Positions 1 to 41,813 of a stretch of DNA of 41,813 bases are shown one piece after another. Position 1 is the first letter of the stretch. Each line of letters opens with the position of its first letter. The notes under the pieces are model-generated. The model had not been told where the DNA came from. It saw only the letters and a program-made list of their open reading frames with translations, and did no database searches. The DNA is from a virus. Where the stretch lies: the IMG/VR virus record IMGVR_UViG_3300036895_000036, positions 1 through 41,813 of that record; one strand, written 5' to 3'. The position numbers and the translations under genes are program-made.

Positions 1-1
1 G

Positions 2-202
2 AAGCTAGGAATCGAAGGTGGCCGGGTTGAAGCCTTTGGTGTTCTACACTCCGCAACCCCCGGCAATGACTATTGCAATGGGAACATTGCGGTCGTGCAA
101 TCCACAACTGAGGGTGCTTGCATGTGTGATTGTTTGCACATTGACGACCTTGCCGCAATCTTGGCTGAGAAGGGTTTGGATAAACGTCCTGTTGGAGTAT
201 AA
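2..202 (+). CDS. Partial small protein, 5' end cut by window edge
   Basis: An open frame runs from the left edge to a TAA at 200-202 (66 codons) with no start inside the window. The C-terminal part, with segments such as IDDLAAILAEKGLD, has normal protein composition, and the next gene begins 4 bp after the stop, so it seems to head the leftmost gene chain. If the two window ends are joined, the frame continues into the last 23 bases and would start at a GTG at 41791, giving about 74 aa. No family is recognised. It could also be the tail of a longer gene lying outside the window. Confidence 0.5.
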   Translation, partial: KLGIEGGRVEAFGVLHSATPGNDYCNGNIAVVQSTTEGACMCDCLHIDDLAAILAEKGLDKRPVGV

Positions 203-206
203 CGGC

Positions 207-428
207 GTGCCACTAAGCCACTCAAAAGACGGTGTGCAAGTACCAACTGCGGCCTACGGCCGAGGCCAAAATGTCCGGCGCAGCCGAGTTGGCAACGCCG
301 CGGTGATGGGTGCGGGGAGTAGAAAGACTGTGCGGACGACCGGAGGTCGTGGTGCAACCGGCTACAGCGGCGGCAAGTCGGGGGGCTTAGGCAACCTCGG
401 TGTGCGAATGGCTGGAAGCGTTCGATGA
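207..428 (+). CDS. Small basic Gly/Arg-rich protein
   Basis: A 73-aa frame starting at GTG 207, four bases after the preceding stop. A longer version would start at GTG 18, but that would overlap the preceding gene almost completely. The protein is rich in Gly, Arg and Ser, with no acidic stretch and no membrane segment. Its stop overlaps the ATG of the next gene (ATGA at 425), the same coupling that links the following genes, which supports it being real. Function unknown; the basic character would suit nucleic-acid binding near a packaging gene, but that is inference. Confidence 0.5.
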   Translation: MPLSHSKDGVQVPTAAYGRGQNVRRSRVGNAAVMGAGSRKTVRTTGGRGATGYSGGKSGGLGNLGVRMAGSVR

Positions 429-691
429 ACACATTACAAACACTTCAATCAGCATCAACGCCTACCGCAGAGCGTACCCCACTAACAATGAACACCACCT
501 TAACGTCGACGCCGCAAAAGCGTAAGCAGACCAAGCGTATGAACTCCGGCGCGCTTATGCGGCGTGACCAAGACGTTAAAGGTCATGCCCGCTTAGGTGT
601 TGTTGGCGACGAGCGCAGCACGCCCAAAGCCTCGCAACGTTTTGGTGAGTTTGGTACCATCGGCAGTAAACTCACCCGCCCATCACGATGA
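425..691 (+). CDS. Small basic protein, unknown
   Basis: An 88-aa frame with ATG overlapping the previous stop and its own stop overlapping the next ATG (688). The first 35 residues are Thr/Ser/Pro-rich and low in complexity, followed by a Lys/Arg cluster (around residues 32-48) and a Gly/Arg-containing tail. No known domain, signal peptide or membrane segment is visible. Its place in a tightly coupled chain before the terminase suggests a role in packaging or early virion assembly, but no homology is recognised. Confidence 0.55.
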   Translation: MNTLQTLQSASTPTAERTPLTMNTTLTSTPQKRKQTKRMNSGALMRRDQDVKGHARLGVVGDERSTPKASQRFGEFGTIGSKLTRPSR

Positions 692-921
692 TCTCGATGT
701 CTAGAACGTCCGAAAATCCGCTTCAACAAATGCGGACGAACAGCGTTGGGCAGATAGTGTCAAAACCCACACCCGCCGACCGTGGGGCGGGAATGAAGAA
801 ATGGTTGCCCACGAAAAATAAACTTATTCCTAACAACGAAACCCAACCATCAAGGTCAAAACGTGTCACCAACCGCCGAGCTTCCTTCGGCCATACTGGA
901 AGCTCAATCGTAAAGGTTTAA
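688..921 (+). CDS. Small basic protein, unknown
   Basis: A 77-aa frame coupled to its neighbour by a 4-bp overlap (ATG 688 within the previous stop). It is rich in Lys, Arg, Ser and Asn, mostly polar and without hydrophobic segments, so it is probably a small soluble or disordered DNA-associated protein. No small-terminase signature is visible, although a short basic protein just before the large terminase could play that part. Function not assigned. Confidence 0.55.
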   Translation: MISMSRTSENPLQQMRTNSVGQIVSKPTPADRGAGMKKWLPTKNKLIPNNETQPSRSKRVTNRRASFGHTGSSIVKV

Positions 922-922
922 A

Positions 923-1099
923 ATGCCCTGGAAAACAAAAGGAAAGAATATCGTTCGTGCCAATACAGGTAAAGTTGTCGGTCACTCAACCTCAAAAGCG
1001 AAAGCCGCCGCTAGTGTTCGTGCGCGTTACGCTAACATGAAGGGTGAACACTTCGGTCATAAAGGCTTCGCTATGTCTAAGAAGAAAGGTAAATCATGA
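923..1099 (+). CDS. Small Lys/Ala/Gly-rich basic protein (58 aa)
   Basis: A 58-aa gene: ATG at 923, one base after the previous stop, and TGA at 1097-1099 overlapping the ATG of the next gene. It begins MPWKTKGKNIVRANTG and ends in a Lys-rich tail (AMSKKKGKS). A central helix-like stretch with alternating Ala, Lys and Arg (around residues 24-38) gives a strong positive charge. The style is that of small phage proteins of unknown function found near terminases. A DNA-binding role is inferred from charge alone. Confidence 0.7.
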   Translation: MPWKTKGKNIVRANTGKVVGHSTSKAKAAASVRARYANMKGEHFGHKGFAMSKKKGKS

Positions 1100-1308
1100 G
1101 TTGCTCTAAAATACTTGATCATACTGCCCGTCTCTTGCCGTTGCAGGAAAAGGCTGATTGCCCCGAAAACGAACAACTAACCTCGATTAGTAAAAGCGAG
1201 GCGCTTACTGGCGGGGCTGAGAACTCTGTTGCAAAGAAGTTCTTTGGTTGTATTGAAGGTGGCGAAGCCCTCGTTGAGAAAATCCGCCCGGCTGGTTCAG
1301 GTCATTAA
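1096..1308 (+). CDS. Small protein upstream of terminase, unknown
   Basis: A 70-aa frame that starts inside the previous stop (ATGA at 1096). Its TAA (1306-1308) lies inside the first palindromic dyad, so the last codons are part of that element. The protein has a Cys near each end of a mixed-charge core and no membrane segment. Its position directly before the large terminase would fit a small terminase subunit, but it is shorter than usual for that family and no helix-turn-helix is evident. Confidence 0.55.
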   Translation: MSCSKILDHTARLLPLQEKADCPENEQLTSISKSEALTGGAENSVAKKFFGCIEGGEALVEKIRPAGSGH

Positions 1309-1319
1309 ATGACGCCAAC
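1295..1319 (+). promoter_or_regulatory. 25-bp dyad element, copy 1 (before terminase)
   Basis: Core GTCATTAAATGAC at 1301-1313, with outer GT (1295-1296) and AC (1318-1319) each four bases away. The element ends 2 bp before the ATG of the terminase gene and contains the TAA of the preceding gene. It is one of seven copies of GT-N4-GTCATTWAATGAC-N4-AC. The symmetry suggests a binding site for a dimeric protein. The function is not established. Confidence 0.85.
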
Positions 1320-1321
1320 CA

Positions 1322-2818
1322 ATGGATGCGCTCAATCCAGAGTTAGTTTTGTTAAAGCAACGCAAGTTACAGTTGCTTACAGCCAAAGTCACGGCTATCA
1401 AACAAGACTCACTTCCATTTTATCGTCCTCACCCGAAGCAGGACTTATTTCATCGGTCGTTGCAGAAGCGGCGTGGAGTGTTTACTGGTAACCGCTTCGG
1501 TAAATCCTTTATGGGTGTGGCCGAAGACTGTGCGTGGCTTCGTGGTGAACGTCCGTGGTACCCTACCGACGATCCTGCAAGGCGGAGTGGTATTCCACAA
1601 CGCCCCGTTAAAGGCTTAATCATTGCCACCGACTGGGATAAAGTCAAAGAAATCTTTAGTGGTCAGGATGGAAAACTGTGGAAGTTTCTTCCACGCAACG
1701 GATTCATAAAAAATGTCTCACGTAACCACAGCGGCGCTATTGATACTATCATCTGCAACGGCCCTTTCGGCCTTAGTAGTCTTCGCTTCGATACTGTTAA
1801 GTCATTTATGTCCAACCCCCAAGGTTCTGAGTCCTCTGACTGGGACTTCATTCACGTTGACGAACCTTGTCCAGAAGGAATGTTCAAAGCCGCCGCACGT
1901 GGATTAGTTGATCGTAATGGATTTGCGTGGTTCACTCTTACGGCGCTGCGTGAACCGTGGATCACCGACGCTTTCGACGTTGACGGAATCTTTGATGGTA
2001 TCTCCAGTGTTATCGAAGGAACAATTTACGACAATATATACTTGTCAAAGGAGGCTATACGAGATTACGAAGCTACTCTCACCGAAGACGAAAAAGAGTG
2101 CCGATTGTTTGGCAAGCCGCTGCACAAAGCGGGTTTAGTCTACAAATGCTTCCAGCAAGACAAGCACGTGCTTACCACTCTCCCTCGTGGTTGGCTTTCG
2201 TGGATAGAGCCACCAAAAGATTGGTCATATTATCTTTACATAGACCCCCATCCCCACACACCGCACATGGTGCTTTTCCTCACTGTTGATCCTTTTGGGC
2301 GTAAATACTACTACACTGACATCTTTGAGCATTGTTTAATATCACAACTCGTGGAGAAGATTCGTGTAGTTCTTAATGGTCGGAGAGTTGTCCGTGTTCG
2401 TTGTGACCCTATCGCTTTTAATGAAGACTGTGTCGATGGTAACAACATGGCAACCGAGTTCTGGCGTTGTGGTCTCGCAGTTGAGAAATCCTCGAAAGAC
2501 CTTAGCAGAGGTATTCTACGTGTAAACGAAGCCCTTCAACTCAAAGGCGGCTGGCCATTGTTCACACCTGAATGTCGGCGTAGCTTGTGGGAAATTAAAC
2601 GTTACCACTACGACGAAGAAAAAGGTAAGCCAGTCGACAAAGACGACCATGCTATGGAGTGTTTGTATCGCAGTGTTTTAGACGAGCCTTGCTATGTCGA
2701 GCCGCAAAAAGAACAAACTATCACGGAAGAAACTATGAACTCTTTGCCGCCGTTGTTTTTCGAGAAACTTGGGAGTGATGAAGTTGTAGTCACAAGGGAA
2801 GACTTAATGTTAAACTAA
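1322..2818 (+). CDS. terL: Terminase large subunit
   Basis: A 498-aa protein of normal terminase length; the DNA-packaging motor cuts and pumps the genome into the prohead. A Walker A-type loop, GNRFGKS, lies near residues 55-62, and a Walker B segment ending in an acidic pair, FIHVDEP, near residues 176-182. The C-terminal half looks like the RNase H-fold nuclease: a YIDP strand near residue 305 and KDDHAMECLYR near residue 440 supply the expected aspartates. The start at 1322 has no Shine-Dalgarno sequence; the dyad copy 1 ends 2 bp upstream. A signal-peptide gene follows 1 bp after the stop. Confidence 0.93.
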   Translation: MDALNPELVLLKQRKLQLLTAKVTAIKQDSLPFYRPHPKQDLFHRSLQKRRGVFTGNRFGKSFMGVAEDCAWLRGERPWYPTDDPARRSGIPQRPVKGLIIATDWDKVKEIFSGQDGKLWKFLPRNGFIKNVSRNHSGAIDTIICNGPFGLSSLRFDTVKSFMSNPQGSESSDWDFIHVDEPCPEGMFKAAARGLVDRNGFAWFTLTALREPWITDAFDVDGIFDGISSVIEGTIYDNIYLSKEAIRDYEATLTEDEKECRLFGKPLHKAGLVYKCFQQDKHVLTTLPRGWLSWIEPPKDWSYYLYIDPHPHTPHMVLFLTVDPFGRKYYYTDIFEHCLISQLVEKIRVVLNGRRVVRVRCDPIAFNEDCVDGNNMATEFWRCGLAVEKSSKDLSRGILRVNEALQLKGGWPLFTPECRRSLWEIKRYHYDEEKGKPVDKDDHAMECLYRSVLDEPCYVEPQKEQTITEETMNSLPPLFFEKLGSDEVVVTREDLMLN

Positions 2819-2819
2819 T

Positions 2820-3332
2820 ATGAAAAAAATACTATTGATTGTTGGTTTGCTATGTCCATTGTTGGTTTTTGCCCCACCAATAAACACTCAACTGAACGGC
2901 ACAACGGATGTTATTCCGCCACATTCAACGAATGTGCTTGCTCGGGCAACGCTTACCGTTGGCGAAGCGGATAACATTGCTCTCGCCGTTGGGTTTCTTT
3001 ACATTGGCACTAACGCCTCAACTCAAACTTTGTTGTGGCAATCTTCAATGGACGGGGTGAATAATTGGACGACGTTTGATACATGGACAATGATTTTAGT
3101 GTCTAACCCACTCCCCGTTTTTTATGGGCCGACGAATTATACTAACCTTCTACCAGGAGTGTGGCAGATTCGTCCGACGTGGTCTATGACCAATGCGGCG
3201 TTAAGCCTTACAAGTTACCTCACTAACGTAACAACTAATGGTGGTATTGTTTATACAAACATAATCACAAACACGGCAGCTTTTCCAGTCGATACTAACG
3301 TCGTGGTCAAAGGCATAACTAAACTTAAATGA
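2820..3332 (+). CDS. Exported Thr/Asn-rich protein
   Basis: A 170-aa protein starting with a clear Sec-type signal (MKKILLIVGLLCPLLVFAPP), then a beta-rich Thr/Asn/Trp region. The ATG is 1 bp after the terminase stop with no Shine-Dalgarno sequence, and its stop overlaps the next ATG (3329). The Thr-Asn pairs match those in the next four genes, so this is probably part of one adhesin or spike cassette. It may be a spike accessory or a secreted surface protein. An export signal is unusual for a virion protein. No domain family is recognised. Confidence 0.75.
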   Translation: MKKILLIVGLLCPLLVFAPPINTQLNGTTDVIPPHSTNVLARATLTVGEADNIALAVGFLYIGTNASTQTLLWQSSMDGVNNWTTFDTWTMILVSNPLPVFYGPTNYTNLLPGVWQIRPTWSMTNAALSLTSYLTNVTTNGGIVYTNIITNTAAFPVDTNVVVKGITKLK

Positions 3333-6300
3333 ACCGTCTAGCTTTAATTTTGGTGTTTTTGTTTTTGACGTTGAAAGCTAACGCTATTTACGTCACAAAT
3401 CTTTTTGTCTTTCCGGACGGAAATACAAATAGGAACGTTTCTGTTTCTTTTGAGTCTATTGGAACGCCGTTGGTCTTATCAAACGGCACAACGATTGTGT
3501 CGTATTCGTTTAATTGTGTCGCAACGAACGGAGTGTTAGGGTCAACATTCCTTGTTGGTGGCCCAAATTACAAAGTTACTTTTGGACCTAATCCAAGCGG
3601 AACGTGGACTATTGGAGCGCCGTTAGGAACGAATACGTACGCTTTGGCATCATTAGCTTTTAATGTCAATTTGATAACGAATGGTTATTTACCCGGCATT
3701 TTATATGTGACGAATTATTACAACTCCACAAATGTGATATCGAATAGTTTTTATGTTACAAACATCACTCAGATAACGAATGTGTATAACATCACAAATG
3801 GAAGTGGTGGTTATGCAACTAATGCTATTGCAAACAATAATGGGTGGGGGACTAACATTATCTTTTATGGTGCAACCAACGGCGCGAGCGGCCTTCCGCT
3901 GGCGGATACGAGCCTAATCACGTCCAACTTCGACATGAGCGTGAACTGTGGCAACCTTCCCAACCTTAAAGTTGCTCTGCAATCCAATGTGCCGCCAATT
4001 GTCCTGACCACAGGCGATTCAACCGGGGATTATTTTCTCATTCCATTTCAGGCGTGGCTGACAGCTTATGATTTTAACCACGCGATTCAACACACAGTGG
4101 TTTTTGGGGCGGGTTCATCATGGAATTGTAACTGGTATCCGAACAACGGCTCAAATGGAGGCGCAAACATGGTCTATGTTGTCAATCCTACATACTACTG
4201 GATGAATACCGGCGTGATTTCGGCTGGAACAAACGTCTATTGGGGAGGCATCGCCAACTATGGAGTCCAGTACGGGATTGGAAACAGGGTTACGGTTTGT
4301 ATGGAAGCGAGCGCATCCAACGGAGTTGCTTCGCTTTATTACAGTCTCGACTTCGTGAATTGGACCTATCTCGGATCGCTCAACGAGGCCGCGCTTGGCA
4401 AGGAAGGGCAGTTGGTGTTCACCAACTTCTCAGTGCCTCTTGGCAACTACGCGATCAGACTTGCTTGCACAAGCGGCAACTTCGCTTTTGTGGGCAACGT
4501 GGGCGTGATTCAAACGAACTGCACGGTGCCAATACTGGAGACGATCAACGGGCCGGGGTATGCGATGCAGTTGCTAACCAATATGGGGACAAATCTGGAC
4601 ATCCTGTTGTCCAACATCAACCCATGCTTGACGATTGAGGAACAGGTCAAACCTCTCAACACGTTCAATGACTACACGAACTTCGCATGGCACATGTCAA
4701 ATTCGGCTCCTAACTCCGATGTGCTTCTAATTGGGACTTACGCATCCGACCCGGCGGCTGAAATCGTCAATCCGCCAAACGCCATCACGTTCGATATGTC
4801 GCTATTTGAGCATAATGTGGCAATCACAAACTCCTGGCCGTTTGTTGACACATGGCATCCTATGGGGACTTGGTATAATATCACGAACAGAGGTTTCTGG
4901 CTCGGCGATGGGCCTCATTTAAATGCGCTCGGACAGAGCATATTATCAGCAGTCACGATGCAGCGGCTGAACTTTATGTCACTTTGGCAGAACGCGGGCC
5001 GGGCAACCGTCCCAACCAATTACGGCGCGCCAACAATTAACGGAAACGTCACCATCAACCCCTCTGGATTTGTTACAGACCCGATACAGATTGGGGCAAG
5101 CGGTCCGTATTTCAATGCGCTTTCCCTCTGCACTTACGGCGGCTCTCTCCAATCTGGAAACTATGCCATTGGACAATATTGCGATGGCGCATCGCAGACG
5201 TTCCTTCACGGGAGCGTTTTGGAATTTACCACAACATCGCAAGTGCCGTGGATGCAGATGTGGGGCGATGGAGGGCTATCCTTGTTGGACATGTATAACG
5301 ACCCGCATAAATCCGTTGACCCAGGCGGCCCAGGCGTCCTGCTTGTCAACACCATCACTAACTACGGATTGGCTTATATCTCCAGCTTGCTAACCGGGAT
5401 ATTGACAAACAATGGGAACCTTTGGAATACTGGGCAAGGCATTTTCGGGAACGGGTTATATCTGTCCGGCGGCAGACTTGGATTTCCGTCTGGCGGCGGG
5501 ATTAACACGGACACAAGTTTTTCTTTGTATGGAGGGAGCTTTGGCGGAGCAATAACAAATTCAAGTTGGGTTACAAATGCAGCAAATGTGACCAACGGAC
5601 AAAATGTAGTTACATTAGGGACGGAGACCGCCTCCAGCTTCAGCGGCAGCGGCAACGCGTTGACGGGCACGAACCAAGCCAACTCCGGCAACCTCCAGAG
5701 CGGCGGCACGAACGGCGCGGCGGGCATGGTGCCGACCTTCACGGGCGTCGGCGGGACATGGACGGCTCAGACGCCCAGCGGCGGTGGCGGATCCACAAAT
5801 GGGCTGGCGCCGCTTACAAACGCCAATCTCCACAACCCAATACTCAATGGCGCAACCAACGGCGTTACCGGGCTGCCGCTGGCGGACACGAGCGTGACAA
5901 ACGGGCTGGCGCCGGCCAGCGCGCTGGCGGCGCAAGGAGCGGCGATCAGCAACACGTTCGCGCCGGCATCGAGCGTTGCAAGCCAGTTGGAAACTGGGGG
6001 ACAAAGCGATGAGTTTTTTGGGTTCGATGCGGGACAAACCGGAATGACCGGGGTGGCTAATAGCGGCTTGGGCGCGTTTGCGTTGGAGAACATTTGGGGC
6101 GGGAGCTATAATACGGCGTTAGGGGAGGGAGCCTTGAATTTCAATATCTCCGCGAATGACAATACGGCGGTGGGATGCGGAAGCCTGCTCGGGAGCACGA
6201 CAGGGTTTAACAATTCGGCATTAGGTTATCAGTCGGGATTGCACCTGTCAACGGGCAACAACAATACCGTGTTGGGTTATCAAGCTGGACGAAACCTGAC

Positions 6301-6955
6301 AACGACTTCGAATAACATTGAGATTGGCAATGGTGGCGCAGCGACCGATCAAGGCCAAATCCGCCTCGGCACACCCGGCCAGCAAACGAACACAATACTC
6401 TCCGGCGACGTGAGCACGACGAGCAACATTACCGCCTTGCTTAATGTGACAGCGAGCAACCTCAACCTCGGCGGCCCGATCACGAGCGCAGCAGGCAGTA
6501 ACAACTTGCAGGCGCTGAACGTGGTAGGGAACCTGTCGGCGGGGAGCATATCCTACGTTCAAACCAATGGGCCTCCGGTAACGAATAATATCGTCACGCA
6601 AAGCGGCACGAACATGATTGTTCTGGACGGGACAAATCTTTGGCAGTGGGCAAACCCATTCTACTATGTTGCGTTGACGGCAAGTTCGGTTGTGCGACTG
6701 AGCAACTGGCCATCAGGAACAACGATCACTTTACAGGTTCAAAATAGCACCGGATTTGCAACGAACACGCTGAACTATTACACCAATCAATCTACCTCCG
6801 GGAGCTATGGATGCGGAGTGCAGCCAAACGCGCCAGGACAGTTTGTGACCATGCCCACCAACAACGCCGGGTGTATCTTGATGGATCAGTTCTTAATCTT
6901 GTCCGGGCCAACCAACAGCGCTTGGCTTGGAGTTCAAAACCCGATTATACGATGA
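3329..6955 (+). CDS. Tail spike/adhesin with SGNH hydrolase and YadA-head-like repeats
   Basis: A 1208-aa protein. Residues 1-19 form a signal peptide (MNRLALILVFLFLTLKANA). A Thr/Asn-rich N-terminal part is followed by a module resembling an SGNH/GDSL esterase: block I GDSTGDY near residue 228 and a block V-type DGPHLNALG near residue 526, which would supply the catalytic Ser and Asp/His. Near residues 925-1000 are short repeats of the NTALGEGAL / NTAVGCGSL / NSALGYQSG type, as in trimeric autotransporter head domains. The peptide GATNGxxGLPLADTS occurs near residues 181 and 841, bracketing the enzyme part. Likely a trimeric receptor-binding or surface-glycan deacylating spike. The export signal is puzzling for a virion protein. 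Confidence 0.8.
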   Translation: MNRLALILVFLFLTLKANAIYVTNLFVFPDGNTNRNVSVSFESIGTPLVLSNGTTIVSYSFNCVATNGVLGSTFLVGGPNYKVTFGPNPSGTWTIGAPLGTNTYALASLAFNVNLITNGYLPGILYVTNYYNSTNVISNSFYVTNITQITNVYNITNGSGGYATNAIANNNGWGTNIIFYGATNGASGLPLADTSLITSNFDMSVNCGNLPNLKVALQSNVPPIVLTTGDSTGDYFLIPFQAWLTAYDFNHAIQHTVVFGAGSSWNCNWYPNNGSNGGANMVYVVNPTYYWMNTGVISAGTNVYWGGIANYGVQYGIGNRVTVCMEASASNGVASLYYSLDFVNWTYLGSLNEAALGKEGQLVFTNFSVPLGNYAIRLACTSGNFAFVGNVGVIQTNCTVPILETINGPGYAMQLLTNMGTNLDILLSNINPCLTIEEQVKPLNTFNDYTNFAWHMSNSAPNSDVLLIGTYASDPAAEIVNPPNAITFDMSLFEHNVAITNSWPFVDTWHPMGTWYNITNRGFWLGDGPHLNALGQSILSAVTMQRLNFMSLWQNAGRATVPTNYGAPTINGNVTINPSGFVTDPIQIGASGPYFNALSLCTYGGSLQSGNYAIGQYCDGASQTFLHGSVLEFTTTSQVPWMQMWGDGGLSLLDMYNDPHKSVDPGGPGVLLVNTITNYGLAYISSLLTGILTNNGNLWNTGQGIFGNGLYLSGGRLGFPSGGGINTDTSFSLYGGSFGGAITNSSWVTNAANVTNGQNVVTLGTETASSFSGSGNALTGTNQANSGNLQSGGTNGAAGMVPTFTGVGGTWTAQTPSGGGGSTNGLAPLTNANLHNPILNGATNGVTGLPLADTSVTNGLAPASALAAQGAAISNTFAPASSVASQLETGGQSDEFFGFDAGQTGMTGVANSGLGAFALENIWGGSYNTALGEGALNFNISANDNTAVGCGSLLGSTTGFNNSALGYQSGLHLSTGNNNTVLGYQAGRNLTTTSNNIEIGNGGAATDQGQIRLGTPGQQTNTILSGDVSTTSNITALLNVTASNLNLGGPITSAAGSNNLQALNVVGNLSAGSISYVQTNGPPVTNNIVTQSGTNMIVLDGTNLWQWANPFYYVALTASSVVRLSNWPSGTTITLQVQNSTGFATNTLNYYTNQSTSGSYGCGVQPNAPGQFVTMPTNNAGCILMDQFLILSGPTNSAWLGVQNPIIR

Positions 6956-7686
6956 TGAAAACAATACTTCTTGTACTTCTCTGCTGCTCTCGTTGCTTTG
7001 CGGGGATGCTGATGCAGAGTGCCATTCCTGGGTGTGTTGGGTGGTGGACGATGAATGAAGGAACAGGCTCCAATTTAGTGAATTATGGCTCCTTGGGGGC
7101 GGCATACAACGGCTTGGCTATAAATAATCCAACGTGGACAAATGGGGTTGTCAATAATGGACTTATAATAAAATCCTCCCCCGTTCAATATGTTGACTGT
7201 GGTGGCCCAATTGGCAATGGTTTTACAGGAATCTCATTTTCTTTATGGGCCTATCCGACAAATGTGTCCAGCTCCCAAACCGTAATAGGCGAATATGCTT
7301 CGTCCAACGTGATGTGTTTTGACTGCGACATACAAAATTTAGGAGTAAGTCAAGCAGTATTTAACATTAAAGGTGTAACCTTAGCACGGCAAGACCTAGC
7401 TCAGATTGGCACCAATGAACTTAACAATTGGACGTTCATTGCAGGAACATGGGATGGTGTCACGCAGATTCTTTATGTAAATGGCGCCTCCAACACGGCC
7501 GCGTCATTTATTGACAGTGCCCTTGGAACAGCGACTGCACATTTAACCATCGGAGCTTATGCCCCAGGCGCAAATCAGAATTTCAGAGGAAGGTTAGACG
7601 ACGTTCGTATCTACAGCCGCGCTCTAACCCCTAGCGAAATTGCAACCATTTACGGCCCAAACGGTTCGGGATGCCCTCACGAATAA
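6952..7686 (+). CDS. Exported LamG/concanavalin-like lectin domain protein
   Basis: A 244-aa protein. The start at ATG 6952 overlaps the stop of the spike gene and gives a signal peptide (MMKTILLVLLCCSRCFAG). A longer frame from 6811 exists but lies inside the spike gene. The rest is one LamG-like jelly-roll domain: GWWTMNEGTGSNLVNYG at the start, a central GNGFTGISFSLWAYPT strand, and the typical ending RLDDVRIYSRALTPSEI. Such domains bind glycans. With the spike it probably forms a surface-binding cassette. Its stop overlaps the next ATG by one base. Confidence 0.85.
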   Translation: MMKTILLVLLCCSRCFAGMLMQSAIPGCVGWWTMNEGTGSNLVNYGSLGAAYNGLAINNPTWTNGVVNNGLIIKSSPVQYVDCGGPIGNGFTGISFSLWAYPTNVSSSQTVIGEYASSNVMCFDCDIQNLGVSQAVFNIKGVTLARQDLAQIGTNELNNWTFIAGTWDGVTQILYVNGASNTAASFIDSALGTATAHLTIGAYAPGANQNFRGRLDDVRIYSRALTPSEIATIYGPNGSGCPHE

Positions 7687-8063
7687 TGAAACTCTCCTTC
7701 ACCCTCAGGCTTCTCACATCGCTCCTCTGCCTCACGGCGCGGGCGCAGAGTCCTGTTGGAAGCAACTATATAACTGTAGCTTGGAATCCAATTCCAGTAG
7801 CATCAAGCTATACGGTCTATGCTGGCTTGGAGAGCAACAATCTCACAATGAGTTGGACTGCTACGTCTAATCAAGTCACCGTGTTAGCGCCTGTCGGAGT
7901 GCTTTACATTGCGGCAACCTCTACAGTAAATGGATTGGAGTGTCCTTACTCAGCCGTGATTTGCGGCACGAACTATCAGCAGCCAATTACTGGACTGACA
8001 TGGACAAATAATATCACCAATGTGGGGATAACAACTATAATTTTCAACATCAATAACCATTAA
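7686..8063 (+). CDS. Exported FN3-like domain protein
   Basis: A 125-aa protein starting at ATG 7686 (TAATG overlap with the LamG gene); the frame extends to 7671, but that start lies inside the LamG gene. Residues 1-22 are a signal peptide ending ARA. The following part resembles a single fibronectin type III domain: VAWNPIPVASSYTVYAG, an Asn/Thr-rich middle, a LYIAATSTVNG strand and an ending with YS. The tail is Thr/Asn/Ile-rich. Likely an accessory adhesin or surface protein of the same cassette. No enzyme motif is seen. Confidence 0.75.
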   Translation: MKLSFTLRLLTSLLCLTARAQSPVGSNYITVAWNPIPVASSYTVYAGLESNNLTMSWTATSNQVTVLAPVGVLYIAATSTVNGLECPYSAVICGTNYQQPITGLTWTNNITNVGITTIIFNINNH

Positions 8064-8066
8064 CTC

Positions 8067-8411
8067 ATGAATCCACAAGAACAAGCGCATAATGACTTAC
8101 TTGACAACAGAGAAGCAGCTAAGGTATCAGCTAGTATTTCTGACGCCATTACAATAAGGCAAGCCACATTTGGTCATATCTTACAAATGTTAGTTCTTGG
8201 TTGTGTTGGTATTGTTGGTTTCTTTCTACAAAAAGAAGTTTCAATGAACCGCGAAACTCATGATACAGTTATTCAACATGGTGCTGCATTGAATGATATG
8301 TCAAACCATCTTGATAGAATTGAAGAGAAAATGAAACGTAATTCTTTAATAGATCGTAGCATTGATTCAACTAATGTTACTTTGATTTCTGGATTGGTTA
8401 GCAATAAATAA
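8067..8411 (+). CDS. Membrane protein with coiled coil (lysis-region candidate)
   Basis: A 114-aa protein with a polar N-terminal helix of about 35 residues, one transmembrane segment near residues 36-56 (GHILQMLVLGCVGIVGFFL) and a C-terminal part suited to a coiled coil (around residues 63-95). It has no Shine-Dalgarno sequence and begins 3 bp after the previous stop. One membrane span with a coiled coil, next to two-span holin-like proteins and a lipoprotein, would fit an inner-membrane spanin or holin regulator. There is no sequence family to confirm this. Confidence 0.65.
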   Translation: MNPQEQAHNDLLDNREAAKVSASISDAITIRQATFGHILQMLVLGCVGIVGFFLQKEVSMNRETHDTVIQHGAALNDMSNHLDRIEEKMKRNSLIDRSIDSTNVTLISGLVSNK

Positions 8412-8415
8412 ACAA

Positions 8416-8544
8416 ATGAACGACCCTAAGATAGTTTTAGTTGGAATAGCTTTGGTATTAGCTGTTGTTGCTATTATCAAACCAACATGGCCTCTGTGCG
8501 CAGTTGCTATTATACTGATTAGCACATATCTGTTAATGAAATAA
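8416..8544 (+). CDS. 42-aa two-span membrane protein, holin candidate
   Basis: A 42-aa gene: ATG 8416 four bases after the previous stop, TAA at 8542-8544, next ATG at 8548. The protein is almost entirely two hydrophobic helices, KIVLVGIALVLAVVAII and PLCAVAIILISTYLLM, separated by a short turn with Lys-Pro-Thr, and it ends in Lys. The shape matches small pinholin or holin-accessory proteins. It is shorter than most annotation cutoffs. The function is inferred from topology and neighbours only. Confidence 0.65.
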   Translation: MNDPKIVLVGIALVLAVVAIIKPTWPLCAVAIILISTYLLMK

Positions 8545-8547
8545 ACT

Positions 8548-8853
8548 ATGACAAAAACAAACATGAAACTCGCACTGGACTGCATTGCAGTAGCTTGTAT
8601 GGCACTTGGTGGTGCATCAACTATTCCAGGAACAGGACTTCCTCCACAGTTTCTTGCTTGGGGGTTGATTATTGGATCGGTTGCTAAAGCTGTATCTAGT
8701 CAACTTTCTCAAGTTAAGGGAAACTCTGATGAAACTCAGGGCATCACCCCCTCACAAATTGCTACTTCACAGGCAATTCATGATGCTGCAAAAACTCCTG
8801 TTATTGCAGTGCAAACTCCTATTCAAACTGTAACTCCAACTCCATCGAAATAA
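8548..8853 (+). CDS. Putative holin
   Basis: A 101-aa protein with two probable membrane helices near residues 8-26 and 31-52 (LAWGLIIGSVAKAVSS) and a polar, Pro/Thr-rich C-terminal tail. The size and topology fit a class II holin, which forms lesions in the inner membrane to release or activate the lysis enzyme. It lies between a 42-aa two-span protein and a lipoprotein. The start is 3 bp after the previous stop with no Shine-Dalgarno sequence. No family-specific motif can be claimed. Confidence 0.6.
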   Translation: MTKTNMKLALDCIAVACMALGGASTIPGTGLPPQFLAWGLIIGSVAKAVSSQLSQVKGNSDETQGITPSQIATSQAIHDAAKTPVIAVQTPIQTVTPTPSK

Positions 8854-8857
8854 CAAC

Positions 8858-9286
8858 ATGAAACGTAATCTCCTCATGCCAACATTGTTGGCTCTAACTA
8901 TTACTGCAACAATCTTTTCTGGTTGTGCAAAACTTCAACCAGGGGCTGATCCTATTGTTGTTCGTGCTGAACAACTTGAAACTACAGCTTATAGCACATT
9001 CGATACATTCCTCAAGTTGGACGATATTGCAATGGCTAATACTACAATTGCTCCTACTTGGACTAATTCTGCACATCCATTTGCAACATATCTTCGCAAG
9101 CCAGTTCAGAATGGAACAAATACAGTGCCTTTTGGTATTGCTACTGTTCTATCACTCGATCAAGTTAAGTTGGCTTATCAAGCTGGAACAACTAGTTCCA
9201 ACGCACTTGTAACTGCTATCACTGTTCTGACTACCACAATTAGTCAGGTTTCACAATATACATCGTTAATCTCAACAAACAAATAA
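8858..9286 (+). CDS. Lipoprotein, possible outer-membrane spanin or surface protein
   Basis: A 142-aa protein starting with a lipoprotein signal: MKRNLLMPTLLALTITATIFSGC, with Cys as the likely lipidation site after Phe-Ser-Gly. The mature part is Thr-rich with two amphipathic stretches and no enzyme motif. In phages, lipoproteins of the lysis region are usually outer-membrane spanins, but those are normally much shorter, so a superinfection-exclusion lipoprotein is an alternative. The gene follows the holin candidate by 4 bp. Confidence 0.65.
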   Translation: MKRNLLMPTLLALTITATIFSGCAKLQPGADPIVVRAEQLETTAYSTFDTFLKLDDIAMANTTIAPTWTNSAHPFATYLRKPVQNGTNTVPFGIATVLSLDQVKLAYQAGTTSSNALVTAITVLTTTISQVSQYTSLISTNK

Positions 9287-9292
9287 CAACTT

Positions 9293-9481
9293 ATGGCTGC
9301 AATTATTCCCATTTTTATCGAAGCACTTCCCAGTCTTTTTTCTGCTGGTGAGTCATTGTATAGTTACATCACCAACATGAAAACAACCTTGTCACAAGAT
9401 GCGGCATGGACTTCTGTTCAAGACCAACAGTGGCAGCAGGCACTTATCGCCGCCGGAAAATCTCCGGAATGGCTCGGGTAA
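9293..9481 (+). CDS. Small hypothetical phage protein (62 aa)
   Basis: A 62-aa protein with a hydrophobic N-terminus (AAIIPIFIEALPSLFSAG) and a helical, Gln/Trp-rich C-terminal half ending in LG. It begins 6 bp after the lipoprotein stop and is the last gene before dyad copy 2 and the portal gene. Short phage proteins of this plan are common near lysis and neck genes. The function is not known; the hydrophobic start may be an amphipathic helix rather than a true membrane span. Confidence 0.6.
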   Translation: MAAIIPIFIEALPSLFSAGESLYSYITNMKTTLSQDAAWTSVQDQQWQQALIAAGKSPEWLG

Positions 9482-9498
9482 ATCTACATGGCTGTATT

Positions 9499-9523
9499 GT
9501 TGAGGTCATTAAATGACACGCAC
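9499..9523 (+). promoter_or_regulatory. 25-bp dyad element, copy 2 (before portal)
   Basis: Core GTCATTAAATGAC at 9505-9517 with the outer GT and AC pairs at 9499 and 9522. It ends 2 bp before the portal ATG and lies 17 bp after the preceding stop, so it fills most of the intergenic space. There is no Shine-Dalgarno sequence between the element and the ATG. Confidence 0.85.
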
Positions 9524-9525
9524 TT

Positions 9526-11514
9526 ATGGATGATAAAATTCTAAAAGAGTTAAAAGAGCGAGAGTCTACTCCGTTTATCCAACAAATGCTTGAAGACACT
9601 AGAGCATTAGTGTCTATCAGCAGACGAAAGATGACAGAATACTACCCTTGTTGGGACAAAAACGACGATATTTATCGTTCCATAAAACAGCGTGATAAGT
9701 CTGATATTCTAGCCTTTGAACGCAATGAACCGGAGAAGATGGTCGTTCCAATCTCTTTCGCCCAGATTCAAACGTTCGTTGCGTTCTGTTTCCTTCTTTA
9801 CTATCAACGAGATAGGTTTTTTGAGTTGGATGGATTTACCGCAGAGGATGATAAACCCGCAAAAGTGGGTGAGGCGTTGTTAGCCCGTGACCTAACTAAG
9901 AATGTTTTTGAAGCGAAGTTGGTGCAATATCTTTTGGACATTGCTCGTTTTGGGATTGGAGTATTGAAGGTTTCATGGAGCGTGGAAAAGCAGATGGTGC
10001 GTAAAGAAACGCCTAAAATTGCTCCGACGTTTCTGGGGGTGAAAATGGGTAAAGATACTGTAGAAGAAACTGTTGAATGGGCGACGGCGTTTGAGGGTAA
10101 TCGTATAACCAACATAAGCCCTTACCGATTTTTTCCTGATGTGCGTTTACCTTTAACCCGTTTTCAAGAAGGAGAATTTTGTGCAAGTGAAGATTTGTAT
10201 TCAATGTCGCAACTTAAACAATGGGAGCATGATGGTATCATTGCCGGAGTTGACCACATTAAACCACTTGGTAAAGACATCGCACAAGACAGAGGGTATC
10301 GTTGGGATACTGGACTTGATCCGGGCGGCGCTCTTACACAAGGCGCGGGAATCAAGGGAGACGGTCAGACAAAAAAGACTGTTATCATTACTGAATGTCA
10401 ACGCACGATTATCCCATCGCAGTATGAAGTCGACGGTGAGCCACTCGGAGAAGAAGATTACCCAATAAAATACAACGTATGGATTGCTAACGACAATCGA
10501 GTGATAAAGTGCGAGCCAATGAATTACTTGCACAACGAGTTTACTTTCGGCGTTGGGCAGTTCATATACGACAACAACGTGCTTCTGTCGCCTGGATTAT
10601 CAGATGTTATCGACCAGTTACAGAACGTCATCTCTTGGTTTATCAATTCACGTATTACCAATGTTCGTAAGGTTATTGCGGATAAGTTGATTGTGAACAC
10701 CTCAATGGTGAACATGTCAGACCTCACAAATCGAAAGCCGATTATTAGGTTGACTGGAGCGGCCACTGGTGATATTGACAAATATATAAAGCAGTTGCAG
10801 TTGCAAGATGTCACTATCCAGCACATCGCTGACGTTAAGGACTTACACGACATCTTGAAAATGGTGACAGGTATTCAAGACTCTTTGCTTGGTGAGGTGC
10901 GTCCCGGACATCGTTCAGCGACGGAGAACCGTAATACAACAACAGGAGCAGCTTCGCGTAATAAAACCTTAGCCGCTGTTATTTTCAGAAGTGGACTTGA
11001 GCCGATTGGACGGCAGATGTTGTCTAACTTACGTGATGGTCTCGACGAAGAGACTTATGTCCGCGTGCTACAGTCTAAAGCACAAGCCACTCCTGAGTTT
11101 ATTAAGGTGACGAAAAAAGACCTTGTTGGCCATTATGATTTTGAAGTGTTTGACGGGACGTTGCCCTCTGACCGTTATCACATTGCAGAGGCAATAGACG
11201 AACTGTTACAAGCACTTCTTAAAAACCCACAAGCGGCGATGTATCTTGGTATGGACCCAAAGAAACTTCTTATGGAGTCGTTGCAGCTTAGGGGAGTAAG
11301 AAACCCAGAGCGTTTTGCTCTACAACCGGAGCCAAATCCAAATGTTATTGAACCAGGCGCAGGCCAAGCCGTTGCCGGAGGACCCGGAGTTAATCCTGCG
11401 GGGACTGCGGGAGCTATACCAGAATCCTTATTACCGTTACTTACTGGAGCAACTAGCGGTGGAGGAAATAACGGCGACGGCGGAGGTGTTCCAAGTGCTG
11501 GAACCCGCCAGTGA
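9526..11514 (+). CDS. Portal protein (head-tail connector)
   Basis: A 662-aa protein of the size and composition of podovirus portal proteins, which form the dodecameric ring through which DNA enters and leaves the head. Support comes from the all-alpha N-terminal part, the YYQRDRFFELDG and LLDIARFGIGVLKVSW regions, a helix-rich middle (residues about 360-500) with NTTTGAASRNKTL, and a Gly/Pro/Ala-rich C-terminal tail from about residue 605. Its place upstream of scaffold and capsid is classic. The last 200 bp overlap another frame that seems to encode a separate protein. Translation starts 2 bp after dyad copy 2. Confidence 0.82.
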   Translation: MDDKILKELKERESTPFIQQMLEDTRALVSISRRKMTEYYPCWDKNDDIYRSIKQRDKSDILAFERNEPEKMVVPISFAQIQTFVAFCFLLYYQRDRFFELDGFTAEDDKPAKVGEALLARDLTKNVFEAKLVQYLLDIARFGIGVLKVSWSVEKQMVRKETPKIAPTFLGVKMGKDTVEETVEWATAFEGNRITNISPYRFFPDVRLPLTRFQEGEFCASEDLYSMSQLKQWEHDGIIAGVDHIKPLGKDIAQDRGYRWDTGLDPGGALTQGAGIKGDGQTKKTVIITECQRTIIPSQYEVDGEPLGEEDYPIKYNVWIANDNRVIKCEPMNYLHNEFTFGVGQFIYDNNVLLSPGLSDVIDQLQNVISWFINSRITNVRKVIADKLIVNTSMVNMSDLTNRKPIIRLTGAATGDIDKYIKQLQLQDVTIQHIADVKDLHDILKMVTGIQDSLLGEVRPGHRSATENRNTTTGAASRNKTLAAVIFRSGLEPIGRQMLSNLRDGLDEETYVRVLQSKAQATPEFIKVTKKDLVGHYDFEVFDGTLPSDRYHIAEAIDELLQALLKNPQAAMYLGMDPKKLLMESLQLRGVRNPERFALQPEPNPNVIEPGAGQAVAGGPGVNPAGTAGAIPESLLPLLTGATSGGGNNGDGGGVPSAGTRQ

Positions 11515-11647
11515 ACATTTCAAAAATGTAGGATTAACCTTGGGGTTAGTCCGTTTGAAAGACATACATCTAGGTAAAATAAAAGACCTAGAAGAAACCA
11601 TAAAGGAACAAAATGCTGAACAGAACGTTGATGTTACTAAGTCCTGA
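11315..11647 (+). CDS. Small helical protein overlapping portal 3' end
   Basis: A 110-aa frame that starts inside the portal gene and continues 133 bp beyond its stop. Residues from about 22 on look like a real soluble helical protein (LRELYQNPYYRYLLEQL, FKNVGLTLGLVRLKDI). From memory, this plan resembles small proteins often found next to phage portal genes. The overlapped part of the portal is low-complexity Gly/Ala/Pro, which would tolerate a second frame. The true start may be ATG 11315 or a later non-ATG codon. Its 3' end overlaps the scaffold start by 35 bp. Confidence 0.6.
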   Translation: MLYNRSQIQMLLNQAQAKPLPEDPELILRGLRELYQNPYYRYLLEQLAVEEITATAEVFQVLEPASEHFKNVGLTLGLVRLKDIHLGKIKDLEETIKEQNAEQNVDVTKS

Positions 11648-12503
11648 CGCTACTGACGGTGGCGGCACGGGCACAGCGACCGTAGAAGGTACTGGTGAGA
11701 GTGGAGAACAGTTATTTGAAGGTGCAGGTGCAGCCGGTGGTGAAGCGGCGGGTGGTAGTGGTGAGTCTGGCCCTGGTGAAGCGGGGGAGGGTAGTGAAGC
11801 GGCTGTTGCAGACGCGGCGGATGTTCCTACCAGTCTCACCAAAGATGACATAGCTTCGATACTTCGAGAAGCGGGTATTGGTGCGCAACCTACCGCTAAG
11901 GCACAGCCAGAAGCAAAGACCCCACCAACTCAGGACGAGTTGGAAAAGATGTTTAATGTCTGGAAACCGTCAGCGGAGTTGATTGCTCAACTACGGGCTG
12001 AAAAACCCGAAGACGCTGTTGCGGCGATTGTTGCCATGCGTGACGGTATGCTTAAGCAAGTGATGACTATGGTTGAGTATCGCACGAAGCAAATCATGGA
12101 TAAACTGCACGCGGATAATATAGCACCGTTGCAACAGTATGTCAGCGAAGCACAGGCTACTTCGTTTAGGAATGACTTTTTCGTTAAGTATCCTGACCTT
12201 AACAAGTATGAAGCGCTGGTTGACGCTGTTGCGGCGAAGTTGCAACAGAGTGGGTTCCATGCGGATAATCGTGACGCAGTGATGGCAAAGTTCGCTGAGG
12301 AAACGCAGAAAGTTGTAACACAATTAACAGGTGGTCAAGCGGCGGCCGGTGCTAATAACGGTAAAGGTGGCAAAGCAGCGGCAACGTCTGGCAAAGGTAA
12401 GATGTCGACTTTGTCGACCGGTGGCGCCGCGACCGCGGGTAAAGGTGGTAGTGGCGGCGGCACAGCAGCCAAAGGCCCACCGGGGATCGAAATTTTTGAC
12501 TAG
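11613..12503 (+). CDS. Putative scaffolding protein
   Basis: A 296-aa protein preceded by one of the few clear Shine-Dalgarno sequences of this arm (aaaggaacaaaATG). Residues about 14-75 are an acidic Gly/Glu/Ala-rich disordered region, the middle (about 100-235) is strongly helical with AEKPEDAVAAIVAMRDGML, and the end is a Gly/Lys-rich tail closing with GIEIFD. An acidic N-terminus, helical core and charged tail between portal and capsid is the normal layout of a head scaffold. The call rests on position and composition, not on a family motif. Confidence 0.7.
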   Translation: MLNRTLMLLSPDATDGGGTGTATVEGTGESGEQLFEGAGAAGGEAAGGSGESGPGEAGEGSEAAVADAADVPTSLTKDDIASILREAGIGAQPTAKAQPEAKTPPTQDELEKMFNVWKPSAELIAQLRAEKPEDAVAAIVAMRDGMLKQVMTMVEYRTKQIMDKLHADNIAPLQQYVSEAQATSFRNDFFVKYPDLNKYEALVDAVAAKLQQSGFHADNRDAVMAKFAEETQKVVTQLTGGQAAAGANNGKGGKAAATSGKGKMSTLSTGGAATAGKGGSGGGTAAKGPPGIEIFD

Positions 12504-12539
12504 AGTGTTTTAGTCAAACTAAGTCCACGCATTGTTGCG
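12495..12539 (+). other. Two hairpins between scaffold and capsid genes
   Basis: TTTGACTA (12495-12502) pairs with TAGTCAAA (12511-12518), an 8-bp stem with an 8-base loop that spans the scaffold stop codon. A second short hairpin, CGCA-TTGT-TGCG, follows at 12528-12539. There is no T-run after either, so they are not plain terminators; they may stabilise or process the capsid mRNA. The 70-bp gap is the longest plain intergenic space in the head block. Confidence 0.5.
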
Positions 12540-12573
12540 GAGGGCATTAACACAAAAAAGAAAGTAAACAAAC

Positions 12574-14034
12574 ATGGCAATCTTAGGCTTAGTTAGCACT
12601 GAGAGTGTTAGTGCCGAACGGTGGACGAACATCCGTAGAAAGGTGTTCTACCAATACCCGAATGGCTCTGCACCCCTCATCGGCTTGTTGTCGATGATGA
12701 AAGAGGAAGTAACAAACGACCCAGAGTTCTCGTGGTGGGAAAAGCGTCTGCTTGAACAGACGACTACTACCGTCGCGATGAACTCTGGTGGTCCGTTTGG
12801 TAAGACCTCGTCTGCGTATTACACAGACTTCAACGGCACATCGGATGCAATGGCGTTTAGCGCAACGGCCCCAGTGACGTATGGAGTGGCAGTGGCTGAT
12901 GCGTCGTTGTTCCGCCCTGGACACCTTATCAGGATTCAAGGAGTGGTGTCATACTCAACCGGTTACACCTTTGATGTGATTGGTCGGGTTGTTTCCACTA
13001 GCGCCACGGGTAATGGTAACAGTGGCCCTATCATCACGTTCACAGTAATCTCCCTCCGGCCTAATAGTGCTGGAGGCACGGCATCAGGTATTCCTACAAA
13101 CGCCGCTTCTGGCGCAACTTCAAGCGTCGGCTTGGCTGTGTCGGTTGTTGGTTCTGCGTTTGCACAAGGCGTGGTTGACCTCTCGAAGGAGGTTTACTAC
13201 CTGCCTATCAATCCGGGTAATAATTCCCAGATTTTCCGTACACCGTTTAGCTTCACTGGTTCAGCTCTTGTGACTCCTGTGAAGTTTGACGACACGGGTA
13301 TCTATAAGGACAAAGCCAAGTCGCACAGTATCGACCACATGGTTGAGATGGAATTATCGGTGATCTTTGGTGCGAAGTCGAAGACGGTGGTTACAGGCAA
13401 TGCCGACCCGACGACGGGAGTAGGACTTCCAGTCTACACGTTCGATGGTATCATTGCGTTTCTCAATAACTGGGAAGCTCAGTATTCTATCTATCGTGGT
13501 GGTGATGGAGTTGCCTCTGGCCCTGCGGCGGTTACTGCTGATACTGACGACAACAAGCGTATCATCGTGAACTCCGCTGGCACTATGTCGGAGGATACTT
13601 ACGATGGTTATCTTGAACGTCTGTTCCGCACGACGTCGAACGTCTCTAACGAGAAACTCTGCCTTTGCGGCAGCGGGTTCTTGAAGGTGATGAACGAACT
13701 CTGGCGGTCGCAGTCGACGTTGGTTTACCATCCTCCCACCGGAGACACCTTCGGCATGGAATTGGTAGCAACGAAAACAGCGTTTGGCACGGTTTATTAC
13801 AAGACTCATCCGTTGTTCTCGCGGAATAGTACGCTGCGTTACAACGCGCTGTATCTCGACGTCCACAACCTGCGTTATCGTCCTATGGACAGGCGCGACA
13901 CGCAGTTGCTCAAGAATCGTCAGCCTAACGACGCGGACTATCGTAAGGACGAATGGTTCACGGAGTTCGGCCTTGAGCTGCGTATGCCGGAGTCGTTCAT
14001 GTATATCCAAAACGTCCAGAATTACGTTCCATAA
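12574..14034 (+). CDS. Major capsid protein
   Basis: A 486-aa protein placed right after the scaffold. The N-terminal region has MAILGLVSTESVSAERWTNI and NDPEFSWWEKRLLEQ, a pattern that resembles SU10-type major capsid proteins with an HK97-like fold. The middle is beta-rich and Gly/Ser/Thr-rich, and the C-terminus ends in a defined strand with the motif FGLELRMPESFMYIQN. The length matches a full-size capsid subunit. The start context is an A-rich leader with weak AAAGAAAG. Confidence 0.8.
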   Translation: MAILGLVSTESVSAERWTNIRRKVFYQYPNGSAPLIGLLSMMKEEVTNDPEFSWWEKRLLEQTTTTVAMNSGGPFGKTSSAYYTDFNGTSDAMAFSATAPVTYGVAVADASLFRPGHLIRIQGVVSYSTGYTFDVIGRVVSTSATGNGNSGPIITFTVISLRPNSAGGTASGIPTNAASGATSSVGLAVSVVGSAFAQGVVDLSKEVYYLPINPGNNSQIFRTPFSFTGSALVTPVKFDDTGIYKDKAKSHSIDHMVEMELSVIFGAKSKTVVTGNADPTTGVGLPVYTFDGIIAFLNNWEAQYSIYRGGDGVASGPAAVTADTDDNKRIIVNSAGTMSEDTYDGYLERLFRTTSNVSNEKLCLCGSGFLKVMNELWRSQSTLVYHPPTGDTFGMELVATKTAFGTVYYKTHPLFSRNSTLRYNALYLDVHNLRYRPMDRRDTQLLKNRQPNDADYRKDEWFTEFGLELRMPESFMYIQNVQNYVP

Positions 14035-14037
14035 TCT

Positions 14038-14352
14038 ATGGCTAATTACTCAGGCACTCCAGCAAGCGTTACAGCTTATCGCTTTGGAGGAACAGCGTCA
14101 AAGAAAAAACTGATGAAGACGATGACACTTACCCTCTCAACTATGGGTGGTGCCACAAACAACATCCCTGCGTCGGTGCTCGGTTTTACAAAGATCGAGG
14201 CTTCGTCAAGTGCGGTGTTGAGCGACAACAGTGCGATTTATCCGACTTCGCCGTCGTATGATGGAACACTGTTGTTAATCGGTGGAGGCTCTAGTGGCGC
14301 TCCGCAAGACCTCGGTAGTGTAACAATAAGAGTAACCGTTTGGGGTTACTAG
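14038..14352 (+). CDS. Small head-associated protein (decoration or head fibre candidate)
   Basis: A 104-aa, mainly beta-strand protein rich in Ser, Thr and Gly, starting 3 bp after the capsid stop. No cysteine, membrane segment or enzyme motif is present. Position directly after the capsid and the beta-rich make-up fit a decoration or stabilising protein of the head; this is inferred from context. Confidence 0.55.
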   Translation: MANYSGTPASVTAYRFGGTASKKKLMKTMTLTLSTMGGATNNIPASVLGFTKIEASSSAVLSDNSAIYPTSPSYDGTLLLIGGGSSGAPQDLGSVTIRVTVWGY

Positions 14353-14366
14353 AAAGTCAAACGCAC

Positions 14367-14558
14367 ATGGACAGAAACACAAACCTCAGAGACATGGACG
14401 CTCCTGGAGTTGCTAGTGGTAAAGAAGCTGGCGACACGGTTCTTTCGCATACGGCGGTTTATCCGTCGAAAGCGGAGACTGGGAGTAACACGCTTGAAGA
14501 ACTTGTGACTGAAAAGCAGCCTGTGAAAGGTGCTAGTGGTCAGGCGAAGTTCAAGTAA
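14367..14558 (+). CDS. Small hypothetical structural-region protein
   Basis: A 63-aa frame. The ATG at 14367, 14 bp after the previous stop, is preferred; the frame could begin at a TTG at 14340 that overlaps the upstream gene. The protein is polar and Gly/Lys/Glu-rich, with no hydrophobic core, and probably partly disordered. It is the last gene before dyad copy 3. No function can be assigned. Confidence 0.5.
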   Translation: MDRNTNLRDMDAPGVASGKEAGDTVLSHTAVYPSKAETGSNTLEELVTEKQPVKGASGQAKFK

Positions 14559-14571
14559 GCGGTGAATCAAT

Positions 14572-14605
14572 GCGTGGGGGTCATTAAATGACCTCCACGC
14601 TTTTT
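14572..14605 (+). terminator. Terminator-like hairpin around dyad copy 3
   Basis: The sequence from 14572 to 14600 is a 29-bp inverted repeat with one mismatched pair around the W centre; its outer arms are GCGTGG and CCACGC. It is followed directly by TTTTT (14601-14605). It therefore has the look of a rho-independent terminator built on the dyad element, just before the next gene starts at 14609. Confidence 0.6.
14574..14598 (+). promoter_or_regulatory. 25-bp dyad element, copy 3
   Basis: Core GTCATTAAATGAC at 14580-14592 with the outer GT and AC pairs. This copy has the most extended symmetry of the seven. The next gene start (14609) is 10 bp after the element rather than 2; an alternative ATG at 14588 lies inside the core. 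Confidence 0.85.
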
Positions 14606-14608
14606 AAT

Positions 14609-15334
14609 ATGCCTAATCTTAATACTCAATCAAACTTAGCAACGGCAATAGCCGGGTTTATGCACCGTGATGCTAAGGTGTTTTTACGTGATGGGTTTGA
14701 CTTGCTTTTGCAGTCGTGTAATAATGCTCGGTTATACGCTGAAAGAATGGTTGACTTTGAGTATGCAATAGCTAATGTCACTATTCCGGCGGTTGATTTA
14801 CATAATGGTGCGTCATTGTCAACAGCGGTGCTCACAGGAACAACGACCCCGGCGAATGTAAAAAAGATAATGACTCCGTGGCTTGGGGAGATTGGCGGAA
14901 CACAATTTCCTGTTGATTTAGTGGATAAGCGAACGTGGAACGACCGCTTGAAGCGCCGTTATGAAGGCGCTCGGCCAAAACACACGGCTGATTATGCGTT
15001 TATTACGGATTCGCCGTTTGTGTGTGTGCAAACAGGTAATACTATTTTCGTGGCTCCGGCAGATAACAAAGCATTAGGTGGAACGTTCCCGATTTTTCTG
15101 GATGCGTGGTTATGGCTGCCACCATACGTCGACGGCACAGAAACAGACTTTCTACTTGCTAATTGTTTTGATTGGATGCTTTATAGATGTATTTATGAGT
15201 TAAACTTTTTTCTAAAAGAAGACGAACGAGTAATGCTTTCAACACGTCTTATGGAAAACTCTTGGGACGCGTTGGTGAAGTGGAACAATGAACTAATAAA
15301 AGCGGCGGCAGATAGCGTCGCAGACATGGACTAA
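14609..15334 (+). CDS. Putative neck/head-tail adaptor protein
   Basis: A 241-aa protein from ATG 14609; the frame extends to ATG 14588 inside the dyad, which seems less likely. The protein starts with a helix (NLATAIAGFMHRDAKVF) and ends with a second helical block, NCFDWMLYRCIYELNFFLKE, with a beta-rich middle. This two-block plan between capsid and tail fibre resembles podovirus head-tail adaptors, which sit under the portal. The family could not be named with certainty. Confidence 0.55.
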   Translation: MPNLNTQSNLATAIAGFMHRDAKVFLRDGFDLLLQSCNNARLYAERMVDFEYAIANVTIPAVDLHNGASLSTAVLTGTTTPANVKKIMTPWLGEIGGTQFPVDLVDKRTWNDRLKRRYEGARPKHTADYAFITDSPFVCVQTGNTIFVAPADNKALGGTFPIFLDAWLWLPPYVDGTETDFLLANCFDWMLYRCIYELNFFLKEDERVMLSTRLMENSWDALVKWNNELIKAAADSVADMD

Positions 15335-15335
15335 T

Positions 15336-16850
15336 ATGCCTTATGATAGAATAACACCGGCGACATTAGCAAACTTAGGTGCAGTTGCAACTTTGCCACT
15401 TGACACCGAAGACTCGAATGTTCTTGGTGCAGTTGATAGACAAACAAGGGAGTTTATTTACGACTTTCTTAGTAGCGTTTTTGATGCAAATGGTGATTTG
15501 CTTGCTACATCGATAAATGTAGCTACAACGTTGGCTGGTGCAGTAAATGGATCTACTGCTAATACCGCCGGTGTTCAGCAACAAATAGTTCAAGGCACAG
15601 TAAGCACTCCTGATATTCGCGTAGCAGCAATTACGTCAGCGTTGATTGCGGCAGGTGCAGTTACAACTGGGTGTTTAGCTGATGGTTCAGTTACTACTGC
15701 AAAACTTGCAGCGTTGGCGGTTACTTCTGCGCAAATAGCGAACGCTACTATCACAGAAGCACAGATGGCTGCTTCGTCTATAGGCTCAGCAGAGTTAATC
15801 AATTCGTGTGTCACAGCTATTAAAATCGCGGATGGAGTTGTTGGCACTACACAATTAGCTGCATTGTCTGTAACCGCGGCTAAAATAGCAAACAGCACAA
15901 TAACCGAGGCACAAATGGCCCCTTTGTCAGTTGGAACCACTGAGTTGATTGCGTTGAGTGTAACAACCGCGAAGCTGGCGTTGGGTGCTGTGACAGCAGC
16001 ACAGATAGCCGCCGCGACTATCACAGCGGCGAATATGGCTCCGTTGTCTGTTGGTGCATCACAGTTAGTTCTAGCTTGTGTAACTGCCGCACAAATAGCT
16101 AATACAACAATCACCGAGGCACAAATGGCTTTGTTGTCTGTTGGAACACCTGAGCTTATAGCGAAGTGCGTGACCACAGCGAAGATTAACGACGGTGCAG
16201 TTGGTGCTACACAACTTGGTGCTAATGTGGTTGGTGTTGGACAACTAGCGCCGGGCACAGCGGCGGGGCAATTATTGGTATCAGGCACTACGTCACCGTT
16301 TAACTTAGCGTTGGTTAAACCCTCTGGGGACATTACAATGGACGGCACAGGTTTGTTTACTTTAACAGGTAAAGGTATCGCTGTTTTGCAAGAACAGCCG
16401 TCGAATGGTGTGGCTGGTGGGGCAGGTGTAGCTAACACATGGAATGTTCGTGGGGTTACTAACCCATATACAAAAATTGTGGACACAGCTACACCTACTT
16501 TTATTACTAGTGTGACTAGTGGAAAGATTGTTTTAACTCCTGGTTCTTACCTTTTTGATGGTAGTGCACCGGCGTATGCAGTTGTTGGTCACCAAACAAG
16601 AATCAATCACTTCAATTCCACGGGGTCTATTGCAGTGTTACATGGAACCACTGAAAATAGTCCGGTAGCAGCCGCCGTTATGACTAAGTCAGTGTTCACT
16701 AGTGTAGTAGTAATAGCCGCTGGTGATTATGTTCAAATTGAACATTTTATTAACACGCATACTAACGCAAACGATTTTGGTATAGCAGCTGCGGCGGATG
16801 GCGCAGTTTATGAAGTCTATGCACAAATCCGAATCGAGAAACTAAGTTAA
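15336..16850 (+). CDS. Tail fibre with 30-residue repeats and C-terminal receptor domain
   Basis: A 504-aa protein. Residues about 1-100 form an N-terminal attachment part, about 105-300 are repeats of the type VTxAQIAxxTITEAQMAxLSVG, and the last about 140 residues form a Gly/Val/Thr-rich beta-sandwich-like end with a GSYLFDG strand and QIRIEKLS at the terminus. This is the usual plan of a trimeric fibre: a triple-stranded shaft plus a TNF-like receptor-binding tip. It starts 1 bp after the adaptor stop with no Shine-Dalgarno sequence. Confidence 0.75.
   Translation: MPYDRITPATLANLGAVATLPLDTEDSNVLGAVDRQTREFIYDFLSSVFDANGDLLATSINVATTLAGAVNGSTANTAGVQQQIVQGTVSTPDIRVAAITSALIAAGAVTTGCLADGSVTTAKLAALAVTSAQIANATITEAQMAASSIGSAELINSCVTAIKIADGVVGTTQLAALSVTAAKIANSTITEAQMAPLSVGTTELIALSVTTAKLALGAVTAAQIAAATITAANMAPLSVGASQLVLACVTAAQIANTTITEAQMALLSVGTPELIAKCVTTAKINDGAVGATQLGANVVGVGQLAPGTAAGQLLVSGTTSPFNLALVKPSGDITMDGTGLFTLTGKGIAVLQEQPSNGVAGGAGVANTWNVRGVTNPYTKIVDTATPTFITSVTSGKIVLTPGSYLFDGSAPAYAVVGHQTRINHFNSTGSIAVLHGTTENSPVAAAVMTKSVFTSVVVIAAGDYVQIEHFINTHTNANDFGIAAAADGAVYEVYAQIRIEKLS
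15655..16240 (+). repeat. About 90-bp repeats encoding the fibre shaft
   Basis: Five to six degenerate units of about 30 codons each, centred on ACAAATAGC (Gln-Ile-Ala) and GAGGCACAAATGGC (Glu-Ala-Gln-Met). The repeats vary at the third codon positions, so they have diverged under selection rather than arising by recent slippage. Confidence 0.6.
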
Positions 16851-16853
16851 AAT

Positions 16854-17090
16854 ATGATACTAAACATTGTAGAAACATCCAATATGCCGCCGTCTTTGAC
16901 GGTAGCACAACTGAGAGACATACTAGGAATGGTAGTGGGCGGTGGTCTTTCAATCGTATTTGCCGGTGCGAAGGGGGCGACGCCGACAACATCACCAACT
17001 GTGGCAGGGCAATATGCCATTAACCAATCCACAAATGAATTATGGTTCGTCAATAGTTCACTCGCGTGGCAACAAATCATCAAAGTGTAA
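16854..17090 (+). CDS. Small structural-region protein, unknown
   Basis: A 78-aa protein with a hydrophobic-glycine stretch (DILGMVVGGGLSIVFAG, about residues 22-39), followed by a Thr/Pro-rich linker and a short beta-like end with LWFVNSSLAWQQI. The end resembles the AINQSTNELWFV-type strands seen in phage fibre tips. It may be a fibre-associated or chaperone-like protein. It starts 3 bp after the fibre stop. Confidence 0.5.
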   Translation: MILNIVETSNMPPSLTVAQLRDILGMVVGGGLSIVFAGAKGATPTTSPTVAGQYAINQSTNELWFVNSSLAWQQIIKV

Positions 17091-17091
17091 T

Positions 17092-17358
17092 ATGAAAAAA
17101 ATACTTATCTGTGTTGGTGTAGTCGTTGGCGTTAGTTTACTATTGCTTGCACAGCCTCCTGCGGCGTCTATCTCAGGTTCGTTGACGCTTACTAACGACG
17201 GCGTCAATGTTTACGTCTCCACCAACCTTCCTGTGGCGTTATCAACAAACTCCATCACACCTCCAACAGCTATCGCCAACTACGGTATACTGTGGAACTC
17301 TAACAGCGCTTTGTATTGGGTTACAACCTCACACACAAACAGACTTAGCGCACCTTAA
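17092..17358 (+). CDS. Small exported protein
   Basis: An 88-aa protein that begins with a signal peptide-like segment (MKKILICVGVVVGVSLLLLA), then a Ser/Thr/Asn-rich beta-like domain with SGSLTLTNDGVNVYVSTN. The ATG is 1 bp after the preceding stop and the next gene starts directly after its own. It resembles the exported Thr/Asn proteins at 2820-8063 in style, and may be a further accessory to spike or fibre. Confidence 0.6.
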   Translation: MKKILICVGVVVGVSLLLLAQPPAASISGSLTLTNDGVNVYVSTNLPVALSTNSITPPTAIANYGILWNSNSALYWVTTSHTNRLSAP

Positions 17359-18792
17359 ATGGCCACTACTCGACAGTTTATCCTCCATGAGAACGTCATA
17401 GGAGGGATGGATTCAACGACGCCAGCGCATCTTATAGGTGAAAAATGGCGGAGTCAGCACAACTTTAGGCTGACTCCGACGTTACAACAAGTGCCTAAAA
17501 AGGTGCAGTTGACGGCTCCAACAGGTACACCTATTACGTTTATAGGTTATATTCCTTCTTTTGTGTCTGGTTATGGGCAGCAAGTTATTTTGACATCTCC
17601 AACCCGTGCGCAGCGTTGGTCAACTGCACTTTACAACGGAACGCTTTACACTAGCTTATCAAGTTATATCACAATCTGGTATGACCATTTTGTAAAAGCA
17701 GCGGTTAATACAGTGCAGATAAGCGACTTGTATGATTTTACAAACTTTACTCCTGACGCCACAAACGAAGCAGATTATTACGACTTAGTTGAATGGCAAC
17801 AGCCAGATTATTTGTATAGTGGTATCACTGGAGTGGGTAAGTTAGGTAGCACACTTTGGATTTACACACCCACTGCTATTATCCCTATTCAGTATATAGG
17901 CTTGCCAAAGGTGATACAGGTTGTGGAATCTGGTGTAATTACTCGAATAGGAAATTCGTTTCCGTGGACGTTAGTTTGCTTGGGTAATGTGCACTTTTTT
18001 TATGAAGCATACGAGAGCATGTTTTTTGCTTTTAACGGGGGTGGTGCACCAGAAGCTATTGGTGAACCAGTGAGGGAATTTATCCAACAGAATCTTAACC
18101 CCGACCCGACATTAGCAAAGTTAATGTATGGGTATATTGATGTCGACAATCGAGAAATTTGGTGGCCTTTTGTGTCAAAGAACTCTACAGGCACGTATGA
18201 TTTAGCTGTGGTTTTTAATTATCGTTACAAACGCTGGTTCACTGCATCAGTTGAAGATGTTACGTGTTTCTGCGGTCGTGGGTTTGAAACACAACCAATC
18301 GAAGATTTGAGTGGAACTATTGATGGTTTGATTGGGCCGATAGACCATTTGAGTTTATCCCCGGCAGAAACACCTCGGCTATTTGGAACAGGGGTTGGAC
18401 AGACCTTACGTGAGGAATTATCGACAGATAGTAGTTCATCTTTACTTCCTACTGATGATCCAGTATTAGAAAGTGGTGATTTTCATTATGGAGATATACG
18501 CACTCAAAAAGAAAACGATGCTATGGTGCTAAATGCGTGGTGGGAGCAAATAGATTTTGATAAGCCGTTAGTGGAGATTCGCGTAGCCACAAGAAACTAT
18601 CTAGGTGAAGGTGTAAAATGGAGCGACGATCCAGTTGCTACTTGGACACCAGACATCCAAGATTCAATTGCAACTTACGAAGCAGTTAATGGCCGTATTT
18701 TACGCTATAAATTTACATTCAAAAACACTCGGCAAGCTGTGTTATCCGCGTATAGTGATGTTGTTTTGGTTAAACTTAAAGCTGAGAAATGA
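17359..18792 (+). CDS. Tail hub/stabilisation-type protein
   Basis: A 477-aa protein of beta-propeller-like composition: repeated aromatic strands (LYNGTLYTSLSSYITIWYD, GSTLWIYTPTAIIPIQYIG, VVFNYRYKRWFTA), few helices and no enzyme motif. From memory, this plan resembles the tail-stabilisation proteins of P22-like podoviruses, which plug the neck below the portal. The gene lies in the neck and tail block and overlaps the next gene by 4 bp. Confidence 0.6.
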   Translation: MATTRQFILHENVIGGMDSTTPAHLIGEKWRSQHNFRLTPTLQQVPKKVQLTAPTGTPITFIGYIPSFVSGYGQQVILTSPTRAQRWSTALYNGTLYTSLSSYITIWYDHFVKAAVNTVQISDLYDFTNFTPDATNEADYYDLVEWQQPDYLYSGITGVGKLGSTLWIYTPTAIIPIQYIGLPKVIQVVESGVITRIGNSFPWTLVCLGNVHFFYEAYESMFFAFNGGGAPEAIGEPVREFIQQNLNPDPTLAKLMYGYIDVDNREIWWPFVSKNSTGTYDLAVVFNYRYKRWFTASVEDVTCFCGRGFETQPIEDLSGTIDGLIGPIDHLSLSPAETPRLFGTGVGQTLREELSTDSSSSLLPTDDPVLESGDFHYGDIRTQKENDAMVLNAWWEQIDFDKPLVEIRVATRNYLGEGVKWSDDPVATWTPDIQDSIATYEAVNGRILRYKFTFKNTRQAVLSAYSDVVLVKLKAEK

Positions 18793-19061
18793 ACTTTATA
18801 CAACATTTGGAATGTCTTACAATACCGCATTTGTCTCTTTTTGATGAAGAAGCAAAGAAGTTTGAACAGCCCTCTAAACAATTAAAAGGGGCTGGTAATA
18901 ACTTAATAACTCCTCGCACTAAAGCTACAGATGGATTGGGTAATGGAGGTGCTTTGTATCTACCAACCTTTATACAAGGCCGTAATACACCTCAACGTGG
19001 TTCGCTTTACGTTACACCCATGCAAGGTGGAAGAAACCAAAGAAGTAATGATAACGATTGA
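18789..19061 (+). CDS. Small tail-region protein, unknown
   Basis: A 90-aa protein coupled by a 4-bp overlap (ATG 18789) to the tail protein gene. It contains a helical first part (FDEEAKKFEQPSKQL) and a Gly/Arg/Asn-rich end. The next gene starts 14 bp before its stop, so three genes are translationally linked. No family is recognised. Confidence 0.5.
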   Translation: MNFIQHLECLTIPHLSLFDEEAKKFEQPSKQLKGAGNNLITPRTKATDGLGNGGALYLPTFIQGRNTPQRGSLYVTPMQGGRNQRSNDND

Positions 19062-19455
19062 ACAGGTGAAAGACGTTAACGAGATTATATCAAAGTGGCG
19101 TAGATTAGCTATGTTAACTGATAATGACCTCGTTAATAATCTTGAGGAAGTTTTACAGATGTATCTACACTGTTTAACTAATGGTGCTGTGTTTTTTGTC
19201 TATGGTGCTTCGGGGTTGATGGGAACTTGTTGCTTAGAATGTTGGCCGGAGTTTGTTAATTTACTATCTTTGCCTAAAGACAATGGTGTAGGGATGGCTA
19301 AGAAGTGTATAGACGTCGTCAAAACCTGGGCAAAAGAAAATGGATACAGTGAGGTTAGAGTAATGTCCACTAAACTTAATGGTTCGTCGTTTCGCTATTT
19401 TGAAAAATCGTTAGGTTTTCGTCGACATGCAATAACATTCAAATTGAATTTTTAA
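19048..19455 (+). CDS. GNAT-family acetyltransferase-like protein
   Basis: A 135-aa protein. The start at ATG 19048 is preferred over 18931 because the longer version would run through the previous gene. The C-terminal part carries the late GNAT pattern: VKTWAKENGYSEVRV followed by SFRYFEKSLGFRRHAITFKL, the usual end of such acetyltransferases. The middle has a Gly-rich segment (DNGVGMAKKCIDVV) where the acetyl-CoA loop is expected. Such genes in phage structural blocks may modify virion or host proteins. The target is unknown. Confidence 0.65.
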   Translation: MITIEQVKDVNEIISKWRRLAMLTDNDLVNNLEEVLQMYLHCLTNGAVFFVYGASGLMGTCCLECWPEFVNLLSLPKDNGVGMAKKCIDVVKTWAKENGYSEVRVMSTKLNGSSFRYFEKSLGFRRHAITFKLNF

Positions 19456-19456
19456 T

Positions 19457-20458
19457 ATGCAAATACAACTACCTTCAATGTTTCGTTCAGGCTTGGGTTA
19501 TGAAGTATCTAAGTTTGAGTCGCCGTTAATAATCCGTCCAGAAGTCTTTTGCCAAGCAGAGATTAGTATATACGATTCTTCCGGGAATTACTTAGGTGAG
19601 TATGATCCTAGTTCTGGTGGTGCTGGGGGCACTGGTATAGGTGATGGTGCCACTGTTGGTGATCAGTCTAATAGCTCGTTTGGCGGTACTGGGGGAACCC
19701 CGACGGTTAATGTCGACGCGATGGATACGTCGTTTTCTAGAAATGGCGTTACAAATCAACAACGACAATCTTCAGGGGCTTGGCCAACGAGTAATGTTAC
19801 TTTAGCACTTAGTGATTGGTTGGTGACACAACCAGAAGTGACTAGTGAACAAACAGCCCTAAACGCCTTGCTGAAACAATCAAGCACGGTGTTTGATACA
19901 AAGGCGTTTTTGAGTAGTGTTTTAGGCTTGCCGCAGTCTGCTTTAGCTACGGTTAATTTATCGGATATTTATACACTTAATCCGTTCGGTAACACGTATG
20001 AAGTTAATACTTTAGCTTTGTATACAAGACAATATCTTATTGCACGAGCGGCCGCACAAAGTGGGCCTACTAATGTTCGTGGTGGAACTGCTCGTCAAGG
20101 CTTTGAATTAGCTGAGTTAGATACTCTGATGGCAATAAACCAATTTCGTGAGATTTGGCAGAATCAAGTTAAGGTGGCACAAGTGGTTGTTGAGGCAGCT
20201 AGTGCTGCTGACGCAGCGTGGGAACAGTTGATAAAACTTCAACTAGAAGCCCAAAAACAGCAAGCGGCGACTGAACAAGGTTTGGTTATGCAAACTTTAG
20301 CCGCGGCTGAACAACTTACAAAAGACAAAGAGGTTTATTTACGTGCTATTTCGTTGCAAGCTGAGGCGAATGGGTATATGGTTACAACAGAAAACCTTAC
20401 TGGGCACGGCTTTCAAGGTGGAACTAACACTGGTTTTGGTATGTCAACTTGGAGATAA
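19457..20458 (+). CDS. Internal virion protein candidate
   Basis: A 333-aa protein with a beta-type start, a long Gly/Ser/Thr-rich linker (about residues 52-105), and an Ala/Gln/Glu-rich helical C-terminal half (about 200-310) suited to coiled coil. Placement after the tail protein and before the giant protein is where podoviruses encode proteins ejected into the host. No enzyme motif is present. It starts 1 bp after the preceding stop with no Shine-Dalgarno sequence. Confidence 0.5.
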   Translation: MQIQLPSMFRSGLGYEVSKFESPLIIRPEVFCQAEISIYDSSGNYLGEYDPSSGGAGGTGIGDGATVGDQSNSSFGGTGGTPTVNVDAMDTSFSRNGVTNQQRQSSGAWPTSNVTLALSDWLVTQPEVTSEQTALNALLKQSSTVFDTKAFLSSVLGLPQSALATVNLSDIYTLNPFGNTYEVNTLALYTRQYLIARAAAQSGPTNVRGGTARQGFELAELDTLMAINQFREIWQNQVKVAQVVVEAASAADAAWEQLIKLQLEAQKQQAATEQGLVMQTLAAAEQLTKDKEVYLRAISLQAEANGYMVTTENLTGHGFQGGTNTGFGMSTWR

Positions 20459-20462
20459 ATTT

Positions 20463-22271
20463 ATGCCGAATACGAATATAACAACAAACAGTTTTTCTAA
20501 TAGTGATCTTTCTTCACGGTTAAGTCAACGTCCTAAAAAACGTGGTATTTGGGATGTGAATAACGCTGGTTCAAAGCAGCCAGACATGACAGATTATATG
20601 TCAAAAGGGTTTCCACGTGTCGCTGCTCAAGTAACAAATCCTCTGGGGGGAGTAAGTGAACAACCTCCTACGCCGTTACCGAAGGAGTTTCAAAATATAT
20701 CAAAAAATAATATATTTGATTCTACACGTGGTGGGGTAGAACCTACACCAGCACCAACGCCTTCGCCGTCCGCGCCGCCAGCAGCACCAATTAAGTCTCC
20801 ACAACCAGCAACTAATCCGTTATTTAAGTGGATGCCACAAACAGATACTACTCAAAATCAACCAACAGCTTCGACGTCTCCTGTTGAACCACTTGATGCT
20901 TTTCTTTCTCGTATGGGAGGTGCTGTTAATACCGGCGTTCAAAAAACTCAACCACATGGTGGTGGTTTTGGAAATATGGATGCGTTATCTATGCGAGCCG
21001 CGGGTGGACAAGCAGGACTTGGTGGTGGTGCGGGGTTTGGTAGTTCTGGCTCACCTGAAATGAATAATTTTCTTAATAAAACATTGGGTTTTGGTGGATT
21101 ACAACGCACTATAGGACAAGCACAATCTGGTAGTGCGATGGGTAATAGCCTTGCGTTACGTAGAGCGAATGATGAGTCTATGGATTCGCAGATGCGTAGA
21201 CTGGCACAAGGAGAAGATATTGGTGCACAGCGCGTTAGAGAACGTGGCGAAATGCAAAAACAATGGGAGGATCAGCAAAGGTTTCCGTTAAACCAGGCAC
21301 AGCAACAAGAAAGTAACAGAGAACAACCGTGGAAGTTTGCTGAAGATATGGTGCAAAGTGAACAAAATCGTAACGAACAAGCGGGAGGTTTTGACTTAGC
21401 GCAAAGAACTGGAGAAGAAAATCTAAAGGAACTACCGATGAAGTTCCAGTTAGACCTAGCAGATAAGCTATCTAAGATAACAGGTATTCCACGTGAGACT
21501 GCACTTGATATGTTGCCGTATTTGTATTCATTACCTCCAGCGGCGAGGACGCAGATTTTAAATACGTTGATGCCGGGAATGGATACTGGTGATATGAGTG
21601 GGAATGGTAGTGCTACAGCACCCCCCGAACAACAACCAACAGAGAAAGCTAGTTTTTTGCAGTCAGCTTTGCATGGAGGTATACCAGCACTGACTAGTGG
21701 TGCTGGTTGGGCAGGTGCGGCTGCTTTAGCGCCTGAGACTGGAGCGGCTAGTTTTATAGTGCCATTTGTTGCGTCGTTGTTATCAGCGTGGTTGGGCGGA
21801 AAGGCAGTGAATGCAGTTGATCCTAGTTTTTCACAGAAAGAACCAAATCCTTATGGTGAAGGACTTGGAAGCATTGCTGGTGCCTTTGCGGGGTATAAAG
21901 GCACTAAAGCGTTAATGCCGGGTAAAACACCAGCAACGAAGCCGACTACATCAGCAAAACCTACTCCGCCCGACATGACTTTGAAGGGTAATCCTGACGT
22001 ACAAGATGCCTTGAATAAGTCAGGGCTTAGAAACGCCGCTAGAGTACCAAAACAGCTTGGAATGGGTGCGGGTAATTTTCAAATGTATCCTGGACAGGTG
22101 AGACCACCGCCACAAGGTATAGGTGAAATGGAACAGATGCAACTTCCGCAAGGTAGTATATCACCGTTGGCATTACCCGGACCACAAACAGACCCATCAA
22201 AGCTGCTTCCATCGCCAGACCTTAATTTACAGATGTTAGAGCTGCTTTACAAACTCCAGCAAGCTCAATAG
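20463..22271 (+). CDS. Large Pro/Gln-rich internal virion protein candidate
   Basis: A 602-aa protein. ATG 20463 with upstream GGAG is preferred; the frame runs further back to 20343 inside the previous gene. The first third is Pro/Ser/Thr-rich and disordered, the middle is a helical Gln/Arg/Glu-rich part (about residues 225-330), then comes a hydrophobic Gly/Ala stretch (about 395-450) that could enter a membrane, and a Pro-rich tail. This make-up fits an ejection protein that helps DNA pass the envelope. Confidence 0.5.
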   Translation: MPNTNITTNSFSNSDLSSRLSQRPKKRGIWDVNNAGSKQPDMTDYMSKGFPRVAAQVTNPLGGVSEQPPTPLPKEFQNISKNNIFDSTRGGVEPTPAPTPSPSAPPAAPIKSPQPATNPLFKWMPQTDTTQNQPTASTSPVEPLDAFLSRMGGAVNTGVQKTQPHGGGFGNMDALSMRAAGGQAGLGGGAGFGSSGSPEMNNFLNKTLGFGGLQRTIGQAQSGSAMGNSLALRRANDESMDSQMRRLAQGEDIGAQRVRERGEMQKQWEDQQRFPLNQAQQQESNREQPWKFAEDMVQSEQNRNEQAGGFDLAQRTGEENLKELPMKFQLDLADKLSKITGIPRETALDMLPYLYSLPPAARTQILNTLMPGMDTGDMSGNGSATAPPEQQPTEKASFLQSALHGGIPALTSGAGWAGAAALAPETGAASFIVPFVASLLSAWLGGKAVNAVDPSFSQKEPNPYGEGLGSIAGAFAGYKGTKALMPGKTPATKPTTSAKPTPPDMTLKGNPDVQDALNKSGLRNAARVPKQLGMGAGNFQMYPGQVRPPPQGIGEMEQMQLPQGSISPLALPGPQTDPSKLLPSPDLNLQMLELLYKLQQAQ

Positions 22272-22295
22272 TCCATGTCATTTAATGACCTGCAC
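22271..22295 (+). promoter_or_regulatory. 25-bp dyad element, copy 4 (before the giant protein)
   Basis: Core GTCATTTAATGAC at 22277-22289 with the outer GT and AC pairs. It ends 2 bp before the ATG at 22298 and overlaps the last base of the preceding stop codon. Confidence 0.85.
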
Positions 22296-22297
22296 AT

Positions 22298-25200
22298 ATG
22301 CCTGATACATCGTTTCAAGAATTAGCAGCAACGCCGTCTGCGAAGCCTAAACAGACCTGGCCGCAGAAAGCGTCGGGGTTTGTGGATGAGTTGTTTTCAC
22401 CAGTGAGTAAACCTATAGGGGCTGTTGCTGGTGGGTTGGGTGAGGCGGCCGCTAGAATATTAGCACCAAAGCAGGAACAAGCGTGGACAGTGGGGGCAAC
22501 CACAGCAGGAGAACAACTACCACGAACTGCCGCTGAGGCGTTTTTAACCTCAAAAGGACTTCCTGGTAAGGCTCTTGGCTTAGGTGATGTCGCGATGCGC
22601 ACCTTTGCTGAGACACCTACTACGGAACCCCTGTCTGCAAGGTTAGGGGCGACCGCTTTGCAGACAGGTGCGTTTATGGCTGCACCAAAGGGGGGGGAAA
22701 TGGCGGGGAATATGACGAAAGCGTTAATGCCGACGACGTTGAATCCGTTGTTACGCACAGCCGCAACAAGAGGTGCGTCGTTGATAGGGACGCTAGGTGG
22801 GTTTGAGGTCGCGAACGCTGCAAGTGCGAAGGTTCAAGGGCAGAGTTATGATCCTTTCACGGCAGAGCATTTGGCTGGAGTGGCGGCGAGTGTTTTGCCG
22901 TTTGAGGCTGCAGGAATGTATCAAGATGTGAAGCCACACCTGGTTGACCTTGCGGCGAGGTTGGCAGGAAAGAATGAGGCACAGAGGGTGATAAATACAC
23001 ATCAGCAGCTTGCACCTGTGGCGATGAGACAGGAAGAAGCGTATCCACAAGGAATGGACAAAGAAGAAAGTATTATTAAGTCTAATCGTTCATGGATAGC
23101 TCCTGATAATACTATTACTCATGCAGAAGTTAGTCACCCTAAAACCGCTATTGATATACTTCAGTCAAAGTTTGGTTTAACACATGATATGGATACATCA
23201 GAGGAAGCTCTGTATAAACAGGGTTATTTACGTAAAAATGAAGATTCCACAGACATAATGATTTCAGGGCAACAACCAAATGCAAAACAACTTCTTGAAT
23301 TAAAGAACCAAGCAATTGAAAGTAACAAACGATTGTATATTGATGTTCTTGGTGCGGATGGTGTTTATAGAGGAAAGGCTGTTTTTGATCCCCGACCTCA
23401 ACGCATGTCCCAACCCCTTCGTGACCACTTCACCAACCTCGAAGAACTCGGCCATAAAGTTGGTGATGACTCGATGGATTATGAACGGCTTTCCAAACTC
23501 GACCGACTACCAGATGAGAGTCCTTTTGACTGGGCAGTGCGTAAGGCTGGCATTGACCCAAAGGTGTTTGCGAAAGCTGCACCGGACGAGATGTTTAAGT
23601 CACTAAAAGCAGTGTTTGAAAACATTGCACGTGATTCTTTAGGGTTACGTGAGGAGAACGTTCAAGCCTACACCCGACAAACGCTTAACTTTGCTTACCG
23701 ATTTGGTAGTGCTTTAGGGGAGACTAGAGTTATCCCCGCAGCACCAGATCAAAGCGGTGAAGCAGCTTCGTATCTTTGGCCGAAAAGCTCTAACCATGAT
23801 GCTATTCTTGGAATACTAGACCCTAATTGGAGGTCTAAACTTCCACTTGATATAGCGTTAAAGGACTTTTATCAACAACTTGGCCACGAGTTTTATCATA
23901 ACTGGGTTGATAAAATAGCATCAGGTGTAACCTCCGGGTTAGATGAGAAAACATTGACACATGTTACAAATCTTTTTACTGCAGCGAATGATGCAAAGTG
24001 GACTACGGTAGAGATGGAACATGCAGTGCAACATATTGCATCGTCAATGACAGACCTGAAATATGCACAAAGATTACAATATAGAAGTAAGTATTATACT
24101 CCTGATGTTGTCGGTCGTCACGAAGCTATGGCAGACATTTTCAGTCTTCTTTCGTATGGTGCAATGCACGGAAAAGCCAATGGCCGTGAACTCGGCGTCA
24201 TCAGTGACCTCTTGAAGTTTTCCAGTGACGACTTTCGTAACGTTGCCCGACCAATGTTTCGTGATATAGGAACAATGGTAAGTCATTTTATCGACATCGT
24301 CAAGCGGTTACTAGGTTGGAAACCTTCGTCGATACGTTCGTTGCAAGACATCGTTGATAATATGAAAGGCTTGCAGAAGTCAGCAGAAGAGGCCGACCAC
24401 GCTACAGAAGCGTTCTTACTCCACAATGAAATTCGCAACGCGACACCGCTTGCTCCTATCGCGCCAGTGTCGTATGATCGAGTTGAGAAGCTGTTTAGCT
24501 TACTGCATGGCGAACGTTACGACCCTGACCTAAAGAAAATGGCGCAAGATGTGGGGGAGAATGTTGTGCCACAAAAAATAGACCGCACGAAAAAGACGTT
24601 ACCTATCCATCTTAACTGGTTGCACAATATGATTCCTCAAGTGCAGCTTGGACGTATCGTGCCTCAACTAGCAGACATGGCTAAGTTGGGGTTCCTACGC
24701 ACTGGGATTATGAAGACTGCTGTTTGGGATTTTATGGAGGAGTTTAGAGGTGGTCTTTTGGATAAGTATGGCGAGAAAGCTGTGCAGAGAAGTATAACTC
24801 CGGGGGGAGTTAATACAGCAGTGAGTGATGTTCAACGTGCACAAAATGAGATTGAAGGTGCGGACGCGGGTAGAGCGTTCACACCAGAAGAAAGAGAGAA
24901 AGTGCCGTCGTTTGCGGCGCTAAAACCTGAGGACAAAGTCAAGGCGGCAGAGTTTCTTACTAAGTATTCTTCGGCTGGTATGAAAGCGGCCGCAAGGCAA
25001 GTTTTAAGTTCAAAGCACGTTGCTGGGATTACCACTGGGTATTCTGTGCAAGAAGCAATAAGACATGCGGAGATGGATATTACTTGGGATAAAGCTGAGG
25101 CACTTGGTCATGCGATTGTAGAACAACACTTTGATACTGATATTCTGGCTCAGAGTCCTGAACATCCTGTTTATAGTAAGCAGGCCGCTGATGCGTTACA

Positions 25201-27850
25201 AGTATTGACTGAATTTGTAAAAGAAGACCCCCGTAACGCCGCTATTATCGCAAAAGCGGCGGAGATTTATACCACTGACGACGAAGGTATACCGATAGAA
25301 GCAGGGAAAACTTCTCGTCCTGTGATGAATTATCGTGCCTTCCGTGAACACATGCAAGGAAAGTGGATTAAAGACGAGGAACATCCAGACGGTTACTTAC
25401 AAGGTAAGCCAGGGTGGTCGAGTGAAGGACGTGCAGGGCAGTTTCTTATATACTCAAAGATGAAGGACGAAGGTGAAGAAGTTGCAAAGCCACGAATGGT
25501 GGGGTATAACACACGCAAAGCTGCGAACAAGGCGTATAAAGAAATGGTGGATGCGTATAATAAGGACAAAGACCTACCAGTAGAGGAACAGAAGTGGGAA
25601 TCGTTAAAGTTGATTGACAAGGAGAATGACGTGAAGGCGTATCAAGGACTACGTCCTGACTCTTTCAGACTTCATAATGAGTTGATGAGTTCGTTAATAA
25701 CACGTATTGCGTCACAGATGAAGGCAGAATTTCCGGGGAGTGAGGATGTTATTAACGAGATGCAGAAAGAGTTACAACCTTCTGCGGAAACCGTTGAGTT
25801 AATGAAAGCACCGTGGATGAAGGAGAGGGAGTTGGTGGGGGGTAGAGAAACCGTAAATATGCCCGACGCTCAGTTGAGGTATTACAACGCGGTTGCACAT
25901 TCTATTGCGAAAAAGGAGATACGTGCGCAGCAACGGCTGTATCTTAACGACCCTAAAATGCGTGGGCAAGCGGAGTTACAGACAACCGCGAGAAAGTATT
26001 TTGACACGTTGGAGAACATGCACGATAGTTCGTACGGGAACTTGAAAGGGTTGGTGTTTATGAATTATTGTATGTTTTCGCCGTCGTTGGCGTTTGTGGA
26101 GTTGTCGCAGCAACTCACGAACCATTCACAAGAGTTAATCCAGTTGTCGGGGGATATTAGTGGGTCGTATAAAGGTCTCGCACAAGCCAATAAGGATTAT
26201 TTTAAGTCTGTGTGGGAAGGACATAAAGCTGGGCTTGGGTATAATAAATACGACCGCGAAGATGAGACTAACTTTATTCAATGGATGGATAAAAATGGGT
26301 TTCTTGGCGGCGGCACGCTGCAAGAGTATGCCCATGCAAGTGATGATGTTAGTTATATAAACGCCCGCAGCTCTATGGTTGGGGATAATAGTATTCTTGA
26401 CCGACAAGGCTTGCTTGGTAAGTCGTTGTATCATATACAACAGTTCGGTATGAAGGCTCACGACATGGCTATACGGCTTAATACAGAGGTTTCCGCGATT
26501 TCCTCACGGAGGATGTTGGAAAAGTTACACCCAGACTGGACAGAGCAACAGTTGAATGATGAAGCGAATACAATTAGTCATTACTCTATGCACGGAGGGG
26601 GGAGTGCTAATCGTCCGTTGTTCTTTTTAGGGATTAAGGGGGGGTTGAGTCCGCAGGTGGGTGGGTTGATGTATATATTACAGATGTATGTATATAACAC
26701 AATCGCGCAACATGCGATACTAGCGAAGAACGCGATAACGGGAGCAGGACTTAGTGCGACTGAGAAGTTAGCCGCACAGAAGGCAGCTGGAGTGTCGTTA
26801 GCAACAATAGCAACGTTTGCGGGGATTAGTGGTATTCCCCTTGCTACGCAGTTGTTTGCACTTATTGAACAGTTCTTTCCTCAAAGCGAACCAAAACGGA
26901 AAATGCGTGAGATGTTTTATGGGACGGGTGAGTGGTTGAATAGTAAAACACATCTTTACGCACAAGACCGTGATATGGGATCGTTTGTTGCAGACGCCGC
27001 AATGGATGGACTTATCAATAGTGTTCCTGGCGGAGTCAATATGTCAAGTCGATTTGAGCTTGGTGGACTTATGGGAGTGTCTCCTTACGGAGGGTTTGAT
27101 TGGGCTAATATGTTAGGCCCGTCGAAGGATATGTTGAGTAGACTTATGGTGAAGGCCCCACAAGCCGCGGCTGCGGGTGATTTTTGGGGAGCGGCACGTG
27201 ATCTGATACCTAACAATCAGATACGGCGAGTTGCGCAACTAGCGACGGACGGGTGGAATGTGCGTAACGCTGACCAACGGCTTAATGTTAAACTTACTGA
27301 TGCTGAGAAGGTGATGCAAGCGGCGGGGTTTACTCCTAAAAGTATCTCTGACCAACGTGCTTTAGGGGAGGCCCAGAAACGGGCAGAGAAGATTGAGTCA
27401 GAGGATGCGAAGAAGTTCCACGAGCAGCAAGCGTCGTTGGTATTACAAGACAAGTTTGGTGAGGTAACGTCGAATCTTTACAATCGAGCGAAGACAGATC
27501 ACATGTACGACCCAAAAGAAGGTGCTCGACGTATCGCTGAACTTGTGCAACAAAGGACGACACCATTTGATCCGACGAGAACAGGGACACGTGTGGGCCA
27601 AACCTATAACGTAGCAAAGTCGTATACTCACCCTCCTCAGAGTTCAGAAACTCAACGTTTATTAGAAAGGTTTGGCTTAACGCAGAAGCTAGGGTTTCCG
27701 CAGCGTCTATCCAAAACTGAGATGTTGGAAGCGCAAATGCTAGATCAAGTGAAGTCAATGTATCCGACAATGACACAAGTGGAGGCAAAGGAGATGATTG
27801 ATAAGCAGTTTCATGCGGCGACACTGGCACAGCATGGGGTTCAGTTTTGA
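22298..27850 (+). CDS. Giant internal virion/ejection protein with metalloprotease signature
   Basis: An 1850-aa protein and the last gene of the late arm. N-terminal Ala/Gly-rich stretches may be membrane-active. A zinc-protease signature HEFYH lies at residues 530-534 and an acidic partner, HEAMAD, near residue 608, as in gluzincins. The central part (about 700-1300) is helical and charged. Near residues 1430-1530 there is a segment with PLFFLGIKGG and a hydrophobic stretch (ATIATFAGISGIPLATQLF). The size and position fit podovirus internal virion proteins that are ejected with DNA and cross the envelope; the protease may cut cell wall-linked or host proteins. The start is 2 bp after dyad copy 4. 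Confidence 0.7.
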   Translation: MPDTSFQELAATPSAKPKQTWPQKASGFVDELFSPVSKPIGAVAGGLGEAAARILAPKQEQAWTVGATTAGEQLPRTAAEAFLTSKGLPGKALGLGDVAMRTFAETPTTEPLSARLGATALQTGAFMAAPKGGEMAGNMTKALMPTTLNPLLRTAATRGASLIGTLGGFEVANAASAKVQGQSYDPFTAEHLAGVAASVLPFEAAGMYQDVKPHLVDLAARLAGKNEAQRVINTHQQLAPVAMRQEEAYPQGMDKEESIIKSNRSWIAPDNTITHAEVSHPKTAIDILQSKFGLTHDMDTSEEALYKQGYLRKNEDSTDIMISGQQPNAKQLLELKNQAIESNKRLYIDVLGADGVYRGKAVFDPRPQRMSQPLRDHFTNLEELGHKVGDDSMDYERLSKLDRLPDESPFDWAVRKAGIDPKVFAKAAPDEMFKSLKAVFENIARDSLGLREENVQAYTRQTLNFAYRFGSALGETRVIPAAPDQSGEAASYLWPKSSNHDAILGILDPNWRSKLPLDIALKDFYQQLGHEFYHNWVDKIASGVTSGLDEKTLTHVTNLFTAANDAKWTTVEMEHAVQHIASSMTDLKYAQRLQYRSKYYTPDVVGRHEAMADIFSLLSYGAMHGKANGRELGVISDLLKFSSDDFRNVARPMFRDIGTMVSHFIDIVKRLLGWKPSSIRSLQDIVDNMKGLQKSAEEADHATEAFLLHNEIRNATPLAPIAPVSYDRVEKLFSLLHGERYDPDLKKMAQDVGENVVPQKIDRTKKTLPIHLNWLHNMIPQVQLGRIVPQLADMAKLGFLRTGIMKTAVWDFMEEFRGGLLDKYGEKAVQRSITPGGVNTAVSDVQRAQNEIEGADAGRAFTPEEREKVPSFAALKPEDKVKAAEFLTKYSSAGMKAAARQVLSSKHVAGITTGYSVQEAIRHAEMDITWDKAEALGHAIVEQHFDTDILAQSPEHPVYSKQAADALQVLTEFVKEDPRNAAIIAKAAEIYTTDDEGIPIEAGKTSRPVMNYRAFREHMQGKWIKDEEHPDGYLQGKPGWSSEGRAGQFLIYSKMKDEGEEVAKPRMVGYNTRKAANKAYKEMVDAYNKDKDLPVEEQKWESLKLIDKENDVKAYQGLRPDSFRLHNELMSSLITRIASQMKAEFPGSEDVINEMQKELQPSAETVELMKAPWMKERELVGGRETVNMPDAQLRYYNAVAHSIAKKEIRAQQRLYLNDPKMRGQAELQTTARKYFDTLENMHDSSYGNLKGLVFMNYCMFSPSLAFVELSQQLTNHSQELIQLSGDISGSYKGLAQANKDYFKSVWEGHKAGLGYNKYDREDETNFIQWMDKNGFLGGGTLQEYAHASDDVSYINARSSMVGDNSILDRQGLLGKSLYHIQQFGMKAHDMAIRLNTEVSAISSRRMLEKLHPDWTEQQLNDEANTISHYSMHGGGSANRPLFFLGIKGGLSPQVGGLMYILQMYVYNTIAQHAILAKNAITGAGLSATEKLAAQKAAGVSLATIATFAGISGIPLATQLFALIEQFFPQSEPKRKMREMFYGTGEWLNSKTHLYAQDRDMGSFVADAAMDGLINSVPGGVNMSSRFELGGLMGVSPYGGFDWANMLGPSKDMLSRLMVKAPQAAAAGDFWGAARDLIPNNQIRRVAQLATDGWNVRNADQRLNVKLTDAEKVMQAAGFTPKSISDQRALGEAQKRAEKIESEDAKKFHEQQASLVLQDKFGEVTSNLYNRAKTDHMYDPKEGARRIAELVQQRTTPFDPTRTGTRVGQTYNVAKSYTHPPQSSETQRLLERFGLTQKLGFPQRLSKTEMLEAQMLDQVKSMYPTMTQVEAKEMIDKQFHAATLAQHGVQF

Positions 27851-27859
27851 TAGGAGTGG

Positions 27860-29035
27860 TCATATTTTTCTCACGTTTCCTGGTAAGCAAACAAAGCGTC
27901 TGTCTACCGTATTTACTTTTTCTGTTACGGTTATCGTTTGCCCTGTTTCAGCAAGATACCTTAAAGAGGTATATTGTTCCATTGAGTTCCTAAAGTGAGT
28001 AAAAGTAATCATTTTAAGTTCTTTCTCTAAGATTTTTCCACCAGCGTTTTTAATCACGCTGAGAACATAAAGGTTCCCTTCGTTCGTTTCAGACTTTCCC
28101 ATTCGACTAGTGACCATAGGAAGCTGCGTCTGTATCTCGGCCAACAATCCTATTGCGAGTTCGATATGGGATTTGGTGACAACGAGGTCATTGCTTTCAC
28201 TGATAGAGGAAAGGAGGGCGACTTTGAGGACGAGGATGTGTAAGGTGCTGTGCCAGTTAGTGAGAAATATATCCCCAACTGGTGCTTTGTCTTTTAGATA
28301 CCACGCCCAGAAGTAAGTCGATGCGTCAGGTGTAAGCCTCGCTTGCCCTGCGAGTGATTCGACTTCTTTTAAGCGTTTAACGCACGCCGCACGAGCTATT
28401 TTTGATTCTTCGGTTAAGATTGGTTTACATTTAACAATCCCTTCGTGGCAGACAAGAATGGCCCGACGACCATAACCTTCAGAGAATTGTTTAGCTTTGA
28501 GTTGGTCGGTGAGCCATTCTGGTACGCTACAAGCGAGGAGAGTGACGTAAGGGTTTTCAATAAACCGTGTTTCGCCTTTTAGTCGGTATTTATAGGCTTT
28601 CTTACCGTAGACGTTGGTGAGAAAGGTGACCATTGCGATAGGATTTAGTTGAAGATAATCCATTAGTTCTTCCGCAAAGATGTGGTATGGTTTGAAGTCC
28701 ACCAACTTTCCGGATTGCATATATTGACGAGTGCTGGCGTCAGTGTCAAGAAAGGTGATAATGCCCTGATAGGTTTCGTTGTCGCCGCTGACGTTCAGGT
28801 CGGGCATAGCTTCAACAAGAAGGTCTAGGCCGAGAGTCATGGCAACGGTTTTGCGGCCTCCTGACGGGCCTATAAGAATAATGTAAGTGTCGCAGCGAGC
28901 AAAGAAGTAGTCAAGGTCGATGTAGACTTTGTGACCAATGGCGGCAGAAAGAAGTCCGTAGCCTGTCCAGAGGACGTAGGGTTTAGGACACTCATTGCCG
29001 GAGTTATACGACATGAAGTCGTGTAGAAAACTCAT
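27860..29035 (-). CDS. DUF3987-like P-loop ATPase (replication)
   Basis: A 391-aa protein and the last gene of the minus arm. A Walker A loop, GPSGGRKT, lies near residues 56-63, and a Walker B-type segment, HIFAEELMDYL, near residues 118-128. The surrounding sequence, including SVPEWLTDQL and the SEGYGRRAI arginine region, is similar in style to DUF3987 helicase-like proteins of phages. It may serve as replicative helicase or DNA loader, because no other helicase was recognised. Its start overlaps the upstream stop by 4 bp (ATGA). Confidence 0.75.
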   Translation of the reverse strand: MSFLHDFMSYNSGNECPKPYVLWTGYGLLSAAIGHKVYIDLDYFFARCDTYIILIGPSGGRKTVAMTLGLDLLVEAMPDLNVSGDNETYQGIITFLDTDASTRQYMQSGKLVDFKPYHIFAEELMDYLQLNPIAMVTFLTNVYGKKAYKYRLKGETRFIENPYVTLLACSVPEWLTDQLKAKQFSEGYGRRAILVCHEGIVKCKPILTEESKIARAACVKRLKEVESLAGQARLTPDASTYFWAWYLKDKAPVGDIFLTNWHSTLHILVLKVALLSSISESNDLVVTKSHIELAIGLLAEIQTQLPMVTSRMGKSETNEGNLYVLSVIKNAGGKILEKELKMITFTHFRNSMEQYTSLRYLAETGQTITVTEKVNTVDRRFVCLPGNVRKI

Positions 29036-29313
29036 GCAGTAATAATTCTGTTCGCTTTGTGGTTGCCGCCGCTGATGCGAGTAATAGTCATTATTTGACC
29101 ATGTATAGGGTCTTTTACAAACTCGGTGCGGATAGTTTGCATTTCGAGGGTTTTTAGTTTGTCGCCGTGAACAATAAAAACGCCGTCCTTGCCGTGGTAT
29201 TCGACGATGTAGTTTAGAAATGCGTTGTATTCGTGCTGCATTAGCTCAAGAGTGGCTAGGCGGGCTTCTAACGAGAGTATTTTGCGCTGTGAGAAGGATA
29301 GGTGATTATTCAT
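29032..29313 (-). CDS. Small hypothetical replication-arm protein
   Basis: A 93-aa protein with a helical N-terminus (SQRKILSLEARLATLELMQ, suited to a coiled coil) and a beta-like second half with VFIVHGDKLKTLEM. It is the first gene after dyad copy 5, with the ATG 2 bp away, and is coupled to the DUF3987-like gene. It may be a helper or loader for that ATPase; this is inferred from linkage. Confidence 0.6.
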   Translation of the reverse strand: MNNHLSFSQRKILSLEARLATLELMQHEYNAFLNYIVEYHGKDGVFIVHGDKLKTLEMQTIRTEFVKDPIHGQIMTITRISGGNHKANRIITA

Positions 29314-29315
29314 AG

Positions 29316-29340
29316 GTTGGGGTCATTTAATGACACGGAC
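29316..29340 (-). promoter_or_regulatory. 25-bp dyad element, copy 5
   Basis: Core GTCATTTAATGAC at 29322-29334 (plus strand), with GT at 29316 and AC at 29339. Read on the minus strand it ends 2 bp before the ATG at 29313. It contains the stop codon of the upstream minus gene, exactly as copy 1 does (both genes end His-stop through the same frame of the core). Confidence 0.85.
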
Positions 29341-29515
29341 AGATTTCGATTTCGATGTCGCCGTCACGAAAAGTAAATAGTTTCGCGTCGGGCGACATGA
29401 ACTCGGCTATTTTTCCGTCATCGGTTTGAGCGTTTTTAACAGTGAAGTATACTTCAACTTCACGATAGGGAAGTTTTAAGCATTCGAGTTCTCGGGTTAG
29501 GTCACTTAGTTTCAT
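29327..29515 (-). CDS. Small acidic protein, unknown
   Basis: A 62-aa protein with a mixed alpha/beta look (REVEVYFTVKNAQTDDG, KLFTFRDGDIEIEI) and a C-terminal CPCH. The stop is inside dyad copy 5. Its start overlaps the stop of the upstream gene by 4 bp. No family is recognised. Confidence 0.6.
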   Translation of the reverse strand: MKLSDLTRELECLKLPYREVEVYFTVKNAQTDDGKIAEFMSPDAKLFTFRDGDIEIEICPCH

Positions 29516-29727
29516 ATTTCGTAGTTTTGTGGTGGGGTTATTAGATTGCCTACATTATGAAAGAATGTTTCATAAGCTGATACGTTTAAAACTCGGTTAC
29601 TTATTTTGTTAATCCTGGCCATTGTTTTACGGTGTGCGGTTGTTTGATCTGCTATACGATGAGCGTCGGCTTCACTATCAGTATTGATTTGTTCTTCACC
29701 GAACTCGGTTTTAATTTTGTATATCAT
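29512..29727 (-). CDS. Small hypothetical protein
   Basis: A 71-aa protein with an N-terminal beta hairpin-like part (MIYKIKTEFGEEQINTD) followed by a helix with EADAHRIADQTTAHRKTM. It overlaps the polymerase stop by 4 bp and the next gene by 4 bp, so it belongs to the same transcript. Function unknown. Confidence 0.6.
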   Translation of the reverse strand: MIYKIKTEFGEEQINTDSEADAHRIADQTTAHRKTMARINKISNRVLNVSAYETFFHNVGNLITPPQNYEI

Positions 29728-32366
29728 ATTACGCCTGCTTTTAGATTACCCCATGATTCGCCATACGCCCCTTCAAAAGGGATTACAATTTTTTGCCCCG
29801 CGATTTCCAGTGAGTTGTTAAACCAATGTCTAATCTTTGCAGTTGCGAAGGAGACATCTTCCTTACGGAATTGACCAATGAGTGCGTCGTGAACGGTGTG
29901 AAGAGGCTGGACTTTAAGATTATATTGCGTAGCTGTTTTGCTATCTTTGGACTCCACGGAGTTATTTTCTGGGTCTTCCCAGAGAGCGTTGACTGCGAGT
30001 TTTGTTGCATAGGTTGTGTTGTGTTGTGGTTCTTCTGCACAGGCTTCCATAAAGGTTTTATGATCGTCTCGACGACCAAAAAAATCTCTTCTATGTCCAC
30101 TTGCGCTGATAAGGTATCCTTTTGTTTTTAGTTGAGATTTAATCCACCGATGCCATAAGTGAATACCTGGATAACGAGAAAGGTAGACACCTGCTTCTAT
30201 AAGGCACTTAGAAGGGGCGACATAAACCGGCTCTCCAAACAGCTTATAGCTGTCTTTGAGGATTTGGTCAGACATCGTGGCTTCTTTCATACCGTAATTA
30301 GTGCCGTGTTGAATACGCTTGCGAGCAAAATACATCCACTCGTCTTGGTTTATACCTTTGCTTTCTTCTTTGATACGTTCACGAGGCCAGCTATTTACTT
30401 GACGGCCGTGCATGGAGATAAGACTTAAGATTTTCGCTGGCTTTAGTCCGTAGAGATAGTCGTCGAGCATCGTTGAATCGCCGACCGATTTACAATGAGC
30501 AGCGACGGTCCACCCGTCTGCTCCTGACAAGTCACATTGGAATAACCAATACCCTTCATCAGGCAAGAACAAGTCGCGGTCTTTTTTCGTTGCAGTCTGG
30601 AGATTAAAGCCGCTGCCTGTGGGAGACTCATAACAAGACAACCTACCAGTCTTTGTCCCGACAAGATTATATCCACATCTAATTCTACCATCGTCGTCAG
30701 TTTTAGCTTGTAAGGATTCACATCTTGTTCTGAGTGCACGGATTTTGAGGATGAGTTTAAGTGTCGGGTCTTGTGTTTTGCCGTATAATGTCAGTAATGC
30801 AAGCACATCCGTGGTCTCCTTTTCAGTTCGACGGCCGTGCTCTTTTTTGTATTGGATTGGGAGACCTAGTTGACGGTAGAGAAAGTCTGCGATTTGGTTT
30901 TTGCTTTCGACGTTGAGACAATGATCAGTTAAAACACTCAACCTGCCGTGATTCGCAAGGTTAAGGGGTTCTCGCAACAATCTTTCGGCTTCAACTGCGA
31001 GCTGGAGACAAGTATTTTTCGCATGGCTGATGATGTCGGACGTGAGATTGACAAAAGATGCGTCCCGTTTGAAACATAAGACGTCCCTACAGACGTCCAC
31101 CCAGGCGGCAATACAATTGGGATGTGGCATACCTGCAATCTCGTTAAGCGCCCACTGGAGGCGGTTGATTTTGGTTTGGAGGTCGTTGTATTTTTCACGT
31201 GCTTTTTTGCTGTCATAGTTTATTCCTTTTATTTCTTGGTAGAGCGTGGGTTCGAGTAGTTTCATGTTAAGGCGGTAGTGCTCTAGCTGCCGCCCTTTTA
31301 ACTGTTTCAACAAAGCATCTCGTATTTCGTAGGTAACGGCGGAGTCTTTACAACAATACCGCCAGCGGGTGATTTGATCTTCGTCGTCACGTTCCTCTTT
31401 CCAGTAAGGTTCACGAGTGTAGATTGACGCTTGGAAGGCTAGGGACTTTTTCATCTCACAAAAAAGTTCCCAGTGCATAAGCATCGTGTCGTCAACGACG
31501 CCGCGAACGGGGATGTTGTAACCGTATTGGAGAACGAAGGTGTCGTAGAGGCTGTTCTGGAGGATTTTAGGAACTGTTGGGTCTGAAAGCACTTCTGCTA
31601 GACGACGTAAAATTTGTGTTTCTGCGGCCGCGTCCCAGTGGTTGGTGAAGGGTATTATGAAAGACTCTTGGGGTGAAACTGCAACACTAATACAAGTCAT
31701 TCCGTCGACGTAGCCTTCGATGTCTATACTAATGGTGGTTTTGTTTGCTTGTATACTATCAAGTCGTTCGCAGATTTCTTCGACCGAGAGGCCGATAGTT
31801 AGTTGACGTTCAGGAAGGATTAACTCCGCCGACATCCCTTCATGCTTTGCACGTCGGAGGTCGAAAGCAAGTAGAGGTTTACCAGAGTATTCACGTAAGA
31901 TTCCAGCTGGATGCAACGTTGCAAGACATTTGTATCTGACCCCGTTGAGGGAACCGTTAAAAAGACTACCACGCCAGTTTGTGATTCCTGTCTCTCCAGT
32001 GAAGGCACGTAAAGGTGTGTTGCCAAGCAAGAGACATAGATTTGGCTTGAACTGCACGAGGTCGGTATGTAACTGTTTAAGTCCATTTTGTATTTCTTCT
32101 CCATTCCAGTTGAAGGCTTCGATTTTATTACCAGGAGGACGTATTTGACAAACGTTTCCGACAAAACACGCATCACGTAGAATACCAACCTTTGCGGCCT
32201 CTGCCCAGAGTAAGCGGCCACTATAACCCACAAAAGGCCGCCCTTCGTATTCTTCGTCAGCGCCGGGAGCTTCACCGATAATAGCTATGCGGTAGGCTTG
32301 GTTGGCGTAGCGTGGGAAGTTATTCGGGACTAGGTTCTTTGTGAGTGGTTGAAGTTCTGAGTTCAT
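29724..32366 (-). CDS. Uracil-DNA glycosylase/family A DNA polymerase fusion
   Basis: An 880-aa protein. Residues about 25-175 are a family 4/5-type uracil-DNA glycosylase: GEAPGADEEYEGRPFVG with FVGYSGRLL, and the later LHPAG motif. A DnaQ-like 3'-5' exonuclease follows, with SIDIEG near residue 215 and NSLYD near 270. The polymerase has motif A CDLSGADGW (near 608), motif B RIQHGTNYGM (near 690) and motif C VHDALIG (near 825). Compared with E. coli Pol I, motif A has Asp for the steric-gate Glu, motif B has His for Phe762, and motif C has Ala for the Glu after His-Asp. It should replicate the phage genome and read or repair uracil. Confidence 0.9.
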   Translation of the reverse strand: MNSELQPLTKNLVPNNFPRYANQAYRIAIIGEAPGADEEYEGRPFVGYSGRLLWAEAAKVGILRDACFVGNVCQIRPPGNKIEAFNWNGEEIQNGLKQLHTDLVQFKPNLCLLLGNTPLRAFTGETGITNWRGSLFNGSLNGVRYKCLATLHPAGILREYSGKPLLAFDLRRAKHEGMSAELILPERQLTIGLSVEEICERLDSIQANKTTISIDIEGYVDGMTCISVAVSPQESFIIPFTNHWDAAAETQILRRLAEVLSDPTVPKILQNSLYDTFVLQYGYNIPVRGVVDDTMLMHWELFCEMKKSLAFQASIYTREPYWKEERDDEDQITRWRYCCKDSAVTYEIRDALLKQLKGRQLEHYRLNMKLLEPTLYQEIKGINYDSKKAREKYNDLQTKINRLQWALNEIAGMPHPNCIAAWVDVCRDVLCFKRDASFVNLTSDIISHAKNTCLQLAVEAERLLREPLNLANHGRLSVLTDHCLNVESKNQIADFLYRQLGLPIQYKKEHGRRTEKETTDVLALLTLYGKTQDPTLKLILKIRALRTRCESLQAKTDDDGRIRCGYNLVGTKTGRLSCYESPTGSGFNLQTATKKDRDLFLPDEGYWLFQCDLSGADGWTVAAHCKSVGDSTMLDDYLYGLKPAKILSLISMHGRQVNSWPRERIKEESKGINQDEWMYFARKRIQHGTNYGMKEATMSDQILKDSYKLFGEPVYVAPSKCLIEAGVYLSRYPGIHLWHRWIKSQLKTKGYLISASGHRRDFFGRRDDHKTFMEACAEEPQHNTTYATKLAVNALWEDPENNSVESKDSKTATQYNLKVQPLHTVHDALIGQFRKEDVSFATAKIRHWFNNSLEIAGQKIVIPFEGAYGESWGNLKAGVI

Positions 32367-32535
32367 TTCGTAGTTTTTTGTATATTGCTTCTTGCACGCG
32401 GAGAGGGAGTGTGTCGTAATCTACAATCTCGCCAAGTCCGTCACGGCATTGAGGATAACGCACGATGGAGGTGACACCAGTGGAAGTGAAGGTGATTTCG
32501 TAGGCGTCGCTGAAAGATATAACGAGAGTGGTCAT
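32320..32535 (-). CDS. Small hypothetical protein overlapping polymerase start
   Basis: A 71-aa protein whose last 47 bp overlap the polymerase start in another frame. The C-terminal part, DTLPLRVQEAIYKKLRNEL, is a clear amphipathic helix, and the first part is beta-rich. It overlaps the upstream lipoprotein gene by 4 bp. No family is recognised. Confidence 0.55.
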   Translation of the reverse strand: MTTLVISFSDAYEITFTSTGVTSIVRYPQCRDGLGEIVDYDTLPLRVQEAIYKKLRNELRTSTTHKEPSPE

Positions 32536-32696
32536 GGGTGAAGGTCAAAGTATACACGGTTTGACCACCAAGCGGTGTTGTCAGTGTGCTGTGTCTCGCA
32601 ATACCAAAGTATATTGGTGTCGTATTGATACTGAATTAACTGCTTATGGTAGGAGCAGCCAGTGCAGCATAGAAAGAGAAAAAGTAGGTATTTCAT
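32532..32696 (-). CDS. Small lipoprotein in the replication arm
   Basis: A 54-aa protein from ATG 32696, preceded by AAAGGACAGG; the longer TTG start at 32726 lies in the previous gene. The N-terminus MKYLLFLFLCCTGC is a lipoprotein signal with Cys14, or an adjacent Cys, as the lipid site. The mature part is only about 40 residues, Tyr/Trp/Gln-rich. Its size would fit an Rz1-type outer-membrane spanin or a superinfection-exclusion lipoprotein. Its place between DNA genes is odd for lysis. Confidence 0.55.
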   Translation of the reverse strand: MKYLLFLFLCCTGCSYHKQLIQYQYDTNILWYCETQHTDNTAWWSNRVYFDLHP

Positions 32697-32718
32697 TTCA
32701 CCTGTCCTTTTCGTTCGC

Positions 32719-34125
32719 TCATACAAACGTCACTTTCTTATACATTGTTTTCCAGTAGTCTTTCACTTGTTCAACTTGATAACTGAAATGGGTTGTGTTC
32801 TTTTCTATCGACAACACTCGGCGATTTAACCGTAGTCCACTAATAACTCCACTACCTTCACCCGCAAACGGATCAAGGACTGTTTGCCCCTCGGTGCTGA
32901 CGGCTTCGTATAGATACTTCCATATATGAAACGGTTTCGCAAATTGATTTGACACCCGCTCGGCGTCATTAGAACAAACCTCCCAGTTTAATGCCACAGG
33001 TTTAGGTAGTTGTGCTTTGCCTTTACGACACACCATAGCAATCTCTGTTGCTTTTGTGATGTTGATGTGTGCCATTTGGTTTAAGGCTTGGGGTTTACAC
33101 CAGACTAAAGGCCAACGTTGTACACGAAAGCCAGCGGATTCAGCGAGGGTGTAGAGGTATTGCCACTGCATTTGGTCGCACCAGTGGATGAAATAGCCGC
33201 CGTCACGGAGGACACGATAGAACGGAGCCATCATGGTTGAAAGTAGGTTTATGTTCTCGTCGACTTCGTGTTCGTCTTTAACGCGTGAGATGTCGTTAAA
33301 ACGTGTTTTGGATTGGTCAAGAACGTCAAGATCAATCGCGAATGGTGGGTCGGTGATGATGTGGTCGACGCTGTCTGCGGGCCATTCTGCGAGAACTTCG
33401 CGGCAATCTCCACAGAAAAGACTATGAGATAAGTCGATTTGGTGGTCGATGACGTCGCCGCCAGAGAGTTCGTCGTCGGCGAATAGTGATACAGTGGCGG
33501 CGTCGGGTGTAGGTAAAGGAGTGGCAACGCTAACCATACCTGTGCGACGTGCTTGCTCTGCAATGGCTTTGTCTTCGAGGATGCGGTAGTAAACCCTTAA
33601 AGCGTCAGTTATGGAAGTGCAATCGTTGTATTTTTCATCCACGATTAACGGAGCAAGGGTAAGGCAGTTAGTTACATACACACGAGAATACCCGCCCAAC
33701 AGCTCTCCCGTCATTTCTTGCGTCCATTCAGTGCGGTTAATCGCAGCTTCGCGGCTACGGGTGGTGTGAACTGCACAGACAGATTTTATAGTTTCACGCC
33801 AGGTTAGGTCAAGCCGACGTAGGTTGGTTTCGAGTTCAACTTCAAAGTATTCAGCGGGGCTTAAAGCGTCCCGACGGTAGACAGGGATAAGGTTATACTT
33901 CTCTGGATTAGCTTTTCGTAACCGCAGCCACGATGTAAACCGACACCAACCATCAACAAGAGTGTTTGTTTGGTCTAAAAGAATGGGTTGAAGAAGGCCG
34001 TAACGTTCGATGGAACTACAAAGCTGTTCAAGGTGAGATTCGATGTCAGGCCGAGAGGCACTAGTGCCATCACGGACGCGGTGTTCGATGTTTATTTGTT
34101 CAACGGGGAATAATTCTTGGGACAT
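32719..34125 (-). CDS. ParB-like domain fused to a DNA methyltransferase
   Basis: A 468-aa protein. The start at ATG 34125 (MSQELFPVEQ) is preferred over 34152, which would include the dyad in the coding region. Residues about 1-190 resemble the ParB/sulfiredoxin-fold N-terminal region: LCSSIERYGLLQPI, VDGWCRFTSWL, and a helix-turn-helix-like TGELLGGYSRVYV. The C-terminal half is an adenine- or N4-cytosine-type methyltransferase with DPPF near residue 260 and the SAM motif DPFAGEGS near 418. Such fusions are known in phages and mobile elements, and may protect phage DNA or regulate it. Dyad copy 6 lies 3 bp before the start, so this gene may be part of the regulon. Confidence 0.88.
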   Translation of the reverse strand: MSQELFPVEQINIEHRVRDGTSASRPDIESHLEQLCSSIERYGLLQPILLDQTNTLVDGWCRFTSWLRLRKANPEKYNLIPVYRRDALSPAEYFEVELETNLRRLDLTWRETIKSVCAVHTTRSREAAINRTEWTQEMTGELLGGYSRVYVTNCLTLAPLIVDEKYNDCTSITDALRVYYRILEDKAIAEQARRTGMVSVATPLPTPDAATVSLFADDELSGGDVIDHQIDLSHSLFCGDCREVLAEWPADSVDHIITDPPFAIDLDVLDQSKTRFNDISRVKDEHEVDENINLLSTMMAPFYRVLRDGGYFIHWCDQMQWQYLYTLAESAGFRVQRWPLVWCKPQALNQMAHINITKATEIAMVCRKGKAQLPKPVALNWEVCSNDAERVSNQFAKPFHIWKYLYEAVSTEGQTVLDPFAGEGSGVISGLRLNRRVLSIEKNTTHFSYQVEQVKDYWKTMYKKVTFV

Positions 34126-34128
34126 ATA

Positions 34129-34153
34129 GTTGGGGTCATTAAATGACCTCAAC
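34129..34153 (-). promoter_or_regulatory. 25-bp dyad element, copy 6 (before ParB-methyltransferase)
   Basis: Core GTCATTAAATGAC at 34135-34147 (plus strand) with GT at 34129 and AC at 34152. The symmetry reaches 25 bp with a single mismatched pair. It ends 3 bp before the ATG at 34125, and its upstream arm overlaps a strong hairpin. Confidence 0.85.
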
Positions 34154-34176
34154 GGAGGGGTTAGCCCCCGTTGAGG
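34147..34176 (-). terminator. Strong hairpin, likely terminator or attenuator
   Basis: The arms CCTCAACGG-(A)-GGGG and CCCCCGTTGAGG pair over 12 bp with a short bulge and a TTAG/CTAA loop, 14 bp after the stop of the upstream minus gene. There is no plain T-run, but TCATTT follows. The arm next to the ParB-methyltransferase gene shares CCTCAAC with dyad copy 6, so the two folds exclude each other. Confidence 0.65.
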
Positions 34177-34189
34177 ACAATGTTAGTGG

Positions 34190-34687
34190 TTAGACGACGA
34201 AGCGAACAATCTTGTTAGATTCGTCTGGGTAGTCTTCGTTGCCCTTTTGCACTTTGACCTTTGCGCGGACAATCTTTCCCTCGTATCGGCCGAGGGGGAA
34301 GAACGCACCGATTTCACCACATCCGTCTTTCTCGAAGTTCGCGAGAGCACGGTTGATAGATGAGATGGTGTAGTCAGGGGTTGGCGTAATGCTGATGGTG
34401 TGGAACAACGGAAAGCCGGGGGCGATAGGTTCACCAGTGATGCTGGTGCGGTCGTCCGTGGTTTTCAGTTGTATTTTGATCACGTCGCCCGTGTCTTTGC
34501 TGTTGCGCTTTTGTTCGACTTTCACAACCGCGAGAGCATATTCGTCCGGCGGGAGCAACGGCATTGCGGTGGAGGTGTCGGTTTGGTCGTTCATCAGGAT
34601 GGGGTTGATGTCACCTGTGTCTGATTGACTTTGTTGATTAGTCTCGTTAGACTGCGTTTCCTCTGCTGTTTGCTTTTCTTTCTTCAT
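34190..34687 (-). CDS. Putative ssDNA-binding protein (DUF669-like)
   Basis: A 165-aa protein from ATG 34687; the longer frame begins at a TTG at 34756 within a structured region. A Lys/Glu/Gln-rich disordered start (about 45 residues) precedes a beta-rich domain with EYALAVVKVEQKRNSKDTGD, a LKTTDDRTSITGEP strand, and an ending GRYEGKIVRAKVKV. This plan resembles phage OB-fold or DUF669 ssDNA-binding proteins, and the neighbours (Sak4-like ATPase, RecB-like nuclease) support such a role in replication and recombination. Confidence 0.65.
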   Translation of the reverse strand: MKKEKQTAEETQSNETNQQSQSDTGDINPILMNDQTDTSTAMPLLPPDEYALAVVKVEQKRNSKDTGDVIKIQLKTTDDRTSITGEPIAPGFPLFHTISITPTPDYTISSINRALANFEKDGCGEIGAFFPLGRYEGKIVRAKVKVQKGNEDYPDESNKIVRFVV

Positions 34688-34925
34688 ACTAGTTGTATTT
34701 CTGTTGTTTGTTAAAAAGCGGTGAAGCGTCGCCGCTAACGTTGGACAGATGTCCAAAGGTTAAAGGCTGCCTACTAGAAGCCGGTCGAACATATTAAACA
34801 CTACTTGTGTAGGCTAAGACTGGTCCTTAGATGTGTTAAGCGCGTAAGCCACACTAAGAGTATCCAGTGCCGTATATTATACGTGCTCATGTTGCCTTGT
34901 CCCGTTCAGCAGCCAAATCATATTA
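34688..34925 (-). ncRNA. 238-bp structured noncoding region, candidate small RNA or leader
   Basis: No convincing gene fills this space between the ATPase and ssDNA-binding genes; the best frame is a 29-aa ORF at 34801-34890. Read on the minus strand there is a TATAAT (34876-34881) without a clear -35, then a 9-bp stem with one bulged base (34826-34858), a palindrome TTGGACAGATGTCCAA (34741-34756), and finally a GC-rich hairpin with five Ts at 34713-34735. Promoter-like box, stems and terminator in this order fit a small RNA or a long attenuated leader. This is a prediction. Confidence 0.35.
34713..34735 (-). terminator. Intrinsic terminator candidate before ssDNA-binding gene
   Basis: On the minus strand GCGGCG and CACCGC form a stem with one mismatch around a 6-base loop, followed by TTTTT (34717-34713). 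It is 26 bp upstream of the ATG at 34687, so it could attenuate transcription of that gene or end a short RNA. Confidence 0.5.
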
Positions 34926-35663
34926 TTACTTCTTAAGGAATTTCTCCACCGCTTCGTAAGAGGCTTCAAGTGTGTTACCACAAAGGATGGAGTTTTTGAG
35001 TTGACTAACGGCAGTAGGATGCGTAGTGACGACGGCTTTTAGCCCGCGTGTTCCGCCTTGATCAACAAGCGTGCAGCGCCAGATGTCACTGAAGTAGTAA
35101 CCAAAATAAGCACTAATGCCGGTGCTTATAGAGGGAACGTATGCTTCGATTGCGCCCTTTTTGTCGTATTCGATTTTTTCGTGGCAGTTGACGATTACGG
35201 TTTTACCAGAGGCTTTACATTCAGATAGGAAAGCGTGAAGCTCACGCTTGTAAGGAGCCCAGTTAAAACCTTCGAGTTCTTTGAGACCTTGCACGCGGCA
35301 GCTATGGGCGTAGAGTGCTTGGTCACACCAAGTGAGGGTGTCAAGGCCGATGGTTTGGATTGAGGGGTCTTTTATCGCAGCACGGGCGAGGGCGCGTAGT
35401 CGATCCCAACCAAATTTGAGGTCAACAAGGTCGCCTTTGTGGTGCTCGCCTTCGTCGTCTTCGTATTGAGAGATGGTGTCATACTTAAAAGGCTTGAACT
35501 TGTTGATGCTTTTTAAGTAACGGACGGGGCCGGCAAGGTTACGGTCGCAGTTAAGGATATACAACCCAGGGAACTGCATCATTAAGGTAGTTTTGCCACC
35601 ACCGGGAGGTCCCATAAGGAGGATTGATAACGCTTCGGTTAGATTTTGGTCTGAGGTTTTCAT
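34926..35663 (-). CDS. Sak4-like RecA-fold ATPase
   Basis: A 245-aa protein with a Walker A loop, GPPGGGKTT, at residues 18-26, a Walker B strand ending in IGLDTLTW near residue 105, and a later VIVNCHEK segment like the sensor of RecA-core proteins. The size and lack of extra domains fit the phage Sak4 group, which assists ssDNA annealing or recombination with an SSB. The gene lies beside a RecB/Cas4-like nuclease and an ssDNA-binding candidate. The start has AAGGAA upstream and is 1 bp after the previous stop. Confidence 0.8.
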   Translation of the reverse strand: MKTSDQNLTEALSILLMGPPGGGKTTLMMQFPGLYILNCDRNLAGPVRYLKSINKFKPFKYDTISQYEDDEGEHHKGDLVDLKFGWDRLRALARAAIKDPSIQTIGLDTLTWCDQALYAHSCRVQGLKELEGFNWAPYKRELHAFLSECKASGKTVIVNCHEKIEYDKKGAIEAYVPSISTGISAYFGYYFSDIWRCTLVDQGGTRGLKAVVTTHPTAVSQLKNSILCGNTLEASYEAVEKFLKK

Positions 35664-35664
35664 G

Positions 35665-36063
35665 TTATTCCTTGTCGATACATTGGAGTTTTAGACGTTT
35701 TTCTGTGTGTTCAGGGACGTAAGTTGAAGGAACAACTACTAGTTCTTCAACTAATTTACAGTTTGGGGGCGGCTCCCCTGCCCAACAACGGAAAGAAAGA
35801 CCGTCTATGGTTGTGGTGTAGTCAATGACTTTATCTCGGTATGTTTTCTCCCATTTACCTGCTTTGACTATCGCCATAACTTTTACGATTTTGTCGTGAG
35901 GTAAGTGGTTGAATTCGAGGCTACAACCTGTGTATATTTCAGCTTCTATACTTTCGGCGTCTAATTCTTCTGCGTGTGTTTGCAACCAAATAACACACTT
36001 AACAAACTTACCCCTCCGATTGTTTTCGTCTTTGATTTCTTGTTCTAGTATTTCTTTTATCAT
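35665..36063 (-). CDS. Hypothetical protein in recombination cluster
   Basis: A 132-aa protein with a helical charged N-terminus (EILEQEIKDENNRRGKF), an alpha/beta middle and the segment FRCWAGEPPPNCKLVEEL. No known domain is seen. It sits 5 bp after the nuclease gene and 1 bp before the Sak4-like gene, so it is likely cotranscribed with them. An accessory role in recombination is possible but only inferred. Confidence 0.6.
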   Translation of the reverse strand: MIKEILEQEIKDENNRRGKFVKCVIWLQTHAEELDAESIEAEIYTGCSLEFNHLPHDKIVKVMAIVKAGKWEKTYRDKVIDYTTTIDGLSFRCWAGEPPPNCKLVEELVVVPSTYVPEHTEKRLKLQCIDKE

Positions 36064-36068
36064 AGTTT

Positions 36069-37052
36069 TTACTTTCTATATAATGGTGACCATTTGTTAT
36101 CTTCAAACGCATTTGATGCTAACGCTGTCTCACGGCTGCGTTCAGGCAGTGAACAGACATTGAAAAACTCACACATACCATATTTGCCGCGGCAATGGTA
36201 GTGATGACGGGGAAAGATATTCCGGTCGTAGTGCCATAAAAACGTCTCAACTTGGTGGAGCATGTTTTCAAACCATTCTTCGAGTTGACCGGCAGGTTCT
36301 TTGGTGAAGAAACGTTGGCTTTCAAATGTGAGGGGAATAGCTGCGCCGGGTTTGCCACTCTTAGTAGGAGGTGCTATAACCTTACCAAGCACTTCGTCGA
36401 AGATAGCGTTTTGGATGCTTTCTCGCACCGCAATGGCGTCGTAGACATAGCCGACAGGTTCAATACCAGTAGATTCACGCAGCGCCCAACAGTAGCCTTT
36501 AAGTTGTTCCGACATTTGAGCTTCGTTCCAAGTGGTTTCACCAAGCATAGAGGTGGTTTTGTAGTCACGGACGAACACTCCTTCGGGAAATTTTACAACG
36601 CGGTCTATGCGGCCGATGTATATTATTCGACGACCGCGGACGATTTCGGGTATTTCGATAGCAAAAGGTTGTTCAACCATAGGCCAACCATACTTTGGGT
36701 GTGGAAGGATAGTGCTTTTATCCGCCGCAACCATAGGGTCGGTATTATACCCTTTGATTACTTTCACAGCATTCTCGAAATTACGATAGCCTTCATTTTC
36801 ACACGGAGTGGACATGAAGTGATGTTCGAGAATACGCACCTGCTTGCCTTCGTCGACTTCGTGGACGTAGAAGTGCTTGCGGTTACGGAAAGCAAGAGCG
36901 GCGTGAATGTGGCGGCCGAAGCGTAAGGCTGCGCCTTCACCGGCGGTTCGACGGTTGTCGATGAAAGAGGTTTTACCTTTCCACGGACAGGTGGTGATTT
37001 GTTCTATAAGGCCGTTGTCGACCAAGAAACAGTTGTCAATGAAGCGGGTCAT
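36069..37052 (-). CDS. PD-(D/E)XK nuclease, RecB/Cas4-like with cysteine cluster
   Basis: A 327-aa protein. The catalytic region has a Gly-x-x-Asp strand (GRIDRVV, near residue 150) and DYKTTS (near 165), the usual PD-(D/E)XK order, followed by EQLKGYCWAL, as in RecB-family motifs. One Cys in TTCPWK (residue 22) and the C-terminal series HCRGKYGMCEFFNVC (around 286-302) are placed like the Fe-S cluster ligands of Cas4 and AddB. It probably acts as a 5'-3' exonuclease in phage recombination. The start has GAGGAA upstream. Confidence 0.85.
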   Translation of the reverse strand: MTRFIDNCFLVDNGLIEQITTCPWKGKTSFIDNRRTAGEGAALRFGRHIHAALAFRNRKHFYVHEVDEGKQVRILEHHFMSTPCENEGYRNFENAVKVIKGYNTDPMVAADKSTILPHPKYGWPMVEQPFAIEIPEIVRGRRIIYIGRIDRVVKFPEGVFVRDYKTTSMLGETTWNEAQMSEQLKGYCWALRESTGIEPVGYVYDAIAVRESIQNAIFDEVLGKVIAPPTKSGKPGAAIPLTFESQRFFTKEPAGQLEEWFENMLHQVETFLWHYDRNIFPRHHYHCRGKYGMCEFFNVCSLPERSRETALASNAFEDNKWSPLYRK

Positions 37053-37345
37053 ACGGGTTCCTCACTTTCCTCATCCCCCGCCAACAAATCCCCCAACAAC
37101 TTCGCCTTTTGCGTCGGCGTAGCGTCCGCAGATTTGCGCGAGGTGCGTTGTGGTTTATTCTCTGCTGATAGCTGCTGTGACGTTCTCCGCTCCCTTATGA
37201 ACTTTACGAACTCGTGGAGCTGTTCGTCCGTCATTTCTTCCACTGGTGTTTGAGTTAGTGCACTCCTCGCTGCATCCGCATTTAGTAAGGATGTAATTGA
37301 TGAGGGTGTCACGATCGGCAATGGTGTAGTTGTTTGTTCTGACAT
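37049..37345 (-). CDS. Small hypothetical protein, overlaps upstream gene
   Basis: A 98-aa protein with a Thr/Ser/Pro-rich start, a helix around TPVEEMTDEQLHEFVKFIRERR, and an acidic end (LLAGDEESEEPV). Its first 191 bp overlap the gene at 37155-37511 in another frame. Its stop overlaps the nuclease start by 4 bp. Either the two genes truly overlap or a frameshift joins them. Function unknown. Confidence 0.55.
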   Translation of the reverse strand: MSEQTTTPLPIVTPSSITSLLNADAARSALTQTPVEEMTDEQLHEFVKFIRERRTSQQLSAENKPQRTSRKSADATPTQKAKLLGDLLAGDEESEEPV

Positions 37346-37511
37346 AATCTGCTAGGTGTTTAAGGAATAATGCTTGTGCGATTTGGATGCCACCATGTTC
37401 GAGTAGAACAAGGCGAATGGTGTTGACGTCGTCCGCAGGCGCGTCGAGGTTTAGGCGGATTGTTTGGCCGTCGTAGGAACGATAAGGGTTTATGTATGTG
37501 GGGTTTTTCAT
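37155..37511 (-). CDS. Hypothetical protein, 3' half overlaps next gene
   Basis: A 118-aa frame. Residues 1-80 look like a real alpha/beta protein (IRLNLDAPADDVNTIRLVLL, ADRDTLINYILTKCG), while the last about 35 residues, rich in Asn, Arg and Gly, look less protein-like and lie where the other frame is better. Its start overlaps the upstream stop by 4 bp. It may end by a frameshift into the 37049-37345 frame. No family is recognised. Confidence 0.55.
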   Translation of the reverse strand: MKNPTYINPYRSYDGQTIRLNLDAPADDVNTIRLVLLEHGGIQIAQALFLKHLADYVRTNNYTIADRDTLINYILTKCGCSEECTNSNTSGRNDGRTAPRVRKVHKGAENVTAAISRE

Positions 37512-38041
37512 AGGATGGTGTAAGTATCTCCGTCTTTAGTAACGGAGATGTCATATTTCTGTTCGAGGGATTTGATGTCGAACGTGGTTTGAATGGTTGA
37601 CGGCTGTAAGAGGAGTTGATGGTGATGAAGAACAACTACTGCGTGGATTAGTTCCTCAGAAGGGTTGACAAGGTTGATCTTTGCAAGGTCTTCGATGTCA
37701 TGGTCGACGTCCTGCGCCCGCATGACCTTATTTGGAGGAGTGAGTTTCCGCACAAGGTCGTAAGGGCCACAGACAACCTTGCCGGGCTGTGCGTTGGTGG
37801 AGACCACGACCTCGTCGCAGATTTGGATGAACTTCGCCATGTCCCAGTCGATTGGCCATTGGTTGTTACGGAGGGATTTTATAGCTATACGGATACGGGT
37901 GCTAAGGGTCTCCGTAGAGGCGACAGGTGGTTGTGGGGTAAAGACTGAGAGTTGTGGCCAACGCTCGGTGAGTTCGCGGAGGTAACGTTCGTAGAGACGA
38001 AAGTGCCGCTCGGTTTGGAGGTAAGGGAGGGAGTTATTCAT
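37508..38041 (-). CDS. Hypothetical early-arm protein (177 aa)
   Basis: A 177-aa protein with a helical start (FRLYERYLRELTERWPQL), a region DWDMAKFIQICDEVV in the middle, and a C-terminal beta part ending DGDTYTIL. No catalytic motif, membrane segment or signal is present. It overlaps the stop of the small upstream gene by 8 bp. Function unknown. Confidence 0.65.
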   Translation of the reverse strand: MNNSLPYLQTERHFRLYERYLRELTERWPQLSVFTPQPPVASTETLSTRIRIAIKSLRNNQWPIDWDMAKFIQICDEVVVSTNAQPGKVVCGPYDLVRKLTPPNKVMRAQDVDHDIEDLAKINLVNPSEELIHAVVVLHHHQLLLQPSTIQTTFDIKSLEQKYDISVTKDGDTYTIL

Positions 38042-38174
38042 GTTCGTTATTTTTAATAGAAAGGTTTATTTCTATGTTACGTAGTATACGACGGATTTGT
38101 TCAAGCCGATGTAATAGCTCGAAGAAGGCGCAAACAGGTATACCAACTTCAAATATAGTCCATAATGTTTTCAT
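38034..38174 (-). CDS. 46-aa small protein
   Basis: A short gene with ATG 38174 inside the previous stop (ATGA) and TAA 38036-38034 overlapping the next start. It begins MKTLWTIFEVGIPVCAFFEL, a hydrophobic stretch, then a charged helix (HRLEQIRRILRNIEINL). This could be a membrane-anchored or small amphipathic helper protein. It is shorter than most annotation cutoffs but is bracketed by overlapping real genes. Confidence 0.55.
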   Translation of the reverse strand: MKTLWTIFEVGIPVCAFFELLHRLEQIRRILRNIEINLSIKNNEHE

Positions 38175-38353
38175 TTTCTGTGTGTATACTCCTTTCTGAT
38201 TTGTGCCTCTTGTATTGCAAGCATGTCTTTCAACTTCGCAATGTCGAGTGCGTAACCGTCGTCAGGGTCGACGTCGGCGGTGAGTTCAAAACGGACACTT
38301 TCATAGTTGCCGACGTTGATTGTGCGGCCTAGAGTGATTTGAGTGATTTTCAT
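38171..38353 (-). CDS. 60-aa hypothetical protein
   Basis: A 60-aa protein with a beta-type first half (ITLGRTINVGNYESVRFELT) and a helical second half (ALDIAKLKDMLAIQEAQI). The style is that of small conserved proteins in phage replication arms. A clear AAAGGAAA precedes its ATG, and TAATG joins it to the upstream gene. Function unknown. Confidence 0.6.
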   Translation of the reverse strand: MKITQITLGRTINVGNYESVRFELTADVDPDDGYALDIAKLKDMLAIQEAQIRKEYTHRK

Positions 38354-38517
38354 TATGGTTTCCTTTCGTCGTCCACAGTTATGACCTTAATTTGACAACA
38401 ACGAAGAACACATATTTCGTCAACGTTTATCCACAAAACCTTGCCGTCGGCGCTTATACGCACTTCGACAACTTTGGGAGACGTTATATCTAACATACTA
38501 ACTTTTTCAATTTTCAT
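38353..38517 (-). CDS. 54-aa small protein, first gene after dyad copy 7
   Basis: A short gene with ATG 38517 and TAA at 38355-38353, which overlaps the next ATG by one base. It encodes a beta-rich protein (VVEVRISADGKVLWINVDE) with three closely spaced Cys residues near residue 40 (ICVLRCC). It starts 8 bp after dyad copy 7. The Cys group might bind a metal. No family is recognised. Confidence 0.55.
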   Translation of the reverse strand: MKIEKVSMLDITSPKVVEVRISADGKVLWINVDEICVLRCCQIKVITVDDERKP

Positions 38518-38525
38518 ATTTTTCT

Positions 38526-38550
38526 GTTCATGTCATTTAATGACGCCAAC
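38526..38550 (-). promoter_or_regulatory. 25-bp dyad element, copy 7
   Basis: Core GTCATTTAATGAC at 38532-38544 (plus strand) with GT at 38526 and AC at 38549. Read on the minus strand, the next gene start (38517) is 8 bp away. It is preceded by about 50 bp without a gene. Confidence 0.85.
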
Positions 38551-38603
38551 GGATTAAAAAATCTAGAGTTATTTGAGTTATACGTGGACGATATAGCTCT
38601 TGA

Positions 38604-38750
38604 TTAGTAAAAGACCACGGGGGCTAACCACCAATACGATGTCACTCCGTCGAAGCAGGTAATACGGTAAAGATGGATGCCACGAAAAGGTTGCACATCA
38701 ACACTCCGGTTACTTTCCGTCATCTGGATAGTTGTTAGGCTCCAGTCCAT
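38604..38750 (-). CDS. 48-aa small protein within an inverted repeat
   Basis: ATG 38750, with a second in-frame ATG at 38723, and TAA at 38606-38604. The C-terminal part, GIHLYRITCFDGVTSYWWLA, is aromatic and looks like a real folded segment. There is no Shine-Dalgarno sequence. A 13-bp perfect inverted repeat has one arm touching the start codon and one arm inside the gene, so folding would hide the start. Function unknown. Confidence 0.4.
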   Translation of the reverse strand: MDWSLTTIQMTESNRSVDVQPFRGIHLYRITCFDGVTSYWWLAPVVFY

Positions 38751-38762
38751 GTTGATGTGCAA
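38691..38762 (-). repeat. Perfect 13-bp inverted repeat around a start codon
   Basis: TTGCACATCAACA (38691-38703) and TGTTGATGTGCAA (38750-38762) are exact reverse complements, separated by 46 bp. On the minus strand the upstream arm lies 5 bp after the stop of the previous gene and ends at the A of the ATG at 38750; CCTTTT follows the second arm. It may serve as a terminator-like or translation-control stem. Confidence 0.7.
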
Positions 38763-38767
38763 GGTGT

Positions 38768-39451
38768 TTACGCCTTCAACCCGGCGAGAGGATTGGCACG
38801 ATAGGCTTTGACTGCGAACGCGACAGCACGAATGTTCTTCGCTTCGTGTTCGGGGTCGGAAGTATCGACCAGTTCCACCGGCACGCCGGTGATGTCAGTG
38901 ATTCTCGCCAACGAGACGCGCAGTTTCTTCTGCCCTTGTGCGAGCAATGCCTTCGCGGTTTCGAGGTCGAGCTTACCGGGTTCGGTAGAGGACGGACCTT
39001 TACGCTCACGCTGAGACGGATCAAACTTGATCTTGTCGTTGCTGTCGTCGGGGAGTGCGGAGTTCACCGCCATGATTTCGTCCAGTATGGACTGGAAGGT
39101 GGTCACTGCCACGCCCTTTGTCGCGGCAACACGACTAATGTATTTTCCTTCGGATTCGTCGAAGACTTGTTCGATTGTGCCGGACGTGTCGGGCTTCGCA
39201 CCGGGTTTGTTCTTTGTCTCACGCGGAATGTCGGGGTTGAGTTCCGCCAGCTTGATGGCAAGTGCACGACGAATCTCTGCGAAAGCGCCGCGATACATGA
39301 CGTTTTCAATCGCGTCGTCGAGCACCGCGACGCCGGTGCTGTTTTCATCCATCCGGAGCACACCCGCAAGAGCGGAGTATTCGTCAATGGTGGTGGGTGT
39401 AGTTACGCGGAATTTCAATCCGCCCTGAAGTTCCCAACGTGTTTCTTTCAT
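38768..39451 (-). CDS. Hypothetical protein, possible DNA-binding
   Basis: A 227-aa protein from ATG 39451; a GTG at 39478 would lengthen it through the hairpin leader. It starts with a beta part (KETRWELQGGLKFRV), then helical segments, and a charged Lys/Arg-rich middle (RETKNKPGAKPDTS). The C-terminal third (LDLETAKALLAQGQKKLRV) is helical. No family is recognised. A DNA-associated role is inferred from composition and position only. Confidence 0.6.
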   Translation of the reverse strand: MKETRWELQGGLKFRVTTPTTIDEYSALAGVLRMDENSTGVAVLDDAIENVMYRGAFAEIRRALAIKLAELNPDIPRETKNKPGAKPDTSGTIEQVFDESEGKYISRVAATKGVAVTTFQSILDEIMAVNSALPDDSNDKIKFDPSQRERKGPSSTEPGKLDLETAKALLAQGQKKLRVSLARITDITGVPVELVDTSDPEHEAKNIRAVAFAVKAYRANPLAGLKA

Positions 39452-39469
39452 ACTAATGTTTTTTACTAT

Positions 39470-39533
39470 GCAGCTCACGCTGCGGTGTTTAAACGTAGAG
39501 ACAGCTACGGTGCTGATGAACCATCAAGGTTCA
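39470..39533 (-). other. Three tandem hairpins in an 88-bp leader
   Basis: Between the ATP-grasp gene and the gene at 39451: TGAACC-ATCAA-GGTTCA (39517-39533, 6-bp stem), CGTAG-agacag-CTACG (39494-39509, 5-bp stem), and GCAGC-tcac-GCTGC (39470-39483, 5-bp stem, GTGA loop on the minus strand, a GNRA-type tetraloop). Perfect stems in a row suggest a structured leader; none is followed at once by a T-run. Confidence 0.5.
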
Positions 39534-39539
39534 AATTGG

Positions 39540-40778
39540 TTAAAAGTTAATCCCACATTTCTTACCTTGCGGTATGGTTTCAGAAACGATTGTGTCTAAC
39601 GACGAGAAGTCGAATGATAGTTCACGACCCTTTACCCCTTCGGCGGTCATTTTACAGCCTTTGACGGCTTGATCGACGGTGTTGCCAATGCCGACTACAC
39701 AACAAGCGAAGGACGAAGATGGGAGGACGTAGTAGCTATAGCCAACCTTGTATGCTTTGAAGAGTTTTACATACGGGCGGAGTTTATCTTCAAAGACTAA
39801 CTCCATTCGATGGTCGTTAGCCCAGCCGGAAGTGCCGACTAGGACTGCGGCGTAGGCACAGCGTGGGGAGAGTTCGACAACGTTGTTTAGACCCCACGCA
39901 GCGTTAGTGATAAAGGTGTCAAGGTGCTTTAACGCCTCAAGCATCGCCGCCATTGGTGGGTGAGGCGCGCGAATTGTAAGGTCGACAGGATAACCATTAC
40001 CAGAGGGAGCGACACGGACTTCGGTGGAGACAAAGGTGGATGCGGAGGTTAGGTGTGGTGTAATACACACATTGACGTCTTCCAGCACTTTCGGCAGTTG
40101 GCTACTGTTAAATTTACCTATATACGCACTATCCTTAGATTCATAACCATACGGATGCACCACTGGCCAGTTGCCGTGGTTACAGAGACTATCACTCCCA
40201 ACCTCAACCGCAGGGTCGATTGGAGTTTCGATAATGAATTCTAACGTTGGGTCGTTGCCATACTCTGTAAAGAGTGGGGCGATAAATTGTTCAAGCGTTG
40301 TCTCCCACGTCTCGTGTTTGAATGTTTCAATCTCACGAAAGCCACTACATTTAATAAAACATTCGTCGTTTTTATGTCTAACCTCAAGCTCGGCCATGAG
40401 TGCTTTTACACCAATGACCTTTGTTGATTTGTTGTGAGGAAGTGTAAGCATTTTTTGCTTCGCCCACCAACGGTCGAGTTCCAATCGCTCTGCGGTTGCA
40501 CCAGCGCCAAAGACGTTGTAATGCTTCGTCCGCAGCCAGTCGACTTCGTCGCCGTTGTGAGTGTCAGGGAAGATGACAACATTACAGAGGTCGAGGGCAG
40601 AGTGGAAGTTGTAGACACGTTCAACGCCTTCGTCTTCAAACCCACTACCCATTTGGTGGACGCTGTGGAGAGAGTGTTTGTCGACAGGGGTGATGTAGTA
40701 GCCGACTTTGTGCCCGGCGCGGGCAAGAGTGATGGCGAGTTCGAGACAGAGTCCGTGGTCTGAGAGTAGGATTTTCAT
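39540..40778 (-). CDS. ATP-grasp enzyme (PurD-like)
   Basis: A 412-aa protein from ATG 40778; a longer start at 40859 would overlap the upstream gene and a hairpin. The N-terminus KILLSDHGLCLELAITLARAG is the pre-ATP-grasp fold. ATP-grasp marks follow: the lysine strand CFIKCSG (near residue 165), an acidic strand LEFIIE with VEVGSDS (near 205-220), and VELSPRC (near 300), which matches the E-x-N-x-R motif with Ser for Asn. ATP-grasp ligases join an acid to an amine through an acyl phosphate. The nearest look is phosphoribosylamine-glycine ligase. The substrate in this phage is unknown. Confidence 0.75.
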   Translation of the reverse strand: MKILLSDHGLCLELAITLARAGHKVGYYITPVDKHSLHSVHQMGSGFEDEGVERVYNFHSALDLCNVVIFPDTHNGDEVDWLRTKHYNVFGAGATAERLELDRWWAKQKMLTLPHNKSTKVIGVKALMAELEVRHKNDECFIKCSGFREIETFKHETWETTLEQFIAPLFTEYGNDPTLEFIIETPIDPAVEVGSDSLCNHGNWPVVHPYGYESKDSAYIGKFNSSQLPKVLEDVNVCITPHLTSASTFVSTEVRVAPSGNGYPVDLTIRAPHPPMAAMLEALKHLDTFITNAAWGLNNVVELSPRCAYAAVLVGTSGWANDHRMELVFEDKLRPYVKLFKAYKVGYSYYVLPSSSFACCVVGIGNTVDQAVKGCKMTAEGVKGRELSFDFSSLDTIVSETIPQGKKCGINF

Positions 40779-40788
40779 AAAATTATTT

Positions 40789-40811
40789 AGTGGTTTTTGG
40801 TAAGAACCACT
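40789..40811 (-). other. Hairpin between DUF932 and ATP-grasp genes
   Basis: AGTGGTT (40789-40795) pairs with AACCACT (40805-40811), a perfect 7-bp stem with a 9-base loop. It sits 10 bp upstream of the ATG at 40778 on the minus strand, with AAATAATTTT after it. It may be a weak terminator or a leader structure. Confidence 0.45.
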
Positions 40812-40825
40812 GAAACTTTGGGAGG

Positions 40826-41572
40826 TTAGTTGTTGATGAATGTTAATGCAGTTTCCCACAACCCAAGATTGATTTTGCGATTTTGGGTTACTTCTTGTAT
40901 ACCGCCTTTACTACCGTTCAAGATGTTCTCTTGAATGCGGTTGTAGCACGTCCAAAGGTCGTTGCTAATATCGCTTTCGCGGCGTGGAGATAGAACTACA
41001 GCCGCATCTTGCGCGGTGTAGAGTTGATGCTGTTCTCCGTCGCCGTAGCGGCGGACACTTAAGCAACGCTTTGCGAGGGAGAGTTGAAGGGGTGGAGTTA
41101 GTGTTGTCGCCCGCATCATGTCCATTGTGCGTGGTAGAGCAGCAAACTCCGACATCATGTCGGTGATGATAACGTCAAGATTGACGCCGCCAAAGCCGAG
41201 GATGTGGATTTTACTAGTGTCGGCACTAAGCACACTTATCTGTGCTTGGTTACTACACCATGTGCGAAAGAACCCGACGGAAAAAGAAAGCCGTCGAGTG
41301 CGGTTGTGGCTGTTGAACAGCGTGGCGGTGGGCCATACTTCACCAACTTCTTTGTGAAGAGGTGTGCCAGGAACGTCAAAGACGATCCGGTGCGACGCGT
41401 AAGGGTCGGTTTTTATGCTGTTTTGACGCGCACTACGTATCTGCCAACCTTTTGATAATAGAGTGTCTACTATCGGCATGGTTGGTATGAATTGATAACG
41501 CTCGCTTACGTCTGGCGCGGGCGCGTCGGCGAAAGCGGAGGGGACAAGGTGATTAAGTTCTGATGTTGTCAT
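40826..41572 (-). CDS. DUF932 family protein
   Basis: A 248-aa protein with the pattern of DUF932 phage/plasmid proteins: VSERYQFIPT near residue 23, LLSKGWQIRSARQ near residues 38-51, a TLFNSHN strand near residue 84, and GFFRTWCSNQA near residue 100. DUF932 members are spread by phages and plasmids; their biochemical role is not known. It is the second gene of the early minus arm, 1 bp after the stop of the partial gene at the window edge. Confidence 0.8.
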   Translation of the reverse strand: MTTSELNHLVPSAFADAPAPDVSERYQFIPTMPIVDTLLSKGWQIRSARQNSIKTDPYASHRIVFDVPGTPLHKEVGEVWPTATLFNSHNRTRRLSFSVGFFRTWCSNQAQISVLSADTSKIHILGFGGVNLDVIITDMMSEFAALPRTMDMMRATTLTPPLQLSLAKRCLSVRRYGDGEQHQLYTAQDAAVVLSPRRESDISNDLWTCYNRIQENILNGSKGGIQEVTQNRKINLGLWETALTFINN

Positions 41573-41573
41573 A

Positions 41574-41813
41574 TTAAGAGTTCATTAAAGCTTTGACTAC
41601 AGCAATCCATTTTCGGTACTGTAAACCGTAGTCAGTGTTTGAGTATACCTTGTTTACTCTAGCCTCAAACGCCGTTAATGTGCCCTTAAAACAACCACAA
41701 TCAACTTGGACATTTTTATCTAGCCAATAAAATGTGGTTTGTGCCTTACGTGAGCCAATTTTTGGTGTAGTAAGTCGACAAGGGTTTGAGGTGAAGGCTG
41801 AACAGTATGAACA
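41574..41813 (-). CDS. Small phage protein, 5' end outside window
   Basis: An open minus-strand frame of 79 codons reaches the right edge without a start. The stop TAA is at 41576-41574. The C-terminal part has a clear folded look: IGSRKAQTTFYWLD, then a VDCGCFKGTLTAFEARV core with two Cys, and a final helix (YRKWIAVVKALMNS). From memory, it resembles short phage proteins with a Gly-Cys-Phe-x-Gly-Thr core. If the window ends are joined, the frame meets a stop near position 72 with only a TTG as possible start, so it may really be truncated. Confidence 0.6.
   Translation of the reverse strand, partial: CSYCSAFTSNPCRLTTPKIGSRKAQTTFYWLDKNVQVDCGCFKGTLTAFEARVNKVYSNTDYGLQYRKWIAVVKALMNS

Follow-up and report, generated by a model that had tools for sequence, protein, structure and literature searches.

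According to the textbook view, tailed phages assemble wholly in the cytoplasm. To our knowledge, the receptor-binding proteins of virions are generally free of export signals, and we know of no tailed phage that mounts Sec-exported fibres. The filamentous phages have virion proteins with Sec signals (pIII and pVIII) that are assembled outside the cytoplasm, and the receptor-blocking or superinfection-exclusion lipoproteins of the T5 Llp type are phage-encoded, exported and active at the envelope. For the target proteins of phage DGRs, an absence of signal peptides was reported (PMC6199706), and Porphyromonas phages of the proposed Nixviridae were described as encoding several Q-rule signal proteins without assigned function, with potential host-surface modification (PMC10367356). 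No precedent for an exported spike/lectin cassette or for exported tail fibres was found in the literature covered (open-licence PMC papers). The locus examined here includes four adjacent genes (2820, 3329, 6952, and 7686, named by their first nucleotide) and resembles tail fibre and tailspike receptor-binding proteins (PHROG 4636, 9017, and 4250; S74-type) in its domain types and shaft modules, in the combination of a conserved N-terminus with a swapped C-terminus, and in occupying a slot that holds signal-free fibres in relatives; it differs in that those proteins have no N-terminal Sec/Tat signal, whereas all four of these genes have one. Like the Porphyromonas phage proteins, those of the cassette are phage-encoded and have Sec signals adapted to the host, several of them of the Q-rule type, but no spike/lectin cassette between terminase and portal was described for those phages, which are other phages with other hosts. 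Filamentous pIII and pVIII are assembled during membrane extrusion, whereas the present phage is tailed, has dsDNA, and encodes a terminase and a portal; and T5 Llp-type proteins are small and single, whereas the cassette is a large multidomain spike-like set.

The stretch of DNA analysed (hereafter the window) is an entire IMG/VR record of 41,813 nt. It encodes a terminase (1322), a portal (9526), a major capsid protein (12574), and a tail module (14588-22271), with the late strand opposed by a replication strand, and it represents a member of a short-tailed (podovirus) family seen in metagenomes only. Genes 2820-8063 and their companions occupy the slot bordered on the left by TerL (1322..2818; PHROG 5653/10250 terminase, 43 viral relatives) and on the right by the portal gene (9526..11514; PHROG 332/15554/1216); these and the other window genes described below lie on the plus strand. 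Sequence inspection gave the end of the slot a lysis-like appearance, with a single-TM protein with a coiled-coil-like tail (8067..8411) and a small hydrophobic protein that is holin-like by position only (8548..8853); family searches returned no match at a useful E for the former and no match for the latter. Two routes to the host were tried and set aside: a prophage search gave one hit only, a possibly misbinned contig from an Acidobacteria MAG, and the TerL matches to isolated phages (23-31% identical) were too distant, there being no close cultured relative. The polymerase was likewise 23-29% identical to isolated phages among the matches listed. A palindrome, GTCATTWAATGAC, was found in seven exact copies (window 1301, 9505, 14580, 22277, 29322, 34135, and 38532; zero expected in shuffles), mostly just 5' of gene starts and, among the fetched loci, confined to the closest relatives of the window; it probably serves as a promoter element of the phage or as a site bound by a regulator.

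Signal peptides were called with our own rule-based scorer of n-, h-, and c-regions, not with SignalP. The scorer recovered 10/10 textbook exported proteins, with false calls at 8/2148 internal Met positions and 29/1800 shuffled N-termini, and in the window gene set it called 2820, 3329, 6952, and 8858. Genes 7686 and 17092 were missed where the gene caller had taken a start or a frame further upstream; read from the stop-coupled start, they reach scores of 10.7 and 13.6, respectively. Offsets to the upstream stop are +2 nt for 2820, -3 for 3329 and 6952, 0 for 7686, and +2 for 17092; among the signal-bearing genes checked in the window and its relatives, 30/31 start no more than 3 nt from the upstream stop, 19 of them with a -3 overlap (ATGA type). 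Stop coupling together with homologue alignment ruled out mis-called starts, and the scorer nulls together with the slot enrichment given below ruled out chance hydrophobic N-termini. SPase I features were present, namely a positive n-region, an uncharged hydrophobic core, and small residues at -3/-1, with 2820 deviating by a Pro at +1. The first-pass annotation had claimed export signals for 2820, 3329, 6952, and 7686, a signal on 17092, and a lipoprotein at 8858: the n/h/c grammar bears out the four cassette signals, with coordinates and frames correct, and the scorer and a lipobox agree with the other two, that of 17092 being of Sec type. At the level of sequence, the export-signal features are thus genuine and the starts correct.

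The first gene of the cassette (2820..3332) encodes a 170-aa protein with no assigned fold, predicted to be exported from the signal call. Its signal peptide, MKKILLIVGLLCPLLVFA (2820..2873; scorer), is of doubtful cleavage, since a Pro directly past the predicted site disfavours it, and the product may therefore stay tethered to the membrane. The homologue in relative L006 is 51% identical and carries its own, different signal. Comparison by hhalign showed no homology between 2820 and the small gene that comes first in signal-free relatives. The DNA of window 2816-2846 and 17088-17118, which covers the start and signal codons of 2820 and 17092, is 84% identical, as if the signal of one gene had been copied to the other.

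Gene 3329 (3329..6955) encodes a spike-like protein of 1208 aa, with a match to PHROG 4636 tail spike at aa 888-1029 (E=2.3e-6) and tail-spike-like NTA(L/V)G repeats. Its layout comprises a signal peptide, MNRLALILVFLFLTLKANA^IYVT (3329..3385; score 14.1; the caret marks the predicted cleavage site), a conserved N-terminal module of ~120-190 aa, and a swappable C-terminus. In L005 and L006, whose TerL proteins are 97-98% identical to that of the window, the signal and N-terminal module are kept and the remainder is replaced; the L006 spike has the signal MKHLLYISFLSAALSAKA^ ahead of an identical mature start, IYVTNLF; the two signals are 33% identical and the next 42 aa 79%. The protein had been annotated as a giant SGNH spike, of which the spike-like character stands; the SGNH part comes down to the motifs TTGDS (block I) and DGPH (block V DxxH) in a region with no match in Pfam or PDB. 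Recovery of an SGNH fold by AF2 failed (pLDDT 29), and an SGNH identity is possible at the level of motifs. In the near-identical spike of L003 (gene 5222-8836), NGPH takes the place of DGPH and the putative block V Asp is altered. Among annotated phages, no match was found to the 3329 N-terminus, the SGNH region, or the KIS module that is discussed below for the fibres of relatives.

The lectin gene (6952..7686) encodes a LamG/concanavalin-A-like protein of 244 aa (PF13385, E=1e-24, 87.9 bits, above the gathering score) with the signal MMKTILLVLLCCSRCFA^GMLM (6952..7002; scorer); its homologue in L054 has the signal MKTTLLLLLCCSRCFA^. It is followed by a small Fn3-like protein of 125 aa (7686..8063; AF2 model and PDB matches) with the signal MKLSFTLRLLTSLLCLTARA^QSPV (7686..7745; score 10.7; Q at +1). 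The AF2 model has a pLDDT of 57 and its best PDB matches are nearly all Fn3 (E=0.03), such that the predicted fold is suggestive only. Compared with 7686, the L054 protein is identical over the mature stretch compared and differs in its signal (MKHFFTLILLCLCLCLTARA^), with DNA identity restarting in the signal c-region. Between the window and L005, L006, and L054, recombination swaps spike and lectin genes among otherwise near-identical phages, with one junction within a signal peptide. Further downstream, a putative lipoprotein (8858..9286) has the signal MKRNLLMPTLLALTITATIFSG^C (8858-8923) with Cys 23 and the lipobox FSGC, which has a weak -3 residue; the L006 homologue (75% identical) has VASC.

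A canonical tail fibre without a signal, in the tail module (15336..16850; PHROG 28766/892 tail fibre, E ~1e-25), provided an internal control. Fibres of this type were signal-free in 4/4 genomes checked (the window, L010, L008, and L012), the last three being signal-bearing phages despite their signal-free 15336 homologues. The tail module also encodes a predicted exported protein of 88 aa (17092..17358) with the signal MKKILICVGVVVGVSLLLLA^QPPA (17092-17151), the sequence of which is changed yet intact in the homologues of L055 and L058.

Relatives were collected by an IMG/VR TerL search, which gave 43, and by an alignment search, which added more. Among TerL-portal slot genes with a length of 100 aa or more, we found 50/185 to be signal-bearing vs 7/382 genes elsewhere in the same loci (Fisher p ~1e-19, an optimistic value given the relatedness among the surveyed sequences), with 35/130 vs 3/282 in a first pass of the survey. 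Four consecutive signal genes (at least 100 aa) also occur in L072 and L046; since L046, a distant phage, lacks any match to the TerL family and is similar only in one tail protein, and weakly so, the pattern of signal cassettes spans phage lineages. Homologues that start past the hydrophobic segment had been proposed as evidence against export: the direct homologues were instead found to keep the signal (L005, L006, and L054, as well as the KIS-domain fibres of L007, L009, L010, L045, and L046), whereas same-slot, same-domain genes elsewhere are without it. Signal-free slot genes include LamG (L016), beta-helix (L011), and S74 chaperone fibre (L038) proteins and a tail fibre in L019 (PHROG 4492, 3e-39). 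That LamG and beta-helix genes lack the signal in the same slot points to a lineage-dependent signal rather than a mis-called start. The signal-bearing state forms clusters in the TerL tree, where it takes at least 4 changes on well-supported branches, a count that is uncertain because states were hand-coded from gene calls and the TerL-tree backbone is weak. The export signal on the slot cassette is, as judged from these comparisons, a lineage-dependent feature.

The domains found behind the signals are of receptor-binding type. Signal-bearing LamG proteins occur in the window (6952), L010, and L034, and a signal-bearing beta-helix in L012, with that of L072 only at the cut-off. A signal-bearing L071 protein has an EPS-depolymerase-like N-terminus (PHROG 4250, a weak match at E=0.0012), a signal-bearing L034 protein has a tail-fibre C-terminus (PHROG 9017), and the fibre-shaft modules of signal-bearing L034 and L045 proteins are common to signal-free fibres of L018 and L075. 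The signals themselves turn over quickly: in five pairs of KIS-module fibres they are 20-42% identical, compared with 50-81% over the following 42 aa. Gln was enriched at the predicted +1 position (12/38 proteins), which is reminiscent of the Q-rule of Bacteroidetes signal peptides (PMC5837995) and is no proof of a Bacteroidota host. Slot proteins of L045 and L066/L067, which probably share descent, open with MKLSRRKFIKTGLIYVP or MMKRLSRRQFMVKTGLIYVP and carry a classical twin-arginine (Tat) motif of the (S/T)RRxFxK type (SRRKF in L045, SRRQF in L066) that is confined to these relatives, with none in the window. Disulfide folding as a cause of export was rejected, the mature exported proteins being not enriched in Cys (0.79% vs 0.71% in signal-free slot proteins).

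Our favoured reading of these comparisons is that, in this podovirus family, the slot between TerL and portal would be a receptor-binding-protein slot, the products of which are very probably exported in the signal-bearing lineages. In the window and in many relatives, host export signals, usually Sec but occasionally Tat, would govern the cassette in full (spike, LamG lectin, Fn3-like protein, and companions); late in infection the proteins would leave the cytoplasm, lose the signal, and remain in the periplasm or at the inner membrane until lysis, when virions would encounter them. They would then be attached to particles, beyond the cytoplasm, through the conserved N-terminal module, and the swappable C-terminus would be free for binding to the next host. 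The steps of export, cleavage, residence in the periplasm, and virion docking are ones that we infer, and we give export combined with docking a chance approaching even. Somewhat more tentatively still, the phages may represent a tailed dsDNA lineage with two-compartment assembly, in which receptor-binding proteins, exported by host Sec or Tat, are added to virions at lysis or later, beyond the cytoplasm. That adhesin- or spike-type proteins carry export signals was stated in the first-pass annotation and holds; of the two uses it had offered, display or secretion by the infected cell and the addition of a spike part outside the cytoplasm, surface display finds no support, as inspection revealed no sorting signal for the outer membrane at the C-terminus, which makes a periplasmic pool until lysis the simpler reading. 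Docking is favoured by (i) the receptor-binding architecture; (ii) the conserved N-terminus and replaced C-terminus seen with L005/L006, a pattern usual for receptor-binding proteins of virions; and (iii) the signal-free fibres that occupy the same slot in relatives. Counting against it, the signal-free fibre 15336 could serve the virion.

This separate fibre in the tail module is equally a point for the possibility, plausible though short of probable, that the exported proteins never join virions and act as free secreted adhesins or enzymes. These could cover receptors and polysaccharides on the infected cell and on its debris, or strip them off, thereby blocking superinfection and the adsorption of progeny to dead envelopes, and would be set free along with the progeny when the cell lyses. 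LamG, EPS-depolymerase-like, and beta-helix domains, which are carbohydrate-active or -binding, would suit such a role, receptor-blocking phage lipoproteins are known, and docking outside the cytoplasm has no known precedent. The signal-bearing proteins of Porphyromonas phages were also proposed to modify the host surface (PMC10367356). A free enzyme, however, needs no conserved N-terminal module with swapped C-termini, and the fibre shaft and C-terminal modules, along with slot equivalence to signal-free fibres, indicate virion-type proteins. Two other explanations dispense with functional export. The Pro at +1 in 2820, which disfavours cleavage, and a conserved AATIV stretch after the hydrophobic core of several KIS proteins could mean that the hydrophobic N-termini are structural or membrane-active virion segments that stay uncleaved in the particle; we consider this unlikely, as the full n/h/c grammar, A-x-A ends, and Gln at +1 fit export, the sequences turn over fast with their properties conserved, and the Tat motifs in two phages imply that two export routes (Sec and Tat) are in use, which argues against a structural role. 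Least probable, in our estimate, is that the genes were recently captured from host surface adhesins and retain signals as functionless relics: LamG, Fn3, and Calx-beta domains are frequent in bacterial surface proteins, but the signals are intact on adjacent unrelated genes across divergent phages and have been replaced yet look functional, a combination that indicates selection to retain them.

A signal-bearing spike/lectin cassette would imply either that assembly is completed beyond the cytoplasm or that an infected cell sets free a whole arsenal of adhesins and enzymes encoded by the phage, and either outcome would alter the annotation of receptor-binding proteins, since a phage gene with a signal may be written off as a contaminant from the host or as a mis-called start. 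The occurrence of cassettes with and without signals in one slot offers natural matched pairs for testing. The slot also holds response-regulator receiver proteins in several relatives (L007:6215, L009:5593, L045:7515, L066:6768, and L080:14408); in L066 one protein combines HATPase and receiver domains, and these two-component proteins adjoin the exported cassette.
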